From: Aestuariivirga litoralis
GTDB lineage: Bacteria > Pseudomonadota > Alphaproteobacteria > Rhizobiales > Aestuariivirgaceae
Direction: 5' to 3'
Assembly (NCBI RefSeq): GCF_015714715.1
Contig: NZ_WAHS01000001.1
Coordinates: forward strand, 310,001-374,000
DNA length: 64,000 nucleotides
A model generated the notes under the pieces. That model made no database searches and was not told where the DNA came from. It saw nothing but the letters and a program-made list of their open reading frames with translations. This document shows positions 1 through 64,000 of this stretch, piece by piece. Every line of letters starts with the position of its first letter. Within the stretch, counting starts at the first letter, position 1. The position numbers were made by a program, and so were the translations under genes.

Positions 1-164
1 CCGTCACCACGGTCACTTTTGAGGACAAGGGCGACCAGACCTTGCTGGTGATGCACGAGCTTTACCCGTCGAAGGAAGCGCGCGACGAGAGCTTCGAAGG
101 CATGGAAGGCGGCATGCCCGAAACCTTCGCGCAGCTGGATGCATTCCTGGCTGCGCAGGGTTGA
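1..164 (+). CDS. SRPBCC / AHSA1-like domain protein, C-terminal end only
   Basis: Only the last 53 residues of this gene fall inside the window; the reading frame is open from base 3 and ends with TGA at 162-164. The visible part contains a run of charged residues followed by GMEGGMPETFAQLDAFLA. This is the pattern of the closing helix of START/Bet v1-like (SRPBCC, AHSA1) proteins, which bind hydrophobic ligands in a cavity. No catalytic role can be read from this piece. The start and any partner genes lie to the left of the window. Confidence 0.6.
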   Translation, partial: VTTVTFEDKGDQTLLVMHELYPSKEARDESFEGMEGGMPETFAQLDAFLAAQG

Positions 165-210
165 CAGCGCGCAGGGCCGAAGGCGATGTTGCGGCATTGA
201 GGTGCCGCAC

Positions 211-708
211 ATGAAATTCGTTTCTCTGGCTTTTCTGGTGATGATGATGTCTGCCACCGCGGCGAATGCGGCCTGCACGGCCTCAGCCTCGCGCGTGTGG
301 AACGGGCTCACGGTTGAGGCGGTGGCCGCAGGGCCGGATTGCGCCAAGGCAGTGGTGACACTCACTCTGCGGCAATCATCAGGTGATCCGCTGTGGACGC
401 GCAGCTTTATCACCGTGCAGCTGATGAATTTTTCACAGAACCCGGCGAGCGACGGCAAGTCAATGACCAAGACGGTGAAGGACTGGATCAGCGGGTCTGG
501 TTTCATGCAGACGGCCGACAAGCTGGTGCTGGACGGGGAATTCCCCTTCGACCCATCGGCTGAGGTGGACAAGGCCACCTTCACTGCGTTGCGCAAGGCC
601 AAGGCGCCTCTGCTGTGCTATGTGCAAGGCATGGAAAGCGGCAATTGCCTCGCCATCGACAAGGATGGCAGTGTGGTGGAACTCGGCATCCAGCGGTTTC
701 CGGGCTAA
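211..708 (+). CDS. Secreted protein of unknown function, first of a tandem pair
   Basis: The product has 165 residues. I chose the ATG at 211 because it begins a clear signal peptide (MKFVSLAFLVMMMSATAANA, cut before the first Cys), whereas an upstream in-frame ATG would prepend an arginine-rich, unlikely leader. The mature part has paired cysteines (ACTAS, PDCAK, LLCYVQ, GNCLA) that could form disulfides in the periplasm. It is clearly paralogous to the next gene, sharing VQLMNFS, WISGSGFMQTADKLV-type and GEFPF motifs, with only 10 bases between them. I do not recognise the family, so no function is proposed. Confidence 0.8.
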   Translation: MKFVSLAFLVMMMSATAANAACTASASRVWNGLTVEAVAAGPDCAKAVVTLTLRQSSGDPLWTRSFITVQLMNFSQNPASDGKSMTKTVKDWISGSGFMQTADKLVLDGEFPFDPSAEVDKATFTALRKAKAPLLCYVQGMESGNCLAIDKDGSVVELGIQRFPG

Positions 709-718
709 GGCGGCGATT

Positions 719-1213
719 ATGAAACTGTTTCTGGCTTTCGTGATGATGATGTTCGCCGCAACAGCTGCTGATGCCGCCTGCATGGCAAGTGCATCGCGCA
801 ACTGGGCCCATTACACCATCGAAGCATCCGCTTCGGGGCCAGACTGCAAGAACGCTGTTCTCTCTCTCACCGTGCGGGCGGACGACGACTATGTTGTGTG
901 GACCCATAATTACCCCGCCGTACAGCTGATGAATTTCTCGGACGCGCACATTTCGGGAAGCAAGGCCATGATGCCCAAGTTGAGCGCATGGATTTCGGGC
1001 GAGGGCTTCATGAAGACCGCCGATCAACTGGTGGTGACTGGCGAATTTCCGTTCACGCCCTCATCGGATCTGGCTGACGGCATGTTCAAGGATGCACAAG
1101 ACGGCAAGGCGCCGCTGTTCTGCTTCATTCAGGGCCTGGAAAGCGCCACCTGCCTGGCCATACTATCAGATAGCGGCGTGTACGAACTCGGCGTGCAGAA
1201 CTTCCCGGGCTGA
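719..1213 (+). CDS. Secreted protein of unknown function, second of a tandem pair
   Basis: The product has 164 residues, with a signal peptide (MKLFLAFVMMMFAATAADA). It is a paralogue of the gene at 211-708. Both share the order Cys near the mature N-terminus, SGPDC, VQLMNFS, a WISGxGFM-K/Q-TAD segment, GEFPF and a C-terminal LxCxxQGxES-x-CLAI block. The conserved cysteines suggest an exported, disulfide-bonded protein. The two genes are adjacent and in the same direction, so they are probably co-transcribed and arose by tandem duplication. The family is not recognised. Confidence 0.8.
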   Translation: MKLFLAFVMMMFAATAADAACMASASRNWAHYTIEASASGPDCKNAVLSLTVRADDDYVVWTHNYPAVQLMNFSDAHISGSKAMMPKLSAWISGEGFMKTADQLVVTGEFPFTPSSDLADGMFKDAQDGKAPLFCFIQGLESATCLAILSDSGVYELGVQNFPG

Positions 1214-1220
1214 CGCGCGA

Positions 1221-1247
1221 TTTTGACGTTTCAGCGAAACGCCAAAA
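1221..1247. terminator. Bidirectional hairpin terminator
   Basis: The arms 1221-1232 and 1236-1247 pair as TTTTGaCGTTTC / GAAACGcCAAAA with one mismatch and a 3-base loop. The stem starts with a T-run and ends with an A-run, so it can act in both directions. It lies exactly between the convergent genes ending at 1213 (+) and 1252 (-). Confidence 0.7.
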
Positions 1248-1251
1248 CGCT

Positions 1252-2139
1252 CTAGAAGCTCCACTCCTTCGCCTTGTTCACGATGAAATCGCGGAAGGCG
1301 GTGACGCGCTTGGTGTCTTTCAACTCTTCGGGATAAACGAAGTAAGTATCGAATTGCGGGGCTTCCAGCGGCAGGTCGATCTGCACCAGGTTTGAATCCT
1401 GCGCCACGATGTAATCGGCGAGAATGGCGATGCCGGCACCGGCTTGCACTGCACGGCGCAATCCATAGGCATTGTTCACACGCAAAGCGGGCTTGCGCAG
1501 ATTATCCGGCGCGCGGCCAACGGTGGCCAGCCAGTTCAAGTCGGTGAGATAGCCTTCGGTCTCTCCGAAAATCAGAACCCGGTGCTTGTCGAGATCCTCG
1601 ATCGATTTCGGAATGCCGTGCTTCTTCACATATTCGGGCGAGCCATAGATGTGGTGATGCACGGTGAACAGTTTGCGCTGAATCAAATCCGGCTGGCTGG
1701 GCCGGCGCAACCTAATGGCCACATCGGCTTCGCGCATCGAAAGATCAAGCTCGCGGTCTTCCAGCACCAGAGCCACATTGATGTCGGGATAGAGCTCCAT
1801 GAACTCCTTGATGCGCGGCGTGAGCCACACGGAACCGAGGCCCACCGTCGTGGTGATCTTCAGATCGCCGGACGGTTTCTCTTTCGAATCCATCAGCCGC
1901 GTCTTGGCGGCGGCCAGTTTGGTGAACACGTCATGCGCGGTGCGGTACAGCACTTCGCCTTGCTCGGTCAGGATCAGTCCGCGCGCATGGCGGTGGAAGA
2001 GGGGCACGTTGAGATCGTCTTCCAGCGCTGAAATCTGCCGGCTGACGGCGGATTGCGACAACAACAATTCATGGCCCGCATGGGTGAAGCTTCCAGCCTC
2101 GGCGACGGCATGGAAAATACGCAGTTTGTCCCAATCCAT
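1252..2139 (-). CDS. LysR-family transcriptional regulator
   Basis: The product has 295 residues, the normal LysR length. Residues 1-60 hold the winged helix-turn-helix (DWDKLRIFHAVAEAGSFT, then LSQSAVSRQISALE). Residues ~90-295 are the two-lobed periplasmic-binding-like effector domain. Transcription is leftward, starting 5 bases after the trxB stop, so the two genes are probably one operon. A LysR gene next to trxB is a recurrent arrangement in Rhizobiales as I remember it, which may suggest a redox or thiol link, but the effector and targets cannot be read from the sequence. Confidence 0.93.
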   Translation of the reverse strand: MDWDKLRIFHAVAEAGSFTHAGHELLLSQSAVSRQISALEDDLNVPLFHRHARGLILTEQGEVLYRTAHDVFTKLAAAKTRLMDSKEKPSGDLKITTTVGLGSVWLTPRIKEFMELYPDINVALVLEDRELDLSMREADVAIRLRRPSQPDLIQRKLFTVHHHIYGSPEYVKKHGIPKSIEDLDKHRVLIFGETEGYLTDLNWLATVGRAPDNLRKPALRVNNAYGLRRAVQAGAGIAILADYIVAQDSNLVQIDLPLEAPQFDTYFVYPEELKDTKRVTAFRDFIVNKAKEWSF

Positions 2140-2144
2140 AAAGT

Positions 2145-3113
2145 TTACTCCGCCGCCTGCTTTATTGAGTCTTGCGCGTGGAGATATTTCTCCGCTTCGA
2201 GGGCGGCCATGCAGCCCATGCCCGCCGCGGTCACCGCCTGGCGGTACACATCGTCGGTCACGTCACCGGCCGCGAACACGCCGGGGATTGCTGTCTGCGT
2301 GGTCCAGCCGCCTTCGGTGACGAGATAGCCGCCATTCTTGAAGGGCAATTGGCCTTCAAACAATTCGGTGGAGGGCTTGTGGCCGATGGCAACGAATATG
2401 CCATCGACGGGAAGTAGCGTTTCCGCGCCGGTTTTCACATTGCGCAGCTTGGCGGTGTGCACGCTCTTGGGCGAATGCTCGCCCACAACGTCAGCCAGTT
2501 CGGTATCCCAGATCACCTTGATCTTCGGGTGCGCGAACAGGCGGTTCTGCATCACTTTTTCCGCCTTGAATTCATTGCGGCGGTGAATCACCGTCACTTC
2601 CGAGGCAAAGTTGGTGAGGAAGATCGCTTCTTCGACAGCGGTGTTGCCGCCGCCGACGACCAGCACTTTCTTGCCGCGGTAGAAGAAGCCATCGCAGGTG
2701 GCGCAGGCCGAAACGCCGAAGCCCTGGAAATGCTGTTCGGATGGCAGGCCCAGCCATTTGGCTTGCGCGCCGGTGGCGATGATCAGCGCGTCGCAGGTGT
2801 AAGTGACGCCGCTATCGCCGACGAGCTTGATGGGCTTGGATTTCAGTGTGACGGAGGTGATCGTGTCATTGATCACTTCAGCGCCCATATGTTCGGCCTG
2901 GGCGCGCATGTCGTCCATCAGCTGCGGGCCCTGGATGCCCTTGGCGAAGCCGGGATAGTTTTCCACGTCGGTGGTGATGGTGAGCTGGCCGCCCGGTTGC
3001 GTGCCGGCGATCACCAGCGGCTTCACCATGGCGCGCGCGGCGTAAATGGCGGCCGTGTAACCGGCGGGGCCGGAGCCCAAAACGATGACGCGCGAATGCC
3101 GGGTGGAAGACAT
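2145..3113 (-). CDS. trxB: Thioredoxin reductase (NADPH)
   Basis: The product (322 residues) is a cytoplasmic flavoenzyme that passes electrons from NADPH to thioredoxin. The FAD Rossmann motif GSGPAG is at residues 13-18, the redox-active CATC at 137-140, the NADPH motif GGGNTA near 157, and the closing FAD segment GVFAAGDV near the C-terminus. I set the start at the ATG at 3113 because GAGG lies six bases upstream; the frame could extend to a TTG four codons earlier. It is followed 5 bases later by the LysR gene. Length and motifs are typical of the family. Confidence 0.96.
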   Translation of the reverse strand: MSSTRHSRVIVLGSGPAGYTAAIYAARAMVKPLVIAGTQPGGQLTITTDVENYPGFAKGIQGPQLMDDMRAQAEHMGAEVINDTITSVTLKSKPIKLVGDSGVTYTCDALIIATGAQAKWLGLPSEQHFQGFGVSACATCDGFFYRGKKVLVVGGGNTAVEEAIFLTNFASEVTVIHRRNEFKAEKVMQNRLFAHPKIKVIWDTELADVVGEHSPKSVHTAKLRNVKTGAETLLPVDGIFVAIGHKPSTELFEGQLPFKNGGYLVTEGGWTTQTAIPGVFAAGDVTDDVYRQAVTAAGMGCMAALEAEKYLHAQDSIKQAAE

Positions 3114-3282
3114 GACAGACCTCAAAACAGGGAAGAGAGCTATGAGAAATTAACATAGCTCAGATTCCATTTGGTTCAAGGGGGAGGGCGGCTTTTCGAC
3201 AGGCGAAGTGAACGATTTGGGGTGAAAAAGCAGCGAATTCAAGTGAGGTGGATTTGCCGGAGGCGTGCGGTAAAAGAGGCTC

Positions 3283-3843
3283 ATGCAGCCGCATTTAACC
3301 CCGGAGTCACAAGCCTTTGCCCGCCTTCTGGCCGAAAGCTTCACGCATTGGACCGGGCGGGATTTGCTCACCCTCCAAATGTCCGTCACCCCGGCGAAGG
3401 CCGGGGCCCCGCTTCAACGCGCCGCGCAGCCAGCGGAGCCGCCCCTCCTGAGTCGCGACCACGCCGCCCCGGCGGAGGCGCTCTACACCGCGCCCTTCGC
3501 CCTCGTGGCGCATGGCACCGAACCCGATCCCATCTTCTGCTACGCCAACCGCGCCGCACAGGCGCTGTGGGAGATGGACTGGGCGGCCTTCACCCAGCTG
3601 CCCTCGCGCATGAGTGCCGAACCCGCCAGCGCCATCCAGGATGACCGCAACCGCCTGATGGCCGCCGCCCTCGCGAACGGCTGGATCGCCGACTACAGCG
3701 GCATCCGCGTGAGCGCCACGGGCCGGAGGTTCGAGATCAGGGACACAGTGCTGTGGAATGTGGTGGACGGGGCAGGCAAGAGATGGGGGCAAGCGGCGCG
3801 GGTGGGGGAGTCGGTAAAGCTCCTCGCACAGCAGAGATTATGA
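3283..3843 (+). CDS. MEKHLA-domain protein carrying an in-frame palindromic repeat
   Basis: The product has 186 residues. The start ATG at 3283 has AGAGG a few bases upstream. The N-terminal HLTPESQAFARLLAESFTHWTGRDLL and the later FCYANRAAQALW and FTQLPSRMSAEP blocks match MEKHLA-type proteins, a PAS-like small-molecule-binding fold. Between the two blocks, residues ~33-65 (SVTPAKAGAP followed by an Ala/Pro-rich stretch) are encoded by a palindromic intergenic-type repeat at 3384-3411 and its tail. This stretch is not part of the family and looks like an insertion that kept the frame open. The function is unknown. Codon use and GC are as in the core genome, unlike the cyclase gene just downstream. 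Confidence 0.75.
   Translation: MQPHLTPESQAFARLLAESFTHWTGRDLLTLQMSVTPAKAGAPLQRAAQPAEPPLLSRDHAAPAEALYTAPFALVAHGTEPDPIFCYANRAAQALWEMDWAAFTQLPSRMSAEPASAIQDDRNRLMAAALANGWIADYSGIRVSATGRRFEIRDTVLWNVVDGAGKRWGQAARVGESVKLLAQQRL
3384..3411. repeat. Palindromic repeat inside a coding region
   Basis: The segment GTCACCCCGGCGAAGGCCGG and its GGCCCC tail form a short GC-rich hairpin. It is the same kind of unit as the repeats at 5784-5810 and 5847-5873 (GTCA-YYCC-CGCGAAGG-CGGG type). Here it lies within the MEKHLA gene and is translated as VTPAKAGAP. Confidence 0.7.
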
Positions 3844-3860
3844 TTGGCTGGAGGTAGCTT

Positions 3861-4712
3861 CTAGTTTGTTTCGTCAAATTTAGATAATTCTCTGCAGTAT
3901 TCCCATCCGTGCTTCTCGCACCAAACGCTGCCAAGAGAGTGTCCAAGATCAAAATCGAAAAGTTCATCTTTTGACAAATCGACCTCGGTCCAAAGAACGC
4001 CTGGCTTTCCGTTTGCACTTCCGCAGCCACAAGAAACAAGTGCTTTGTCGGCTTTCAGCTTCGCGTGGAAGCGATTTGAAACAAGCAAAACATCTCCATT
4101 CGTCCGGCTAGCTAATTTGGCAGCCATATTGATGGGTTTTCCAGCCCACACCTCATTTTGACGGTCGGTACGATCTCCATGAAACTTGAGTCCTAGTTTC
4201 CGGACCAATACCGTCTTTTGGTCAATTCCAAAGTGCCCTCCGATTTCTATTCCGGTGAGTTCCTTGGCCTTTGGTGTGAAATATTTTTTTACAAATGATT
4301 TTATGGTGACCATTGCTGCCAATGCAGTGTGTGGCCGATCAGAATCAAAAAGCGCGAATACACCATCGCCTTTTATGTCGATGTAAGGGGCATCAAATTC
4401 GTGAAAAATTCTGACCGCTGTATTAGTGAAGTATCTATACAGCTTGGCGGTAGAATTTGGGTGAGCTGATGCGCTCAACTTTGTTGATCCAACCATATCA
4501 ACGTAACACGCATTCACATCGGGAATTTTGAGCCACGCACTCGGATTAACGATTGGGATTTGATCAGTGGAAGGGATTTTGTTGCGGTCTGTAATGCCGA
4601 CCGCCAATTTTACGATCTTGCTCTCGTCGTCAATTATTTCTTGGAGTGGATCTGGCAACTGGGCCTCTCGAAGGCCGGCTGCTTCCATCAGAAACTCTTT
4701 AAAACTTTTCAT
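3861..4712 (-). CDS. pycC: Pycsar pyrimidine cyclase (class III nucleotidyl cyclase)
   Basis: The product has 283 residues with one class III cyclase domain (~60-220). The metal-binding aspartates are D72 in YVDMVGST and D116 in IKGDGVFALFD. The VWAGKPINMAAKLAS block corresponds to the conserved late helix of the domain. There is no membrane segment and no regulatory HAMP or PAS domain. Known Pycsar cyclases make cyclic CMP or cyclic UMP on phage infection and activate a membrane or TIR effector; which nucleotide this one makes cannot be read by eye. Its start overlaps the end of the upstream membrane-protein gene by 14 bases, as in two-gene Pycsar operons. The DNA is visibly AT-richer than its neighbours, which suggests horizontal transfer. 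An ordinary adenylate cyclase is possible but less likely given the partner. Confidence 0.82.
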   Translation of the reverse strand: MKSFKEFLMEAAGLREAQLPDPLQEIIDDESKIVKLAVGITDRNKIPSTDQIPIVNPSAWLKIPDVNACYVDMVGSTKLSASAHPNSTAKLYRYFTNTAVRIFHEFDAPYIDIKGDGVFALFDSDRPHTALAAMVTIKSFVKKYFTPKAKELTGIEIGGHFGIDQKTVLVRKLGLKFHGDRTDRQNEVWAGKPINMAAKLASRTNGDVLLVSNRFHAKLKADKALVSCGCGSANGKPGVLWTEVDLSKDELFDFDLGHSLGSVWCEKHGWEYCRELSKFDETN

Positions 4713-5244
4713 CGAAATATTTCCAATAAAAAAGAACTGCGCCTACTGGTGACGAAACTCCCAGCACGAAGAAGGCCAGCGCCAAATTGAAAAGCGAAAA
4801 TTTTCGCTGGGCTATTTTTGAATTGATGATTGTTTGACTGGCGATATTTTTTACCCACTCATCGCGTTTGTTGAAATTTTTATTGGGGGCCAATTTGGCC
4901 AAATAGTCGTCGACCGATAGATTTCTTATGTGACCAAAGAAGAGGGGGTTCACACTCGCAGAGCTTGGTCCATTCATGAAATCAAACTGGTCGATTTTGG
5001 TTTTAGATGCGAACGAGCCAAGCCCAACAATTATGCTTAAGAGGAAACATGCGGTAGAAAACCAAAGCCAAATTATCAAAAGATTGGAACTGGGCTTTTG
5101 CCAATCCGCGATCTGGTGAGTTCCAATGATGAACGCAGCGTTCAGAGTAACTAGCGCGCCATTCTTCAACTCGGCGAACTTCACCCATTCAACAACGTTT
5201 GAGAAAACCAATTCCGCGCGTCTTTGAATCTCGTCATTTGGCAT
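4699..5244 (-). CDS. pycTM: Pycsar membrane effector (PycTM-like, DUF5706 type)
   Basis: The product has 181 residues with three hydrophobic segments at about 28-46, 55-78 and 148-173, separated by a polar cytoplasmic stretch. The first segment follows ELKNGALVTLNAAFIIG, typical of the short membrane effectors next to Pycsar cyclases. In described systems the effector binds cCMP or cUMP and damages the inner membrane, killing the infected cell. The start ATG at 5244 has no strong ribosome site. The stop overlaps the cyclase start by 14 bases, so the two are translationally coupled. Base composition is low in GC like the cyclase. The assignment rests on topology, size and context. Confidence 0.78.
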   Translation of the reverse strand: MPNDEIQRRAELVFSNVVEWVKFAELKNGALVTLNAAFIIGTHQIADWQKPSSNLLIIWLWFSTACFLLSIIVGLGSFASKTKIDQFDFMNGPSSASVNPLFFGHIRNLSVDDYLAKLAPNKNFNKRDEWVKNIASQTIINSKIAQRKFSLFNLALAFFVLGVSSPVGAVLFYWKYFDEKF

Positions 5245-5951
5245 TGCACTAAATAGCCATAGCTCATCACCAAAATCCGCAAGAGCAAATGGTTATTCAC
5301 AACTTTATATTGAATCAGCTTTTCAGCGTCAGTGACCGTTGCTTGCAAAAGAAGAAAATATTCCTTGACAAGGAATGAAACATTTCCTATGTCTCCGCCC
5401 ATGGACGTAACCCAAACACAGGAGGGGACATTGTCGACAGCGTCTCATCAATGCCGGGTTCGTCTGCAGCGCCTGCAGGAATTCCGGTTTCACGCGCCGG
5501 GTTCTTCCGGGAGCTCCGTCAGTAGACCGCGGGCACTAAGACCCACGCGCCTTCAATGGCTAACCAATATTGCTGCCGGATTTAAAATCGCTGCGTTCCG
5601 CACCGGGCTTTGGCCCTTCGTCTTTCCTCAGAATTCTGCTTCGGGCCCAAGCCTGGAAGGGGCATTCCCCTCCTTTTTCTTTTTGGCGGTGCCGTCTTGA
5701 GGTGAGGTGGTGCTGCCGCTTTTCCGCTCCGCGTGATGTGGGGCGAACTAGGGTGGAGCTGTGTCTTCATTTCCCTTTCTTTCGTCATTCCCGCGAAGGC
5801 GGGAACCTAGCTTAAATTCGCTAGTCCTGAATCAGCCGAAGAAGCTGGGCCCCCGCCTTCGCGGGGGTGACGGCTAAAAGGCATGGTGTGGAAAACTGGC
5901 ACCACATTTAAATCTTCCCCCGCGAAATAAAATTGCGTAAGCCTCCGGGCC
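5245..5951. other. Intergenic region with a repeat pair
   Basis: No convincing gene lies in these 707 bases. The part next to 5244 is AT-rich and must hold the promoter of the leftward Pycsar operon. The middle (5400-5780) shows only short open frames without ribosome sites or recognisable products. The right part holds two inverted palindromic repeats, then the promoter of the Lrp-type gene at 5952. Confidence 0.6.
5784..5873. repeat. Pair of inverted palindromic repeats (REP/BIME-like)
   Basis: Unit one (5784-5810) contains TTCCCGCGAAGGCGGGAA and unit two (5847-5873) contains CCCCCGCCTTCGCGGGGG. They lie in opposite orientation with a 36-base spacer that itself has CTAGC...GCTAG arms. Such REP-type elements are usually intergenic and may act on mRNA stability or transcription termination. 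A third unit is embedded in the gene at 3283. Confidence 0.75.
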
Positions 5952-6425
5952 ATGGACCGCCACGGCAAGCCCGACACCATTGACTGGAAAATCCTGAAAG
6001 AGCTGCAGCGCGAGGGCCGCATTTCCAATGTCGACCTTGCAGGCCGCGTGGGCCTGTCGCCGCCGCCAACTCTGAGGCGCGTGCAGGCGCTGGAGGAGGG
6101 CGGCTATATCAGCGGCTACCGAGCCAGGCTCGCCTCCGCCAAGCTGGGCTATGGCGCGCAGGTGATCGCGCTTGTCGGCCTCAAGAGCCAGGCCGAGCAT
6201 GAGATGCGCGAATTCGAAAAGCGCGCCAAGGCCTGGCCCATCGTGCGCGAATGCTACGCCGTGTCGGGCAGTGCCGATTACATTTTGAAATGCGCAGGGC
6301 GAGACCTGCAATCGATCAACAGCTTCATCCTCGATGCGCTGGCCAAGGCGCCCAATGTGGAGAGCGTGAAGACATCGCACATCGTGCGCGTGGCGAAAGA
6401 CGAGCCGGAGGTTCCGCTGGTATGA
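5952..6425 (+). CDS. Lrp/AsnC-family transcriptional regulator
   Basis: The product has 157 residues. The N-terminal helix-turn-helix (DTIDWKILKELQREGRISNVDLAGRVGLSPPPTLRRVQALEEGGYI) is typical of Lrp. The C-terminal half (~70-150) is the RAM domain that binds amino acids or related small molecules and drives oligomer formation. The stop overlaps the start of the BenE-type transporter by four bases (ATGA), and the transporter in turn overlaps the hydrolase gene. The three genes therefore form one operon, and the regulator probably controls this transporter. The ligand is unknown. Confidence 0.93.
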   Translation: MDRHGKPDTIDWKILKELQREGRISNVDLAGRVGLSPPPTLRRVQALEEGGYISGYRARLASAKLGYGAQVIALVGLKSQAEHEMREFEKRAKAWPIVRECYAVSGSADYILKCAGRDLQSINSFILDALAKAPNVESVKTSHIVRVAKDEPEVPLV

Positions 6426-7603
6426 GTGACTCTGTGATGCGTGATGACAGCCACTGGCTGTCGCTCTCGGCTGCGGCGCTGACCGCCGTGGTGGTGGGCT
6501 TTGCCTCCACCATCCTCGTTGTCATGCAGGCCGCCGATGCGGTGGGGGCCACTGACGCGCAGAAGATTTCATGGGCGGCGATGCTGTGTTTTGCGATGGG
6601 CATCCTGTCGCTGATCCTGGGCCTCAAACACCGCATCCCGATCATCATCGCCTGGTCCACGCCGGGTGCAGCGCTATTGGCCACCGGCGCACATGGCACG
6701 CCTTATGCCGCAGCGCTGGGCGCATTTGCGATGGCCGGTGTGTTGACGGTGGTCACCGGATTGGTGAAGCCGCTGGCGCGCGCCATCGAGCAAATTCCTG
6801 CAGCGTTGGCATCTGCCATGCTGGCCGGTGTGCTGGTGTCTTATGTATTGAAAGTGCCGGCGGCTGCGGTGGGCACGCCCGCACTCGTCGTGCCATTGAT
6901 CGTCTGCTATTTCGCCATGCGCTTCTGGAAGCCGCTCTATGCCGTGCCTGTCGTTGTCGTGTTGGGCCTTGTGCTGGCGGTTGCTTCGGGCGCCATGCAG
7001 CTGAACAACCAGCATGTGGCGCTCTCGCGCCTCACATTCGACATGCCGCAATTTTCCTGGGCGGCGATGGTGAGCATTGGCTTCCCGCTCTATCTTGTCA
7101 CCATGGCCTCGCAGAATCTTCCGGGCTTTGCGGTGCTGCGCGCCAGTGGATATCCGCCGCCAGTGGCCTCATGCCTGATCGGCTGCGGGCTCACTTCGGT
7201 GATCGCTTCGCCGATGGGCGGGCCGCAGATCAACATGGCGGCGATCACCGCGTCGCTTGCCACCGGGCCTGATGCGCATCCCGATCCGGCGCAGCGCTGG
7301 AAAGTGTGTTTTCCCTATCTCATCATTTATGGCGCGCTGGGCCTCGCCGCGGGAACGTGTGTAAGCGTTCTCGGCGCCATGCCGCATGATCTGGTGATTG
7401 CGATTGCGGGCCTTGCTTTGCTCAGCCCGCTGATGGCCGGCCTCACTGCGATGGTGCAGCAGCCGCGCGATATCGAGGCGGCGGTGGTGACGTTCCTGGT
7501 CACGGCATCGGGCTTCACATTGTTCGGCGTAGGAGCTGCGTTTTGGGGCTTGCTTGCGGGCCTCATCCTGTGGGGCATCAAACATTTGAAGGACCGCGCA
7601 TGA
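6422..7603 (+). CDS. BenE-family benzoate/purine-like membrane transporter
   Basis: The product has 393 residues and about 11-12 hydrophobic segments across its whole length, with the BenE/YdcO features GLKHRIPIIIAWSTPGAALLA near 65 and SGYPPPVASCLIGCGLTSVIASPMGGPQINMAAITAS near 240-280. BenE-type proteins are inner-membrane, proton-coupled importers, named after benzoate transport; many members have unknown substrates. The ATG at 6422 lies within the ATGA overlap with the upstream Lrp-type gene. No aromatic catabolism genes are adjacent, so benzoate as a substrate is not supported by context. Confidence 0.9.
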   Translation: MSDSVMRDDSHWLSLSAAALTAVVVGFASTILVVMQAADAVGATDAQKISWAAMLCFAMGILSLILGLKHRIPIIIAWSTPGAALLATGAHGTPYAAALGAFAMAGVLTVVTGLVKPLARAIEQIPAALASAMLAGVLVSYVLKVPAAAVGTPALVVPLIVCYFAMRFWKPLYAVPVVVVLGLVLAVASGAMQLNNQHVALSRLTFDMPQFSWAAMVSIGFPLYLVTMASQNLPGFAVLRASGYPPPVASCLIGCGLTSVIASPMGGPQINMAAITASLATGPDAHPDPAQRWKVCFPYLIIYGALGLAAGTCVSVLGAMPHDLVIAIAGLALLSPLMAGLTAMVQQPRDIEAAVVTFLVTASGFTLFGVGAAFWGLLAGLILWGIKHLKDRA

Positions 7604-8166
7604 AATCGTCTGAAACTGATATTCTCATCATCGCCGGTTACGAAGGTTCTGGCCCCGATCATTGGCAGAGCCGCATCGTGAAGAAGCTTCCGTCCGCGCG
7701 CATGGTGGAGCAGGAAGATTGGCTTTACGGCTCGCTCGATGTGGCGGTGGATACACTGGTGGCTGCGGTTGCTGCAGCGACCAAGCCGGTGGTTTTCGTG
7801 GCGCATTCGGCCGGGTGCATTCTGATTGCACATGCCATGCCGAAAATGCGGGAGCAGGGATTGGTTGATCGCCTGAAGGGCGGTTATCTCGTAGCGCCGC
7901 CGAGCGAAGAGGCGATTGCCGGGCTTGCGGGTATCGACCCCAAGTTCAAACACGTGCCGCGTGATCCGCTACCGTTTCCCTCGCTGCTGATCGCCAGCAG
8001 CAATGATCCATTTTCCACGATGGAACAGTCAGCGGATTTATCCGCCGCATGGGGATCACAATTGGTGGAAGCAGGCGAGCAGGGCCATATCAATGCTGCA
8101 TCCGGCCATGGTCCATGGCCGGAAGGTTTGATGCGGTTCGCAGGATTTTTGTCGAAGCTGACTTAG
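7600..8166 (+). CDS. RBBP9/YdeN-type serine alpha/beta hydrolase
   Basis: The product has 188 residues, which fits the small RBBP9/YdeN family. The nucleophile elbow VAHSAGC places the catalytic serine at residue 70. An aspartate in SSNDPF (~139) and a histidine in GEQGHINAASGHGPWP (~160) complete the triad. The opening IAGYEGSGPDHWQS motif is characteristic of the family. The enzyme is cytoplasmic and its natural substrate is unknown. Its ATG overlaps the stop of the transporter gene, so it is the third gene of the Lrp-transporter operon. Confidence 0.9.
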   Translation: MKSSETDILIIAGYEGSGPDHWQSRIVKKLPSARMVEQEDWLYGSLDVAVDTLVAAVAAATKPVVFVAHSAGCILIAHAMPKMREQGLVDRLKGGYLVAPPSEEAIAGLAGIDPKFKHVPRDPLPFPSLLIASSNDPFSTMEQSADLSAAWGSQLVEAGEQGHINAASGHGPWPEGLMRFAGFLSKLT

Positions 8167-8553
8167 TTATTCGTCGCTGGTGCAGTCAGAGACGGCGATG
8201 GTGCAATCGCCTTCTTTGCAGGCATTGAGGGCGCCAGACTCGGCGTCCTTCTTGGTCGGCGCTTTGCCCCAGCCGGCATTGCCCTTGCCATCAACCGCGA
8301 GCGCCCCGCACTGCTCATAGGTCACGATGGTTTTGCATTCTTCGCCGCCGGCTTCCTTGCACTGGGCCACGGCTGTATCAGAAGCCGCCGCTTCCGTGTC
8401 ATCGCCGCCGATGCCGTAATAGGGCTCTTTTTCGGCCTTCTTGGTATCAATGGCGATGGCGCCCCATTTCGAAGCATCCGCAAAGGCAAATTGCGATGGC
8501 ATCAGTGCGCCCACGAAAAGCAGCGCGGCGAGTGAAAGGCGAAGGCTGGTCAT
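8167..8553 (-). CDS. DUF4189-type secreted protein
   Basis: The product has 128 residues. I chose the ATG at 8553 because it starts a clean signal peptide (MTSLRLSLAALLFVGALMPSQFAFA). The longer frame would overlap greA with an implausible leader. The mature part has two copies of a W-G-A-I/A-G-KAPT pattern and several cysteines (AQCKEAGGEECKTIVTYEQCGALAV, NACKEGDC), as in the DUF4189 family of periplasmic proteins. The function is unknown. It lies 55 bases downstream of greA in the same direction. Confidence 0.8.
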   Translation of the reverse strand: MTSLRLSLAALLFVGALMPSQFAFADASKWGAIAIDTKKAEKEPYYGIGGDDTEAAASDTAVAQCKEAGGEECKTIVTYEQCGALAVDGKGNAGWGKAPTKKDAESGALNACKEGDCTIAVSDCTSDE

Positions 8554-8608
8554 GGCAGTGTTCCCCAATTGTGATGATACTAAATCGTTCGACAGACGAA
8601 TTGGCAAA

Positions 8609-9085
8609 TTACGACCATGCAACCTTCTTGATTTCATAAGACTTGCCGCCACCGGGCGTGTTTACTTCCACGCTGTCGCCCTGTTTCTTGCCGATCAGGG
8701 CGCGAGCAATGGGGGACGAGATCGAGATGCGTCCCTTCTTCACGTCGGCCTCAAAGTCGCCAACGATCTGGTACTTCACTTCAGCATCGGTATCTTCATC
8801 GATCAAAACCAGCCTGGCGCCGAATTTCACGGTCGAGCCGGACAAGGTGCTGGGGTCAATCACTTCGGCGCGCGACAGCTTGTCTTCCATTTCGGAAATG
8901 CGGGTCTCGTTCCAGCCTTGGGCTTCCTTGGCGGCATGGTATTCGGCATTTTCCGACAGGTCGCCATGGGCGCGCGCTTCTTCAATTGCATGAATGATGC
9001 GCGGGCGTTCCTCCTGCTTGAGGATGCGAACTTCCTCCTGCATGGTGGTGTAGCCTTCAGCGGTCATCGGAACCTTGTCTACCAT
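8609..9085 (-). CDS. greA: Transcription elongation factor GreA
   Basis: The product (158 residues) rescues backtracked RNA polymerase by stimulating cleavage of the transcript 3' end. The N-terminal coiled-coil carries the [15 protein letters not shown] tip motif with acidic catalytic residues near 40. The C-terminal FKBP-like globular domain ends with [23 protein letters not shown]. The start at 9085 gives [12 protein letters not shown], the usual GreA opening; a longer frame would add 20 unlikely residues. It lies downstream of carB, separated by a terminator, an order seen in many alphaproteobacteria. Confidence 0.96.
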
Positions 9086-9154
9086 CGTTGTTATACCTTC
9101 TAGGACGCAATGCTGCGCCAGAGACCCGTAAAGGTCCCAAGCCACTGCACTGCA

Positions 9155-9195
9155 AAAGAAAAATCAGCCCGGCTTGGGGATAGTTGCCAGCCGGG
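9155..9195 (-). terminator. Rho-independent terminator after carB
   Basis: On the minus strand the arms 9195-9188 and 9173-9166 (GCCCGGCT / AGCCGGGC) form an 8-bp GC-rich stem, followed by TGATTTTTCTTTT. It lies just after the carB stop at 9251 and before greA, so greA probably has its own promoter. Confidence 0.8.
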
Positions 9196-9250
9196 CGTCA
9201 CCTAATGTGGACCAAATTGGCCAATTTTGCAAGTGGAGGGGAAGCCAGCT

Positions 9251-12200
9251 CTACTTGAAGTAATCTTGCAGTGACTTCACCTCAATCGCGTTGGCCTTGC
9301 GGGCCGCGATGGCTTTGGCGGCGGAGAGGATGCCGGGCAGTGTGGTGTAGTAAGGCACCTTCTGCATCACCGCAGTCTGGCGGATGGATTTTGAATCCGA
9401 TTCCGACGAGCGCGTCTCGGTGGTGTTGAGCACCAATTGAATGTCGCCGTTCTTGATGGCGTCCACAATATGCGGGCGGCCTTCGAGAACCTTGTTCACC
9501 TTGGTGGCGGGCACGCCCTTGCTTTCAAGATAGGCATGGTTGCCGCCCGTGGCTTTGATCGCGAAACCAAGTTCGGAAAGAGTCTTGATGGCGGTGAGCA
9601 CTTTGGGGCGGTCGCCTTCCTTAACGGAAACGAACACCGTGCCGGACAGCGGAATGCGCATGCCCGCACCGAGCTGCGCTTTGGCGAAGGCCATGTCGTA
9701 GCTGGAATCGAGGCCCATCACTTCGCCGGTGGAGCGCATTTCTGGCCCCAGCAACGCATCCACACCGGGGAAACGGTTGAAGGGAAAAACGGCTTCCTTA
9801 ACAGCGATATGCGAGATCTTCTTCGGTTTCAGCTTGAAGCTTTCCAGTTTCTCGCCGGCCATCACGCGCGCGGCGATTTTCGCCACCGGCAAGCCGATCA
9901 CTTTGGCCACGAAGGGCACGGTGCGCGAGGCGCGCGGGTTCACTTCGAGGATGTAAACCTGGCCATCCTTGATGGCGAATTGCACATTCATCAAGCCGAC
10001 CACATTGAGGGCGAGGGCGAGCTTCTTGGCCTGCGCTTCAAGCTCGGCGATCATCGGTGCCTTGAGCGAATAGGGCGGCAGCGAGCAGGCAGAGTCACCG
10101 GAATGGATGCCTGCCTCTTCAATGTGCTCCATCACCCCGGCGATGAACACGTCCTTGCCATCGCAGATCGCATCGACATCGACTTCGATGGCGTTGGACA
10201 GATAGCTGTCGATCAGCACCGGCGAGTCACCGGAGACGACCACGGCTTCCTTGATGTAACGCTGCAGCTGCAGCTCGTCCTTGACGATTTCCATGGCGCG
10301 GCCGCCCAGCACATAGGACGGGCGGATGACGACGGGATAGCCAATGCGCTTGGCGATCTTCTTGGCCTCAGAGCCGGAATAGGCCATGCCATTTTCAGGC
10401 TGCTTGAGCTTGAGTTTCTTCACCAGCTTGGAGAAACGCTCGCGGTCTTCAGCCAAATCGATCGCATCCGGAGTGGTGCCGAGGATAGGAACGCCAGCGG
10501 CTTCCAGTGCTGCGGCGAGTTTCAGCGGCGTCTGGCCACCGAACTGCACGATCACGCCTTTCAGCGTGCCCTTGGATTGTTCAACGCGGATGATTTCGAG
10601 CACGTCTTCGGCGGTCAGCGGTTCGAAATAGAGCCGGTCAGACGTGTCATAGTCAGTGGACACTGTTTCGGGATTGCAATTGACCATAATCGATTCATAG
10701 CCGGCTTCCACCAATGCAAAGCAGGCGTGGCAGCAGCAATAGTCAAACTCGATGCCCTGGCCGATGCGGTTCGGGCCGCCGCCGAGGATGATGACCTTCT
10801 GGCGGTCTGAAGGCAGGGCCTCGTTGCCGTCATTGCCGGCAAGGCCTGTTTCATAGGTCGAATACATATAGGCGGTGGGCGAGGCGAATTCGGCGGCACA
10901 CGTATCAATGCGCTTGAAGACGGGATGCACGTTCAGCTTCGCGCGGTGCTTGGCCACGCGGGCCTCCGTGGTGCGCGCAAGCTTGGCCAGCCGCGTGTCT
11001 GAAAAGCCCATGCCTTTCAGTTGACGCAGGTTCTGGGCATCACTGGGCAAGCCACTGGTCTGGATTCGTTTTTCGGTCTCCACGATTTCCTGTATCTGTC
11101 GAATAAACCAGGGCTCATACTTGCAGGCCGAGAAGATTTCCTCGACGCTCGTGCCATGGCGCAAAGCTTGCGCGATCTTCAGGAGGCGGTCCGGTGTCGG
11201 GCGCGCAAGTGCCGCACGTATGGCGTTGCGGTCATCATCTTCGCCCATGCCGGCGATCTCGACTTCATCGAAACCGGAGAGGCCGGTTTCCAGACCACGC
11301 AGCGCCTTCTGCACGCTTTCCTGGAAGTTGCGGCCAATGGCCATGACTTCGCCCACCGACTTCATCGCGGTGGTGAGCAGCGGTTCGGAGCCGGGGAATT
11401 TTTCGAAGGCGAAGCGCGGGATCTTGGTGACGACATAGTCAATCGTCGGTTCGAAGCTGGCGGGTGTTGCGCCGCCGGTAATATCATTGGCCAATTCGTC
11501 CAGCGTGTAACCCACCGCCAGCTTGGCGGCGATCTTGGCAATCGGGAAGCCGGTGGCTTTGGAGGCCAACGCTGACGAGCGCGACACGCGTGGATTCATT
11601 TCGATGACCACCAGGCGGCCATCCGCCGGGTTCACCCCGAACTGCACATTGGAGCCGCCCGTCTCGATGCCGATCTCACGCAGCACCGCAATCGAGGCGT
11701 TGCGCATGATCTGGTATTCTTTGTCGGTGAGGGTGAGGGCAGGCGCCACAGTGATCGAGTCACCGGTATGCACGCCCATCGGGTCGATGTTTTCGATGGA
11801 GCAGATGATAATGCAATTGTCCGCCGTGTCGCGGACCACTTCCATCTCATATTCCTTCCAGCCCAACACTGACTCTTCGATCAGCACTTCGGCGGTGGGC
11901 GAGGCATCTAGGCCCTTTTCGATGATGTCGAAGAAGTCTTCGCGGGTATAGGCGATGCCGCCTCCGGTGCCGCCCAAAGTGAAGGACGGGCGGATGATGC
12001 AGGGCAGGCCGATATCCAGCATGGCCTCATAAGCTTCCGCCATGGCGCGGTTGCGGTAATTCTTCTGACGGTCAGCCTCGCCCTCAGCCCATTTACGCTC
12101 GAACATTGTCTTGTCGGGGGCTGCTTCCAGCTGGATGGCATAGGCTTCCTTGTCGGCGTCTTTGGCAGTGGAGGCATTGGCCAGGCGTGACTTTGGCGTT

Positions 12201-12625
12201 TCGAGGCCGATCTTCTTCATAGCCTCGCGGAACAGCTCACGGTCCTCGGCCTTGTCGATGGCTTCGGCCTTGGCGCCGATCAGCTCAACATTGAATTTGT
12301 CGAGCACGCCCATCTTGTTGAGCGAGAGTGCGGTATTCAGTGCCGTCTGCCCGCCCATGGTGGGGAGAATCGCGTCGGGGCGTTCCTTTTCGATGATCTT
12401 GGCGACGACTTCCGGGGTGATCGGCTCAATGTAAGTGGCATCAGCCAGATCCGGGTCGGTCATGATGGTGGCCGGATTGGAATTGACCAGGATGACACGG
12501 TAGCCTTCGGCCTTCAGTGCCTTGCAGGCCTGGGTTCCGGAATAATCGAACTCGCAGGCCTGGCCGATAATGATCGGCCCAGCCCCGATGATGAGGATGG
12601 ACTTGAGGTCGGTTCTTTTCGGCAT
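9251..12625 (-). CDS. carB: Carbamoyl-phosphate synthase large subunit
   Basis: The product (1124 residues) makes carbamoyl phosphate from bicarbonate, ammonia and two ATP for pyrimidine and arginine synthesis, working with the glutaminase subunit CarA. Two homologous halves are visible, each beginning with a nucleotide-fold segment ([21 protein letters not shown] near 10 and [21 protein letters not shown] near 600). Each contains an ATP-grasp domain ([14 protein letters not shown] and [13 protein letters not shown]). The last ~140 residues are the MGS-like allosteric domain. The protein is slightly longer than the E. coli enzyme, as usual in alphaproteobacteria. carA is not in the window. 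Confidence 0.98.
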
Positions 12626-12722
12626 GTGCGGGAAACCCTGATTTGGGGTTTCCTACACAGTGCGACCGGAGATTCCAAGACCTGTTTGCGCTGCAGTAAT
12701 CAGCTGGGGATTACTGCTGAAA

Positions 12723-13067
12723 TTACTGGCGGGACCAGTTTTCTGACTTGCAGATAAAGCCCAGCACACAGCCGGAGACCCGAAGCGTGTTGCCGCTGAT
12801 CGAGCCTGAACCAGAATAGGTCTTCTTGTTTTCCAGATCAGTCAGCGAGCCCGAATATTTGCCGCTGCCCGTTGCCTTCAATTTGCCAGCCGAGCCGCCT
12901 GCATTGGGGCCCGAAGCTGCCGTGGCGCAGAAGCCGCCGCCGCAGGCCGAAAATTTGACCAGGATGCCGTTTGGGCGCTTCCACAAGCCTTCAATCGGAT
13001 CGGCGAAAGCCTGGCCGGTAAAAAGCAGTGCGCCCGCAATGGTCAAAACCGAAATTGCTGTTTTCAT
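12723..13067 (-). CDS. Small secreted protein of the DUF2147 type
   Basis: The product has 114 residues with a signal peptide ending AFA before DPIEGLWKRPNG. The opening GLW+R+NG and the ending SGCVLGFICKSENWSR resemble DUF2147 proteins, which are small beta-rich exported proteins; the member is short. The middle is unusually rich in Gly and Ser (TASGPNAGGSAGKLKATGSGKYSG). It is transcribed leftward on its own. No biochemical role is known. Confidence 0.75.
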   Translation of the reverse strand: MKTAISVLTIAGALLFTGQAFADPIEGLWKRPNGILVKFSACGGGFCATAASGPNAGGSAGKLKATGSGKYSGSLTDLENKKTYSGSGSISGNTLRVSGCVLGFICKSENWSRQ

Positions 13068-13234
13068 GTGTTGCTGATCCCCTCTGTCGCTGTTCCTGTT
13101 TTCCGGAACTGTGGGTACAAGCTAAACACGCAAAGAGCAGGGACGCAACCCGGCCAGTGAGGGGGCGTGATCTGGCCGGGCCGCATCCCTGCATTCGCAA
13201 GCTGGACAGCAACGCGAATTTGGAGGCGAAGGAT

Positions 13235-13366
13235 TTAACCTTGCGTCTTGTAGGCGATGCTGGAGCCAGCATCGTAATGATGCGGCTTGGGCAGGCTGTT
13301 GCCGGCGAATGCACCAGCAGACAGGAAGGCCAATGAAAGTACGAGTGTCAGAATGGTGGTCTTCAT
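13235..13366 (-). CDS. Very small secreted protein with a GSSxxYKT motif
   Basis: The product has 43 residues. I placed the start at the ATG at 13366 because AGGAGGACAAT precedes it, a strong ribosome site, and it begins a signal peptide (MKTTILTLVLSLAFLSAGAFA). The mature peptide is only ~22 residues (GNSLPKPHHYDAGSSIAYKTQG). Its P-K-P...GSSxxYKT pattern recurs in the gene at 13844-14056, so the two are probably distant paralogues. The family is not recognised. Confidence 0.6.
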   Translation of the reverse strand: MKTTILTLVLSLAFLSAGAFAGNSLPKPHHYDAGSSIAYKTQG

Positions 13367-13597
13367 ATTGTCCTCCTCAAGCTTCATCGTTGAACTTGAG
13401 ATGACTTTGGCAGGCGGCCCTGGAACCGGCACTGAACGGCGCGTTCATATTCGGTTTAGGTTGGAGGCGGTTTTGGGAGCCGTCTGAAATCAAAACGCAA
13501 ATGCGCTTCAGAACGGGTGCAAGCTCACACAAAAACGGGCCCGCAGATGGGCCGGATTGTGAGCGAATCATGGAATTTGCAGTGTTGCCGTATGGAC

Positions 13598-13640
13598 AAA
13601 AAAGAACCCCCGGGAGGGATATCCGGGGGGTCTTCTTTTT
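13598..13640. terminator. Strong hairpin, probable bidirectional terminator
   Basis: AAGAACCCCCGG and CCGGGGGGTCTT form a long GC-rich stem with a 9-base loop, flanked by an A-run on the left and TCTTTTT on the right. It stands in the 477-base gap between the two small secreted-protein genes, where no other gene is visible. It can end leftward transcription from the 14056 gene. Confidence 0.7.
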
Positions 13641-13843
13641 CGCCTTGGGAGCCTTGCAGGGGACCGGGGGCGGGAGAATAAAAGGTGGAACCGGGGTTAC
13701 GAATAAGGCGATCGTCTGAGGGGTTGGGGAAAGGCGTTTTCGCGCTCAATCCGTAACCACCGGTTCCAAGTCCAGCGCGGGGAGGCAGGGGCGTGCCTTG
13801 GGGGTGCGCTGGTCGATCCGGTTTGGGGAAACCGGAAACTGGT

Positions 13844-14056
13844 TTATTGCGGGGTGTCGGAGCAATCCTCCACTGCGCACTTTTCAAGAACTACATGGTA
13901 GTCGCTGTCAGCCATTGCAACCTGGCTGAGGCTGGTTTTGTAAACCAGGCTGGAGCCTGAAGCCTGAACATCAACCGGCTTGGCCGGGTTAACGTTTGCA
14001 ATCGCAGTGGCTGCAGTGCCGGCGACGATGGCGAGAAACAATGTGTAGCGGATCAT
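13844..14056 (-). CDS. Small secreted protein with a GSSxxYKT motif
   Basis: The product has 70 residues from the ATG at 14056, which follows GGGAGAGGTCAAAG (a good ribosome site) and starts a signal peptide (MIRYTLFLAIVAGTAATAIA). The mature part contains PAKPVDVQASGSSLVYKTSL, matching the P-K-P...GSSxxYKT pattern of the gene at 13235-13366. It then has a C-terminal tail with two cysteines (KCAVEDCSDTP) that could form a disulfide. The function is unknown. Confidence 0.6.
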   Translation of the reverse strand: MIRYTLFLAIVAGTAATAIANVNPAKPVDVQASGSSLVYKTSLSQVAMADSDYHVVLEKCAVEDCSDTPQ

Positions 14057-14223
14057 CTTTGACCTCTCCCGTGTTGAACGTAAGAGGGGTGTAAAGGTTC
14101 CATTAATAACTGTTGCTGAAGACATCGTTCATCTGCCGTTTATCTTGTTCGATGGTGCTAAGATGGCCCTCGATTGTGGTTAAGGTTTTCTTTAATTTGG
14201 GCAGAACGGGGATGATGTTGTGA

Positions 14224-15633
14224 ATGTCTGATGACTTGAATTGGCTTTCCGCCACAAAATTATCAAATCTTTTCATGAAATTGCGTGTCTCACCAATAGA
14301 GGCCGCAAACGCCTGCCTTAATCAGGTGGCCAAGCACGACGGCAAGCTCAATGCGATGAGCCTGGTCGATGAAAAAATAACTTTGGCCATGGCGAAGGCC
14401 AGTGCGCAACGCTGGAAAAAGGGAAAGCCGCTTTCGGCGCTGGATGGCGTACCGGTTTTGATCAAGGATATTATGCTGGTCAAAGGCTGGCCCACGCTGC
14501 GCGGATCCAAGACGATATCCCGGAATCAGGACTGGCTGGATGATGCGCCCGCAGTTGCGCGGCTGCGTGAGGCAGGCGCAGTTTTTGTTGGAATGACGAC
14601 CACGCCGGAATTCGGCTGGAAGGGCGTTACGGATTCGCCGCTGACAGGCATCACGCGCAATCCTTGGAACTTGCAGAAGACGCCGGGTGGATCGTCGGGG
14701 GGCTCGTCTGCTGCCTTGGCGGCGGGTTATGCGCCGCTGGCCCTCGGAACGGACGGTGGCGGTTCTATCCGCATCCCAGCGGGGTTTGCTGGGGTTTATG
14801 GCCTCAAGCCATCCTTTGGCCGGGTGCCCGCCTGGCCGCTTTCACCCTTTGGCACGGTCGCCCATATCGGCCCGATGACGCGGCGGGTGAAGGATTCAGC
14901 GCTGCTTCTCAACGTGCTCAGCAAGCCTGACGTACGGGACTGGCACAGCTTGCCCTATGAACCCGTGGATTACGCCAAGGGCCTGAAGCGCGGCGTGAAG
15001 GGCATGGTCTTCGCCTATTCGCGCGATATGGGCTTTGATGTAAAAGTGGAGCCAGAAGTGGCGCGGCTGGTCGAAAAGGCCGTCAAGGCGCTGAAATCGG
15101 CGGGTGCCAAAATTGTGGAGATTGATCCCGGTTTCAAAGACCCTGCCGCCATTTTCCGTACCACGTGGTGGATGGGGGTGCGCGGAGCCTTCGAAAAGCT
15201 TTCGCCGGCAAATCTCGATTTGCTGGAACCTGCGCTTCGCGAGGTTTTCGAGCAAGCCAAGAAGATCAGTGTGGACGAAGTGATTGAGGCCACGCGCCTG
15301 CGCGGCGCCTTGGGCAGCCAGATGCGGCAATTCATGCAGGATTACGATGCGCTGCTCACGCCAACTTTGCCGATCACGGCCTTTGCCGCTGGGCAAATGC
15401 AGCCGGGTGACACCATGAATGAAGGCAAGTGGGTGAACTGGACGCCATTCACCTATCCCTTCAACCTGACGCAACAGCCCGCCGCTTCAGTGCCTTGCGG
15501 CATTGCGGCCAATGGCCTCCCGGTGGGGCTGCAGATTGTTGGGCGGATGTTCGAAGATCACAAGGTGCTGCAGATTTCCGCTGCGGTGGAAGAATTGCTG
15601 AAATCAGACGAGTTACGGCCCCCAGGTTTTTGA
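14224..15633 (+). CDS. Amidase signature family hydrolase
   Basis: The product has 469 residues. The Ser-cisSer-Lys triad of the family can be placed at K81 (VLIKDIM), S157 (PGGSSGGSSAA) and S181 (GTDGGGSIRIPA). The rest follows the usual amidase fold, including the GLKPSFGRVP loop and the C-terminal SVPCGIAANGLPVGLQIVG block. The substrate class is an amide, but this cannot be narrowed further; no GatB or GatC partners are adjacent, so it is not the tRNA amidotransferase subunit. It is transcribed alone, divergently from the small secreted protein at 13844. Confidence 0.93.
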   Translation: MSDDLNWLSATKLSNLFMKLRVSPIEAANACLNQVAKHDGKLNAMSLVDEKITLAMAKASAQRWKKGKPLSALDGVPVLIKDIMLVKGWPTLRGSKTISRNQDWLDDAPAVARLREAGAVFVGMTTTPEFGWKGVTDSPLTGITRNPWNLQKTPGGSSGGSSAALAAGYAPLALGTDGGGSIRIPAGFAGVYGLKPSFGRVPAWPLSPFGTVAHIGPMTRRVKDSALLLNVLSKPDVRDWHSLPYEPVDYAKGLKRGVKGMVFAYSRDMGFDVKVEPEVARLVEKAVKALKSAGAKIVEIDPGFKDPAAIFRTTWWMGVRGAFEKLSPANLDLLEPALREVFEQAKKISVDEVIEATRLRGALGSQMRQFMQDYDALLTPTLPITAFAAGQMQPGDTMNEGKWVNWTPFTYPFNLTQQPAASVPCGIAANGLPVGLQIVGRMFEDHKVLQISAAVEELLKSDELRPPGF

Positions 15634-15687
15634 ACATGCAACAAATCCTGCTCTCGGACGTATGCAATCTGATGAGGACAAGATTGC

Positions 15688-16698
15688 ATGCATCCGCGTG
15701 AGTGGATCGAAATCCGCCCGCAAGGGGTTTATTGCCACCCCGGTGATTTCTACATCGACCCGGCGCAACCGGTGGAGCGCGCGGTGATCACCCATGGGCA
15801 TGCCGACCATGCCCGCGCCGGGCACGGCACGGTGATCGCTACCCCGGAAACGCTGGCCATCATGCGTGCACGCTATGGCGAGGACCATGCGCGCGAATTG
15901 CAACAGCCACTCAATTACGTTGAGCAGATGGATGTGGGGCCAGTGAAGCTCAGCCTGCATCCGGCGGGGCATATACTGGGAAGTGCGCAGGCGCTGCTGG
16001 AATATGGAGGCTCACGCATTGTGTTTGCGGGCGACTACAAGCGTTCGCCCGATCCTACCTGCTTGCCATTCACGCCAGTGGATTGCGATGTGTTTGTGAC
16101 CGAGGCCACTTTCGCCTTGCCAGTGTTCACGCATCCGCCCATCGCTGGAGAAATTGCAAAACTGCTGCAGTCGTTGCGGGTTTTTCCGGAACGCTGCCAT
16201 CTGGTGGGTGCGTATTCGCTGGGCAAATGCCAGCGGGTGATCATGGAGCTGCGCACCGCAGGGTATCACGAAACCATTTACCTGCACGGCGCCATGGTCC
16301 GGCTTTGCCAGCTCTATGCGTCACTGGGTGTGCCATTGGGATCGCTGGAGCAAGTTACCGATGCCAATGCCAAAAGCCTCGGCGGCAAGGTTGTGCTTTG
16401 CCCACCCTCGGCGCTGGATGACCGCTGGTCCCGCAAGCTGCCCGACCCGGTTCATATCGCCGCCTCCGGTTGGATGCGCATTCGCGCCCGCGCCAAGCAG
16501 GCAGGGGTGGAACTGCCGCTGATCATCTCTGATCACGCCGATTGGAATGAGTTGAACCAAACCTTGCAGGATGTGGGCGCGCCCGAAGTGTGGATCACCC
16601 ATGGCCGCGAAGATGCGCTGGTCTATGAGGCAACGAAGAATGGCTTCAAGGCGCAGGCGCTGCATCTTCTGGGTTACGAAGAGGATGATTCCGAGTGA
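15688..16698 (+). CDS. Ligase-associated DNA exonuclease (metallo-beta-lactamase fold)
   Basis: The product has 336 residues. The metal-binding HGHADH motif is at 36-41, followed by a histidine in AGHILGSA (~95), an aspartate in FAGDYKRS (~115) and HADW (~280) in the beta-CASP region. This is the pattern of the exonuclease encoded beside ATP-dependent DNA ligases. Its GTG-started partner overlaps the stop of this gene by four bases (GTGA), so translation is coupled. The pair is thought to process and seal broken DNA ends, although the exact repair role is not settled. Confidence 0.93.
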   Translation: MHPREWIEIRPQGVYCHPGDFYIDPAQPVERAVITHGHADHARAGHGTVIATPETLAIMRARYGEDHARELQQPLNYVEQMDVGPVKLSLHPAGHILGSAQALLEYGGSRIVFAGDYKRSPDPTCLPFTPVDCDVFVTEATFALPVFTHPPIAGEIAKLLQSLRVFPERCHLVGAYSLGKCQRVIMELRTAGYHETIYLHGAMVRLCQLYASLGVPLGSLEQVTDANAKSLGGKVVLCPPSALDDRWSRKLPDPVHIAASGWMRIRARAKQAGVELPLIISDHADWNELNQTLQDVGAPEVWITHGREDALVYEATKNGFKAQALHLLGYEEDDSE

Positions 16699-18266
16699 AG
16701 ACATTCTCCGCATTACTTGAGCGGCTCTATTATGAGCACGGCAATCTGGGCAAGGAAAAGCTGCTCTGCGAATACTTCGCCAGCACAGCGGATCCGGACC
16801 GGGGCTATGCCTTGGCTATTATTGCCGGCACGCTGGATATCCCGAATTTTAAACGCGGTATCGTGTTGGGGCTGATCTCATCGCGGGTTGATCCGACCCT
16901 TCTTGCGCTGTCGCAAGATTATGTGGGGGAACTTTCGGAGACGGTGGCACATCTCTGGCCCAGTCAATCGGGCTCTACGCGCGAGCTGCCAGCCCTTCAC
17001 GAAATTGTTGAAACGCTGCTGACCAAATCCAAAGCTGATCTGCCTGCCTATATCGCCGAGATGTTGGACCAGATGAATTCGTCCGAGCGCTGGGCCTTTC
17101 TGAAAATTGGCACCGGCACATTGCGCATCGGTGTGTCGGCACGCTTCATCAAGCAGGTGCTCGCGAAATTCGGCGACAAGCCGGTCGAGGAAATTGAAAC
17201 GCTCTGGCATGGGATGGAGCCGCCCTACACATCCTTGTTCGCCTGGCTGGAGGGCAAGGCCGAAGCGCCCGCGGTTCACCAGCGGTTGATTTTCACGCCA
17301 GTGATGTTGGCTCACGCGCTGGAGGAGAAAGATTATCCGCGCATCACGCCAGCCGACTACGCCGCCGAGTGGAAATATGACGGCATCCGCGTGCAACTGG
17401 TTTCGAGCGCGCTGGGCAAAAGCCTGTTCACCCGTACAGGCGATGATATCGGGCATGTCTTTCCCGAAGTTCTGGCGCGGATGAATTTCGAGGCGGTGCT
17501 TGATGGTGAGTTGATTGTGAAAACTGCTGAAGGTATCGGCAGTTTCAACGCGTTGCAGCAGCGCCTCAATCGCAAGAACCCGTCGAAGAAGATGATAGAA
17601 GACTATCCAACCGCCATAGTTGCCTATGACATTCTGAAATTGGGCAGCGAAGATCTGCGCGGTCTCTCCTATGAGGAACGACGGCGCGTGCTGTCTGCCG
17701 AACTGGAAAAGCATCGCCCGGTGGATATGGAATTGTCACCGCTGGTGAGTTTTGTAGATTTCGATTCACTTGCCATGCACCGCAAGCTGGCGGCGGGGGA
17801 ACGCAATATCGAAGGGCTGATGCTGAAACGGCGTGACAGCGTCTACGTTGCTGGTCGCCCCACTGGGCCTTGGTATAAATGGAAGCATGATCCCAAACTG
17901 GTAGACGCCGTGCTGATGTATGCGCAGCGCGGCAGCGGAAAGCGCTCGTCTTATTATTCCGATTACACATTCGGACTTTGGAAGGATGATCAACTGCTCC
18001 CCATCGGCAAGGCCTATTTCGGTTTCAGCGATGAAGAGTTGAAGCAGCTCGACAAATGGGTGCGCCATCACACCACCAACTCATTCGGACCGGTGCGCGA
18101 AGTGAAACGGGAACTGGTGTTCGAAGTGGCCTTTGATGCTGTGCAGCGTTCGAAGCGCCACAAATCCGGCTTCGCCTTGCGCTTCCCGCGCATCAGCCGC
18201 ATCCGCTGGGACAAGCCTGCGGCTGAGGCTGATCATCTTGAGGCGCTGGAGCCACTCGTGGGCTAG
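16695..18266 (+). CDS. ATP-dependent DNA ligase (exonuclease-linked type)
   Basis: The product has 523 residues. The lysine that becomes adenylated is K227 in AEWKYDGIRVQL. The later motifs include VLDGELIV, NIEGLMLKRRDS and WYKWKHDPK. The N-terminal ~200 residues form the helical DNA-binding domain of LigB/Lig1-type enzymes, and the C-terminal OB-fold follows. The start is GTG at 16695, inside the stop of the exonuclease gene. No Ku or polymerase domain is present, so it is not the LigD-type end-joining ligase. It probably acts in a secondary repair pathway alongside the essential NAD-dependent ligase. Confidence 0.94.
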   Translation: MKTFSALLERLYYEHGNLGKEKLLCEYFASTADPDRGYALAIIAGTLDIPNFKRGIVLGLISSRVDPTLLALSQDYVGELSETVAHLWPSQSGSTRELPALHEIVETLLTKSKADLPAYIAEMLDQMNSSERWAFLKIGTGTLRIGVSARFIKQVLAKFGDKPVEEIETLWHGMEPPYTSLFAWLEGKAEAPAVHQRLIFTPVMLAHALEEKDYPRITPADYAAEWKYDGIRVQLVSSALGKSLFTRTGDDIGHVFPEVLARMNFEAVLDGELIVKTAEGIGSFNALQQRLNRKNPSKKMIEDYPTAIVAYDILKLGSEDLRGLSYEERRRVLSAELEKHRPVDMELSPLVSFVDFDSLAMHRKLAAGERNIEGLMLKRRDSVYVAGRPTGPWYKWKHDPKLVDAVLMYAQRGSGKRSSYYSDYTFGLWKDDQLLPIGKAYFGFSDEELKQLDKWVRHHTTNSFGPVREVKRELVFEVAFDAVQRSKRHKSGFALRFPRISRIRWDKPAAEADHLEALEPLVG

Positions 18267-18306
18267 GGTGCTTGCCCGCCATCAAAGCCCTTGCTACGCC
18301 TCAGGG

Positions 18307-20001
18307 ATGATTTTGGAAGCGAAGACTTTGGTCGCAGGGACAGGCAGGGGCCCTGTGCTCTTTTCTGATGAACCCTTGTCATTCTGGGGTGGAATTGATC
18401 CCGCTACGGGCGTCATCATCGACCGGCATCACTCACTCTGCGGGCAATGCCTTTCCGGAAAAGTACTGGTACTGCCTTCGGGACGTGGCTCTTGCACGGG
18501 AAGCGCCGTGATGCTGCAGCTTTTGTCGAGTGGTACGGGTCCCACTGCCGTTATCATCTGCGAGAAGGAAGAGATCATCACCCTTGGCGTGGTGATTGCC
18601 GCCAAATTCTTCGGCAAGAGCATTCCGATAGTGCGCCTTGCGCCGGATGATTTTCAAGCTTTGCGCAATTGGGAGTCGGCGCAAGTTGAAAATGGATGGG
18701 TTGCGCGAGGAACAGCGGTGCTGGCGCAGGAGGCAATGGTTCCGGTCGATATGCCACTTGCGCTGAGCGACAATGACAAGCACATGCTCGGCGGCGCGGG
18801 CAGCGCGGCTGGAAAACTCGCTATGGAAGTCATCGTGACCATGTCGGAAGTTTATGGTGCAGAAAAGCTGATTGACATTGAACAGGTTCATATCGATGGG
18901 TGCATTTATACTGGTGATGCGGGCCTCGCCTTTGCCGAACATCTTGTGAAACTGGGTGCGAAAGTCAGCGTGCCGACCACGCTCAATGCAATTTCGGTGG
19001 ATCGCCAGATGTGGCGTGCACTGGGTGTCCCGCATGATTTCGGCGCGGCGTCAGAACGCCTTGCAGATGCCTATATCGCCATGGGTGCTAGGCCCACTTA
19101 CACTTGCGCACCGTATCTGCTCGACAGCAAGCCTGGGTTGGGTGCTCAAGTGGCGTGGGGTGAATCCAACGCCGTCATTTATGCCAACAGCGTGCTGGGC
19201 GCGCGCACGCTGAAATATCCGGACTATCTCGATATCTGCATCGCCATCACAGGTCGCGCGCCGCTGGCTGGAACGCATCTGGAAGAGGGGAGGTTACCGC
19301 AGTTGGAAATCGCTGTTGAGGCAGTGAGCCACATCGACGATTCATTCTTTCCACTGCTGGGCTATCATATCGGAAAGATGTGCGGCCCGCAGATTCCGCT
19401 GGTCACCGGACTGGAGCATGTCGCGATCAGCGCGGATGATCTCAAGGCGTTTTCCGCAGCCTTCGGCACCACGTCTGCCGCGCCAATGTTTCATGTTGCC
19501 GGTCACACGCCTGTGCTGGGTTCAACTGAAGCGAGCATGGCGCTGCCCCGACACACTGTTTCAAAGGCCCAATTGCGCGCAAGCTGGCAAGAGTTGAACG
19601 CGACTGATGGCTCTCACATCGATCTCATCGCATTGGGCAATCCTCATTTTTCAGTGACGGAGTTTGAGAGCCTCTCCGCGCTTTGCGCTGGAAAACGCAA
19701 ACATCACCGGGTGAAGATGATCGTCACCTGCGGTCGCGACGTTCACCAAAAAATTAGCCCCACCGGTGTGTTGGCGCAGCTTGAAGCATTCGGCGTGACG
19801 ATCTTGAACGACATTTGCTGGTGCATGATCGAAAAGCCGATCATCCCAGAAGAATGCCGCGCCATCGGCACTAACTCCGGAAAATACATCCATTACGGCC
19901 CGGGCCTCTCGGGTGTTGGTGTGCGGTTGGGCAGCCTTGGCGATTGCGTGGATGCTGCCGAAACGGGCAAGTGGCCAGAGCGGATTCCGGACTGGTTGTA
20001 G
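18307..20001 (+). CDS. Aconitase X (fused small and large domains)
   Basis: The product has 564 residues. The first ~130 residues (from AKTLVAGTGRGPVLF through ICEKEEIITLGVVIAA) match the small subunit (DUF126). The rest, with MSEVYGAEKLIDIEQVHIDGCIYTGDAG and later cysteine-containing blocks (CGPQIP, VTCGRDV, NDICWC), matches the large subunit (DUF521). Bacterial aconitase X enzymes characterised so far include cis-3-hydroxy-L-proline dehydratases, so a dehydratase role is likely. The ATG at 18307 fits the fold; an upstream extension would overlap the ligase gene. Its stop lies 3 bases before the left border of the genomic island, so it is the last core gene on this side. Confidence 0.88.
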   Translation: MILEAKTLVAGTGRGPVLFSDEPLSFWGGIDPATGVIIDRHHSLCGQCLSGKVLVLPSGRGSCTGSAVMLQLLSSGTGPTAVIICEKEEIITLGVVIAAKFFGKSIPIVRLAPDDFQALRNWESAQVENGWVARGTAVLAQEAMVPVDMPLALSDNDKHMLGGAGSAAGKLAMEVIVTMSEVYGAEKLIDIEQVHIDGCIYTGDAGLAFAEHLVKLGAKVSVPTTLNAISVDRQMWRALGVPHDFGAASERLADAYIAMGARPTYTCAPYLLDSKPGLGAQVAWGESNAVIYANSVLGARTLKYPDYLDICIAITGRAPLAGTHLEEGRLPQLEIAVEAVSHIDDSFFPLLGYHIGKMCGPQIPLVTGLEHVAISADDLKAFSAAFGTTSAAPMFHVAGHTPVLGSTEASMALPRHTVSKAQLRASWQELNATDGSHIDLIALGNPHFSVTEFESLSALCAGKRKHHRVKMIVTCGRDVHQKISPTGVLAQLEAFGVTILNDICWCMIEKPIIPEECRAIGTNSGKYIHYGPGLSGVGVRLGSLGDCVDAAETGKWPERIPDWL

Positions 20002-20003
20002 GA

Positions 20004-20023
20004 TTGGCTGGGAGACTAGGATT
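20004..20023. other. Left attachment site of the island (attL)
   Basis: TTGGCTGGGAGACTAGGATT is identical to the tRNA-Gln 3' end at 58818-58837. The match stops abruptly at base 20024. The element-specific sequence that follows (to ~20110) is shared with the site at 41105. Confidence 0.9.
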
Positions 20024-20091
20024 TGCAGCTTATCTCAATCTAATCATATATTTCAATGACTTGACTGGAATTAGCAACGCCATTTCGTTGT

Positions 20092-20103
20092 GAAATCGTA
20101 GCA
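20092..20103. other. Candidate integrase arm site, left border
   Basis: GAAATCGTAGCA lies 88 bases inside the start of the left core site. Near-identical CAAATCGTATCA lies at exactly the same offset at 41193, and again at 58743 by the right border. The spacing and orientation suggest arm-type recombinase binding sites; this is inference. Confidence 0.5.
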
Positions 20104-20271
20104 GTATTTCGTATGCCACGCAGCTTGGAATGATCAGTATTAAACACATTACCTGAGTTGCGGATACGCGATTTTCTTAATTGGTTGGGCCGATCACGAA
20201 GAGTTTCTCGCGCAAGGGTTGGGCGGATACTTGCCAATTCCCCAAATGTCAAAGTGCCCCAGGATGCCGCT

Positions 20272-21315
20272 TCAGTGGGTAAGCTTTCTATACAATTCGA
20301 TAAGCTCTGTGGCATTCGCCACATCCGGCCGACGCTCTCCATTCTCGATTTCGAAGCCCATCTTTACCACCAATTCGTTCATCGGAGCTGACCGGCCGTG
20401 GGCGCGCAGCCTGTCTACGACCCAACCGTTGACCTCTTGAACTTCGGCGCGTCGGCCTTTGCGCCAGTCCTGGAGGGAGGTGACCAGCGTATCGGGGCGT
20501 GAAAAGGTCTTCAGCACTTCGTCGAATATCTGGTCGACATAGCGTTCGGGGTGATTGGTGGTGATGGGTGGCAGCCCGATGATCGGGATGATCTCGGCGC
20601 CATCTGCCAGTGCGGCATGCATTGCTTCGTAGCCAGCGAGCCGCATCACCTCGAGCATTCCCGGATAGCGCGCGGCGTCGTTGAGCGGCAGGTCAACGAT
20701 GGAGGAGGGGATGAGTTCTGCTGCATTGACCACCAGCTTCATCCATTTGGCCGAACGGATATCCGCCATGACCTCGACGCGACCGGCGGTGCGCAACAAG
20801 TTTGCAACAGCCTCGACGCGGGGCTGTGTCTCTGGATCAAGCGCGCCAAGAGCGAACCATGACTCATCCTTGTCGTTCTGTCGGTTCACCACGCCCGGCA
20901 CCCACATGTTGGAGGCTACTTCTATGACGGCGCCGATCGTCCGCTCTCGACCAACGATCGCGCCGATGTCTTCATGCGTCATGCCGTTCTGGAGACCGAC
21001 GACGAGACCATCTTTGGCGAGCACTGGCTTGATCATCTCAGCAGCCCAGCGTGTGTCATAGGCCTTAACAACCATGAAGACTACATCGAAGGGCTGTTTC
21101 ACCTCTGCGATCTGGCAGAGATGCAGCGCGGGCACGGCGATGTTGAAGCTGCGCGTGGGCAAGTTTACGGTAATGCCGTTCTTGCGAATGGCTTCCACAT
21201 GGTCTGGCCACTGGTCAATGAAAGTTACATCGAGGCCTGCTGCTACGAATTCCGCTGCAGTTGATGCGCCTTGCGCTCCAGTGCCGAGAAAAGCGATGCG
21301 AGGACTGTCGGTCAT
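20272..21315 (-). CDS. Ketopantoate reductase-family oxidoreductase
   Basis: The product has 347 residues. The N-terminal nucleotide motif FLGTGAQGASTAAEF, the FMVVKAYDT block and GLQNGMTHED are those of the ApbA/PanE family. The C-terminal helical domain has KWMKLVVNAAE with the usual catalytic lysine near 205. Family members reduce 2-oxo acids with NADPH, the best known being ketopantoate reductase. In this island it is the last gene of a leftward catabolic operon with two other dehydrogenases, so a different 2-oxo or 3-hydroxy acid is a more likely substrate than pantoate. It follows the previous gene with a 2-base gap. Confidence 0.88.
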   Translation of the reverse strand: MTDSPRIAFLGTGAQGASTAAEFVAAGLDVTFIDQWPDHVEAIRKNGITVNLPTRSFNIAVPALHLCQIAEVKQPFDVVFMVVKAYDTRWAAEMIKPVLAKDGLVVGLQNGMTHEDIGAIVGRERTIGAVIEVASNMWVPGVVNRQNDKDESWFALGALDPETQPRVEAVANLLRTAGRVEVMADIRSAKWMKLVVNAAELIPSSIVDLPLNDAARYPGMLEVMRLAGYEAMHAALADGAEIIPIIGLPPITTNHPERYVDQIFDEVLKTFSRPDTLVTSLQDWRKGRRAEVQEVNGWVVDRLRAHGRSAPMNELVVKMGFEIENGERRPDVANATELIELYRKLTH

Positions 21316-21317
21316 TT

Positions 21318-22271
21318 CTAATCTCCGATGGCTTGTGCTGCGTGGCGCTTGTGAGCTACCAGCGCCATGAGGCGTCGGTCACGCCATAGCTGGCGCTGCT
21401 GTAATTCAGCTTCTGGAAGCCGCACGCGGCGTTGCGCCTCGATCTGATCCATAACAGGTCCCGTCCAGTCGACACGGCGCTGCATCTGAGGAAAGATGTT
21501 TGCATAAAGGCCTTGATAGCGAGCCGCATAGTCGCGAACGCCGCGGGGAGCATTGAGATCGATAGTCTCGAACGGCCCCATGAAGGACCAGCGCAAGGCG
21601 AGGCCGTCGCGGAGTCCGATGTCGATATCTTCGGCACTGGCATAGCCATCGGCGACGAGCCGGAAGGCCTCTTCCAGCAGCGCGCCCTGCAGGCGGTTCA
21701 TGATGAAGCCGTCCACCTCTGTTTTCATCATCAGCGGTGCGTGACCGGCGGAAATGAGAAAATCACGTGTGCGGGACAGGGTTTCCTCGGTGGTCCACGG
21801 TGCGGGCACGACTTCGGCGGCTGGAATGAGATAGGGTGGATTAATTGGATGGACCACGAGACAACGGCCACGACCCCTGAGGCCCTTGGTAAAGGATGAC
21901 GGTAGCAGGGCCGAGGTTGAGCTCGCGATGACGGCATTGGATGCTGCGAGGGCGTCCAGCTCGGCAAAGACCTTGATTTTGGTCTCAAGCACTTCCGGCG
22001 TGTTTTCTTGAATATGTAGCGCGCCGCCGATTGTGTCTTCAAGTTTTGGCTGAGCGGTTAGGCGATTCAGGATTTGCGCGGGGGTCTGGCCGTTCAGCAA
22101 ATCGTTGGCAGCAAGATCATCCAGTGTTGAGGCGATATAGGTGATGGCCTTCTCAGCTTCACCATCGGCTTGGTCCCAGATGGCGACCTGGGATCCGGCG
22201 CGCGCGAATGAAATACTCCAAGCGCGGCCGATGAAGCCCGCTCCGACAATGGCAACTCTTGAATGGGTCAT
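21318..22271 (-). CDS. 3-hydroxyacyl-CoA dehydrogenase-type oxidoreductase (L-gulonate dehydrogenase-like)
   Basis: The product has 317 residues. The Rossmann motif VAIVGAGFIGRAWSISFARAG is at 6-27, SSTSALLPS near 118, and the catalytic His in VVHPINPP near 140, followed by DGFIMNRLQGALLEEAFRL. The short length and the absence of a hydratase domain resemble lambda-crystallin/L-gulonate 3-dehydrogenase proteins, which oxidise 3-hydroxy acids with NAD. It overlaps the upstream dehydrogenase gene by four bases. The true substrate is not known. Confidence 0.88.
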   Translation of the reverse strand: MTHSRVAIVGAGFIGRAWSISFARAGSQVAIWDQADGEAEKAITYIASTLDDLAANDLLNGQTPAQILNRLTAQPKLEDTIGGALHIQENTPEVLETKIKVFAELDALAASNAVIASSTSALLPSSFTKGLRGRGRCLVVHPINPPYLIPAAEVVPAPWTTEETLSRTRDFLISAGHAPLMMKTEVDGFIMNRLQGALLEEAFRLVADGYASAEDIDIGLRDGLALRWSFMGPFETIDLNAPRGVRDYAARYQGLYANIFPQMQRRVDWTGPVMDQIEAQRRVRLPEAELQQRQLWRDRRLMALVAHKRHAAQAIGD

Positions 22272-23107
22272 GATGCCGCCTGCTGGATGAGCACGAAAAA
22301 ATCCTCCTCACCTAAGCCTCGCTCCGACGCGGTGCGATAGGCTTGCATGATCTGGGTGTTGACCGGAAGGGCCATGTTCTGATTTGCGCCCGCTGAGAGG
22401 AAGAGATTGAGGTCCTTCATCAGCGTGTTGAGCGTGGCGGCGGGCTTGTAGTCGCCGCTTACTATCATGTCTGTCTTGTAACCAATCAATGGCGATGCGA
22501 CGACACTCTGATTTATGACTTCCATCATCGTCGCATGGCTGAGACCTCCCTTTGCGCCAAAGGCCAAGGCCTCAGCAAGCAGCGCTGAGGTGGCACAGAC
22601 CATACTATTGATCGCCAGCTTCAGGTAGCGTGCCTCCTCAGCTTCACCGACATGGAAAGCTTTCTTGGTGAAGGCTGCGAAGATATCGGCCGTCTTGTCG
22701 AAGGCCAACTTTGGCCCGGAGACGAGGGCTGTAAGCATTCCGCTTTCGGCGAGTGCCGTTGATCCTGAGACCGGGGCACGCAGATAATCCGTAGTGTCGC
22801 CCAGATGATTGGCGACTTTTGCCGACACCTCCGGTGAGACCGTGCTCATGTCGATGAAGGTTGGCGCAATGATACTGTTGTTCAGAACCACATCGGCCAA
22901 GGCCTTGTCATCGGAAACACATGAGAAGACTATGTCAGCACCGAGGATCGCTGCTGGCACAGTGCTTTCGGTGGCAAAACCCAGAGCCTGAAGCATCTCC
23001 GCCTGTGCCGGTCGCCGTGCTAGGATTCGCACGTCGTGGCTTGAAGCCTTTAGGCGCTTGCATACGGGGAGGCCCATTTTGCCGGCGCCGATCCAGGCGA
23101 TCTTCAT
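22268..23107 (-). CDS. 3-hydroxyisobutyrate dehydrogenase-family oxidoreductase
   Basis: The product has 279 residues. Visible features are the dinucleotide motif [22 protein letters not shown] (~95), [13 protein letters not shown] (~117) with the substrate-binding serine/glycine loop, and [21 protein letters not shown] (~165) carrying the conserved catalytic lysine. Enzymes of this beta-hydroxyacid dehydrogenase family oxidise short 3-hydroxy acids with NAD(P). It overlaps the next and previous genes of the operon by four bases each, so it is tightly coupled to them. Confidence 0.9.
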
Positions 23108-24240
23108 GATGCGGTCGTCTCCGCAACGGCTTGTGAGGTCGCGGCCTTTTCGCGTGCCAAGAACGTGCGCGCACTCATACGGTCGAGAAGTTCGATAATC
23201 TCCTTCAATTCGCTTCGAGCAACGCCTTGGGTGATGAAGACGACTCGAGTTCGCTCATCCGCACTTGGCCACTTCTCCAGCCAGGTGACGTTGTGTAAGA
23301 GATGCTGCACGCCTTGGATGATGGCGGGACGGCCCGGTTCTTCCCTTATATTAATGAGGCCCTTCACCCGCAGCAGACTGGGACCGAGATTTTGCGAGAT
23401 GCCATCCAGCAGGAACTGAAGCTCGTCACGTGAGAGGGGTTTGGCACGCTGTAGCACGAAACTCTCGATACCCTTGGCTGTCAGGTCATGAGACAGGTTC
23501 TGGTCCTGGAGACCTTCGCTCAAATCTGGTCTTTCTTCATAGGCCTCATAGTTGGCGAGTGACAGCCATGAAGAAGGGTCAGCCATGGGATCTGCAGCGT
23601 CAAAACCTGGGTTCATCAGGAGCGGAGCAACAGACGCGGTCCGAAAGTCCGCTGGCGCGATGGCAGCGGCCGGGTTTATGGCCTGCAACTCTTTGGTCAA
23701 CTGCACAAGCGTGCCTTCCGCCGCCAAATCGAGCTTGGAGATCAGCAGGTCATCCGCCAGCGCCACTTGGCGCAGAGCCTCGGTGTGGCGACCTGCGGTG
23801 GTGGGCCAATTCACTGCATCCACCACAGTGAGCACCCTGGCCACGCGATACAGACCATCGAGCGTTGGTTCCGACAGGAAGGCCTGAAGGATGGGTCCCG
23901 GTTCTGCCAAGCCGGTGGTTTCGATCACCACATTATCAAAGCTTGGTAGGTCGCCTCTGGCCCGGTCATGGTAAAGGCTGTTCATAGTGCTGATCAGATC
24001 GCTACGCACGGTGCAGCATAGGCAGCCATTCTCAAGGACGACGACAGCGTCGTTGCTACTGGTGTAGAGCTGATGATCAAGGCCTACTTCGCCAAACTCA
24101 TTGACCACCACTACAGTGCGCGCCAAGTCCGGTGATTTCAGGCCGGCATTAATGAGCGTGGTCTTACCGCTGCCCAAAAAGCCCGTGACTAGCGTCACGG
24201 GGATGCGGCTCCGGTGGTTGGGCTTTGATGCCATCGACAA
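23104..24240 (-). CDS. CobW/COG0523 GTPase, putative metal chaperone
   Basis: The product has 378 residues. The P-loop GFLGSGKTT is near residue 20, the metal-binding [13 protein letters not shown] (CxCC) near 70, and a guanine-specificity SKLD near 167. The C-terminal CobW domain follows from ~270. COG0523 proteins use GTP to deliver Zn, Co or similar metals to client enzymes. Here the gene sits between the M24-fold gene and the dehydrogenases, abutting one and overlapping the other. It may load metal into an enzyme of the island, for example the two zinc-type dehydrogenases of the divergent operon; this is inference. Confidence 0.9.
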
Positions 24241-25497
24241 CTAGCCCACCACCTCGCAGCCGGGCAAGCCGCAGGAAATTAGGTGGTCGGAGGGATAGTT
24301 TGTGATGATCTCGCAGCCGGTCTTGGTGACCACCACTTCTTCTTCGATGCGTGCCGCACCAGTGCCGTCGTTGGACCCTTTCCAGGTTTCCAGCGCGAAC
24401 ACCATGCCCTCTTTGAGAGGGCGGGTCTGGCCCTTGAAGCGCTTGGAGAATATCGGCCGCTCCCACAGCGACATGCCCACGCCATGGCCATATTGCAAAA
24501 GGAAGGCTTCGTCCTCGTCCTTGTAGCCGAATTCATGCGCATCTGGCCAAACCGAAGCGACCTCATCGGGCGTCACACCGGGCTTTACCATGTCCATGGA
24601 TGCAGCCAGCCACTTGGAGGCGGTTTCATAGGCATCGATCTGATTGTTGTTAGGTTGGCCGCAGATGAAGGTGCGGTAGTAGCAGGTGCGATAGCCGTTG
24701 TAGCTGTGCATGATGTCGAGGAAAATCATATCGCCAGGCTGGATCATGCGGTCTGAAAAGGTGTGTGAGTGGGGCCGTCCGCGTCGGCCGGAAACCGAGT
24801 TGACGCATTCGACCCGTTCAGATCCCATGCGGAAGAGCCGGTCGTTGGCGATGGCCACAAGCTCATTTTCCTTTGTGCCCGGACGAATGGCGCGGGCTAT
24901 GTCAACATAGGTGGCATCGACCATTCCGGCCGCCATCTTGAGAAGTTCAATCTCGTCAGGGGTCTTGACCTCGCGCGCGTCGAGCATGGCCTGCTGGCCA
25001 TCGACGACTTCAATTCCCTCTGCCTCCAACGCCCGCAGCATGCCAATTTCCATGAGGTCAATGCCCAAGGGCTGATTGGCGATGCCGTAATGCACTAGTG
25101 CCTTCTTGATTTGCTTCGCAAAATCCTTCTGAATCCCCAGAGTAGGCGGTATGGCGCCTTGCATCGTCGTAAGCGGGGCCGCCACATTGTCCTTGATCCA
25201 GGGAGAAGAAATACGCTTGGCCGGAGGCGCTGGGTCCCAGAGAAAGGGGCTGCCTTCAGCCGGGCAAAGTGCATAACGGAAGAACTTGTCGCGCGCCCAT
25301 TCGCCGATATGCGTTGCCGTCACGTAGCGGATATTATCGAAGTTGAAACAAAGCACGCCGCCCAGCCCGGCATTGCGGACAGCCGCCTGCGCCTTTGCCA
25401 AGCGTTCTTTCGACATCCGGCTGTAGTCGATGCCTTCTTCCCAGTCCTTGGCCATCTGGCCCCAAGAGGCTGTCGCATATGGGCTGTTGTATTTCAT
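24241..25497 (-). CDS. M24 (creatinase/prolidase-fold) hydrolase with altered metal site
   Basis: The product has 418 residues. The N-terminal creatinase-like domain (~30-170) is followed by the pita-bread catalytic domain. Of the five usual metal ligands, D261 (FLDIM), H338 (YGHGVGM), E370 (ALETW) and E385/E386 (RIEEEV) are present. The second aspartate, expected 11 residues after the first, is C272 in GYRTCYYRT. The family includes prolidases, creatinase, ectoine hydrolase and the DMSP lyase DddP, so this need not be a peptidase. It is fourth in the operon, 17 bases after the E2 gene, and directly abuts the CobW gene. Confidence 0.85.
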   Translation of the reverse strand: MKYNSPYATASWGQMAKDWEEGIDYSRMSKERLAKAQAAVRNAGLGGVLCFNFDNIRYVTATHIGEWARDKFFRYALCPAEGSPFLWDPAPPAKRISSPWIKDNVAAPLTTMQGAIPPTLGIQKDFAKQIKKALVHYGIANQPLGIDLMEIGMLRALEAEGIEVVDGQQAMLDAREVKTPDEIELLKMAAGMVDATYVDIARAIRPGTKENELVAIANDRLFRMGSERVECVNSVSGRRGRPHSHTFSDRMIQPGDMIFLDIMHSYNGYRTCYYRTFICGQPNNNQIDAYETASKWLAASMDMVKPGVTPDEVASVWPDAHEFGYKDEDEAFLLQYGHGVGMSLWERPIFSKRFKGQTRPLKEGMVFALETWKGSNDGTGAARIEEEVVVTKTGCEIITNYPSDHLISCGLPGCEVVG

Positions 25498-25514
25498 GGG
25501 TTAATCTCCGGCAC

Positions 25515-26744
25515 TTATGTTCGTGGAATTTCGGCGGACCAGTCATGGCCCTCGATTACCTGCTTGAGGCGCGAGAGGAACGACGCAGCATAGGCGCCAT
25601 CGAAGGCACGGTGATCAAAGCTCTGACCGATGATGCCGAGTAGGCGAGCGGCGATGAAATCGCCGTCTTTAGTGGAGATCACGGCGGGCCGTTTGCGGAT
25701 TGCATCGCTTGAAAGGATAGCGACCTGCGGCGCGTTGATGATGGGCGACGTAAACATCGTGCCAAAGGCACCATTATTTGTGATGGAATAGGTGCCGCCC
25801 GTGAGATCGTCGGCCGTGAGCTTACTGGCGTGGGCCTTTTCACTCAGGCGAATGATCGCCTTAGCCAGGCCTTCAACGTTGAGATCGCCAGCATTTTTAA
25901 CAACTGGCACCACGAGGCCTCTGTGGGACAGATCGATGGCGATGCCGAGGTGGATTTCTTGGCTGAGATGTAACGCAGTGCCGTCGAATGTGGCATTGAT
26001 GTTCGGAAAATCACGCAATGCAATGCACGTGGCACGCGCGATAAAGGGCAGGAAAGTGAGCGAAGCACCATGCGCGGACTGGAATACTTGCTTCGCCGCT
26101 TGGCGCGCGCGGTCCACACTAGTGAAATCGACTTCGATGCCCTGGAAGACATGTGGGATCGTGCGCCAATTTTCAGCGAGCCGATCACCGGTCTTTTGGC
26201 GAATGGAAGAAAGAGGCGAGGCTTGCGTTTTCGGCGGGCTCAACGGAGGAATTCGCGCTGTCATCGTGGCTAGCGCGGACTGAACATCTGCCTCGCGGAT
26301 GCGTCTCAAATTCTTGGCGGCGGCATCGCTCGCCAGACGTTCAAGATCGAGATTGTTTTGCGCGATCAGCCGGCGAGCGAGCGGGGAAACGGCGATACCG
26401 TTGGTGGCTTTTGCTTTGCCGAAACCTGTCAGCGGCGTTTTGACTTCATCGAAAGTGGATAGTGCGGTCACGGGCTTTGGCGTAGCACTGGCGGATGCGG
26501 CAGCGGCGGTGCCACCGAGCGATGCAACGACCGAACCAACCTTAACCGTGGTGCCTTCGGCGACCATGATTTCGTTGAGCTTTCCGGCCGCAATAGCCTC
26601 AACTTCGACGGTGACCTTGTCGGTCTCGACTTCGAAGAGCTTGTCGCCGATCTTCACATCATCGCCCACGGCCTTGAACCAGGTGAGTATCTTACCCTCA
26701 GCGACGGTTTCGCCCAATTGCGGCATGATGATCGTGGTCGCCAT
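25515..26744 (-). CDS. 2-oxoacid dehydrogenase E2 (dihydrolipoamide acyltransferase)
   Basis: The product has 409 residues. One N-terminal lipoyl domain carries the lipoylated lysine K43 (VETDKVTVEVEA). An Ala-rich linker leads to the peripheral subunit-binding domain (GIAVSPLARRLIAQNNLDLERL, ~115-155). The catalytic domain ends with the active-site GQSFDHRAFDGAY. E2 takes the acyl group made by E1 to coenzyme A. It is encoded 3 bases after E1-beta. No E3 lipoamide dehydrogenase is in the island, so the complex must borrow the cell's own E3. Confidence 0.93.
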   Translation of the reverse strand: MATTIIMPQLGETVAEGKILTWFKAVGDDVKIGDKLFEVETDKVTVEVEAIAAGKLNEIMVAEGTTVKVGSVVASLGGTAAAASASATPKPVTALSTFDEVKTPLTGFGKAKATNGIAVSPLARRLIAQNNLDLERLASDAAAKNLRRIREADVQSALATMTARIPPLSPPKTQASPLSSIRQKTGDRLAENWRTIPHVFQGIEVDFTSVDRARQAAKQVFQSAHGASLTFLPFIARATCIALRDFPNINATFDGTALHLSQEIHLGIAIDLSHRGLVVPVVKNAGDLNVEGLAKAIIRLSEKAHASKLTADDLTGGTYSITNNGAFGTMFTSPIINAPQVAILSSDAIRKRPAVISTKDGDFIAARLLGIIGQSFDHRAFDGAYAASFLSRLKQVIEGHDWSAEIPRT

Positions 26745-26747
26745 GTC

Positions 26748-27728
26748 TTAGCCGTTCATCACACGCTTGATCTTGTCGACGATGCGTGCCGCGTTGGGCA
26801 GCGCCAGGTCTTCGAGGTGATCGGCAGCGGGCAAAGGGATATGCGGCGTGGTAATGCGCACAATAGGTCCATCTAAATCCCAGAAAGCCTCATCGGCCAC
26901 GATGGAAGCAATTTCGGCCCCCCAACCCAGCAGTCGCGGATTCTCCTCGACCGTGAACAAGCGGCCCGTCTTGGCAACGGAGCCCAGAATGGTTTGGGTG
27001 TCTAGCGGCACAAGTGAACGCACGTCGACAACTTCGGCGTTGATGCCATGCTCACGCGCCAGAATTTCCGCGGCCTCCAGGGCGCGCGGCACCATCAAGG
27101 CTAGGGCGAGAATGGTGCAATCAGACCCAGCGCGCAAAATCTTCGCCGTGCCGAGGGTATCGATGATCTCGCCATCGGGCACTTCTCCCTTCGTGGCATA
27201 GAGTGCTTTGTGCTCATGGAACATCACCGGATTGTCGTCTCGAATCGCCGCCGCCATCAGGCCGATCACATCAACCGGTGATGATGGCGCCACGACCTTG
27301 AGGCCGGGTATCATCATCGTCCAGTTTTCAACCGACTGTGAATGTTGCGCACCAAAGCGCACGCCAGCGCCATTGCCGGTCCGGATGACCAGGGGGCATC
27401 TGATCTGCCCATTGGTCATGTAGGAAATCTTCGGCATTTCATTTGCGATGTAATCGAAGCAAACCGCAATGAAATCGGAGAACATGATTTCAGCGATGGG
27501 CCGCAGGCCTGTCATCGCGGCACCCATGGCGGCACCCAGAATGGCTTGCTCAGAAATCGGCGTGTCACGCACGCGCAAAGGTCCGAACTTTTCATAGAGG
27601 CCGACCGTGGCCTTGAACACGCCGCCAGCCTTGGCAACGTCCTCTCCCAGGAACACGACGTTCTTGTCGCGCTCCATTTCCTGGGAGATGCCCCGGATCA
27701 CGGCATCACGGTAACTCAGTTCCGCCAT
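26748..27728 (-). CDS. 2-oxoacid dehydrogenase E1 beta subunit
   Basis: The product has 326 residues with the transketolase-like pyrimidine-binding domain (REAVIRGI-type start, VFLGEDVAKAGGVFKAT, PISEQAILGAAMGAA) and the C-terminal transketolase domain (DLRSLVPLDTQTIL-type, VEENPRLLGWGAEI). It pairs with E1 alpha to bind thiamine diphosphate and decarboxylate a 2-oxo acid. The gene starts 13 bases inside the end of the E1-alpha gene. The best match by pattern is the pyruvate/acetoin/branched-chain group; the substrate is not fixed by sequence. Confidence 0.93.
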   Translation of the reverse strand: MAELSYRDAVIRGISQEMERDKNVVFLGEDVAKAGGVFKATVGLYEKFGPLRVRDTPISEQAILGAAMGAAMTGLRPIAEIMFSDFIAVCFDYIANEMPKISYMTNGQIRCPLVIRTGNGAGVRFGAQHSQSVENWTMMIPGLKVVAPSSPVDVIGLMAAAIRDDNPVMFHEHKALYATKGEVPDGEIIDTLGTAKILRAGSDCTILALALMVPRALEAAEILAREHGINAEVVDVRSLVPLDTQTILGSVAKTGRLFTVEENPRLLGWGAEIASIVADEAFWDLDGPIVRITTPHIPLPAADHLEDLALPNAARIVDKIKRVMNG

Positions 27729-28741
27729 GCCCAGCCTCCGTCAGCGTAGACATCGGTGGTCAGCAGTTCTTCAGGTGCTGAAGGCGAAGCCTTGCACAGC
27801 TCGGTTGCTACCTCGACCTTGCGCTTGCTCTCGGTTTCAATCGCCAGCGCGTCCCTTTCCGCGATTCCAAAATCGGAGAGACGCTGCTTGTAGATCTTGA
27901 GTGGATCATGTTCCATCCACTTTTCTAATTCTCCCGCTGGGCGGTATTTGCCGGGATCGGCGCGGGAGTGGCCCGAATGCCGGTAGGTCAGGCACTCGAT
28001 AAGGGAAGGGCCATCACCATTGCGTGCCTTTTCGATCGCGGCGGTGGCCGTGCGGTAAACCACATCAGCATCATTGCCATCGACCACGATTTTTTCGAGA
28101 CCATATGCGCCAGCACGGTCGCCAGCGGGATTGTGCACCGCAGTGACTTCGTGAATTGGTGTATATTCCATATAAAGGTTGTTCTCGCACACGAAGACCA
28201 CCGGCAATTTCCAGATCACGGCGAAGTTCAAGGCTTCATGGAAAGCGCCAATATTCGTGGTGCCGTCACCAAAAAAACAGACAGAGACATCCTTGTCGCC
28301 TAGATATTGTGCGCGCCATGCGGAGCCGCAGGCGATCGGCAGATGTGCGCCGATGATGGCGTAGGAACCCATCACGCCATGTTCCACCGAAGTGAGGTGC
28401 ATGGAGCCGCCCTTGCCGCGCATTAAACCAATATCACGCAGCATCAACTCGCCCAGCATCGCTTCCATCGGCACACCGCGCGCCAGCGTATGGGCGTGGC
28501 CGCGATAGGTGCAGAAGCTCTTGTCACCCTTCTTCATTGCCACGCCGAAGCCGGCTGCGATCGCTTCCTGGCCAAGCGACAAGTGGCTGGTGCCCTTAAT
28601 CATGTTCTGCAGGAACAGGTCGTGCGCCCGTTTTTCACAGTCGCGGATTTCCACCTGCAGGCGATAGAGTTCAAGCCGTGTCTCTGGCCCGATATCGTCA
28701 TTGGCGAGTGCTGTTGTCTTTGCGGTCTTTGCCATGCTCAA
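27716..28741 (-). CDS. 2-oxoacid (acetoin/pyruvate-type) dehydrogenase E1 alpha subunit
   Basis: The product has 341 residues (two fewer if the second ATG is used). The thiamine diphosphate motif GDGTTNIGAFHEALNFAVIWKLPVVFVCENN is near 157-187. The phosphorylation-loop region YRHSGHSRADPGKYRP is near 248 and resembles acetoin dehydrogenase E1 alpha. It opens the leftward eight-gene operon that ends at 20272. Together with the 2,3-butanediol dehydrogenase-like gene on the divergent side, an acetoin-type substrate is conceivable, but other 2-oxo acids are equally possible. Confidence 0.93.
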   Translation of the reverse strand: MSMAKTAKTTALANDDIGPETRLELYRLQVEIRDCEKRAHDLFLQNMIKGTSHLSLGQEAIAAGFGVAMKKGDKSFCTYRGHAHTLARGVPMEAMLGELMLRDIGLMRGKGGSMHLTSVEHGVMGSYAIIGAHLPIACGSAWRAQYLGDKDVSVCFFGDGTTNIGAFHEALNFAVIWKLPVVFVCENNLYMEYTPIHEVTAVHNPAGDRAGAYGLEKIVVDGNDADVVYRTATAAIEKARNGDGPSLIECLTYRHSGHSRADPGKYRPAGELEKWMEHDPLKIYKQRLSDFGIAERDALAIETESKRKVEVATELCKASPSAPEELLTTDVYADGGWAWRN

Positions 28742-28953
28742 TCTTCAGACCGGCGACGAATATCGGCGCAAATGCATATTGGACAGGCGGTATTTCCCAT
28801 TCCATGAGCGAGGTGCAACGTCTTCTCCCGGGCAGTCTTTTGTTTTTGACTTTCATCCACTGTGCCGGAATTTCTTGAGCGAAGATTTTGAAAGTTTCTC
28901 ACTTTGGGAATTTTCGATAATTTCATCCAGACCCGTTTGGTTAGGATGACCGC
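28742..28953. promoter_or_regulatory. Divergent promoter region between the two catabolic operons
   Basis: These 212 bases separate the leftward E1-alpha operon from the rightward SDR operon. They are AT-richer than the genes and contain the inverted repeat at 28895-28911. The repeat resembles the perfect palindrome in front of the winged-helix/solute-binding regulator, so both operons are probably under that regulator. Confidence 0.6.
28895..28911. promoter_or_regulatory. Operator-like inverted repeat in the divergent promoter
   Basis: TTTCTCACTTTGGGAAT is an imperfect inverted repeat. Its left half TTTCTCA is identical to that of the palindrome at 40381-40397, and its right half TGGGAAT differs from TGAGAAA in two positions. 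A weaker related stretch, TTTCTTGAGCGAAG, starts at 28871. Confidence 0.5.
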
Positions 28954-29730
28954 ATGGGTTCTGTGCAAGGAAAAGCAATTATCGTGACGGGTGCCGCCCG
29001 CGGCATCGGCGCCGAAATTGCGCGTGCCCTTGCAGGAGAAGGCGCCAAGCTTTGCATCGCTGACGTGAATGAAGATGCAGCAAAGGCCACCGCAAAATTG
29101 ATTGGTCAAGGCGCCATCGCGGTGAAAGTAGATGTTTCAAAACGCGAAAGCGTCAAAGCTTTGATTGCTGAAACTGTAAAGAGATTCGGCAAGCTCGATG
29201 TGATGTTCAACAATGCCGGCATCAGCCAGACCGTCAATTTCATGGATGTGACCGAGAAAGACTGGCAGCGCATCATGGATGTGAATGGACTGGGTGTTCT
29301 GCTCGGCATACAAGAGGCCGCACGCCAAATGAAGGCGCAGGGCACCGGCGGCAAGATCATCAACACCGCATCGATCGCCGGCAAGCAGGGCTATCCGCTC
29401 TTCGCGCATTATTGCGCTTCGAAATTCGCTGTGGTGGCGCTTACGCAGGCCGCAGCGCGTGCGCTTGCATCTGACAAGATCACCGTCAACGCCTTTGCGC
29501 CTGGCGTTGTGCGGACCGAGTTATGGGAACAGCTCGACCGCGAATTCATGGATCTCGGCCTGACGCAGAAGCCTGATCAGGCCATCAACGAATTCAGCCA
29601 GTCGATTTTGTTGGGCCGCTATTCAAAGCCGGAAGATATAACCGGCGTCACGTCATTTCTTGCTTCCGCGGCCTCTGACTATGTCACGGGCCAGACCTAT
29701 ATGGTGGACGGCGGGATGGTGCTGACATGA
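28954..29730 (+). CDS. Short-chain dehydrogenase/reductase
   Basis: The product has 258 residues. It has the classical SDR cofactor motif TGAARGIG (12-19), NNAG (~88) and the catalytic Ser-Tyr-Lys set in NTASIAGKQGYPLFAHYCASK (Y ~153, K ~157). The stretch TELWEQLDREFM after APGVVR resembles acetoin/diacetyl reductases and polyol dehydrogenases. It oxidises or reduces a hydroxy/keto group with NAD(P). It is the first gene of the rightward operon, just downstream of the divergent promoter. Confidence 0.92.
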   Translation: MGSVQGKAIIVTGAARGIGAEIARALAGEGAKLCIADVNEDAAKATAKLIGQGAIAVKVDVSKRESVKALIAETVKRFGKLDVMFNNAGISQTVNFMDVTEKDWQRIMDVNGLGVLLGIQEAARQMKAQGTGGKIINTASIAGKQGYPLFAHYCASKFAVVALTQAAARALASDKITVNAFAPGVVRTELWEQLDREFMDLGLTQKPDQAINEFSQSILLGRYSKPEDITGVTSFLASAASDYVTGQTYMVDGGMVLT

Positions 29731-29757
29731 AAAAAAGAAACTTTGGGAGAACGTTCT

Positions 29758-30825
29758 ATGAAGGCAGTGAGGTTTCACGCCGCTAAAGATATCAGGGTTG
29801 AGGATGTTGCCGCGCCTTCCAGCAAGCTGGGGCCGAATGACGTTCTGATCAAGCCCATGGTGACCGGCATCTGTGGCACGGACTTGCATGAATATATTGC
29901 AGGACCCATAGTCACGCCGCAGACCCCTCATGTTTATACGGGCGCCACTAATCCGCAGATTCTGGGACATGAAACCAGCGCGATTGTGGTCGACAAGGGG
30001 TCGGCGGTTACGCATGTAAGAGCGGGTGATCGTATCTCGGTCCAGCCACTGATTTCACCGCGCGATGACTATTACGGCCGCCGCGGCTTGTATCACCTCA
30101 GCGAGAAAATGGGGTGCGTGGGCCTTAGCTGGCCTTGGGGCGGCATGGGTGAACTCGCTGTCGTGAATGACTACAACGTTGCCGTTCTCCCCAAGGGTGT
30201 GAGTGACATTCAAGGTGCGATGATCGAGCCTGCGGCCGTGGCTGTCTACGCGGTGGATCGCGGTCACGTTGCATCCGGTTCAACCGTGCTTGTTTCAGGC
30301 CTTGGACCAATCGGCGCACTCACTTTGCTGGCCGTCAAGGCTGCAGGGGCCTCACAGATTTTTGTCTCTGAGCCCAACGCATTCCGCCGGAAACTGGCCA
30401 AGGAACTGGTGCCCAGCGCCATTATCCTGGATCCAGCCGAAACCGATGTTGTGCAATATATCAAGGAACACACTGAAGAAGGCGTGGGCGTCGATGCGGC
30501 TATTGAATGCGTCGGCCTGGAGAAAAGCCTCAATACCTGCGCGGCGTCGGTGAGACGGCAGGGCCGGGTGGTGCAGACGGGCCTTCATATGAAACCTGCG
30601 AGCATTGATGCGATGCTGTGGGCATTGAAGGACATCACGGTGGAGGCGACGTGGTGTTATCCGGTGCAATGTTGGCCACGCATTATCCGCATGGTGGAGT
30701 CGGGAAATTTTCCGATTGAGAAAATCGTGACTGCCAACATCGATTCCGAACACGTGGTGAAGCAGGGCTTTGATGCACTGCTCGACAAGTCGGTCAATCA
30801 TATGAAAATTCTGGTCACGGTATGA
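29758..30825 (+). CDS. MDR alcohol dehydrogenase, 2,3-butanediol dehydrogenase-like, without structural zinc
   Basis: The product has 355 residues. I chose the ATG at 29758 because GGGAGAA lies six bases upstream. The catalytic zinc ligands are present (GICGTDLHEY, GHET and the later glutamate in IEPAAVAVYAV), and the cofactor fold is at GLGPIGALTLLAV. The loop that normally carries four structural-zinc cysteines reads PLISPRDDYYGRRGLYHLSEK and has none. Overall layout follows 2,3-butanediol/sorbitol dehydrogenases. Its stop overlaps the start of the Gfo/Idh gene (ATGA). Confidence 0.88.
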   Translation: MKAVRFHAAKDIRVEDVAAPSSKLGPNDVLIKPMVTGICGTDLHEYIAGPIVTPQTPHVYTGATNPQILGHETSAIVVDKGSAVTHVRAGDRISVQPLISPRDDYYGRRGLYHLSEKMGCVGLSWPWGGMGELAVVNDYNVAVLPKGVSDIQGAMIEPAAVAVYAVDRGHVASGSTVLVSGLGPIGALTLLAVKAAGASQIFVSEPNAFRRKLAKELVPSAIILDPAETDVVQYIKEHTEEGVGVDAAIECVGLEKSLNTCAASVRRQGRVVQTGLHMKPASIDAMLWALKDITVEATWCYPVQCWPRIIRMVESGNFPIEKIVTANIDSEHVVKQGFDALLDKSVNHMKILVTV

Positions 30826-31844
30826 GCGCGATGACACAGAACAATGTGCCCGTGAAAGTCGCCCTCATCGGCCTCGGTTGGTGGGGCAGGAAAATGACGG
30901 TGGTCCTCCAGAAAGCCCGGCAGGACATTGAGATCGTCTGCGCCGCTGAACCAAATCCCGCAGGCGCCGCGTTTGCCAAGGAGCATGGGTTTCCCTGCTA
31001 TCCGGATGATGCCGCGGCTCTAAAGCATTCGGGCGTTGAGGCGGTAATTCTGGCCACGCCGCATTCACTGCATGCCGAACAAATCGAACGTGCCGTTGCG
31101 GCTCGCAAGCATATCTTCTGTGAGAAACCTTTGGCACTCACGCGCGCGGGCGCGGAAAAGGCTGTCAATGCCTGCGCCGCCAAGAAGCTCGTTCTGGGCA
31201 TGGGCCACGAGCGTCGCTTCGAACCGCCCGTGGCCGCCATGATCGCCGCTGCGCAGAGTGGCGCTTTGGGCCGCCTGTTGCAAATCGAGGCCAATTTCAG
31301 CCATGATAAGTTTGTGAGCCTGGATGCCAGCAATTGGCGGCTCAATCCGGCGGAAGCGCCGGTCGGTGGCATGACCGCGACCGGCATTCACTTGACGGAT
31401 CTTTCCACGCTTCTGCTTGGTCCGGCCCGCGATGTGCGCGTTTCCTGTGAGAAGCTGGCCTCGAATATTCCGCAAGGCGACACAATGAGTGCGCATATTC
31501 GGTTCAAGAACGGCGGCACGGCGTATATTTCTGCCACCCTGGCCACTCCCTTCATCTCGCGCTTCGCGCTGTTCGGCACCAAGGGCTGGATCGACATCCG
31601 CGACAAGGCACATGTGGAATCTCCAGCGGGTTGGGTAGTCACCTCGGCGAATACTGGATCTGAAATCTCGGTGAAGGAAATTCCGCCGGCTGAGCCGGTG
31701 AAAGACAATCTGGTGGCCTTCGCTCACGCTATTCGCGGCAAGGCGGCATACCAGATCACAGGCGAAGAACTGATCAACAATATTTCCATCCTCGAAGCCA
31801 TCATCGCCTCAGCGGCGCAAGATGGCGCGATCGTGAATGTGTAG
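30822..31844 (+). CDS. Gfo/Idh/MocA-family oxidoreductase
   Basis: The product has 340 residues. It has an N-terminal Rossmann fold (VALIGLGWWGRKM), the conserved CEKPLALT motif with the catalytic lysine near 100, and a C-terminal beta-sheet domain with MTATGIHLTDLS carrying the usual histidine/aspartate pair. Members oxidise sugars, inositols or sugar acids with NAD(P). It overlaps the upstream dehydrogenase by four bases and precedes another MDR enzyme by 12 bases, so it belongs to the same pathway. The substrate is unknown. Confidence 0.92.
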   Translation: MSAMTQNNVPVKVALIGLGWWGRKMTVVLQKARQDIEIVCAAEPNPAGAAFAKEHGFPCYPDDAAALKHSGVEAVILATPHSLHAEQIERAVAARKHIFCEKPLALTRAGAEKAVNACAAKKLVLGMGHERRFEPPVAAMIAAAQSGALGRLLQIEANFSHDKFVSLDASNWRLNPAEAPVGGMTATGIHLTDLSTLLLGPARDVRVSCEKLASNIPQGDTMSAHIRFKNGGTAYISATLATPFISRFALFGTKGWIDIRDKAHVESPAGWVVTSANTGSEISVKEIPPAEPVKDNLVAFAHAIRGKAAYQITGEELINNISILEAIIASAAQDGAIVNV

Positions 31845-31856
31845 GGAGCCCGCAGC

Positions 31857-32843
31857 ATGAAAGCGCTCGTTTTCGAAACCCCAGAAAAGCCAGTCATCGT
31901 CGATGTGCCGGTGCCCGGCATCAAGGACACGGAAGTTCTTATCAAGTCCAACACCATCGGCATCTGCCATTCAGACTATGAACTGCTGGGAGGCCGCTAC
32001 ATCGTCCCGATTTCGTATCCTGTCACGCCAGGCCATGAATGGTGCGGCGAGATTGTTGAAGTCGGCAAGTCCGTCAAAGGCTTCAAGAAGGGTGACCGGG
32101 TGGTTGGCGAATGTGTGGTGCGCACGCCAGAACGCCTGCATCACTTCGGCTTCTCGATGGACGGTGCGGACCGTGAATATTTCAACGTCAATCCCGACTG
32201 GCTGCACAAGCTGCCGGACTCGGTTGATGACATGCGTGGATCACTGATTGAGCCGTTTACCTGCGGCTACTATGCCGTGATGCGCTCCGGCGGCACCAAT
32301 GCGTCGGAAACGGTGGTGGTTTCAGGCGGCGGCACCATCGGCCTTGTTACCGCTGCAGCCGCACTTGGCATGGGTGCCCGCGTGATCGTGGCCGATCCCA
32401 TCAAGCGTCGCCGCGACATTGCGATCAAGCTTGGCGCCGAGGCCGTTGATCCCACGGATCGCGGTGCGGACCAGATCAAGGAAATGACGGACGGCAAGGG
32501 TGCTGACCTTGTGGTGGAATGCGCCGGTCATGATGCCTCGCTCGCCGCCGTGTTTGATTACGTTGCGCAGGATGGCCGCATGTCGATGGTGGGTATTAAC
32601 ATTGGCCGTAAGATTTCGGCGCAATTAGGTCTGATGCAGTTGAAGAATTTGACGATCCGCGGCTGCATCGGCTCACCTGGTGTATGGCCCGCCGCCATTC
32701 GCTTCCTGGAACGCACTGGTATTGATCTCTCACCGATCCAGACCCACAAATTTGCGCTCACCGATGCGGTCGAAGCATTCAAGCTGGGGCAGGACCCGCA
32801 GGCGTGCATCAAAGTGACTCTCTCTACAAAAGGATTGAACTGA
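31857..32843 (+). CDS. MDR alcohol dehydrogenase without structural-zinc cysteines
   Basis: The product has 328 residues, short for the sorbitol/alcohol dehydrogenase family. Catalytic zinc ligands are visible in GICHSDYELLGG and TPGHEWCGE, with the glutamate in IEPFTCGYYA. The cofactor motif is SGGGTIGLVTAAAA. After GDRVVGECVVRTPERLH there is no CxxCxxC...C cluster, so the structural-zinc lobe is absent or replaced, as in the other MDR of this operon. The stop TGA shares bases with the next start (TGATG). It probably oxidises a polyol or hydroxy acid. Confidence 0.88.
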   Translation: MKALVFETPEKPVIVDVPVPGIKDTEVLIKSNTIGICHSDYELLGGRYIVPISYPVTPGHEWCGEIVEVGKSVKGFKKGDRVVGECVVRTPERLHHFGFSMDGADREYFNVNPDWLHKLPDSVDDMRGSLIEPFTCGYYAVMRSGGTNASETVVVSGGGTIGLVTAAAALGMGARVIVADPIKRRRDIAIKLGAEAVDPTDRGADQIKEMTDGKGADLVVECAGHDASLAAVFDYVAQDGRMSMVGINIGRKISAQLGLMQLKNLTIRGCIGSPGVWPAAIRFLERTGIDLSPIQTHKFALTDAVEAFKLGQDPQACIKVTLSTKGLN

Positions 32844-33904
32844 TGGAACGCCACGCGCTGATAGCCGGTGTCTCAGGTATCATTGGCCGCCATCTGGCGG
32901 AGCATCTGGCCGCCACCAATGGCTGGAAAGTAACCGGCATTTCGCGTCACAAGCATGACCTGCCCAAGGGCGTGCGGCATATCGCGGTGGACCTGACGGA
33001 TGAAGAAGCGGTGGTCGTCGCTCTGAAAAAGGTGAAGCCCACCGACGTATTCATCACCACCTGGATGCGGCAAGCCACCGAGGCAGAAAATTGCCGCGTC
33101 AATGCCGGCATGGTGCGCAATCTCCTCACCGCGTTGGAAGGCAAGAAGATCAAGCATGCTGCGCTGGTTACTGGTGGCAAGCATTACATGGGCCCTTTCG
33201 AAGCCTATGCGAAGAGCAAACCGCAAACCCCGTTCCGCGAGGAGATGCCGCGACTGCCTTATCAGAACTTCTATTACGATCAGGAAGACGAGCTGTTTGC
33301 CGCTGCCGAAAAACAGGGCTTCAGCTGGTCGGTGCACCGCCCACATACGCTGATCGGCTACACCGTCGGCAACCAGATGAACATGGCGGCCACGCTGGGC
33401 GCCTACGCGGCTATCTGCAAGGAAACTGGAAAGCCTTTCGTGTTTCCGGGGTCACCGCAGCAATTTGAATCCTGCATCGACATCACCGACGGCCGCATCA
33501 TCGCTAAGCAATTGCTCTGGGCGGCAACCAAGCCTGTCGCGCGCAACCAGGCTTTCAACATCGCCAATGGCGAAGTGTTTCGCTGGAACTGGCTGTGGCC
33601 GAAACTCGCGGCCTATTTCGGATTGCCCCACGCGGAATATCCGGGCCACGCCCAGCCGCTCGAAGAGCAGATGAAAGGCATGGAGCCGGTCTGGGACAGG
33701 ATTGTCGCCGAGCATGGATTGCAGAAGAACCCGCTCTCCACTGTGGCCTCCTGGTGGCACAGCGATGCCGATCTCGGCCGCACGATCGAAACATTCAATG
33801 ACATGACCAAGAGCCGCGATATGGGGTTCACCGCCTATCAGAACTCGGTGCGCTCATTCACCGACGCATTCGACAAATTCCGCGCCGAAAAGGTTCTGCC
33901 GTAA
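32843..33904 (+). CDS. PRISE-type SDR (progesterone 5-beta-reductase/iridoid synthase-like)
   Basis: The product has 353 residues. The start at 32843 overlaps the preceding stop (TGATG) and gives MERHALIAGVSGIIGRHLAEHL, the dinucleotide fold. The hallmark PRISE motifs are present: TGGKHYMGP at 110-118 with the catalytic lysine K113, and NFYYDQED at 142-149 with the catalytic tyrosine. PRISE enzymes reduce activated C=C bonds (enones) with NADPH; plant members make cardenolides and iridoids, and bacterial members are poorly characterised. Here it lies between an MDR dehydrogenase and an ABC permease in one operon, which suggests an alpha,beta-unsaturated intermediate in the pathway. Confidence 0.87.
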   Translation: MERHALIAGVSGIIGRHLAEHLAATNGWKVTGISRHKHDLPKGVRHIAVDLTDEEAVVVALKKVKPTDVFITTWMRQATEAENCRVNAGMVRNLLTALEGKKIKHAALVTGGKHYMGPFEAYAKSKPQTPFREEMPRLPYQNFYYDQEDELFAAAEKQGFSWSVHRPHTLIGYTVGNQMNMAATLGAYAAICKETGKPFVFPGSPQQFESCIDITDGRIIAKQLLWAATKPVARNQAFNIANGEVFRWNWLWPKLAAYFGLPHAEYPGHAQPLEEQMKGMEPVWDRIVAEHGLQKNPLSTVASWWHSDADLGRTIETFNDMTKSRDMGFTAYQNSVRSFTDAFDKFRAEKVLP

Positions 33905-33958
33905 CGGCCAGCCCGAAAATGGTTGCCACGAGAGAAAATGAGAGGAAGGAGGGAAAAG

Positions 33959-34960
33959 ATGAACCAAACTGCTGACACGCAAGTGACCATGATGCCGCTG
34001 CGCAACGTCTTGTCCTCGCCACTCAACCGCAGCTTTATGACGGTGATTGGGTCCACTTTGGTCCTGCTCGTCATCTGTGCGATTTTTGCGCCTTCGAGCA
34101 TTTCGCTCGGCGCGCTCTCGGGTAGCCTGCCCTTTGCCGCGATTATTGCGATTGTTGGTCTTGGCCAATTGCTGGTGGTGCAGCAAGGTGGTTTTGACCT
34201 TTCGTTGCCCGGTGCTGTGTCCCTCGCTGTTGTGCAGGCCACGCATTATCCGCAGCAGGATAATGCGCTGCTGTTGCCTGCCATTCTCATTGGCTTGAGC
34301 TTTGCGATTGCCGCCGGCCTTCTCAATGGCATCCTGGTTTCCCTGTTCAGGCTGAATGCCATCATCGCAACCATCGGTGTCAATGCGTTACTCTATGGCG
34401 GGGTGTTTGCGGTTTCTGGAGGCACGCCGAGCATCACCACCGAGTTGCTGGCCGACATTGCCAATGGTGAGATTCTGGGAATACCCAATTCAGTTTATTT
34501 CGCGCTGGTAGCGCTTCTGGTTGCGTCCCTTGTTCTGAAGAAAACTGCAATCGGCCGGCGCTTCGAGGCTATCGGAGCCAACCCGCTGGCCGCCCGCGCG
34601 GTGGGCCTCCCGGTGAAGCTTCACCAGCTGATGGCTTATGTCTATGCGCAGTTACTCTATTGCATGGCGGGGATTCTGATTGCCGGCATCACGCGCGAGC
34701 CCACCGCGTTTCAGGGCGATTCACTTTTGCTGCCCTCCGTGGCGGTGGTGGTGTTGGGTGGCACATCATTGCTGGGCGGCCGCGGCTTTCCGATTTCGAC
34801 GGTGCTCGCCGCTTTCTTTTTAAACCAATTGAGTCAGTTCGCGCTCGCCGTTGGCGTGCCTTACTCGGCTCAAACCATCATCCAGGCCTTGGCCCTGGGT
34901 TTTGGGATCGGCGTCTACTCGGTGCGGTGGACGTTTAACCAGAAGAAGCCAACACAATGA
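33959..34960 (+). CDS. Sugar-type ABC transporter permease (RbsC family)
   Basis: The product has 333 residues. The ATG at 33959 has GGAGGG eight bases upstream; an earlier in-frame ATG would add a basic leader. About nine hydrophobic segments and the family block VAVVVLGGTSLLGGRGFPISTVLAAFFLNQL (~255-285) identify the RbsC/BPD_transp_2 group of inner-membrane permeases. The next genes encode the binding protein and a fused ATPase-permease. This protein therefore probably pairs with the permease half of the fusion as a heterodimer. Confidence 0.92.
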   Translation: MNQTADTQVTMMPLRNVLSSPLNRSFMTVIGSTLVLLVICAIFAPSSISLGALSGSLPFAAIIAIVGLGQLLVVQQGGFDLSLPGAVSLAVVQATHYPQQDNALLLPAILIGLSFAIAAGLLNGILVSLFRLNAIIATIGVNALLYGGVFAVSGGTPSITTELLADIANGEILGIPNSVYFALVALLVASLVLKKTAIGRRFEAIGANPLAARAVGLPVKLHQLMAYVYAQLLYCMAGILIAGITREPTAFQGDSLLLPSVAVVVLGGTSLLGGRGFPISTVLAAFFLNQLSQFALAVGVPYSAQTIIQALALGFGIGVYSVRWTFNQKKPTQ

Positions 34961-34984
34961 CTATAAAAAATGGAGGAAGACAAA

Positions 34985-36055
34985 ATGAAGTTTAAATCTT
35001 TCAAGCAGAAACTGGCGCTCGCAGCAGCGACGACGGTTCTGGCTCTCGGCAGCGCATCGGTGGCGCAGGCTGATGTGCCATCATGGTGCGGTCCAAAGAA
35101 GGCGACACTTGCTTTGCTCGACGGCTATGGCGGCAACAGCTGGCGCCAGGTCACGACGGCCTCGGGCAAGCAGACCGTTTCGCTTTGCCCCAGCATCACC
35201 AGCTATGAATATGCTGACGGCCAGGGCGATACTCAGAAAGCCATTTCGGATATCAAGGGCATTGCTGCAAAAGGCGTGGACGCTCTCGTGGTGTTCGGGG
35301 ATGCGGGGCCTGCCGTGCTGCCTGCCATCACCTCCGTCTTTAAGGCTGGCAAGGTGATCGTGCCTTACCGCGTCAATGTCGGCGGCAAGGAAGGAGAGAA
35401 CTACACGAAGTTCATCGGCTCGTCTTTTGAGAACGATGGTGCCAACTGGGGCAAGTGGATCAAGGGCGTGCTGCCGAAGGGTGGCAACGTTCTGTTCCTC
35501 TCCGGACCTGCCGGCAACAGCCAGGGACTTGATGAACTCAAGGGCCTGAAATCGGTTCTCGGTGCGGAATACAAGTTCATCAACCCGGAACCCTTCGATG
35601 TGACCAACTGGGATCCAGCTCTGACGCAGAAAGTGCTGACGGCGGAAATTGCCAAGAATGACAAGATTGACGTGATCGTGTCGGACTTCGGCCCGTCTCT
35701 GGTGGGCGCATTGCCGCTGTTCAACAAGTCCAACAGATCGATCCCCGCTCTTGCCACCTCTGACGGCAATTCGTTGGGCTGCTTCTGGACGGATAGCCAG
35801 GGCGCTGCCAATCCTGACTTCAAGCTGATGACGGTGGCAACCGGCAACGACAATGTGCGCCTCGCCGTGCAATGGGCCGTAGCCAAGGCTACCGGCGGCA
35901 AGGACCCGGAAGAGAACATCTTCAAGGCTCCCGTGTTTGAAGATTCAGTCTCCGGAACTCCGAGCAAAGTGCAGTGCCGCAAGGACCTGCCGGGCGCGAT
36001 CTACCTGTCATCGGAACTCCCGGCTGATGACCAGGCCAAGGCTGTCGGCAAGTAA
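34985..36055 (+). CDS. Periplasmic sugar-binding protein of the ABC importer
   Basis: The product has 356 residues. GGAGGAAG precedes the ATG at 34985, which begins a signal peptide (MKFKSFKQKLALAAATTVLALGSASVAQA). The mature part has the type I periplasmic-binding fold (ALLDGYGGNSWRQV, AISDIKGIAAKGVDALVVFGD, LFLSGPAGNSQGLDELKG). It has three cysteines (SWCGPKK, LCPSI, QCRKDLPG). It should deliver the substrate to the permeases encoded on either side. The ligand class is sugar-like but not identified. Confidence 0.92.
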   Translation: MKFKSFKQKLALAAATTVLALGSASVAQADVPSWCGPKKATLALLDGYGGNSWRQVTTASGKQTVSLCPSITSYEYADGQGDTQKAISDIKGIAAKGVDALVVFGDAGPAVLPAITSVFKAGKVIVPYRVNVGGKEGENYTKFIGSSFENDGANWGKWIKGVLPKGGNVLFLSGPAGNSQGLDELKGLKSVLGAEYKFINPEPFDVTNWDPALTQKVLTAEIAKNDKIDVIVSDFGPSLVGALPLFNKSNRSIPALATSDGNSLGCFWTDSQGAANPDFKLMTVATGNDNVRLAVQWAVAKATGGKDPEENIFKAPVFEDSVSGTPSKVQCRKDLPGAIYLSSELPADDQAKAVGK

Positions 36056-36063
36056 GTGAGTAA

Positions 36064-36098
36064 GCGCCCCGGAGGTCGACTCCCTTCCTCCGGGGTGC
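36064..36098 (+). terminator. Intercistronic hairpin after the binding-protein gene
   Basis: The arms 36064-36075 and 36087-36098 pair over 12 positions (core CCCCGGAGG / CCTCCGGGG) around an 11-base loop. Only a weak T-rich tail follows. Such a hairpin after a binding-protein gene often protects the upstream mRNA and lowers expression of the genes beyond it. Confidence 0.7.
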
Positions 36099-36120
36099 AT
36101 TTCTAAACGGAATGCGTTAA

Positions 36121-38634
36121 GTGGCCGCGAAAAGCGAAAAACTGAAAATTGATGCTGCGCCACCGCATGGCGAGCTGGCCATACGGCTGTCCAATATCTC
36201 GAAATTTTATTCCGGTGTGCCAGCCTTGCGTGATGTCAGCGTGGAATTCTACGCTGGCGAAGTTCATGCCATCCTTGGCGAGAATGGCGCCGGCAAATCG
36301 ACTTTGATGAATATCATATCCGGCGCAGGCTATCCCGAACTGGGTGAAATCTGGGTTGACGGTAGACGGATTTCACAAATGTCGCCGGAAATCGCCACAT
36401 CACTCGGCATCGCCATTTCCTTCCAGCACCCTGCCGTTCTGGATGATCTGTCCGTTCTGGAAAACCTGCTGGTCGCCTTGCCACGTGCGCTCTTTTCCGA
36501 GGGATCGGAGCAGGGCGTAGCTCAGGCGCTGCTGGACACGGTGGGCTTGAATGTGCCTCTACGTATGCGCGCCGATGAATTGTCGGTGGCGCAGAAACAT
36601 CTTCTCGAAATTGCGAAGGCCCTGGCCATCAAGCCGAAGGTTCTGATCCTTGATGAGCCCACGGCGTCCCTCGACCAGGATGCGACCGACATGCTGTTCG
36701 CGCGCATCCGCGAGGTTGTGAAGGGGGGCACTTCGGTGATTTACATCACCCACCGTCTGGCCGAAGTGCGCCAGATTGCCCAGCGTGTCACTGTGTTGCG
36801 TGACGGACGCGTGCGAGGCGGCGGATTGGTCAAAGATTTCGGTGATGCCGAGATCCTGGCCATGATCGTGGGCCGCACCCTGGGCTCGGCCTTTCCGCCG
36901 AAGGCCAGCGGCAACGCGCAGGATGTGATCCTCGCTGTCAAAGCGCTCAGCGCCAAGGATTTCAAGGACGTGTCCTTTGACGTTGCGCGCGGCCACATTG
37001 TGGGTGTGGCGGGTGTGGCGGGCAATGGCCAATCCGAGTTAATGCGTGCCCTTGCAGGCCTGCTCACCTCCGAGGGCACGATCTCGCTGAGCGGACGCAA
37101 ACTGCAAAGCCGGGAGCTGCTGCAAGAAGCAGCCTTCATGCCGTCTGACCGACACGGCGAAGGTCTGGCCTCGGGCCTCACAGTGCGCGAAAATGCATCC
37201 TTTGCTGCCCTCGACAGGTTTTCCTCCTTCCGCATCATGAGCTGGAGAAAGGAGCTGGCGCATGTCAGCGAGACCTTCGGTGCGCTGGCTGTGAAAGCGC
37301 CCAGTATTGAAGCGCCCATCCTGTCGCTTTCCGGCGGCAACCAGCAGAAGGTCGTGATGTCACGCGCACTGCTTTCTGAGCCGGGTTTGATCATTGCCGA
37401 TGAACCAACGCAGGGTGTTGACGTCGGGGCCCGCGCTGAAATTTACCGCATCCTGCGCGAGGTTTCGAATTCCGGCACCCCCGTCATTGTGAACTCGTCG
37501 GACGCAGCGGAACTGGAGGGCCTTTGCGACACAGTGGTTGTGCTGTCGCGCGGTCGTGTGGTGGAAACCCTTACGGGCGAAGATGTCTCTGAAGCGCGCA
37601 TTGTGGCCGCAGCGGTCAATGCCAGCACCCATGTCGGCGAAAGTGCTTTGGCGCGGGCAGGTCGCACGGCGGCCAATGGCTGGCGGCATTTCCTGCAATC
37701 CGACAATGCGACCGCTGCACCCTTGGCGATGGTGATCGTGCTGCTCGGGCTTTATGTCTTTGGGCAGAACTCAAACTTCCTTTCGTCCTTCAATATCTAC
37801 AACATTCTCATGCTGGCTACTGCGCTCGGCTTCATTGCCTTGGGGCAAACAATTGCATTATTGATGGGTGCGATCGATTTGTCTGTGGGACCACTTGCCG
37901 GGTTCCTGGTCGTAGTTGCGTCCTTCTTCATCAATGATTACAAATCCATTGGCATGATGACGCTGGGTTTTGTGCTGATGTTTGCGGGCGCATTCATCGT
38001 GGGGGCGGTCAACGGCATTCTCATTCGCTTTGCGAATTTCACAGCGATTGCTGCCACGCTTGCCATGTATATCGGCTTGCAGGGATTGAGCTTCGTGCTG
38101 CGCGACAATCCGGATGGCTATATCAACAACAAGGTCATGGAGATCGTGACCTGGCAATTGGGGCCGATGCCCGCGGCGTTCCTCGCGCTGGTGGCCGTAG
38201 CACTAGTGGGCGAATACATTCTGCGTAAATCTGGCCCAGGCTGGCGCCTCCGCGCCACCGGATCAGATGAAGAGTCTGCAAGGCGCATCGGCGTATGGGT
38301 TGACGGCACTTACGTCGCCGGCTTCATTGCCTGTTCGCTTTTGACTGCCTTGGGCGCTGTGATGTTGATGACGCAGATCGGAGTAGGCGACCCGCGGCAA
38401 GGCATCAACTACACCCTGTCGAGCATCACGGCGGTGGTCCTGGGAGGGACCAGTTTGCGCGGCGGTCGTGGCACATTTATTGGCACGGTGCTGGGTGCGG
38501 TGCTCCTCACTGAAGTGCTCAATGCCGTGTCCTTCCTCGGCCTGACCCAGATGTATCAATATATTTTCCAAGGTGCATTGGTGGTGGTCGCGGCACTGAT
38601 CTATTCAACCGTGCGCCGACGCGCCAGCACCTAG
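36121..38634 (+). CDS. Fused sugar ABC transporter: two ATPase domains plus permease
   Basis: The product has 837 residues and begins with GTG. Residues ~20-510 are a double ATPase of the RbsA/MglA type. The first P-loop is GENGAGKST (53-61) with LDEPTASLDQ; the second half has the degenerate loop GVAGNGQSELM (~298), the signature LSGGNQQK (~402) and ADEPTQGVD (~425). From ~525 the sequence is an RbsC-type permease with many hydrophobic segments and AVVLGGTSLRGGRGTFIGTVLGA. RbsA and RbsC are usually separate proteins, so this is a real fusion with no stop or frameshift. With the separate permease at 33959 it supplies exactly two ATPase and two membrane domains. Confidence 0.92.
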   Translation: MAAKSEKLKIDAAPPHGELAIRLSNISKFYSGVPALRDVSVEFYAGEVHAILGENGAGKSTLMNIISGAGYPELGEIWVDGRRISQMSPEIATSLGIAISFQHPAVLDDLSVLENLLVALPRALFSEGSEQGVAQALLDTVGLNVPLRMRADELSVAQKHLLEIAKALAIKPKVLILDEPTASLDQDATDMLFARIREVVKGGTSVIYITHRLAEVRQIAQRVTVLRDGRVRGGGLVKDFGDAEILAMIVGRTLGSAFPPKASGNAQDVILAVKALSAKDFKDVSFDVARGHIVGVAGVAGNGQSELMRALAGLLTSEGTISLSGRKLQSRELLQEAAFMPSDRHGEGLASGLTVRENASFAALDRFSSFRIMSWRKELAHVSETFGALAVKAPSIEAPILSLSGGNQQKVVMSRALLSEPGLIIADEPTQGVDVGARAEIYRILREVSNSGTPVIVNSSDAAELEGLCDTVVVLSRGRVVETLTGEDVSEARIVAAAVNASTHVGESALARAGRTAANGWRHFLQSDNATAAPLAMVIVLLGLYVFGQNSNFLSSFNIYNILMLATALGFIALGQTIALLMGAIDLSVGPLAGFLVVVASFFINDYKSIGMMTLGFVLMFAGAFIVGAVNGILIRFANFTAIAATLAMYIGLQGLSFVLRDNPDGYINNKVMEIVTWQLGPMPAAFLALVAVALVGEYILRKSGPGWRLRATGSDEESARRIGVWVDGTYVAGFIACSLLTALGAVMLMTQIGVGDPRQGINYTLSSITAVVLGGTSLRGGRGTFIGTVLGAVLLTEVLNAVSFLGLTQMYQYIFQGALVVVAALIYSTVRRRAST

Positions 38635-40334
38635 TAGTAGCCGGCCTCGCGCATCGCAGCGTCGATGCGGTTCTGGCTTCGGGCCAGCGCCACTTCGTCC
38701 GAGCAATCGCCGTTGAGGGCGGCGAAAATTTCTTCGCCCAATATTTCCTCAATCAAGTGATATTCAGGGATCGGCGGCCGCTGCCAGTTCTGGATCTTGT
38801 TCTGTTTGGCCAGCCTGTCCACGAAACTCACAATGGGCGTGGATGCCGCTGCTTCAGGATCGGCGCTCACACTGAAGCGCGGCGCGACCGGGAAGCCGTT
38901 CTTCACGTATTCCTTCATGGCTGAGGGCGAAGCCATCCAGGAGATGGCCTCAAAGGCGAGGCGGGCGCGCTCGGGTGGCAACGATTCCGGCACCATCAAC
39001 AGAAAACCGCCGATCGGCGAAACGGTGGTGCCGCCTGGGCCATGCGGATGCGGGAAATACGCGACCTTGCGTTTTACCAGCGAGTGAATGTCGTATTCAA
39101 AGCGCGCGGCGCGCATGGTCCAGCAATAGATCATCGCCGCTTGCCCACCGAGGAAGTAGTTGAGCGCTTTGTTCCAGTCGATCGACAGTATGTCCGGCGG
39201 CGAGAAGGCTAGCAGCTCATGCATGTATTTCAGGGTCTGCCGGCCCGACTCGCTCAAGATTCGAGGCCGCATCGCCTCACCCTTTAACTTGCTGTAGTCA
39301 ACATGCAGACGCGGCGAGGGAATGTCGATGACCGGTCCTCCGCAACATCCCATAAAGAACATGAAGGAGTGCGAGACTGGCATGCCTTTGGCCGCGTTCC
39401 ATACCACGCCTTGCATGCCGCGCTTAGGGTTGTGCAGTGCGCGCGCGGCATCAATCACCTTGTCGAAAGTAGTGGGGTGCGTGAGTCCGCGCTCCTCAAA
39501 CAGGTCCTTACGGATGGAGAGAGCTTCAATGGTGCAGTAGATGGGAATGCCGAATTGTGTTTGGCTCCAATTCCCGGTGGCCCAGATGTTCGGATGGAAA
39601 TCGAGCGGGTTGATGCTGCTGCTTTTTAGGAACTCGGTGAGTGGTTGCGCCACACCGCCCGCAACAGCTTCTCCGAGCCACGGCATGTTGATGGCAATGA
39701 CGTCATACTGGCTTTCCTTGCGCCGGGCATTGGCGAACACTTCCTCGCGCAATTCGGGCAGATTCAGCAGTTTGAAATTCTTGCGGGCGATCAGCTTGGA
39801 ACGGAAATCCGACCACATATCGCGCATCGAGGCGAAATAGTTATCGTCGTGCAGAAGGAAGCGCAGATCGGGTCCCGCGTCCTTTTTCTTCTCCATGATT
39901 TCTAACGGCGGGATGATCTGGCCAGCGAAATAGGATCCGCCAAAATAATAGTCCTCCGAGTCCGAACTTCCGCTTTTCAGCCCGAACGTGTCGGCCAGCA
40001 GTGCCTTCACCCGTGTGGCATAATCCGTGAAGCTGATCGCCAGCTTGCGACTGGGCTCCACATAGTGCGACTTGCCGGCGTCGCCGCGCTTCCTTAGTTG
40101 GATGTCGCCAGTTTCAATCAGTTTGTGGATGCGGCGCATGGCACTGGCGAAGGGCACACCTGCGGCTGACGCTAGCGAAGACATGGTGACATTCTCGCCG
40201 CGCAGATGAACTTTCATCAGATAGAGGATCATGTTCCAGTTGGCGTCGGGCTCGGCTGGCTTCAGCAGCTTGTCATAGGGCGAGCGCATGCGTTCCAGAA
40301 ACGTGATGATGCGCAAAAGCTCGTATTCGGTCAT
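38631..40334 (-). CDS. Winged-helix protein fused to a cytoplasmic solute-binding domain (putative regulator)
   Basis: The product has 567 residues from the ATG at 40334. Residues ~34-105 form a winged helix-turn-helix (NWNMILYLMKVHLRGENVT, SLASAAGVPFASAMRRIHKLIETGDIQLRKRG). Residues ~130-567 are a family-1 (MalE-like) extracellular solute-binding domain: YDVIAINMPWLGEAVAGGVAQPL, IPIYCTIEALSIRKDLFEERG, YFLGGQAAMIYCW and SPIGGFLLMVPESLPPERARLAFEAISWM. There is no signal peptide or membrane segment, so the binding domain must face the cytoplasm. This suggests a one-component sensor that binds an imported ligand and controls transcription. It converges on the ABC operon (4-base overlap of the ends) and is divergent from the VOC gene. 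A perfect palindrome lies in its promoter. Confidence 0.82.
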   Translation of the reverse strand: MTEYELLRIITFLERMRSPYDKLLKPAEPDANWNMILYLMKVHLRGENVTMSSLASAAGVPFASAMRRIHKLIETGDIQLRKRGDAGKSHYVEPSRKLAISFTDYATRVKALLADTFGLKSGSSDSEDYYFGGSYFAGQIIPPLEIMEKKKDAGPDLRFLLHDDNYFASMRDMWSDFRSKLIARKNFKLLNLPELREEVFANARRKESQYDVIAINMPWLGEAVAGGVAQPLTEFLKSSSINPLDFHPNIWATGNWSQTQFGIPIYCTIEALSIRKDLFEERGLTHPTTFDKVIDAARALHNPKRGMQGVVWNAAKGMPVSHSFMFFMGCCGGPVIDIPSPRLHVDYSKLKGEAMRPRILSESGRQTLKYMHELLAFSPPDILSIDWNKALNYFLGGQAAMIYCWTMRAARFEYDIHSLVKRKVAYFPHPHGPGGTTVSPIGGFLLMVPESLPPERARLAFEAISWMASPSAMKEYVKNGFPVAPRFSVSADPEAAASTPIVSFVDRLAKQNKIQNWQRPPIPEYHLIEEILGEEIFAALNGDCSDEVALARSQNRIDAAMREAGYY

Positions 40335-40380
40335 GACGCCCGCTTTCTGATACGGCACCAATCTATCCGGAATTTAAGAA

Positions 40381-40397
40381 TTTCTCAAATTGAGAAA
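40381..40397. promoter_or_regulatory. Perfect palindrome in the regulator/VOC divergent promoter
   Basis: TTTCTCAAATTGAGAAA has two perfect 8-base arms around a single central A. It lies 47 bases upstream of the regulator start and 72 bases upstream of the VOC gene. It is a good candidate for the operator of the winged-helix regulator, which would then control itself. Confidence 0.65.
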
Positions 40398-40468
40398 ATA
40401 GGTGAACGCTTGGCATGTCCGACCTGATTATTCTCTGATCCAAAAGAAAACGATCTGGAGGAAATGAA

Positions 40469-40984
40469 ATGGCAGAACACATTTACGGCATGCATCACAT
40501 TGGCATCACGGTGCCCAACATTGATGAAGGGATCTCTTTCTTCAAAGCAGTCTTCGGAACAGTCGAGGTGTTTCGCACCGGCCCATTTGATGTTGATGAG
40601 ACTTTCATGCAACGCAGGCTGGGAGCCGGCCCTGGCACCAAGATCCGCGATCTGGTCTTTCTGAAGTGCGGGGCGGGCACAAATTTGGAACTGTTCGAAT
40701 ACAGCGGCGAAGACAGCAAGGCGAGGCCCAAGCGCAACTCGGAGATTGGTGGCACGCATCTCTGCTTCGAAGTCGAGGATGTTGTCGCTTCAGCCGCAAG
40801 GTTGCGGGCGCAAGGTATTGAGATGTTGGACGGCCCAAACTTGGTTGAAGACGGGCCGCTCGCAGGCTTTCATTGGGTCTATTTCAACACGCCTTGGGGG
40901 CAGTCGTTGGAGATAGCGAGTTTTGAAAGCTTGGGTTACGAGAAGACCTCAAAACATCGCCTTTGGAGAGCAAAAGCAGATTAG
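40469..40984 (+). CDS. VOC-superfamily (glyoxalase-like) protein
   Basis: The product has 171 residues from an ATG with GGAGGAAAT just upstream. Two beta-alpha-beta-beta-beta repeats are visible. The first starts MHHIGITVPNIDEGISFF and the second ends HWVYFNTPWGQSLEIASF. Possible metal ligands are H9/H10, E74 (NLELFEY), H96 (GTHLCFEV) and E148 (SLEIAS). VOC members include isomerases, epimerases, dioxygenases and lyases, so the reaction is open. It is the last gene of the first island segment, divergent from the regulator, and probably shares its operator. Confidence 0.88.
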   Translation: MAEHIYGMHHIGITVPNIDEGISFFKAVFGTVEVFRTGPFDVDETFMQRRLGAGPGTKIRDLVFLKCGAGTNLELFEYSGEDSKARPKRNSEIGGTHLCFEVEDVVASAARLRAQGIEMLDGPNLVEDGPLAGFHWVYFNTPWGQSLEIASFESLGYEKTSKHRLWRAKAD

Positions 40985-41104
40985 ATCCTGAAGACCATCG
41001 ATCGCAATACAAGGCCGAACGATTTTTCTTCTTTTGTCGATATCGCCAACTAGAACTCAATGTATCTTTGTGAGGTAACATTTTACAGCATTCGAGGATT
41101 AAGA

Positions 41105-41124
41105 TTAGCTGGGAGTCTAGGATC
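41105..41124. other. Degenerate internal attachment site
   Basis: These 20 bases match the tRNA-Gln 3' end in 17 positions. The following ~95 bases match the inner flank of the left border, including AGCTTA, ATCATATATTTCAAT and a TCGTA repeat. It looks like the former left end of the second element. Confidence 0.75.
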
Positions 41125-41192
41125 TGGAGCTTAATCCAATAGTATCATATATTTCAATACCTTAACTTATGTTCTTGGCGAGACCATCTCTG

Positions 41193-41204
41193 CAAATCGT
41201 ATCA
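41193..41204. other. Candidate integrase arm site, internal border
   Basis: CAAATCGTATCA lies 88 bases after the start of the internal core site, the same offset as at the left border. The identical 12-mer recurs at 58743-58754. Confidence 0.5.
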
Positions 41205-41321
41205 ATTTTTCGTAGGGACGCTGCTTCGCAGCAGGTAGATGGCTCCTGCTGGGGCGTGATGTGTAGCTCTTTTGGTTCTTAAACTGCGCTTCGCAAAAAT
41301 TCGGAACAGTTGCTGGTGCCA

Positions 41322-42353
41322 TCAGTATATGTTTTCCGGAGTGTATATTTCGAATGGCAGGGAAATCGACTGTGGCGGATACTCAGCACCGTTATCAAAT
41401 GTTCTGATCATCGCGCTGACCATTTCCGAGGCCAACTGGGGCAGGGGATGCGATACAAGAAAGTTTAGTGTTCCGTCCAACAGGCCTGCACGGGTGACCT
41501 CGGTCAAATCGTAGCCGACAGCAACGATATCTTTCGAACGCCCACTGCTGCGCAATGCATTCAGCGCTCCAGAAACACCACCTCCTGAAATGAGGAGCCC
41601 CAACAGATCCGGATGCTTGGCCAGGATATCTTCGGTGACTTCTTGCGCGATACTTGCTGTTTCAAAAGTTGACTGGGCCTCCAGGAGTTCGAAGCCGTTC
41701 GCGTGCTCGCGAAAGTATGACCGAAACCCGCTTTCGTTGGTCTCTTGGCAGCGATAGCGGTGGTTGCCGACCAGAATGCCGATTTTCCCTGGTCGCTTGC
41801 AAATATTGTCGATGGCCCAACCCGCAACGCGCCCCACTTTCCAGGCATCCAGACCAACGTAGCCAACATTGCACCTGGCCGTGAGCTGGGAGATGATTGC
41901 GAACACCTTGATGCCTCTAGCAGACAGCTCCTCTATTGCTGCTGACACGATGGGATGCTCAGTAGAAACGACTCCAATCACATCGCATTGCTCCGCGAGT
42001 TTATGAATTCCTGCAGCAACATTCTGCGCCGAAAGTTCATCGAGGAACTCAATTCGTGTCATCACCTCGTGATCGCGTGACGCCAACGCGGCCGCTTCAA
42101 TGGCCTTTGCAAGGTCGCGATAGAGTGTGCGATGGCGTTGGAGGAGCAATATCCCCACCCTGACTTTCGGACGGCCTAAACGCAATCCTTGCTTCAACGT
42201 AGCTGTGCCATAAAAACCTACAGATTCAGCAGCTTGCAGAACCTGCTTTAGGGTTTCTTCGCGCAACTTGTGAGGCTCATGGAGAGCCCTGTTCACGGTC
42301 GAAACAGAGAGTTTCGCGGCTTTTGCAACATGGGGAATTGTGGCGCGTGCCAT
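41322..42353 (-). CDS. LacI-family transcriptional regulator
   Basis: The product has 343 residues from the second ATG (MARATIPHV). The LacI helix-turn-helix and hinge are clear (IPHVAKAAKLSVSTVNRALHEPHKLREETLKQVLQAAESVGF). The remainder is a type I periplasmic-binding-like effector domain, which would bind a sugar or cyclitol. It is divergent from the hydroxylase gene at 42540, and the gap of 186 bases must hold both promoters. It probably controls the catabolic operon to its right. No convincing operator could be picked out by eye. Confidence 0.92.
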   Translation of the reverse strand: MARATIPHVAKAAKLSVSTVNRALHEPHKLREETLKQVLQAAESVGFYGTATLKQGLRLGRPKVRVGILLLQRHRTLYRDLAKAIEAAALASRDHEVMTRIEFLDELSAQNVAAGIHKLAEQCDVIGVVSTEHPIVSAAIEELSARGIKVFAIISQLTARCNVGYVGLDAWKVGRVAGWAIDNICKRPGKIGILVGNHRYRCQETNESGFRSYFREHANGFELLEAQSTFETASIAQEVTEDILAKHPDLLGLLISGGGVSGALNALRSSGRSKDIVAVGYDLTEVTRAGLLDGTLNFLVSHPLPQLASEMVSAMIRTFDNGAEYPPQSISLPFEIYTPENIY

Positions 42354-42539
42354 TGTCCGTCCTCGCTTCAAAACATCTCAGCAGCTCGATTTCTAACTTG
42401 AATTTCTTTGATACGAAATGAGCAGATTCCACTCACCATCATTGCATCCGTTGAATTCGAAATGCAACGTTCATTCCAACAAAATCTGACACGGCACAAA
42501 TATTCCGCCGAAGTCGAGTGCGCTTTCAGGGAAGAAGAA

Positions 42540-43559
42540 ATGGACGACCTGCAATTTGGGACAAGGAACAAGCGTGGCGATTGGGCACCGAATGCTCATC
42601 CGCAGATCGCATTCTTTTGGACCAAACCCTTCGACCTCAAGAAGTGGGTAGGTTTCATAATCGGCTACATCTGGCCTTGGAATGTCTTTCATATGGCCAT
42701 CACGCTCCTCTACTGGCGTTACATTCTTCCGGATTGGGAAGTGATGAAGACGCTGAGCTGGAGTTGGGCTCTCTGGCTTTATGCTGTGAACGGCGCCGGC
42801 ATTTTCCTGATGTATGGTTCCATCGAGCTTTTCTTTTACCGAAAGCGCAAGCAAGGCACCCGCTTTAAATACAACGGCAAGTTCCCTTCCGAGCAACCGT
42901 CGGACGTGTTCTGGTTCAAAAGCCAGAACATCGACAACTTCTTGCGCACATACGTTTCGGGCATAACGATGTGGACGCTGGTCGAAGTGATCATGCTGTG
43001 GTGCTACGCCAACCACTACGTCTATTGGCTCAATTGGTCCGATCATCCCGTTTGGCTCACGGTATTGCTCCTGGCGACGCCGATGATCCACGAGGTCAAC
43101 TTCTTCGTCATCCACCGCGCCATTCACATTCCGTTTTTCTATAAGTGGATTCATTCGGTGCACCACAATTCGGTGAACCCTTCGCCCTGGTCATCCCTTT
43201 CGATGCATCCCATCGAGACCTTCCTGTATCATGGAGTGGTTTGGTGGCATCTGATCCTGCCGTCCAATCCTCTCATCGCGCTTTTCCAACTCCACATGGC
43301 GGGATACGGCGCAGTGAACGGGCACATTGGCTTCGACAAGCTTGAGCTCACGGAAGGTGCCTCGCTCGATAGCCATGCCTACCTGCATTACCTGCATCAC
43401 AAGCATTTCGAAGTGAACTACGGCGGCGACGGATTGATACCGCTCGATAAGTGGTTCGGCACTTGGCACGACGGCACCAAAGAAGCGCAAGCGCTCATGG
43501 ATGCGCGTTACGAGAAAAAGATTGCACGCATGAATGCGCGCCAAAAACAGAATTCATGA
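42540..43559 (+). CDS. Membrane fatty-acid-hydroxylase/sterol-desaturase family di-iron enzyme
   Basis: The product has 339 residues. I chose the ATG at 42540 because AGGGAAG lies just upstream; the longer frame has no ribosome site. Four to five hydrophobic segments are present. The histidine boxes that bind two irons are visible: HEVNFFVIHRAIH at 184-196, HSVHH at 205-209 and HYLHHKH near 283-289. Family members use oxygen to hydroxylate or desaturate lipids or small substrates and need an electron donor. The MocE-like Rieske ferredoxin encoded five genes downstream is the obvious candidate. The first gene of the LacI-controlled operon is thus probably an oxygenase that opens the pathway. 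Confidence 0.88.
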   Translation: MDDLQFGTRNKRGDWAPNAHPQIAFFWTKPFDLKKWVGFIIGYIWPWNVFHMAITLLYWRYILPDWEVMKTLSWSWALWLYAVNGAGIFLMYGSIELFFYRKRKQGTRFKYNGKFPSEQPSDVFWFKSQNIDNFLRTYVSGITMWTLVEVIMLWCYANHYVYWLNWSDHPVWLTVLLLATPMIHEVNFFVIHRAIHIPFFYKWIHSVHHNSVNPSPWSSLSMHPIETFLYHGVVWWHLILPSNPLIALFQLHMAGYGAVNGHIGFDKLELTEGASLDSHAYLHYLHHKHFEVNYGGDGLIPLDKWFGTWHDGTKEAQALMDARYEKKIARMNARQKQNS

Positions 43560-43602
43560 GAACATGAATCCGTCGTGAGACGGTAAACAGGAGGGAACTG
43601 AA

Positions 43603-44577
43603 ATGAAGAAATTGAACGCTCTATTGGTCGCTCTGGCGACCACCGCGACCATCGCCCTCGGGGCAACGGCAGCGCATAGCGCCAACATTGCCGTGGTTGG
43701 TGGTTCGAACGACGACGCTTTTTGGAACTTGATCAAGAAGGGCCTGGACGATGCCACGCCTGCAATCAAAGCCAACGGCGGCTCGGTGAACTATCTTCGT
43801 CTGCAAAATTACGACAACTTTGCGCCTGACGTTGTTCAACTGATCCGCACCGCCATCAGCCAGAAGGTTGACGGTCTGGTTATCCCAAATTGGGTTCCTG
43901 AATCGGAAGACCCTGCGATCAAGGACGCAATCAAGGCCGGTATCAAGGTCATCTTGATGAATGCCGGTGGTGCAGAAAAAGCCAAGGAGCTTGGCGCGAT
44001 CAACTATGTTGGTTCTGACGAATATGTTGCCGGTGTTGCAGGTGGCGACTACTTCGGCGCGCATGGCTCGAAGAATGTCATTTGCGTTAACACTCTGCCG
44101 GGCGCTGCGAACACCGAGTCACGCTGCAAAGGCGTGATCGAAGGCGTAACGAAGGCGGGTGGCAAAGGTGCGCAATTGCCCTTGCCGACATCAAGCTTTG
44201 GCAATGCTACGGCAGTTGCCGAGGCCATCAAGGCAGAACTGATCAAGGACAAGACAATTGACGGTGTGATCACGATTGCTGCTGGTGACGCAGACTCTGC
44301 TGCTATCGGCATTCAGCAGGCGGGCCTGACGGAAAAAACCAAGTTGGGCACGTTCGATCTCAATAAAGCCGGTCTCGACCGCATTAAGAGCGGCAAGCAG
44401 GCCTTCGCCATCGACCAGCAACCGTATCTGCAAGGCTACCTGGCAACGAGCATTCTCGCATCTGCAATCGATTTCGGCACCGACTTGCCAACAAATCCGG
44501 TCCTGACAGGCCCTGGCATTGTCGACGCATCGAATATCGATGCCACGCTGGCCGGTGTCGCAAAAGGCGCACGCTGA
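43603..44577 (+). CDS. Periplasmic sugar-binding protein (RbsB-like)
   Basis: The product has 324 residues with a signal peptide (MKKLNALLVALATTATIALGATAAHS) and the type I periplasmic-binding fold. IAVVGGSNDDAFWNLIKKGLDDA is at the start of the mature protein, then NYVGSDEYVAGVAGGDYF, GVITIAAGDADSAAIG and the hinge region KQAFAIDQQPYLQGYLAT near 265-285. AGGAGGGAACTGAA precedes the ATG. It delivers a sugar or cyclitol to the permease and ATPase encoded downstream, after a hairpin. Confidence 0.93.
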   Translation: MKKLNALLVALATTATIALGATAAHSANIAVVGGSNDDAFWNLIKKGLDDATPAIKANGGSVNYLRLQNYDNFAPDVVQLIRTAISQKVDGLVIPNWVPESEDPAIKDAIKAGIKVILMNAGGAEKAKELGAINYVGSDEYVAGVAGGDYFGAHGSKNVICVNTLPGAANTESRCKGVIEGVTKAGGKGAQLPLPTSSFGNATAVAEAIKAELIKDKTIDGVITIAAGDADSAAIGIQQAGLTEKTKLGTFDLNKAGLDRIKSGKQAFAIDQQPYLQGYLATSILASAIDFGTDLPTNPVLTGPGIVDASNIDATLAGVAKGAR

Positions 44578-44584
44578 TACTTGT

Positions 44585-44613
44585 GGCCCGGGTGGTTATC
44601 CCGGGCCCTTTTT
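44585..44613 (+). terminator. Terminator-like hairpin between binding protein and permease
   Basis: GGCCCGGG and CCCGGGCC form a perfect 8-bp stem around TGGTTAT, followed by CTTTTT. It is a good intrinsic terminator and probably gives partial read-through, leaving more binding protein than permease. It also shows that the permease start cannot lie at the GTG at 44583. Confidence 0.8.
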
Positions 44614-44666
44614 CAATCTCAAGAAACGTGTCAGCTAGAATTCTGACAATATCCAGGGAGGCGAAC

Positions 44667-45701
44667 TTGACTGCCAGTGCGAATACACGTCCATCATTCG
44701 GTGGTCTGTTCAGAAGGCCAGAAACGGGGGCATTCTTTGGACTCCTCGCCGTTCTCTGCTTCTTCACCATTTTTGGTGGGTTGAACTTTCTCGACATCAA
44801 CGGCGGCCTTTCGAGCTGGCTCAACGTCGCTGCCAATCTTGGGATTATCTCCATCCCCCTGGGACTTTTGATGATCGCAGGTGAGCTGGACATCTCAGTA
44901 GGGGCGATGGTCCCCGCGGGCGCAATGATCACTGCGGTAATTGCCGGGCATTATCATCTCCCAATTTGGCTTGGCATCGTTGCCACCCTCAGTTTTGGTG
45001 TGGTCGTTGGCCTCGTCAATGGCATCCTCATCGTTCGCACTGCAGTGCCGTCACTGATTGTTACGTTGGGTTCGCTTTTCTCAGTGCAGGGAATTCTGCT
45101 AGGATTGACGGTGCTGATCACCAAATCTACCAACGTGGCCCTGACGACTGAAGGCATCGCCAAGCCGATGTTTGGGGATTTTGTGGAGCTCGGTGGACTG
45201 TTTCCCCCCGGCCAACTTCAAGTCTCGGTCTTGTGGTGGTTTTTGTTCACGGCTGGCTACATCTATCTCTTGCACTATTCTCCGTTGGGAAACTGGATTT
45301 TGGCGATGGGTGGCGACAAGGTTAGCGCCCGAAACGCTGGCATTCCCACGTCTAAGTTGACCATAGCGCTCTTTGTTTTCTCGGCCGTGTCTGCTTCGTT
45401 TGTGGGAATGTGCCAGGCCATTCTCTTCAATTCTGCGCAAGTCGGCGGAGGGCAATCATTCATCTTCAATTCCATCATTGCTGTAGTCATTGGCGGAGTG
45501 CTTCTCACAGGCGGCTTTGGCTCGGTGATCGGAATCTTTTTTGGGACCATCACTTTCGCAATCGTGAGCCAGGGCATTTACTACACTAACTTTGATCGGA
45601 ACTGGTCGAGCCTCATCATTGGTGTCTTGTTGTTGGCAGCCGTCCTCATGAACAACACGTTCCGCAATGCTGCGCTTTCATATGCGCCCAAGAAAAAGTG
45701 A
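44667..45701 (+). CDS. Sugar-type ABC transporter permease (TTG start)
   Basis: The product has 344 residues. The most likely start is the TTG at 44667, because AGGGAGG lies five bases upstream and every earlier start would fall in or before the terminator hairpin. The protein has about ten hydrophobic segments and the RbsC-family blocks MIAGELDISVGAMVPAGAM near 78 and VVIGGVLLTGGFGSVIGIFFGTI near 270-295. With the single ATPase downstream it should form a homodimeric importer. Confidence 0.92.
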   Translation: MTASANTRPSFGGLFRRPETGAFFGLLAVLCFFTIFGGLNFLDINGGLSSWLNVAANLGIISIPLGLLMIAGELDISVGAMVPAGAMITAVIAGHYHLPIWLGIVATLSFGVVVGLVNGILIVRTAVPSLIVTLGSLFSVQGILLGLTVLITKSTNVALTTEGIAKPMFGDFVELGGLFPPGQLQVSVLWWFLFTAGYIYLLHYSPLGNWILAMGGDKVSARNAGIPTSKLTIALFVFSAVSASFVGMCQAILFNSAQVGGGQSFIFNSIIAVVIGGVLLTGGFGSVIGIFFGTITFAIVSQGIYYTNFDRNWSSLIIGVLLLAAVLMNNTFRNAALSYAPKKK

Positions 45702-45709
45702 GAACGGCC

Positions 45710-46507
45710 ATGAACACTCCAATTCTTGAGTTGATAAACATAAACAAGTCATTCGGGCCAATTGACGTTTTGCACGACATTTCATTGCAGGTCCGGCCGG
45801 GTGAAGTCATTTGCCTTCTGGGCGATAATGGCGCTGGCAAGTCGACTTTGATCAAGCTGATGTCCGGGGTGTTTATCCCGAGCTCAGGTCAAATACTCAT
45901 GGATGGCGCGCCGGTTGCTTTCGAGACACCGCGCCAGGCCAGCGAAAAAGGCATCGCTACTGTGCATCAATTTGGCGGGACATTTCCACTCATGAGCATC
46001 GGGCGCAGCTTTTTCGTGGGAGCCGAGCCGACCAAGGGGTGGGGTCCATTCAAAATATTCGACCGGAAACGCGCTAACGAGATCGCGGTCAAATCGGTTC
46101 AGGATTTCGGCATCACACGTATAGACGATGGCGACCGCCTGGTTGGAGGGCTTTCTGGTGGCGAGCGCCAGTCGCTGGCCATTGCGCGCGCAGTCTATTT
46201 CGGTGCGCGCGTATTGATCCTTGATGAGCCGACGGCAGCTCTCGGTGTGAAGCAGGCTTCGCATGTGCTTCGCATTGTCAATCAGGCCAAGAAGCGTGGT
46301 CTTGCGGTCATCTTCATTACTCACCAGGTCACGCATGCCATGGCGGTGGGCGATCACTTCGCTGTTCTGATCCGCGGTGCCATCGCCGCCGATTTCAAGA
46401 AGGGTGAAAAGACCCGAGAAGAAATTACCGATCTTATGGCAGGCGGCGAACAGATGGCCGAGCTGGAAAAAGAGATTGAGGCTTACTCAGCACAGGCTAC
46501 GGCTTGA
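45710..46507 (+). CDS. Sugar-type ABC transporter ATPase (single domain)
   Basis: The product has 265 residues. The P-loop GDNGAGKST is near 42, the signature LSGGERQSLAIARA near 147, the Walker B LILDEPTAALG near 170 and the switch histidine in FITHQ near 203. It has one ATPase domain, unlike the double-domain RbsA proteins, and resembles FrcA-type subunits. It starts 8 bases after the permease stop. Together with the binding protein and permease it forms the second sugar importer of the island. Confidence 0.93.
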   Translation: MNTPILELININKSFGPIDVLHDISLQVRPGEVICLLGDNGAGKSTLIKLMSGVFIPSSGQILMDGAPVAFETPRQASEKGIATVHQFGGTFPLMSIGRSFFVGAEPTKGWGPFKIFDRKRANEIAVKSVQDFGITRIDDGDRLVGGLSGGERQSLAIARAVYFGARVLILDEPTAALGVKQASHVLRIVNQAKKRGLAVIFITHQVTHAMAVGDHFAVLIRGAIAADFKKGEKTREEITDLMAGGEQMAELEKEIEAYSAQATA

Positions 46508-46520
46508 GGGATCGGAAATC

Positions 46521-47306
46521 ATGACTTCTCCCTTCACCCTGTCGGCCTGCGCCGAAATGCTCTGGCCAGACAAGCCCATGCTTTGGCGCCTGCAGCGCCT
46601 CACTGAACTGGGTTATGAATGCGGCATCTGGAACTGGGCCAATCACGATGTGGCCCAGCTGGAAAAATCCGGCGCGAAGTTCTCTTCGATGACGGGCTAT
46701 GTCACTGGCCGTCTGTCAGATACAGAAGGCGCTGATGATCTGCTGCGCACGGCGGTCGAAGCCATCAAGATCGGCAAGCGCCTCAACGTCGCTCGCCTTA
46801 ATCTGCATGGCACGGGCCTAGGCGATCGCGGCCTGCCTGTTACGCCTGTGGAAATTGTCACCGGCGGCATGTGGCTCAAAGCCGAAGATACGCTGCGCCG
46901 CATTGCTGATCTGGCGGACAAGCATGACGTTACCTTCATGCTGGAAAACCTCAATCTCCCGGTCGATCATCCCGGCGTGCCCTTCGCTACCATTGAAGAC
47001 ACGCTGGCACTGATCTCTGCCGTCAACCATCCGCGCGTGAGGTTGAACCTCGATCTCTATCATGTGCAGATCGGTGAGGGGAACTTGATCGAATGGTGCC
47101 GCAAGTCGCAGCCCTGGATCGGCGAGATCCAGGTTGCAGATGTGCCCGGCCGCAAGGAACCCGGCACTGGCGAGATCAACTATGCTGGCGTGGCCAAAGC
47201 CCTCGTAGCCATGGGTTACAACGGCCCGGTCTGCATGGAAGCCCATGCGTCTGGCGATTCCGAAGTGGCATTGCAGGCATTCAAATCAGCTTTTTCTCCA
47301 AGCTAA
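46521..47306 (+). CDS. Xylose-isomerase-like TIM-barrel protein (hydroxypyruvate isomerase/MocC-like)
   Basis: The product has 261 residues. The ATG at 46521 lies 13 bases after the ATPase stop. The AP-endonuclease-2/xylose-isomerase-type barrel has the typical metal ligands: E in FMLENLN (~141), D in LNLDLYHVQIGEG (~178, with H ~181), H/D in GEIQVADVPGRKEPGTGEINY (~205-220) and E in VCMEAHA (~240). Relatives isomerise hydroxypyruvate or open inosose-type rings. The neighbouring inositol dehydrogenase-like gene makes a cyclitol-derived substrate plausible. Confidence 0.87.
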   Translation: MTSPFTLSACAEMLWPDKPMLWRLQRLTELGYECGIWNWANHDVAQLEKSGAKFSSMTGYVTGRLSDTEGADDLLRTAVEAIKIGKRLNVARLNLHGTGLGDRGLPVTPVEIVTGGMWLKAEDTLRRIADLADKHDVTFMLENLNLPVDHPGVPFATIEDTLALISAVNHPRVRLNLDLYHVQIGEGNLIEWCRKSQPWIGEIQVADVPGRKEPGTGEINYAGVAKALVAMGYNGPVCMEAHASGDSEVALQAFKSAFSPS

Positions 47307-47323
47307 AGGTATCGAATAAATTC

Positions 47324-47638
47324 ATGGCACAGTGGATCGAAGTTTGTGGTGCAAATGATATTGCCAGCGAAGACGTGATGAAATTCGATCACGCAGGCAA
47401 AACCTACGCGGTCTATCGATCACCAGAAGACCGCTACTACGCAACCGACGGCCTTTGCACGCATGAAAAAGTCCGTCTGTTTGAGGGATTGGTGATGGAC
47501 CACATTATTGAATGCCCCAAGCACAATGGCCGCTTTGACTATACGACCGGCCAAGCCAAGGGAGCGCCTTGCGTAATCAATCTGAAGACCTATCCGGCCA
47601 AAGTCGAAGGTGGCCGGGTTTTCATCGCCATCAACTAA
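47324..47638 (+). CDS. Rieske-type ferredoxin (MocE-like)
   Basis: The product has 104 residues. The [2Fe-2S] ligands are C45 and H47 in CTHEKV and C64 and H67 in CPKHNG, with the usual 16-residue loop between them. The short single-domain form is that of electron-carrier ferredoxins such as MocE in rhizopine breakdown, not of the terminal oxygenase subunits. It probably feeds electrons to the di-iron hydroxylase at 42540. No ferredoxin reductase gene is nearby, so a host reductase would be needed. Confidence 0.9.
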   Translation: MAQWIEVCGANDIASEDVMKFDHAGKTYAVYRSPEDRYYATDGLCTHEKVRLFEGLVMDHIIECPKHNGRFDYTTGQAKGAPCVINLKTYPAKVEGGRVFIAIN

Positions 47639-47660
47639 CAGTCAGTAGGAGAGCAGGGAC

Positions 47661-48470
47661 ATGGCTAGAAGAATCCGGCCTACCGTAGCCGAGATACGGG
47701 CTAACAAGGGCAAGCATCAATACACCATGATGCGAGTGGAGAGCTGGGAAGAACTTGCTGCCGCTGAAATCTCCGGCATCGACATGGTATCGGTGCCCCC
47801 TGAACTGCTGATGCAGAAGCAATTCCGGGAAGTGGCGCCCTCGCTGTTCGCCGTCCCTGGTTTACCGCTCTATGCGTCGCCCGGTGTTACTGATGACTAT
47901 CTGAGATGGGCATTCGAAATGATGAATGCTGGGGCGGACGCTGTCTACTGTGCAGCTGCCTTCGATACAGTTGAACGAATGGCGAAAGACAACATCCCCG
48001 TGATTGGTCATGTCGGTCTGGTCCCTCATTTCTGCACCTGGACCGGTGGGTTCAAGGCCGTCGGTAAAACCGCCGCGAGTGCAATGCAGGTTTATGACCG
48101 GTGTAAAAGGTATGAAGAAGTTGGTGCCTTCGGCGTCGAAATTGAAGTTGTCCCACCGGAAGTGACGGCCGAAATATCGAAACACACCGATTTATTTTTG
48201 GTGTCGATGGGTGGCGGTGCAGGTGGTGACTGTCAGTATCTCTTTGCGTGTGATGTCCTCGGCTACAACGCCGGCCATGTTCCGCGCCATGCCAAAAAAT
48301 ATGCCGACCTCGCGGCTGAGCATGCGCGTGTTCAGGAAATCAGAGTGAGCGCGTTCAAAGAGTTTGTCTCCGAAGTCCAGATGGGAGGTTACCCATCGGC
48401 CGCAAATATCGTGTCTGCTCCTCGGGCAGAAATGGAAGCGTTCAAAAAAATGATGTCAGGAAAGTCATAA
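47661..48470 (+). CDS. PanB-like TIM-barrel protein without the metal site
   Basis: The product has 269 residues with a good ribosome site (AGGAGAG). The middle part (IPVIGHVGLVPHFCTWTGGFKAVGKTAASAMQVYDRCKRYEEVGAFGVEIEVVPPEV) aligns clearly with ketopantoate hydroxymethyltransferase, including the catalytic glutamate region. The magnesium-binding residues of PanB are not there: VGDS is replaced by SVPPE, DLPF by GLPLYA, and VKLEGG by VYCAAAF. It is therefore unlikely to make ketopantoate and probably acts on a pathway intermediate, perhaps as an aldol-type or C-C lyase in the wider PEP mutase superfamily. Confidence 0.78.
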   Translation: MARRIRPTVAEIRANKGKHQYTMMRVESWEELAAAEISGIDMVSVPPELLMQKQFREVAPSLFAVPGLPLYASPGVTDDYLRWAFEMMNAGADAVYCAAAFDTVERMAKDNIPVIGHVGLVPHFCTWTGGFKAVGKTAASAMQVYDRCKRYEEVGAFGVEIEVVPPEVTAEISKHTDLFLVSMGGGAGGDCQYLFACDVLGYNAGHVPRHAKKYADLAAEHARVQEIRVSAFKEFVSEVQMGGYPSAANIVSAPRAEMEAFKKMMSGKS

Positions 48471-48475
48471 AAAAG

Positions 48476-49468
48476 ATGATCAGATTCGGAGTTATCGGCG
48501 CTGGCCGCATCGGCAAGGTTCACGCCCGCACCATTGCCAGCCATGCCAAGGCTGAACTGGCTTACATTGCCGATGCAATGCCGCAGGCGGCGCAGGGCCT
48601 GGCCGAGCAATATGGCGCCAAAGTAGCCAGCGTCGATGACATCATGAAGGCCAAGGATGTAGACGCCGTGCTGATCGGCTCGCCCACCGGCTTTCATGCC
48701 GAGCAGATCCAGGCCGCCTCGAACGCCGGCAAGGCGATCATGTGTGAAAAGCCGGTCTCGCTGAGTGTCGCCAAGATCGAAGAGACGCTTAAGGTCGTCG
48801 ATAAGAACAAGTCGGTCCTGATGATCGGCTTCAATCGCCGCTTCGATCCGAGCTTTGCTGCCGCCGAGAAGCGCATCCGCGCCGGCGCGGTGGGTGACAT
48901 TGAACTCATTACGGTGATCAGCCGCGACCCTGCGCCGCCGCCGGCGGAATATGTGAAGGGCTCAGGCGGCATTTTCGCCGACATGATGATCCATGACTTC
49001 GACCTCGCGCGCTTCCTAATGGGCGAGGAATTCGTCACCGTGAGTGCGTTGGGGGCGGCTTTGGTCGACAAGGCCATTGGGGAAGCGGGCGATGTCGACA
49101 CCGCCGCCGTGCAGATGCAGACGAAGTCGGGCCGCATCGCGGTGATCACCAATTCCCGCCGCGCCACTTACGGCTATGACCAGCGCCTGGAAGTGCATGG
49201 TTCGAAAGGCATGATCCATGCCAAGAACATGCATGAGACGACGGTGGAGCTGCAGACCGCAGAAGGTTACCGCGCCGATCCGATCATGAACTTCTTCCTT
49301 GAGCGCTATCTGCCGGCCTACACCAATGAGCTGAACACGTTCATCGCCGCGGTGGAATCCGGCAACCGTGATCCGAAGCCGAATGGCTTTGACGGCTTGC
49401 AGGCGCAGAAGCTTGCCGAAGCGGCCAGACAGAGCTGGCAGACAGGTCAGCCGGTGAGTGTTTCGTGA
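48476..49468 (+). CDS. iolG: Inositol 2-dehydrogenase-like oxidoreductase (Gfo/Idh/MocA)
   Basis: The product has 330 residues. The Rossmann fold FGVIGAGRIGKVHARTI is at the start, CEKPVSLS has the catalytic lysine K92, GFNRRFDPSF is near 117, SRDPAPPP near 143 and GGIFADMMIHDFDLARFL near 157-174. This combination is typical of IolG, which oxidises myo-inositol to 2-keto-inositol with NAD. It is 5 bases after the PanB-like gene and ends the LacI-controlled operon. A related cyclitol or rhizopine-like ring could be the true substrate. Confidence 0.88.
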   Translation: MIRFGVIGAGRIGKVHARTIASHAKAELAYIADAMPQAAQGLAEQYGAKVASVDDIMKAKDVDAVLIGSPTGFHAEQIQAASNAGKAIMCEKPVSLSVAKIEETLKVVDKNKSVLMIGFNRRFDPSFAAAEKRIRAGAVGDIELITVISRDPAPPPAEYVKGSGGIFADMMIHDFDLARFLMGEEFVTVSALGAALVDKAIGEAGDVDTAAVQMQTKSGRIAVITNSRRATYGYDQRLEVHGSKGMIHAKNMHETTVELQTAEGYRADPIMNFFLERYLPAYTNELNTFIAAVESGNRDPKPNGFDGLQAQKLAEAARQSWQTGQPVSVS

Positions 49469-49520
49469 TTTTGATGGTGGAGCTTAGTTGCATCCATCCA
49501 ATATTAATGTCTGAGGGCAA

Positions 49521-49553
49521 AACGAGGGTGAGATCAATCCCACCCTCGTTTGT
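49521..49553 (+). terminator. Terminator after the inositol dehydrogenase-like gene
   Basis: AACGAGGGTG and CACCCTCGTT form a perfect 10-bp stem (49521-49530 with 49541-49550) around a 10-base loop, followed by TTG. It ends the rightward catabolic operon and, because of the A/T flanks, may also act on the leftward gene ending at 49564. Confidence 0.75.
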
Positions 49554-49563
49554 CGAGTTACTT

Positions 49564-49917
49564 TTAGGTCGACGGGCAAGATATATCGACCACGGGGTGC
49601 ATTTTTACTGCACAGTCGACGGTTTCGCGCAGCGCAGCAATTAGATGTTTGCATTGACTGATGCCTATAGCGATCGCTTGCGGCTGATCGTCCGACACAA
49701 CGACCATTCGTCGATCACCGAACATTACACCTGTTCCGGGTTTGCGACCGCTGACAATCTCTTCGAGCGCATCACCAAGTTCTATTGCTTCATCAAGCGT
49801 GCATGCTTCGGGATCAGTCTCGTGCTGCATCTGGATTGTAACGAACTTGGCATCGCCCTCATCGTAGAGTCCGAGTTGGATTACGCCGACCGGTTGAGCC
49901 ATAAGAAATTTGTGCAA
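49564..49917 (-). CDS. Unrecognised small protein, paralogue of 50413-50760
   Basis: The product has 117 residues if the TTG at 49917 is used, which has GGAG seven bases upstream; the ATG five codons later lacks a ribosome site. The second half (AIELGDALEEIVSGRKPGTGVMFGDRRMVVVSDDQPQAIAI...C..LIAALR) aligns with the gene at 50413-50760, so the two are paralogues. There is no signal peptide, membrane segment or known motif. It is the last of four leftward genes in the island's maintenance region. I do not recognise the family. Confidence 0.6.
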   Translation of the reverse strand: MHKFLMAQPVGVIQLGLYDEGDAKFVTIQMQHETDPEACTLDEAIELGDALEEIVSGRKPGTGVMFGDRRMVVVSDDQPQAIAIGISQCKHLIAALRETVDCAVKMHPVVDISCPST

Positions 49918-49969
49918 GTGAATTCTCCAAAAATGAAATTAGGTAAGTTGATGTGAAATATAGTCTAAA

Positions 49970-50254
49970 TCAATCTCGGGGGTGCTTGTAGCGCAGCAAA
50001 GCCTCCATAAATGTCGATGTGCCGGGTCCCTGAACATCATTCAGGAATTCCTGACGCAGATGCTCTGGGAAGACTTGCAGTTCGAGAGCCATGATGACCC
50101 TGAATGTCTGTTCCAAGTCAGCGGATCGCCGAGACCTCTCTTTCAAGGTTTTGATCAGCCGTTCGTAGCGGTCGGCCGAAAGGCCTTGTGCCCATCGCAT
50201 GCCGGGTGGTGACACGGCAACGCTGGCCGGCTCAGATGCATTTTGATTGTTCAT
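49970..50254 (-). CDS. Unrecognised small protein
   Basis: The product has 94 residues from the ATG at 50254 (two residues longer from 50260). It begins with a polar stretch (MNNQNASEPASVAVSPPG) and continues as a helix-rich region with many charged residues (DRYERLIKTLKERSRRSADLEQTFRVIMALELQVFPEHLRQEFLNDV). No known domain is recognised. A copy of the ~80-nt repeat lies directly upstream (50284-50363). Confidence 0.5.
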   Translation of the reverse strand: MNNQNASEPASVAVSPPGMRWAQGLSADRYERLIKTLKERSRRSADLEQTFRVIMALELQVFPEHLRQEFLNDVQGPGTSTFMEALLRYKHPRD

Positions 50255-50283
50255 GTTCATTCCAGTTCGCTTTCTCAAATGAG

Positions 50284-50363
50284 CAGCCGATTGCCGCTGT
50301 GCGTCCATCACTGGGCGCCCATTGCAAACATCGGCTGTCGGGTTATCTAGGTCTGCGGCCTAG
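50284..50363. repeat. Structured repeat, copy A
   Basis: These 80 bases align with 50792-50873, with 41 of the first 50 positions identical. CAGCCGAT (50284-50291) pairs with ATCGGCTG (50330-50337), GGGCGCCC forms an inner palindrome, and CTAGG/CCTAG forms a second hairpin at the end. It lies between two small leftward genes. Confidence 0.7.
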
Positions 50364-50412
50364 GCAGTGCGGCCAATTCACGACGAGGCGGACAGTTGAC
50401 TACGAGACGGTG

Positions 50413-50760
50413 TCAACCGACGGTCTTCAGTTCAATGACGTTGCTTGAATCACTCTCCAACTGAATCGATCGGCGCAGATCATCTACGAGCGTGCGGCAC
50501 CGTTCCGTAGTGATCGCGATCAGCCTTGGGTCGGCCTCTCCGATCATCCAAATATGTTCGCCGAATAACAGCGCCTGGTCGGGCCTTGTTCCGTTGACCA
50601 ACGCTTCCAACCTGTCACTGAGGCGCTTGGCGTCGACCATTGTGTAAGTGTCGATGCCAACGTTACCGGTCATCCGAAGTATGATGGCTTTCATGCCGTC
50701 TTGCTCCGTTAACGCCATCGAAATATTCTCGGGGGCGTAAGCGATATAGGGTTCTGACAT
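50413..50760 (-). CDS. Unrecognised small protein, paralogue of 49564-49917
   Basis: The product has 115 residues from the ATG at 50760 (MSEPYIAYAPENISM), preceded by AAAGGAAGCATTAC, a good ribosome site. The C-terminal half (AKRLSDRLEALVNGTRPDQALLFGEHIWMIGEADPRLIAITTERCRTLVDDLRRSI) aligns with the gene at 49564-49917. No domain is recognised and no signal peptide is present. Copy B of the ~80-nt repeat lies just upstream. Confidence 0.6.
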   Translation of the reverse strand: MSEPYIAYAPENISMALTEQDGMKAIILRMTGNVGIDTYTMVDAKRLSDRLEALVNGTRPDQALLFGEHIWMIGEADPRLIAITTERCRTLVDDLRRSIQLESDSSNVIELKTVG

Positions 50761-50791
50761 GTAATGCTTCCTTTCTTGATGTTGGATTTGA

Positions 50792-50873
50792 CAGCCGATC
50801 GCCATCGCACGTCCATGATTGGGCGCCCGTTGCAAACATCGGTTGAGATTTGATTTCTAGGTTTGCGGCCTAG
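50792..50873. repeat. Structured repeat, copy B
   Basis: This second copy of the ~80-nt repeat keeps the same three elements: CAGCCGAT with ATCGGTTG (50838-50845), the GGGCGCCC palindrome, and CTAGG/CCTAG at the end. One base pair differs from copy A as G-C to G-U if the RNA is read from the plus strand. Confidence 0.7.
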
Positions 50874-50882
50874 TTGGGCTCG

Positions 50883-51395
50883 TCACGCCACGTGCTGAGA
50901 GATTGACAGACCAATCTTTTTGTCCAAGAATTTTCTTCCTGCTTTCAGTTCTATGATGCGGGCCAGTGCGGCGTCTTGCGTGCTTTCGCATTTGATCTTC
51001 CCCTCCATCAAAGCCTTGATCTCGGTGTCGATCTGGTGCTTCCGAAACTCGCAGAGCGTCTCTGCCAACACTTCCGCGCTGAAGACCAGCGTTCGAACAA
51101 TGTGTTCGAGACGTTTGATTTCCGTTTCTGGCGTGCTTCCTGTCTCAAGAAATATTAGGTCGGGATCGGTCAGATTGCCGAGTTCTTGGCCAACATACCT
51201 AACCGCGTAAAGATCTTCGTCATGCTGCTCCTCATCATTGTTCTTGTTGCGGTTGAGCCACTGAGAGAGACCCGTCTTAGGCAACATTAGCGCTTCCAAA
51301 GGCCCACCACTTACCAGTCCAGCTTCCTTGAATTTTTTCCGTTGACGGTAGCGCCTTTGCTTCAAGGCATTCTTATTTGCGATCTTGTCGTTCAT
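50883..51395 (-). CDS. Unrecognised protein with a basic N-terminus
   Basis: The product has 170 residues. The N-terminus is strongly basic (NKNALKQRRYRQRKKFKEAG), which suggests DNA or RNA binding. The middle is acidic and the C-terminal part is helix-rich (TEIKRLEHIVRTLVFSAEVLAETLCEFRKHQIDTEIKALMEG). No known domain is recognised. It heads a group of four leftward genes, and its promoter region contains a GTTACG-rich array between two copies of GGTTGGTAAC. Confidence 0.6.
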   Translation of the reverse strand: MNDKIANKNALKQRRYRQRKKFKEAGLVSGGPLEALMLPKTGLSQWLNRNKNNDEEQHDEDLYAVRYVGQELGNLTDPDLIFLETGSTPETEIKRLEHIVRTLVFSAEVLAETLCEFRKHQIDTEIKALMEGKIKCESTQDAALARIIELKAGRKFLDKKIGLSISQHVA

Positions 51396-51407
51396 AATCG
51401 TGTCCCT

Positions 51408-51484
51408 GGTTGGTAACGTGACTCATACAAAATTTGGTGGCTGTTACGGTAGAGGTTACGCGTTACGTTACGTGGGTTGGTAAC
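51408..51484. repeat. GTTAC-rich array between direct repeats
   Basis: GGTTGGTAAC occurs at 51408-51417 and 51475-51484. Between them TTACG recurs four times. It lies directly upstream of the leftward gene starting at 51395, so it may be an operator cluster. Confidence 0.5.
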
Positions 51485-52006
51485 AGCTGTCTTAGTCGGC
51501 GCTTTTCTTCGCGCTCCACGAGAAATTTGCACTAAAACAGATTATTGAACTTGCAGTGCGGAGCCGGGCCTCCTATTATTTCTATATCGGGAGCGGCTTT
51601 GCATGCTCCTTCGGAGAAGGACTGGCGAGATATGTAAACGCCGATGTCCGATGCACACGTTCTCTCCCATACTGGAAATTGACGATACAGTATCCCGGAC
51701 TCAGACGGGGCGAATGAGATGCCAGATCGAGCGGATTGAATCCCAGCCGCGATAAATAAAAGGTTCTTCAGGCCAAGACGTGTGGCGCATCAATGCGGGC
51801 TCACGGGATGGCCGAGTAAGATGAAGGCTCTGTGCAAGCACAACCTTCACACCTGGTCTTGTTGCGGAAGTCCGCATTTCCAGGTGGCAACACCGGTAGT
51901 GCCCTTAACGTGGCAGGATTACGGGAGCGATGGACGGTAAATGCTACCCGCCGATCCGCTTATATTAGCTCCTGACTTAAACTCCGACTTAGACGCATGA
52001 TAATCT

Positions 52007-52064
52007 CCCTTGTATGGTCCGTTCGTGGCTTAACGCCACTTTTCTCTTCAGGATCATACAAGGG
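52007..52064. other. Long nested hairpin
   Basis: CCCTTGTATG (52007-52016) pairs perfectly with CATACAAGGG (52055-52064), and inside it GTGGC (52025-52029) pairs with GCCAC (52035-52039). It may be the structured end of a decayed mobile element or a regulatory RNA; no intact transposase is nearby. Confidence 0.55.
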
Positions 52065-52428
52065 GGATAGAACTATCCGCATGTATGAGGGGCGTTAGCC
52101 AACGCTGACTTCTTTGAAACAGGCTTTTTCGGAGCATCGCTTGGGTGCCCCACATCAGCTGTCGCTCAATAAGCGGAGCGTGCCGCAACCAATTCACTGA
52201 GATTGAGGGGCGCGTCAATGGACGCCAAGATCGACATCGCATCTCAAGCATGGCGGTTGTCGACGCCGAGCCCGGTGGCGCATGATTAGCAGCCTGTCGT
52301 CTGGCCAATGGATATCGGCAGGGCGGAATACCGGTCAAATCTATCGCCACTTGGGTGGGTGATTTCTGCAAGTATCTCTTTTGATCTGATGCACGGGCAT
52401 CCGTGCACGTTAACACCCGGCCGCGTCA

Positions 52429-52521
52429 TGTAAACATTTGTAAACATCCCGGCCATTGTTCGGCCTGACTTGTGAACATTCGCGCGAAAATCAGCCTGAA
52501 GCGCAAAACAGAATGTTTACA
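52429..52521. repeat. Repeated TGTAAACAT 9-mers
   Basis: TGTAAACAT occurs at 52429-52437 and 52439-52447, as TGTGAACAT at 52471-52479, and inverted as ATGTTTACA at 52513-52521. The region is AT-rich. It may be an operator or an iteron-like protein-binding cluster. Confidence 0.55.
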
Positions 52522-53072
52522 AAAATGCTTGGAAATATGTTTTTTATCCTAATATCTTGTCACTAAGTGTGCACTAAGTTCACAAAATCTTATGTTGGTC
52601 CGGTTTTTCAAGATCTGGACGCTAGGCCCGCAGTGAAGCTTACCTCATCCCCAAGATAGCGGGCCAATTCCATCAAATAGTAGCCAAAACTATCGTTGAA
52701 TAGGTTGTCGGCAGCGCCATCCCTTTTGTTCTTGGTTTTGCTGGGTGTGTTGCTGCGCGGTTCAGGGAAGTTTCTGGTTTTCAGGCCGGGGATGACATAA
52801 AGATTGTTCTTTCTTCGGCTCTGAGGCGACGTGTGTTGCTAGGTTCCTCAATTCCTTGTGGTCTAGCGGATAGTTCGGCAGGCGGCGCGATAGTTGCGAG
52901 AAGCGCGTGGTCCGCCTGTGTTGCCTTGCTGTGTCATCTTTGCCCTACCGATGCCGACTTCACCACATGATGAGCTGCGCAAGTCCCTTGCAGCTCTCAG
53001 CACGTCCCGTTCTTTGCTCGCTATAACTTTGTCACGATCAACAACGACGAAGCGAGAGACAGAGTGCCTAAT

Positions 53073-53477
53073 ATGTCCAACTATCAGTTCATGCTCCAAG
53101 CGGGCCTTATTGCAGCAGCCATCAAACGCCTCGAGCCGCTCTATAGTCAAAAGGAATTGTCGAAACGCATCGGTTTCAAACACAGCAATATGCTTTCAAT
53201 GATCAAGCTCGGCGAAGCGCCGGTGCCCATCGCGCGCGTTCCTGTGATCGCAAAAGTGCTCGAGATTGACCCTGTGCTCCTGATGCGGACTTGCATCAGG
53301 GAGACATTTCCACCTTGGGATATGGCTGTCTACCAGGTCTTCGGCGGTATCCTCACCGACGCTGAGAAATCCTGGGTAAAGATCTTCGAGGAAGTGAATA
53401 TGCCCGCTCCCCCGACTGATCCAGAGAAGCGCCGGGACCTGATTGATTTCCTTCGGCTAAGGACATGGGAGCAATAA
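53073..53477 (+). CDS. XRE-family helix-turn-helix regulator
   Basis: The product has 134 residues from the ATG at 53073 (three residues longer from a GTG at 53064). The helix-turn-helix is at about 28-70 (YSQKELSKRIGFKHSNMLSMIKLGEAPVPIARVPVIAKVLEID). The C-terminal part (LTDAEKSWVKIFEEVNMPAPPTDPEKRRDLIDFLRLRT) is not a known sensor domain. It is the only recognisable regulator in the island's maintenance region and may control the integrase or the genes to its left. Confidence 0.82.
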   Translation: MSNYQFMLQAGLIAAAIKRLEPLYSQKELSKRIGFKHSNMLSMIKLGEAPVPIARVPVIAKVLEIDPVLLMRTCIRETFPPWDMAVYQVFGGILTDAEKSWVKIFEEVNMPAPPTDPEKRRDLIDFLRLRTWEQ

Positions 53478-53802
53478 GTTGGCTTAGGGTTCGGGGGTGA
53501 TAGCTTTCTCCAAGAGCAATTCTTGCTGCCGCAATTCGTGTGAGTGTTCGACGGCAAATGGGAATGGCCAGCTTCGGCGTTTGCTGGGGAGCCGTGGATC
53601 CCACAAATTGGATGTGCTCGTGCGGGGACCCGAAGTCTTAGGACTCCCGCGCCATATCGAGCGGGGTGGCTCGGGTTGCCGCACAATTTTGGCAAACTAT
53701 TGCCTACCGGACCGAATGGTGTTTATTGCACCTCACATTCCGCGATCAATTATTTCTGAAATTTCGCTTCGCGGTTTTTCCACCTAGGAGTGACTAAGGT
53801 CA
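53478..53802. other. Intergenic region without a recognisable gene
   Basis: These 325 bases have several short open frames, but none has a ribosome site or a recognisable product. The right end must hold the promoter of the gene at 53803. Confidence 0.5.
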
Positions 53803-54306
53803 GTGGAACTGGTTTCGCGCGCTCAGCTACAATTCGTTCGTAAGCTTGTCCGGCGTTTTGAGGAGCACAACAACATCCTCCAAACAGCCGCGTATTATCA
53901 GGTTCAGTATATTGCCATCATTACTATGCTTCGGTCGATCGGCCACGTGTTTGAAAAAGTTGATTGTCGTGGCAATGCGTCTCGATCTAGGTGGGCGAAA
54001 ACCGCTTGGAAGGACTGGCAGACGGTGCCGGTCTTTACGAACTTCATTGAACCCACGCGGAACGAATTGCTCAAGGAGTTCAAAGGTGGAGTCGACGTCA
54101 GGAGCGGATTTGATACCGTTGCGGTCGTTGTTAACCCAGCTATGGCACTCAACGATGATGACATGGCTGAGCTTCAAGTAAGCTTCCGCGCCGAGGAGTT
54201 GCGTGACCCTTCTGGAAGTCACGTATTGCCTCAGATCAAGGAAGCGATCGATTTTTGGGATGAGTGTCTGGCGTCTGCTGAGCGAGCATTTATAGATTTT
54301 GACTAG
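53803..54306 (+). CDS. Unrecognised protein
   Basis: The product has 167 residues from a GTG at 53803 with AAGG nearby. It appears soluble and helix-rich (LQFVRKLVRRFEEHNNILQTAAYYQVQYIAIITMLRSIGHVFEKV at the start, QIKEAIDFWDECLASAERAFIDFD at the end), with no known motif and no signal peptide. It stands alone between the XRE gene and the truncated dnaE2. The GC content is lower than in the core genome. Confidence 0.6.
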   Translation: MELVSRAQLQFVRKLVRRFEEHNNILQTAAYYQVQYIAIITMLRSIGHVFEKVDCRGNASRSRWAKTAWKDWQTVPVFTNFIEPTRNELLKEFKGGVDVRSGFDTVAVVVNPAMALNDDDMAELQVSFRAEELRDPSGSHVLPQIKEAIDFWDECLASAERAFIDFD

Positions 54307-54341
54307 TTGCTGGGCAGACGATCCAAGTAAAGATACCAGCA

Positions 54342-56522
<2,181 letters not shown>

Positions 56523-56897
56523 CGGGGGATTCGAAGAGAAAAACTAGTTGATAGCGAAAGTTGCCCACCGACGAAGCGTCCAAAACAATAGGCGGTCACG
56601 CTCAAAACCGTTCAAAATTTCCTTTATAAATCAATAGAAAGAATCTTTGAATCTTCGTGACAATATACCGAAATCACTGAAAAGTCTAGCTATTTCGACC
56701 GAAATGGATCAAGCCGCCTGTATGCTCGATTCTTCCTTTCCGCTAATGTCGGGGCCGCTGCGGTGAATGGAATTTCCGTCGCCATCTATCCCTTCGTTGC
56801 GGGCGACGAATTGAACACTGTAGTGACAGCTCTCCTGGTAGTTGAGAGCAGCAGCCAAAAGTTACGATCAAGATAGACTGCAGCGCATTGTCTGTCC
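56523..56897. other. Intergenic region between truncated dnaE2 and integrase
   Basis: These 375 bases are AT-rich at 56600-56690 and contain no gene I can support. The missing 5' part of dnaE2 is not found here, so the truncation junction lies at about 56525. Confidence 0.6.
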
Positions 56898-58742
56898 TCA
56901 CTGGCCCCGCGATGGCATCAGATGAGAAAGTTCAAGGCCAGGATATTTGAGAGCATGGATGATTTTCACGCGGCGCTCGATACTGCCTGGCTTGACCTTC
57001 CCGTATCGGCTGGTGGTGGTCTGTTTCTTATGGCCGATGATGACGGCAATTTCGTCGTCCAAGAAATCGGCAGCGCGGAGCGCGTCCGTTAACGTGTGCC
57101 TGAAGCTGTGGAAGTTCACCTCCTCTGCGACTTTGATGCCGATCTTTTTCGAATACGTTCCATAGAACTTACCGAAGGCCGCGTTTCGCTTTCCACGGCT
57201 GTCTGGTAGGGCAGCAGGGAAAAGCCACTTGTCGCCAGACTTCATGCGAGTCTGGTGATAGGTCAAGAATCCAAGCTCGATCAGGGTAGGGTGGATAGGC
57301 ACAACGCGCTTGCTGTTATCGTTTTTGAGCTGCTGATCATCGTCGCCTTCGTTGGTGATGTCGAAGACCCATTGATCCTCTATCTGAAAAATATCAGTAG
57401 TGAGCAGCTGGCAGAGCTCATTTGAGCGGGCGCCAGTGAAGAGCGCGATCAGTGGAAGCCAGTAGTGGTGGTCTCGCACTTTGAGGTCACCAGATTTCGC
57501 AGCCTTCGTCGGCGTAAAAGCTACGCAGCCTACAAATAGTGGCGATCGAAACAGCTGGTTGAGTTGGTCGATCGTGTAGGGGAGGACGTCGCTATCTTCT
57601 TCGTCGATTTTCAGCAGCATGTCGGCGACGGGGTTAGCATCAAGGAAACCCTCGGCAACGAGCCACCGGCAAAAAGCGCCGAGCGCCGTCAGGTATTGGT
57701 TGATTGTCTTCGGCGTGATCACTGGCTTTCCCACGACCCTGTTAGCTTCGATGGTTTCCGTGAGGGTCATCCCCCGAAAGGCCTTCGTCTCAGTTGCTTT
57801 ACGTGGCCAAAGCTTCAGGAGGTTTTTCCAGTCTCGCACGTGCTTTTTGACGATGCCGTTCGGCGGAAAGAAGGTTCCGATGTGATCGGAGAAAAGTCCA
57901 ACTTTCAACCGCGCAGCGTCAAGGGTCGCCGACCTGGCACGGTTCGGGTTTTCCGTCGCATATCGGTCAAATAACTCCATAAGGCTCTCACCTGGGGCAG
58001 CAACGAGCGGCAACGCCCCGGTGGGAGGCTTCACAAGGGGATGGCTACCACCACCTTTGAAATTTCCAGCGGCGCGCCGAACTGACTCGTCGAGCGCTTC
58101 GATCTCCGCAACTTGTAGCGCTTCAGCCAATCGGCGTTCTTCCTTCGACTTTGGCGCGATTGCCAGGCGATAAGCTGCCACGACCTTTGCTAAGGCTTCC
58201 TGGATCGACTTTGTTTCACCTTTGCCAACATGTGCCTCTAGGAGAGATTTTCGCGCAGCCCGCTCCGCCGCCTCGACCTCGGGCTTGTCTTTGATGCTCT
58301 CGTAGATGCGGAAGGCGGCGATGCTCTCTTCGCCGAACTCTCCTTCCAAGGCCTTCCAAACCTCGTCGAGGTCGTCCTCAGTCGCGTTGGTCAGCCGCTG
58401 CTTGTCGCCAAGGGAAAGGATATCCGTGTAGCGCTGCCACATGGCGTGTTCGACCACGGTGTCACTGAAGGGGAGTGCAGTTGATTTGCGGCCCACCTCA
58501 GCACGCTTCTGCGCGAACTCCCTGTCGTATTTTGCCTGAACAGAATTGCGCAGCCTCTTTGCTTCGTCGGGCCGAGCGGTCTTCAGCGCAACCAGCAGCT
58601 CTTTCCTGGGCTGACCGTTTCTGCCGAGGTAGTGCTGCTGTAAGTCCTTCGGAATGAAGACGCGCGTCGAATAATTCGCACCGCGCCGGACGAGGTATTT
58701 TGCCAAGAGGAAACTCCGATCGACCGATCGCTTTCGTAGCAT
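56898..58742 (-). CDS. Tyrosine recombinase (island integrase)
   Basis: The product has 614 residues from the ATG at 58742. The N-terminal region (LAKYLVRRGANYSTRVFIPKDLQ) is of the DUF6538 type found on long integrases, followed by a core-binding domain (~240-370) and the catalytic domain. The catalytic residues are R439 (GARSNEL), H545 and R548 (HSFRH), H571 (IGHKK) and Y580 (SRYGK), so the enzyme looks active. It is transcribed away from the tRNA-Gln gene 76 bases to its right, the usual arrangement for a tRNA-targeting island. A candidate arm site overlaps its promoter, which would allow self-control. Confidence 0.93.
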   Translation of the reverse strand: MLRKRSVDRSFLLAKYLVRRGANYSTRVFIPKDLQQHYLGRNGQPRKELLVALKTARPDEAKRLRNSVQAKYDREFAQKRAEVGRKSTALPFSDTVVEHAMWQRYTDILSLGDKQRLTNATEDDLDEVWKALEGEFGEESIAAFRIYESIKDKPEVEAAERAARKSLLEAHVGKGETKSIQEALAKVVAAYRLAIAPKSKEERRLAEALQVAEIEALDESVRRAAGNFKGGGSHPLVKPPTGALPLVAAPGESLMELFDRYATENPNRARSATLDAARLKVGLFSDHIGTFFPPNGIVKKHVRDWKNLLKLWPRKATETKAFRGMTLTETIEANRVVGKPVITPKTINQYLTALGAFCRWLVAEGFLDANPVADMLLKIDEEDSDVLPYTIDQLNQLFRSPLFVGCVAFTPTKAAKSGDLKVRDHHYWLPLIALFTGARSNELCQLLTTDIFQIEDQWVFDITNEGDDDQQLKNDNSKRVVPIHPTLIELGFLTYHQTRMKSGDKWLFPAALPDSRGKRNAAFGKFYGTYSKKIGIKVAEEVNFHSFRHTLTDALRAADFLDDEIAVIIGHKKQTTTSRYGKVKPGSIERRVKIIHALKYPGLELSHLMPSRGQ

Positions 58743-58754
58743 CAAATCGTATCA
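58743..58754. other. Candidate integrase arm site, right border
   Basis: CAAATCGTATCA is identical to 41193-41204 and nearly identical to 20092-20103. It directly precedes the integrase start codon and lies ~65 bases from the right core site. Confidence 0.5.
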
Positions 58755-58817
58755 GATATTTAGGAGAAAGGCTTTGATTTACAAGGGGTCCTAAGCTTTT
58801 CAAGAGCTTAGGACATG

Positions 58818-58837
58818 TTGGCTGGGAGACTAGGATT
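58818..58837. other. Right attachment site (attR) within tRNA-Gln
   Basis: These 20 bases include the CCA end, acceptor strand and part of the T-arm of tRNA-Gln and are identical to 20004-20023. The tRNA is intact on this side. Confidence 0.9.
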
Positions 58838-58892
58838 CGAACCTAGACTAGCGGAGTCAGAATCCGCGGTCCTACCGTTAGACGATCTCCCA
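58819..58892 (-). tRNA. tRNA-Gln (anticodon CTG)
   Basis: Read on the minus strand, TGGGAGA and TCTCCCA form the acceptor stem, followed by G and an encoded CCA. The anticodon arm GCGGA-TTCTGAC-TCCGC gives anticodon CTG, which reads the glutamine codon CAG. The T-arm contains GGTTCGAATCC. The gene is complete (74 bases with CCA) despite being the integration target of the island. Confidence 0.95.
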
Positions 58893-58942
58893 ACAGGATT
58901 GGCGCTGAATACCCATAGGGCTCTTGCTGCGCAACCCTAAAA

Positions 58943-60880
58943 TCAATTACGGAATTGGCGGATCAAGCTGGCCAGGCTGGGCTGGCCGGTGCCGGCAGCT
59001 GGGCTTCCAGGTTGGGCCGGGGCTGGGCTCGGCATTTGGGAGCCCGATGGAGTGAAGCCTTCGCGGCGCATGCCGGTGCGGGGGCCGGGCGCCAAATGGG
59101 CCGGGTTGAGCCCGGCTGGCGTCTGGGCTGCAGCGCCCGTTGCTCCTGCGAGGGGGATGGCAGGCGCCTCATGCGGCATCGACAAGGATTCAGGATTGTA
59201 GGTCTGGGCGCGCCAGCGGCTGACAACTTCAGTGAGGAAGCTATCATCCGGCAGATCGCGGGCCCAATTGGTGGTGAAGGACGCTGTGGTAGAGCGGGGC
59301 AATTCGTTGACTGGCAACAGATCGAATTTGATGCGGGTCGGCAGTGCCACGCCTTCACCGAAGGTAATGGCTTCGCCGGCGGCCATTGTGGGCATGAAAT
59401 CGAGAAGACTGGCTGCGGCATCCGAAATGCCGGCGCGCAGAATGTCTTGGTCACGCTCATTGGTGAGGCGCATTGAGAAGATGGTGTTGCACTGGGACAG
59501 AATGGTGGGATCAAGCTCCGCCGGGCGCTGACTTACGATGCAGAGCGACACACCATATTTGCGGCCTTCCTTGGCAATGCGCGAGATCGCCCGCTTGGTG
59601 GGCTCAAAACCCGTGGTCTTGTCGAGCGGCACATAGCGATGGGCTTCCTCGCAGACGAAAGTGATCGGCACGCGGCCTTGACTCCAGACGCCGAAATCGA
59701 AGGCGAGGCGGGCCAGCACTGATACAACCACGTTGATGATTTCAGACGGCAGGCCGCCCAATTCCAAAATGGCGACGGGCTTGCCATTCACCGGGATGCG
59801 GAACAGGCGGGCCAGAACTTGGGTCATGTTGTCTTGCACCGTCAGGCTGCCGAACATGAAGGCATAACGCGGATCGCGGCTGACGGCTTCCAGCTTGGCC
59901 TTCAGGCGCTTGTAGGGTGCGAGTTCGCCGCGCAGGTCCAGCTTGCCGATGAATTCTTCCAGCACGCCGATCAAATCAGAGGTACGGTAGGGAATGGGTG
60001 TGTCAACACCGATGTTGTTTTCGACCAGTACGTCACGTGCGCGCAAACCGCCGGTTTTGTCGCGCTTCTGGTTGCCCATGTAGCGCGCTTTGGCCATCGG
60101 GATGATTTCGCGCAGCACTTCCACGTCAGCTTCGCGGCTGCTTTGCTGGCCGACGAGAATTTCCACGGCTTCATCGAAATTCAAAAGCCAGAAGGGCAGC
60201 GCCATGTTTTCCGGTGTGATGATCTCACACATTCCATTGAAGGCCTGGGCGTATTCGCGGTGCACATCGAGCAGCAATATATGAGCCTGCGGGCTGCGCT
60301 CTAGAATCCGGCGCAGCACCAATGCTACCGCGCAAGACTTGCCAGTGCCGGTAGTGCCGAGGATGGCAAAGTGCTTGCCCAGCATTTCGTCGATCTTGAC
60401 CATGGCGGGAATCGACGGGTCTTGCTGAATGTGGCCGACTCTCACTGCGCTCGTTGAATCGCAGGCGTAAGCCAGTGACAATTCGCGGCGCGTGGCGCGG
60501 AAAACCGTATCACCCAGAGACGGGTAGGTGGAAACGCCGCGGCGGAATCCTGAGAAGGAACCATCCTGCTGGCGCATCATTTCACCGATGAATTCGACTT
60601 CGATGATGCGGGTTTCGCCTTCGCCCGACTGGGTTGTGGGCATCGGCGAACTCAAGGCCGAGATTAAAGCAAGCGTGATGGAGTTGGACGCTTCGACTTT
60701 CAAGAGTGTGCCAATCTCGGCAATCTGCTTCTGGTCCTCGAACACACTGTCCCTGGCGTCGAGAAGAATCACTGCCTTGGACCCAGTGACGGCCACGATG
60801 CGGCCCATGCGTTCGGTTGAATCCGCAGAGTAACTCACACCGGATTCAAACTCATTGCGGTTCTGGCTGGAAAAATTCAT
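58943..60880 (-). CDS. HerA-like ATPase
   Basis: The product has 645 residues from the ATG at 60880 (MNFSSQNRNEF). It has an N-terminal HAS-barrel-like region, the P-loop ILGTTGTGKSCAVA near 175 and a Walker B-like VCEEAHRYVP near 410. A sensor-like IVSQRPAELDPTILSQCNTIFSMRL follows near 450. The last ~90 residues are Pro/Gly/Ala-rich and probably disordered. HerA-type proteins are hexameric DNA translocases; no NurA nuclease gene is adjacent, so its role (DNA repair or phage defence) is open. It is the first core gene to the right of the island. Confidence 0.9.
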   Translation of the reverse strand: MNFSSQNRNEFESGVSYSADSTERMGRIVAVTGSKAVILLDARDSVFEDQKQIAEIGTLLKVEASNSITLALISALSSPMPTTQSGEGETRIIEVEFIGEMMRQQDGSFSGFRRGVSTYPSLGDTVFRATRRELSLAYACDSTSAVRVGHIQQDPSIPAMVKIDEMLGKHFAILGTTGTGKSCAVALVLRRILERSPQAHILLLDVHREYAQAFNGMCEIITPENMALPFWLLNFDEAVEILVGQQSSREADVEVLREIIPMAKARYMGNQKRDKTGGLRARDVLVENNIGVDTPIPYRTSDLIGVLEEFIGKLDLRGELAPYKRLKAKLEAVSRDPRYAFMFGSLTVQDNMTQVLARLFRIPVNGKPVAILELGGLPSEIINVVVSVLARLAFDFGVWSQGRVPITFVCEEAHRYVPLDKTTGFEPTKRAISRIAKEGRKYGVSLCIVSQRPAELDPTILSQCNTIFSMRLTNERDQDILRAGISDAAASLLDFMPTMAAGEAITFGEGVALPTRIKFDLLPVNELPRSTTASFTTNWARDLPDDSFLTEVVSRWRAQTYNPESLSMPHEAPAIPLAGATGAAAQTPAGLNPAHLAPGPRTGMRREGFTPSGSQMPSPAPAQPGSPAAGTGQPSLASLIRQFRN

Positions 60881-60893
60881 CTGGCTGGCCTGT

Positions 60894-61592
60894 TCAATGG
60901 GCAAGAGGGGTGGCAACCGCATTATCGGTGCCGGGTTGGACGAGGGGGATTAAGGCTGACACTTGCGTGCCGCGGCCTTTTTCTGATTTCACAACCAGAT
61001 CGCCTCCGTGAAGGCGGGTCAGTGCTTGGGCGATTGGAAGGCCGAGGCCGGTGCCTTCCTGCTTCTTGTTGTAACCGCTATCAACCTGGCCAAAGGGGCG
61101 CAGGGCGGTTGCAAGTTCAGAAGGGGTCATGCCGGGGCCATCATCAGTGATACTTATATCGACGAAGTTGTTTTCGACGCGCCAAGCACTGATGGTTATG
61201 TTGCCGTTTTCCGGGGTGAACTTCACGGCGTTGCCGATGAGGTTGATCAGGATCTGGCGCAAGCGGAGGGGATCGGCCATCAGCAAAGGCAGGCCCGGTT
61301 CAATCTTCTGTTCGATCGTGATACTCTTTTCCTTGGCTTTGCCGTCAGCGATCATCAGGCATGGAGTAAGGATGCCGTGCAGTTCACAAGGTTCGCTATC
61401 GACGGTAAGTTTGCCGGCTTGGATTTTGGAGACGTCCAGGATGGAATTGATCAGGGAAAGCAGATGCTCGGCAGCCTGCTGGATGAAACCTGCATATTGG
61501 GTGACCTTTTCCATTTCGGTCACCCGGTTGCTGGCCAGCATGTCGGAGAAGCCGATAATGGCGTTCAGGGGCGTCCTGAGCTCGTGGCTCAT
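60894..61592 (-). CDS. Histidine kinase core, apparently truncated or frameshifted
   Basis: The frame encodes 232 residues from the ATG at 61592: a HisKA domain with the phospho-accepting histidine in MSHELRTPLNAIIGFS and an HATPase domain with N, G1 (DDGPGM) and G2 (GTGLGLPIAQALTRLHGG) boxes. The sequence upstream continues in frame as RLAESEFIAN, which belongs to the same family, but then meets a stop (near 61640) before any start codon or sensor domain. A neighbouring frame has an ATG (MRTFGKSWFR) that would join with a small indel near 61625. It may be a remnant or contain a sequence error. It lies 14 bases upstream of the HerA-like gene. Confidence 0.7.
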   Translation of the reverse strand: MSHELRTPLNAIIGFSDMLASNRVTEMEKVTQYAGFIQQAAEHLLSLINSILDVSKIQAGKLTVDSEPCELHGILTPCLMIADGKAKEKSITIEQKIEPGLPLLMADPLRLRQILINLIGNAVKFTPENGNITISAWRVENNFVDISITDDGPGMTPSELATALRPFGQVDSGYNKKQEGTGLGLPIAQALTRLHGGDLVVKSEKGRGTQVSALIPLVQPGTDNAVATPLAH

Positions 61593-61832
61593 ATTGGCGA
61601 TGAATTCGGATTCAGCGAGCCTTCGCGGAACCAGGACTTACCAAAAGTACGCATCCAAACCTCTTGTGCGGTTTGGTATGGGAGAAACACATCAATTCTA
61701 GGTTAATGCTTGGTTTGGAAGGTCTTTCGTCCCGGGTTTACCTGCGGCCCCAATGTGATAAGGTCAGACCAACGCAAAAGTTTATGGGCAGGCCGGTTTT
61801 GATGGCTGGCCACGCCCGGAAAGTTATTACAC

Positions 61833-62897
61833 GTGGATGCTGTGACCCGGCGGGAAAAACCCGCCAGACGTCCTGCTCCAAATGGCGATGCACCCCAGGG
61901 CGCTGGCCCCAATGCCTCCACGGGAGGCGGGCAGCCCTATGGTGCGCTGGATTTGGGCACAAATAATTGCCGGCTGCTGATTGCGCGGCCATCACTGCAT
62001 GGATTGCAGGTGGTGGACGCTTATTCGCGCATCGTGCGCCTGGGCGAAGGGTTGGGCAAGTTCGGCCGTTTGAGTGAACCCGCGATGGACCGGACTATTG
62101 AGGCCCTGCGCGTCTGTTCCAACAAGCTGATCTGGCACGGAGTGGGGCCGCGGCGGTTGATTGCAACCGAAGCCTGCCGCCAGGCGGAAAATGGTGCTGA
62201 GTTCATTGCCCGGGTGACAGACGAAGTCGGCCTCCAGCTTGAAATCATCGACCGGCAGACGGAAGCTGGCCTTGCCGCTTCAGGCGCATCGCCGCTCATT
62301 GAAGACAAGGCGCCCAGTGCGGTGATCTTTGACATCGGCGGCGGCTCGACGGAAGTGATGTGGATGGAAGCCCATGAGGGCAAGCACCAGATCAAGGCCT
62401 GGATTTCGCTCGCTGCCGGAGTGGTCACGCTGTCTGAACGCCTCAATGCCGGAAGTGAAGTTTCGCCTGAAACCTTTGAAGCCATGCGCCTGGAAGTGCG
62501 GCGGCTGCTGGCCCCTTTTATTGCAGAAGTCGCTGGCTTTGCCGGCGCAGGTGCGGCGCCGACACATTTGCTGGGCACCAGCGGCACGGTGACCACGATT
62601 GCTGGCGTGCATTTGGGCCTTCGGCATTATGACCGCGCGCGTGTCGATGGATCGTGGCTCACCAATGACGGGGCAGGTGAAGTGACGCGCCGGCTGCTGG
62701 CCATGAGCTATGCTGAGCGTGTGCAAAATGGCTGCATCGGTAAAGAGCGCGCTGATCTCGTGCTGGCCGGCTGCGCCATCCTTGATGAAATCCGCACGGC
62801 CTTTCCAAGCCCGCGCATTCGCGTGGCGGACAGAGGCTTACGTGAAGGCATCCTGATTCAGATGATGCAGGCAGATAATGTGTGGGGGGCGCACTGA
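61833..62897 (+). CDS. Ppx/GppA-family exopolyphosphatase
   Basis: The product has 354 residues from a GTG at 61833. It belongs to the ASKHA fold, with the phosphate-1 loop ALDLGTNNCRLLIA near 38-51, ATEACRQAENGAEF near 112, the phosphate-2 loop FDIGGGSTEVMW near 167 and LLGTSGTVTTIAGV near 248. It hydrolyses polyphosphate or pppGpp. It is of the short form (~350 residues) common in alphaproteobacteria. The stop shares bases with the rlmE start (TGATG), so the two genes are co-translated; the same pairing occurs in related genomes as I recall. Confidence 0.92.
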   Translation: MDAVTRREKPARRPAPNGDAPQGAGPNASTGGGQPYGALDLGTNNCRLLIARPSLHGLQVVDAYSRIVRLGEGLGKFGRLSEPAMDRTIEALRVCSNKLIWHGVGPRRLIATEACRQAENGAEFIARVTDEVGLQLEIIDRQTEAGLAASGASPLIEDKAPSAVIFDIGGGSTEVMWMEAHEGKHQIKAWISLAAGVVTLSERLNAGSEVSPETFEAMRLEVRRLLAPFIAEVAGFAGAGAAPTHLLGTSGTVTTIAGVHLGLRHYDRARVDGSWLTNDGAGEVTRRLLAMSYAERVQNGCIGKERADLVLAGCAILDEIRTAFPSPRIRVADRGLREGILIQMMQADNVWGAH

Positions 62898-63592
62898 TGG
62901 CACGTCCGGGCCAAGGTAGTAAACCGCAGGGCAATCAGCTCAAGGTGCGCGTCAAGACAGGCAAGGGCCGCACGGTTGCGCAGAAAATCTGGCTGGAGCG
63001 GCAGCTCAATGACCCTTACGTCATAGAAGCCAAGAAGCTGGGCTATCGCAGCCGGGCGGCGTTCAAGCTCATCGAGATTGATGACAAGTACAAGTTTCTG
63101 AAAGTGGGCGGGCGCATTGTGGATCTGGGGGCGGCACCTGGCGGCTGGAGCCAAGTGGCGGCGAAGCGCGTGAAGGCCGAAGACGGTAAGGGCCGGGTGG
63201 TGGCGATTGACATGCATGGCATGGATCCCCTTCCCGCCGTGACGATTTTCAAGAAAGATTTCTACGACGAGGATGCGCCTCGGGTGCTGATCGACGCGCT
63301 TGGCGGCGAGAAGGCGGATTGCGTTCTGTCAGACATGGCCTCGCATGCAACGGGGCACCGTCAGACCGATCATATCAATATCATTGCGCTCGCAGAGACG
63401 GGATATGAATTTGCACGTGAAGTGCTGAAACCCGGCGGAACCTATCTGGCCAAGGTTTTGCGCGGTGGTACTGAAGGGCAATTGCTAACGATGATGAAGA
63501 AGGACTTCACGTCAGTTCGGCATGTGAAGCCCATGGCCAGCCGCGATGACTCGGCTGAGCTTTTCGTTCTGGCCATGGGATTCAGAGGTTAA
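62897..63592 (+). CDS. rlmE: 23S rRNA 2'-O-ribose uridine-2552 methyltransferase
   Basis: The product has 231 residues from the ATG at 62897, overlapping the previous stop. The SAM-binding motif VDLGAAPGGWSQVAA is near 77. The catalytic K-D-K-E set of RrmJ-type enzymes fits K46-K47 (AAFKLIE region), D in LSDMASHATG (~138), K in YLAKVLRGG (~180) and E near the end. It methylates U2552 of 23S rRNA late in 50S assembly. The N-terminal basic extension (KPQGNQLKVRVKTGKGRT) is normal for alphaproteobacteria. Confidence 0.95.
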   Translation: MARPGQGSKPQGNQLKVRVKTGKGRTVAQKIWLERQLNDPYVIEAKKLGYRSRAAFKLIEIDDKYKFLKVGGRIVDLGAAPGGWSQVAAKRVKAEDGKGRVVAIDMHGMDPLPAVTIFKKDFYDEDAPRVLIDALGGEKADCVLSDMASHATGHRQTDHINIIALAETGYEFAREVLKPGGTYLAKVLRGGTEGQLLTMMKKDFTSVRHVKPMASRDDSAELFVLAMGFRG

Positions 63593-63609
63593 GCCTCAGA
63601 CGTTAACGT

Positions 63610-64000
63610 TTATGGACACGGATGACCCGGTGCAATTTTGCACATCGGAGGCTTTGGACCTGGAAATGGTGGCTTGTGATGGCCATGGCCTGGCCGCCAG
63701 CCCGGTGGACGATGATGTGGCGGGCGTGGAATCAGGATCGGCGGCCGGACGATCACTACTGGCGGGCGGTATGTGGCTGCAAGGTAGGATGCACTGGCCC
63801 AGCCCGAAAGTCCGCCAAGCTTTACGCTGCACCAGCTTCCAGAACATGTTCCCACAAACACGCGACTGCCTGCGGGAAGAACACCCAAAACGGCATAATC
63901 TGTCCCAGGGCCAGATCTTACATTGACGTTGGTGGTGGGGGTTGCGGTTCGGGCTTCCGCTGTGGAAGCACCTGCAATGCCCGCCAAGACGGCGAGTCCA
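63610..64000 (-). CDS. SH3-domain secreted protein, 5' end outside the window
   Basis: The frame is open to the right edge of the window, so the start is not visible. The visible N-terminal part (GLAVLAGIAGASTAEA) looks like the end of a signal peptide. It is followed by one bacterial SH3 domain (NVNVRSGPGTDYAVLGVLPAGSRVFVGTCSGSWCSVKLGGLSGWASASYL) and a Pro/His-rich tail (PPHHRPPGWRPGHGHHKPP). Such proteins are periplasmic and probably bind peptidoglycan or peptides; the tail could bind metal. It converges on rlmE. Confidence 0.8.
   Translation of the reverse strand, partial: GLAVLAGIAGASTAEARTATPTTNVNVRSGPGTDYAVLGVLPAGSRVFVGTCSGSWCSVKLGGLSGWASASYLAATYRPPVVIVRPPILIPRPPHHRPPGWRPGHGHHKPPFPGPKPPMCKIAPGHPCP

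Follow-up and report, generated by a model that had tools for sequence, protein, structure and literature searches.

The closest described counterparts of the protein considered here are SgrR of Escherichia coli and its Vibrio homologue DsvR, which are described as having a predicted N-terminal helix–turn–helix (HTH) domain and a C-terminal SBP_bac_5 domain (PMC13060122). REG, a 567-amino-acid protein encoded in a 64,000-nucleotide stretch of the Aestuariivirga litoralis genome (the whole stretch analysed, hereafter the window), resembles SgrR and the DsvR of Vibrio cholerae in that an N-terminal HTH domain is joined to a C-terminal solute-binding domain in a cytoplasmic regulator linked to sugar metabolism. 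The general layout was therefore already known, and the initial annotation, in holding that a solute-binding domain used as an intracellular sensor was undescribed, overlooked both proteins (PMC13060122). The modules themselves differ, given that REG combines a MarR-type domain with SBP_bac_1 whereas SgrR combines SgrR_N with SBP_bac_5: SgrR_N (PF12793) matches E. coli SgrR at 2e-43 and does not match REG up to E 10, SBP_bac_5 (PF00496) matches SgrR at 2.2e-21 and is replaced by SBP_bac_1 in REG, and profile alignment of the two proteins (hhalign) gives a probability of 2.8% when run end to end and of 18% when confined to the N-terminal domain. With both SgrR domains absent and these probabilities low, we reject membership of REG in the SgrR family. 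As both modules, the gene context and the operator differ from those of SgrR and DsvR, REG is better described as a separate variant than as the first of its design; a search of the open-access literature found no earlier description of this variant.

Several other known systems are also close to REG. LacI/GalR regulators also reuse a periplasmic-binding-type fold to sense a cytoplasmic ligand, but pair a LacI HTH with a type I sensor (Peripla_BP families), and neither a LacI nor a Peripla_BP domain matches REG up to E 1 (Pfam). MarR proteins, which are short and sense inside the same domain, share the winged-helix fold and a palindromic target overlapping the promoter, whereas REG carries a separate 414-residue sensor. 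In a class survey, the nearest non-REG match to the REG N-domain profile was the winged helix of response regulators with a C-terminal MarR-like domain, which differ in carrying a receiver domain in place of a solute-binding domain (3/3 scanned). CUT1 binding proteins (for example, 5iai, that is, Arad_9887, and the secreted protein L028) are homologous to the REG sensor domain, but are secreted and have no DNA-binding domain. GntR-type fusions to binding proteins in Firmicutes may be a further precedent. Finally, synthetic chimeras of binding proteins and DNA-binding domains share the design idea (PMC6079105), but are engineered, whereas REG is natural and has its own predicted operators.

The REG open frame spans 38631–40361 on the reverse strand; we adopted the ATG at 40334 as the start (gene at 38631–40334), which is supported by the invariance of M1 and T2 in a 14-sequence alignment. 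The initial annotation placed a winged helix at residues 34–105, and our models agree closely, giving a winged HTH at residues 31–94 (40053–40244, reverse strand) followed by a long helix at 96–117 (39984–40049, reverse strand) that may be a dimer helix. In the model of the whole protein (14-sequence alignment), helices 31–44, 51–57 and 62–74 and strands 78–82 and 90–94 have block pLDDT values of 70–90, and the N-terminal 119 residues modelled alone (15 sequences) reach a mean pLDDT of 84. Most of the best 50 Foldseek matches of this domain are MarR-type proteins, but the scores are weak (best E 9.2e-4, the single match at or below 0.001; TM about 0.4–0.6). The N-domain profile recovers TubR (8.6e-5) along with several MarR chains, and among 27 REG family members, 17 touch MarR_2 (best 2.3e-4) and 7 touch HTH_IclR (best 2.2e-7) in Pfam; the window's own REG has no hit to a MarR model at E 1, only to HTH_15 at 0.024, and PADLOC gives one weak match, at 39–86. 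The predicted recognition helix occupies residues 62–75 (40110–40151, reverse strand), and its first residues vary with operator type in the comparison below. A YYFGG linker motif at residues 129–133 (39936–39950, reverse strand) is invariant in the 14-sequence alignment and retained by many, although not all, distant members.

REG lies in a cluster of genes for sugar or polyol use. On the forward strand are a CUT2-type importer (33923–38634; a permease assigned by similarity, a Peripla_BP_4 binding protein and an ATPase–permease fusion) and a row of SDR, Zn-ADH, Gfo/Idh, Zn-ADH and epimerase-type SDR genes (28954–33904), and on the reverse strand are the E1-alpha, E1-beta and E2 genes of a 2-oxo-acid-dehydrogenase-type complex with an M24 family protein (24241–28741). 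A VOC (glyoxalase-fold) gene (40469–40984, forward strand; Pfam and locus comparison) is divergent from REG, and VOC homologues were found near REG in several relatives. The importer's binding protein has a different fold from the REG sensor domain (Pfam), as had been noted from the sequence. The survey of homologues and gene context that had been proposed found CUT2 importer parts in 16/22 other REG loci and REG divergent from the E1-alpha operon in four Mesorhizobium loci. Relatives with the REG layout are mostly alphaproteobacterial, and no match was found in phages; three AT-rich 1.4-Mb genomes we take to be SAR11-like. One plasmid hit (H35, 98% coverage) proved to be a secreted-type binding protein with an upstream stop and was rejected.

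Between REG and the VOC gene, the initial annotation had singled out 40381–40397 for DNA binding, and this is a likely operator by the enrichment of its palindrome in the cluster, with the core TTCTCA-N3-TGAGAA at 40382–40396. The palindrome is scarce genome-wide, and 8 of 10 perfect copies in 15 genomes fall in the REG gene cluster, as do at least 23 of 69 sites with up to one mismatch, which lie by cluster genes; a control palindrome (TTCTCT-N3-AGAGAA) has 2 perfect sites in 38 genomes, a set not matched to the 15, since 24 of the 38 belong to the genus of the window, its own genome included. TTCTCA is the half-site in 13/14 loci of this clade (clade A). Within the window alone, loose matches to the palindrome are not above chance (21 found versus 24.7 expected). 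A second likely operator, with one mismatch, lies between the E1-alpha and SDR operons (28896–28910), where a consensus search found no promoter. In two loci (L001 and L013), the site is absent at REG itself, and one-mismatch copies lie near E1-alpha or ADH1 in their genomes.

These target-like sites beside sugar-use genes suggest that REG is a gene switch, and we consider it likely that it is a ligand-controlled cytoplasmic one-component regulator of the sugar/polyol cluster, probably an autorepressor, that binds the palindromes. We infer that REG, probably dimeric, would use its winged helix of the MarR type to bind the 15-bp palindrome both at its own promoter and at the promoters of the operons for the linked importer and the sugar/polyol dehydrogenases. 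The MalE-type domain would close on a sugar- or polyol-like cytoplasmic molecule, either the compound taken up or one formed from it early on, and closure would change DNA binding, most likely by relieving repression. The rival that survives best, although we hold it to be unlikely, is that REG is an activator, which with ligand bound would boost transcription of the importer and dehydrogenase operons and at the same time hold down that of its own gene: candidate operators also occur in the divergent E1-alpha and SDR/ADH1 intergenic regions, and SgrR, of similar layout, activates sgrS (PMC4021124), but the candidate operator at REG overlaps the predicted REG −35 element (40388–40383).

More distant clades carry another palindrome of equal layout, TATCCA-N3-TGGATA, at corresponding places (type B, as against type A above), with 3/3 perfect and 11/22 near-perfect copies in the REG cluster across 14 plasmid records. 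In a cross-test at one mismatch, type A was found at 16 sites within clade-A loci and at 1 outside them, whereas type B gave 0 and 13, counts that, like the other operator counts, include related loci and are not independent samples. Among 13 hold-out loci not used for motif finding, 9 have a type-B-like site and 4 have no site at two mismatches; the type-B-like sites number 14 in 43.5 kb versus 4 in 187.6 kb of background. When half-sites were ranked in type-B loci, TATCCA fell outside the top 12 and GC-rich words led. Type-B sites are paired 21 bp apart in 9/33 loci, a spacing prominent by pair counts; by mean score over offsets, −15 and −13 are best, followed by −21 and +21. Across REG clades, palindrome type and recognition-helix residues vary together, F62/S64 occurring with TTCTCA, mostly Y62/T64 with TATCCA, and F62/T64 with TATTCA. 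That the palindromes track REG clade and helix residues argues against their serving another regulator of the cluster, with REG in some different role, as does the window's own LacI gene (at 41322), for which none of the 22 other REG loci has an equivalent; nor is another regulator listed in the annotated stretches L055, L056 and L086, for which the gene table is incomplete. We judge this alternative improbable, although two same-genus genomes (G015 and G029) have a perfect palindrome at the E1-alpha/ADH1 promoter and no detected REG, in fragmented assemblies that are 90% and 79% complete.

For the sensor half of the proposed regulator, the MalE-type assignment made initially is borne out at residues 154–567 (38634–39875, reverse strand): SBP_bac_1 matches at 2.4e-22 (80.8 bits versus a cutoff of 26), SBP_bac_8 at 1.4e-14, and the top PDB sequence match is 5iai (E 3.6e-32, residues 154–554), a structure that we take to have been solved with ribitol. 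SBP_bac_1 is present in 27/27 family members. As the solute-binding half is poor in the full-length model (253/567 residues of REG below pLDDT 50), the fold assignment there rests on sequence. The domain could instead have lost ligand binding and serve as a scaffold or protein contact, given that the pocket is mapped by alignment only; we give this little credence, because the positions aligned with ligand contacts in trehalose/maltose-binding protein are mostly retained in 27 members down to 26% identity. N216 is N/D in 26/27, W405 is W/Y/H in 27/27, F444 is F/Y in 26/27 and R519 is kept in 26/27, all four positions presumably being ligand-contact residues in that protein.

By domain and model prediction, REG joins DNA-binding and sensor domains in one soluble polypeptide, the one-component layout; SBP_bac_1 places it among family-1 solute-binding proteins, with no export signal found. 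As the initial annotation stated, no signal peptide is apparent, the winged helix occupying that N-terminal place, by a crude hydrophobicity measure on which the most hydrophobic 15-mer of the first 150 residues scores 1.27 in REG versus 1.84 and 2.31 in two secreted binding proteins, and on which one relative (L052) scores as high as 2.07 within the winged helix; no strongly hydrophobic 19-mer occurs anywhere in REG. We therefore reject, as having next to no likelihood, the reading of REG as a secreted binding protein whose N terminus is unusual, as its public name and the label of most annotated plasmid copies ('extracellular solute-binding protein') would have it, given that the N-terminal domain is conserved, modelled as a winged helix and devoid of an apparent signal peptide.

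We somewhat favour treating REG as the founder of a one-component sensor family of its own. In this scenario, a secreted CUT1-type binding protein, the probable source of the MalE-type domain, would have become cytoplasmic, perhaps in a single event, on exchanging its signal peptide for a winged helix related to the output domains of response regulators. A single origin of the fusion fits the tree but can be put only as what may have happened, because the branch dividing REG from binding proteins has support of 57/63 (14 near-duplicate binding proteins having been removed beforehand from 66 rows). The CUT1 binding proteins now adjoining REG on Agrobacterium and Aminobacter plasmids were rejected as the source of the sensor, with no match and a weak match. 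The family would then have acquired a patchy distribution among the Alphaproteobacteria and reached other classes only rarely. The operator would have coevolved with the recognition helix through three types, and in one clade two dimers would be positioned two helical turns apart. Given the different folds of the importer's binding protein and the REG sensor, import and sensing of one nutrient would use unrelated receptors.

Public records appear to file gene switches as secreted transport proteins, and regulators and their target genes are therefore missed. REG would be the natural counterpart of the binding-protein/DNA-binding-domain chimeras of synthetic biology, and as it brings predicted operators, the idea is immediately testable. 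How DNA specificity changes could be followed, as in a natural experiment, across the successive operator types with their recognition helices.

The regulator that we call REG (a name that also covers its relatives of the same layout) is encoded by a frame at 38631–40361 on the minus strand and comprises 567 amino acids counted from the ATG at 40334. Its residues 154–567 form a family-1 solute-binding domain (SBP_bac_1, 2.4e-22; residues 154–554 match PDB 5iai at E 3.6e-32), and residues 31–94 were modelled as a winged helix, with a long helix directly behind it. When the N-terminal 119 residues were modelled by themselves (mean pLDDT 84), MarR-type proteins made up the majority of the 50 best Foldseek matches, although at weak scores (best E 9.2e-4, TM about 0.4–0.6). 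The solute-binding lobes gave a low-quality model; the 50 best Foldseek matches of the whole-REG model include solute-binding proteins or entries with titles hinting at an MBP fusion tag, but at TM 0.26–0.37 to the query and rmsd 18–22 these agree with the sequence result rather than independently proving a solute-binding fold. Given that the pocket positions are mostly conserved in the alignment, REG is likely to have a working ligand site.

The initial annotation had proposed this architecture as a possible new class of one-component sensor. SgrR and DsvR (PMC13060122) are earlier examples of the layout, but they belong to a different family. Among titles and abstract openings in an open-access library, no fusion of a winged helix to a family-1 solute-binding domain was found described. 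In a sensor-domain tree of 52 sequences, all 35 REG rows fall on one side of a single branch (support 57/63), and REG and the secreted-type L028 together make up a group supported at 100/99. L028 has a secreted-like start and 33% identity to REG over 154–567; the frame after it looks permease-like by eye. The simplest reading is that a winged helix took the place of the signal peptide, perhaps once.

A scan of the genome collection yielded 30 candidate stretches, of which 14 contain REG relatives (50–84% identity; 13 full length, 1 truncated by a contig end). On plasmids, 35 of 655 records with a REG match reached at least 80% query coverage, and 18 of 19 retrieved regions encode fusions; the other, L058, encodes a secreted-type binding protein. 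Within the family of the window's organism, a REG match starting at residue 1 or 2 occurs in 6 of 69 genomes, one of which (G036) has three copies. With a profile built on just the DNA-binding domain, long-frame members (E at most 2e-29) were detected in 9/387 genomes when the class was surveyed and in 7/397 for the phylum (1 of the 7 outside the class), two genomes being common to both sets. L014 and L059 are copies from Betaproteobacteria. These sparse counts across genome sets indicate a patchy distribution. Weaker profile matches have other layouts: a Pfam scan found a receiver domain with a MarR-like winged helix in 3/3 (the rest were judged by eye), and L122 is a short stand-alone protein. 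REG-like winged helices form the C-terminal output of alphaproteobacterial proteins at L103–L123, the same 3/3 scanned having the receiver domain. A single genus supplies three AT-rich genomes, each about 1.4 Mb (L099, L100 and L101), that contain a copy of REG; near the start of that copy, all three have an operator-like palindrome in common.

The palindrome initially annotated at 40381–40397, between REG and the VOC gene, has the core TTCTCA-N3-TGAGAA (type A). In the window alone, at three mismatches, there is no excess over chance (21 matches against 24.7 expected); the exact form, though, is rare genome-wide. The 15 genomes surveyed (the window's and those of L001–L014) contain ten perfect sites, of which eight lie beside the cluster (that is, REG with its importer and enzyme genes): the window's own, those upstream of REG in the genomes of L006, L007, L008, L009, L010 and L012, and one upstream of the SDR gene in that of L003. 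The other two, which belong to the L008 and L012 genomes, lie away from the cluster. A binomial estimate for 8/10, with a 40 kb cluster per genome, is 6e-16, which overstates the strength because the genomes are related. At up to one mismatch there are 69 sites, the ten perfect included, of which 23 lie beside cluster genes or homologues, 15 others inspected lie elsewhere (two with a weak homologue of a cluster gene nearby) and 31 were left uninspected; all four in the L011 genome fall inside about 28 kb, and the Polaromonas genome (L014) has none beside the cluster. Across 37 genomes of the same genus (the window's and one matching L006 among them), four of five perfect sites are in the cluster, and REG was undetected in two of those four genomes. 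In these two, the fragmented genomes G015 (C306, L092) and G029 (C316, L093), the perfect palindrome lies between E1-alpha and ADH1.

Upstream stretches of more distant REG members contain words resembling TATCCA-N3-TGGATA (type B). Three perfect type-B sites occur in 14 plasmid records (11.8 Mb in total), every one of them in the REG cluster, as are 11 of 22 at up to one mismatch (one of the 11 within a permease gene); three of the records have none at that threshold. In a cross-test at one mismatch, type-A sites number 16 in 14 loci of clade A (the REG clade with type A) and 1 in the 19 other loci, against 0 and 13, respectively, for type B. When half-sites were ranked by locus count, TTCTCA came top for clade A (13/14 loci); for the other loci GC-rich words led and TATCCA fell outside the top 12. 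In 13 later-retrieved REG loci, which had no part in motif discovery, 14 type-B sites were found at two mismatches in 9/13 loci, against a background of 4 in 52 non-REG loci (187.6 kb in total). A perfect TATTCA-N3-TGAATA near the REG start is common to 3/13 of these hold-out loci, from AT-rich genomes of a single genus (order-1 shuffle average 0 to 0.007 per locus). In 9/33 loci, sites are paired at a spacing of exactly 21 bp (15 counts; other spacings reach at most 3), which could be accounted for by two dimers on the same DNA face; mean scores by offset did not single out 21 bp.

Residues 61–64, located at the start of the recognition helix predicted by the model, read PF(A/P)S in clade A, PFAT in the TATTCA group and mostly PYAT in the non-clade-A members of a 27-member alignment, with PYTT, PHAT, PKTT, PYST, TYGT, SYGT and PRTS as further variants. 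That these residues and the palindrome type vary in step is suggestive rather than proof, as every change is a single event on the tree.

In the window, 36121–38634 encodes an 837-aa CUT2 importer protein with a double ATPase and a permease in a single chain; long frames in L001 and L013 resemble it. Beside the cluster, 41322–46507 encodes a LacI-type regulator whose sensor is Peripla_BP_4, a membrane protein, and another CUT2-type importer that has a Peripla_BP_4 binding protein of its own. The product of 48476–49468 scores over the cutoff for inositol 2-dehydrogenase IolG. When 17 window genes were compared with 22 other REG loci by tblastn, CUT2 importer parts were found in 16/22; several importer-less loci are short contigs, and at L011 the importer is in the adjoining stretch. 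In four Mesorhizobium loci, E1-alpha/E1-beta/E2/M24 genes are divergent from REG, and importer, SDR, Zn-ADH and Gfo/Idh genes come after it. On Roseobacter-group plasmids, REG is flanked by the importer and, on its opposite side, by the E1/E2 operon, and on two plasmids a CUT1 importer adjoins REG instead of or besides CUT2. On Rhizobium and Sinorhizobium plasmids the cluster additionally has an intradiol dioxygenase, together with a maleylacetate reductase. This pair is present in REG clusters of the Rhizobiales plasmids L052, L082, L084 and L088; these enzymes hint at a ring compound in the pathway. Taken by its enzymes, the cluster's substrate is suggested to be a sugar, polyol or cyclitol.

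The palindrome at 40381–40397 overlaps the predicted −35 element of REG, consistent with autorepression; at the second site (28896–28910, E1-alpha/SDR), a consensus search found no promoter. It is possible that REG acts as an activator. We favour repression, which would be lifted when a cytoplasmic ligand binds REG.
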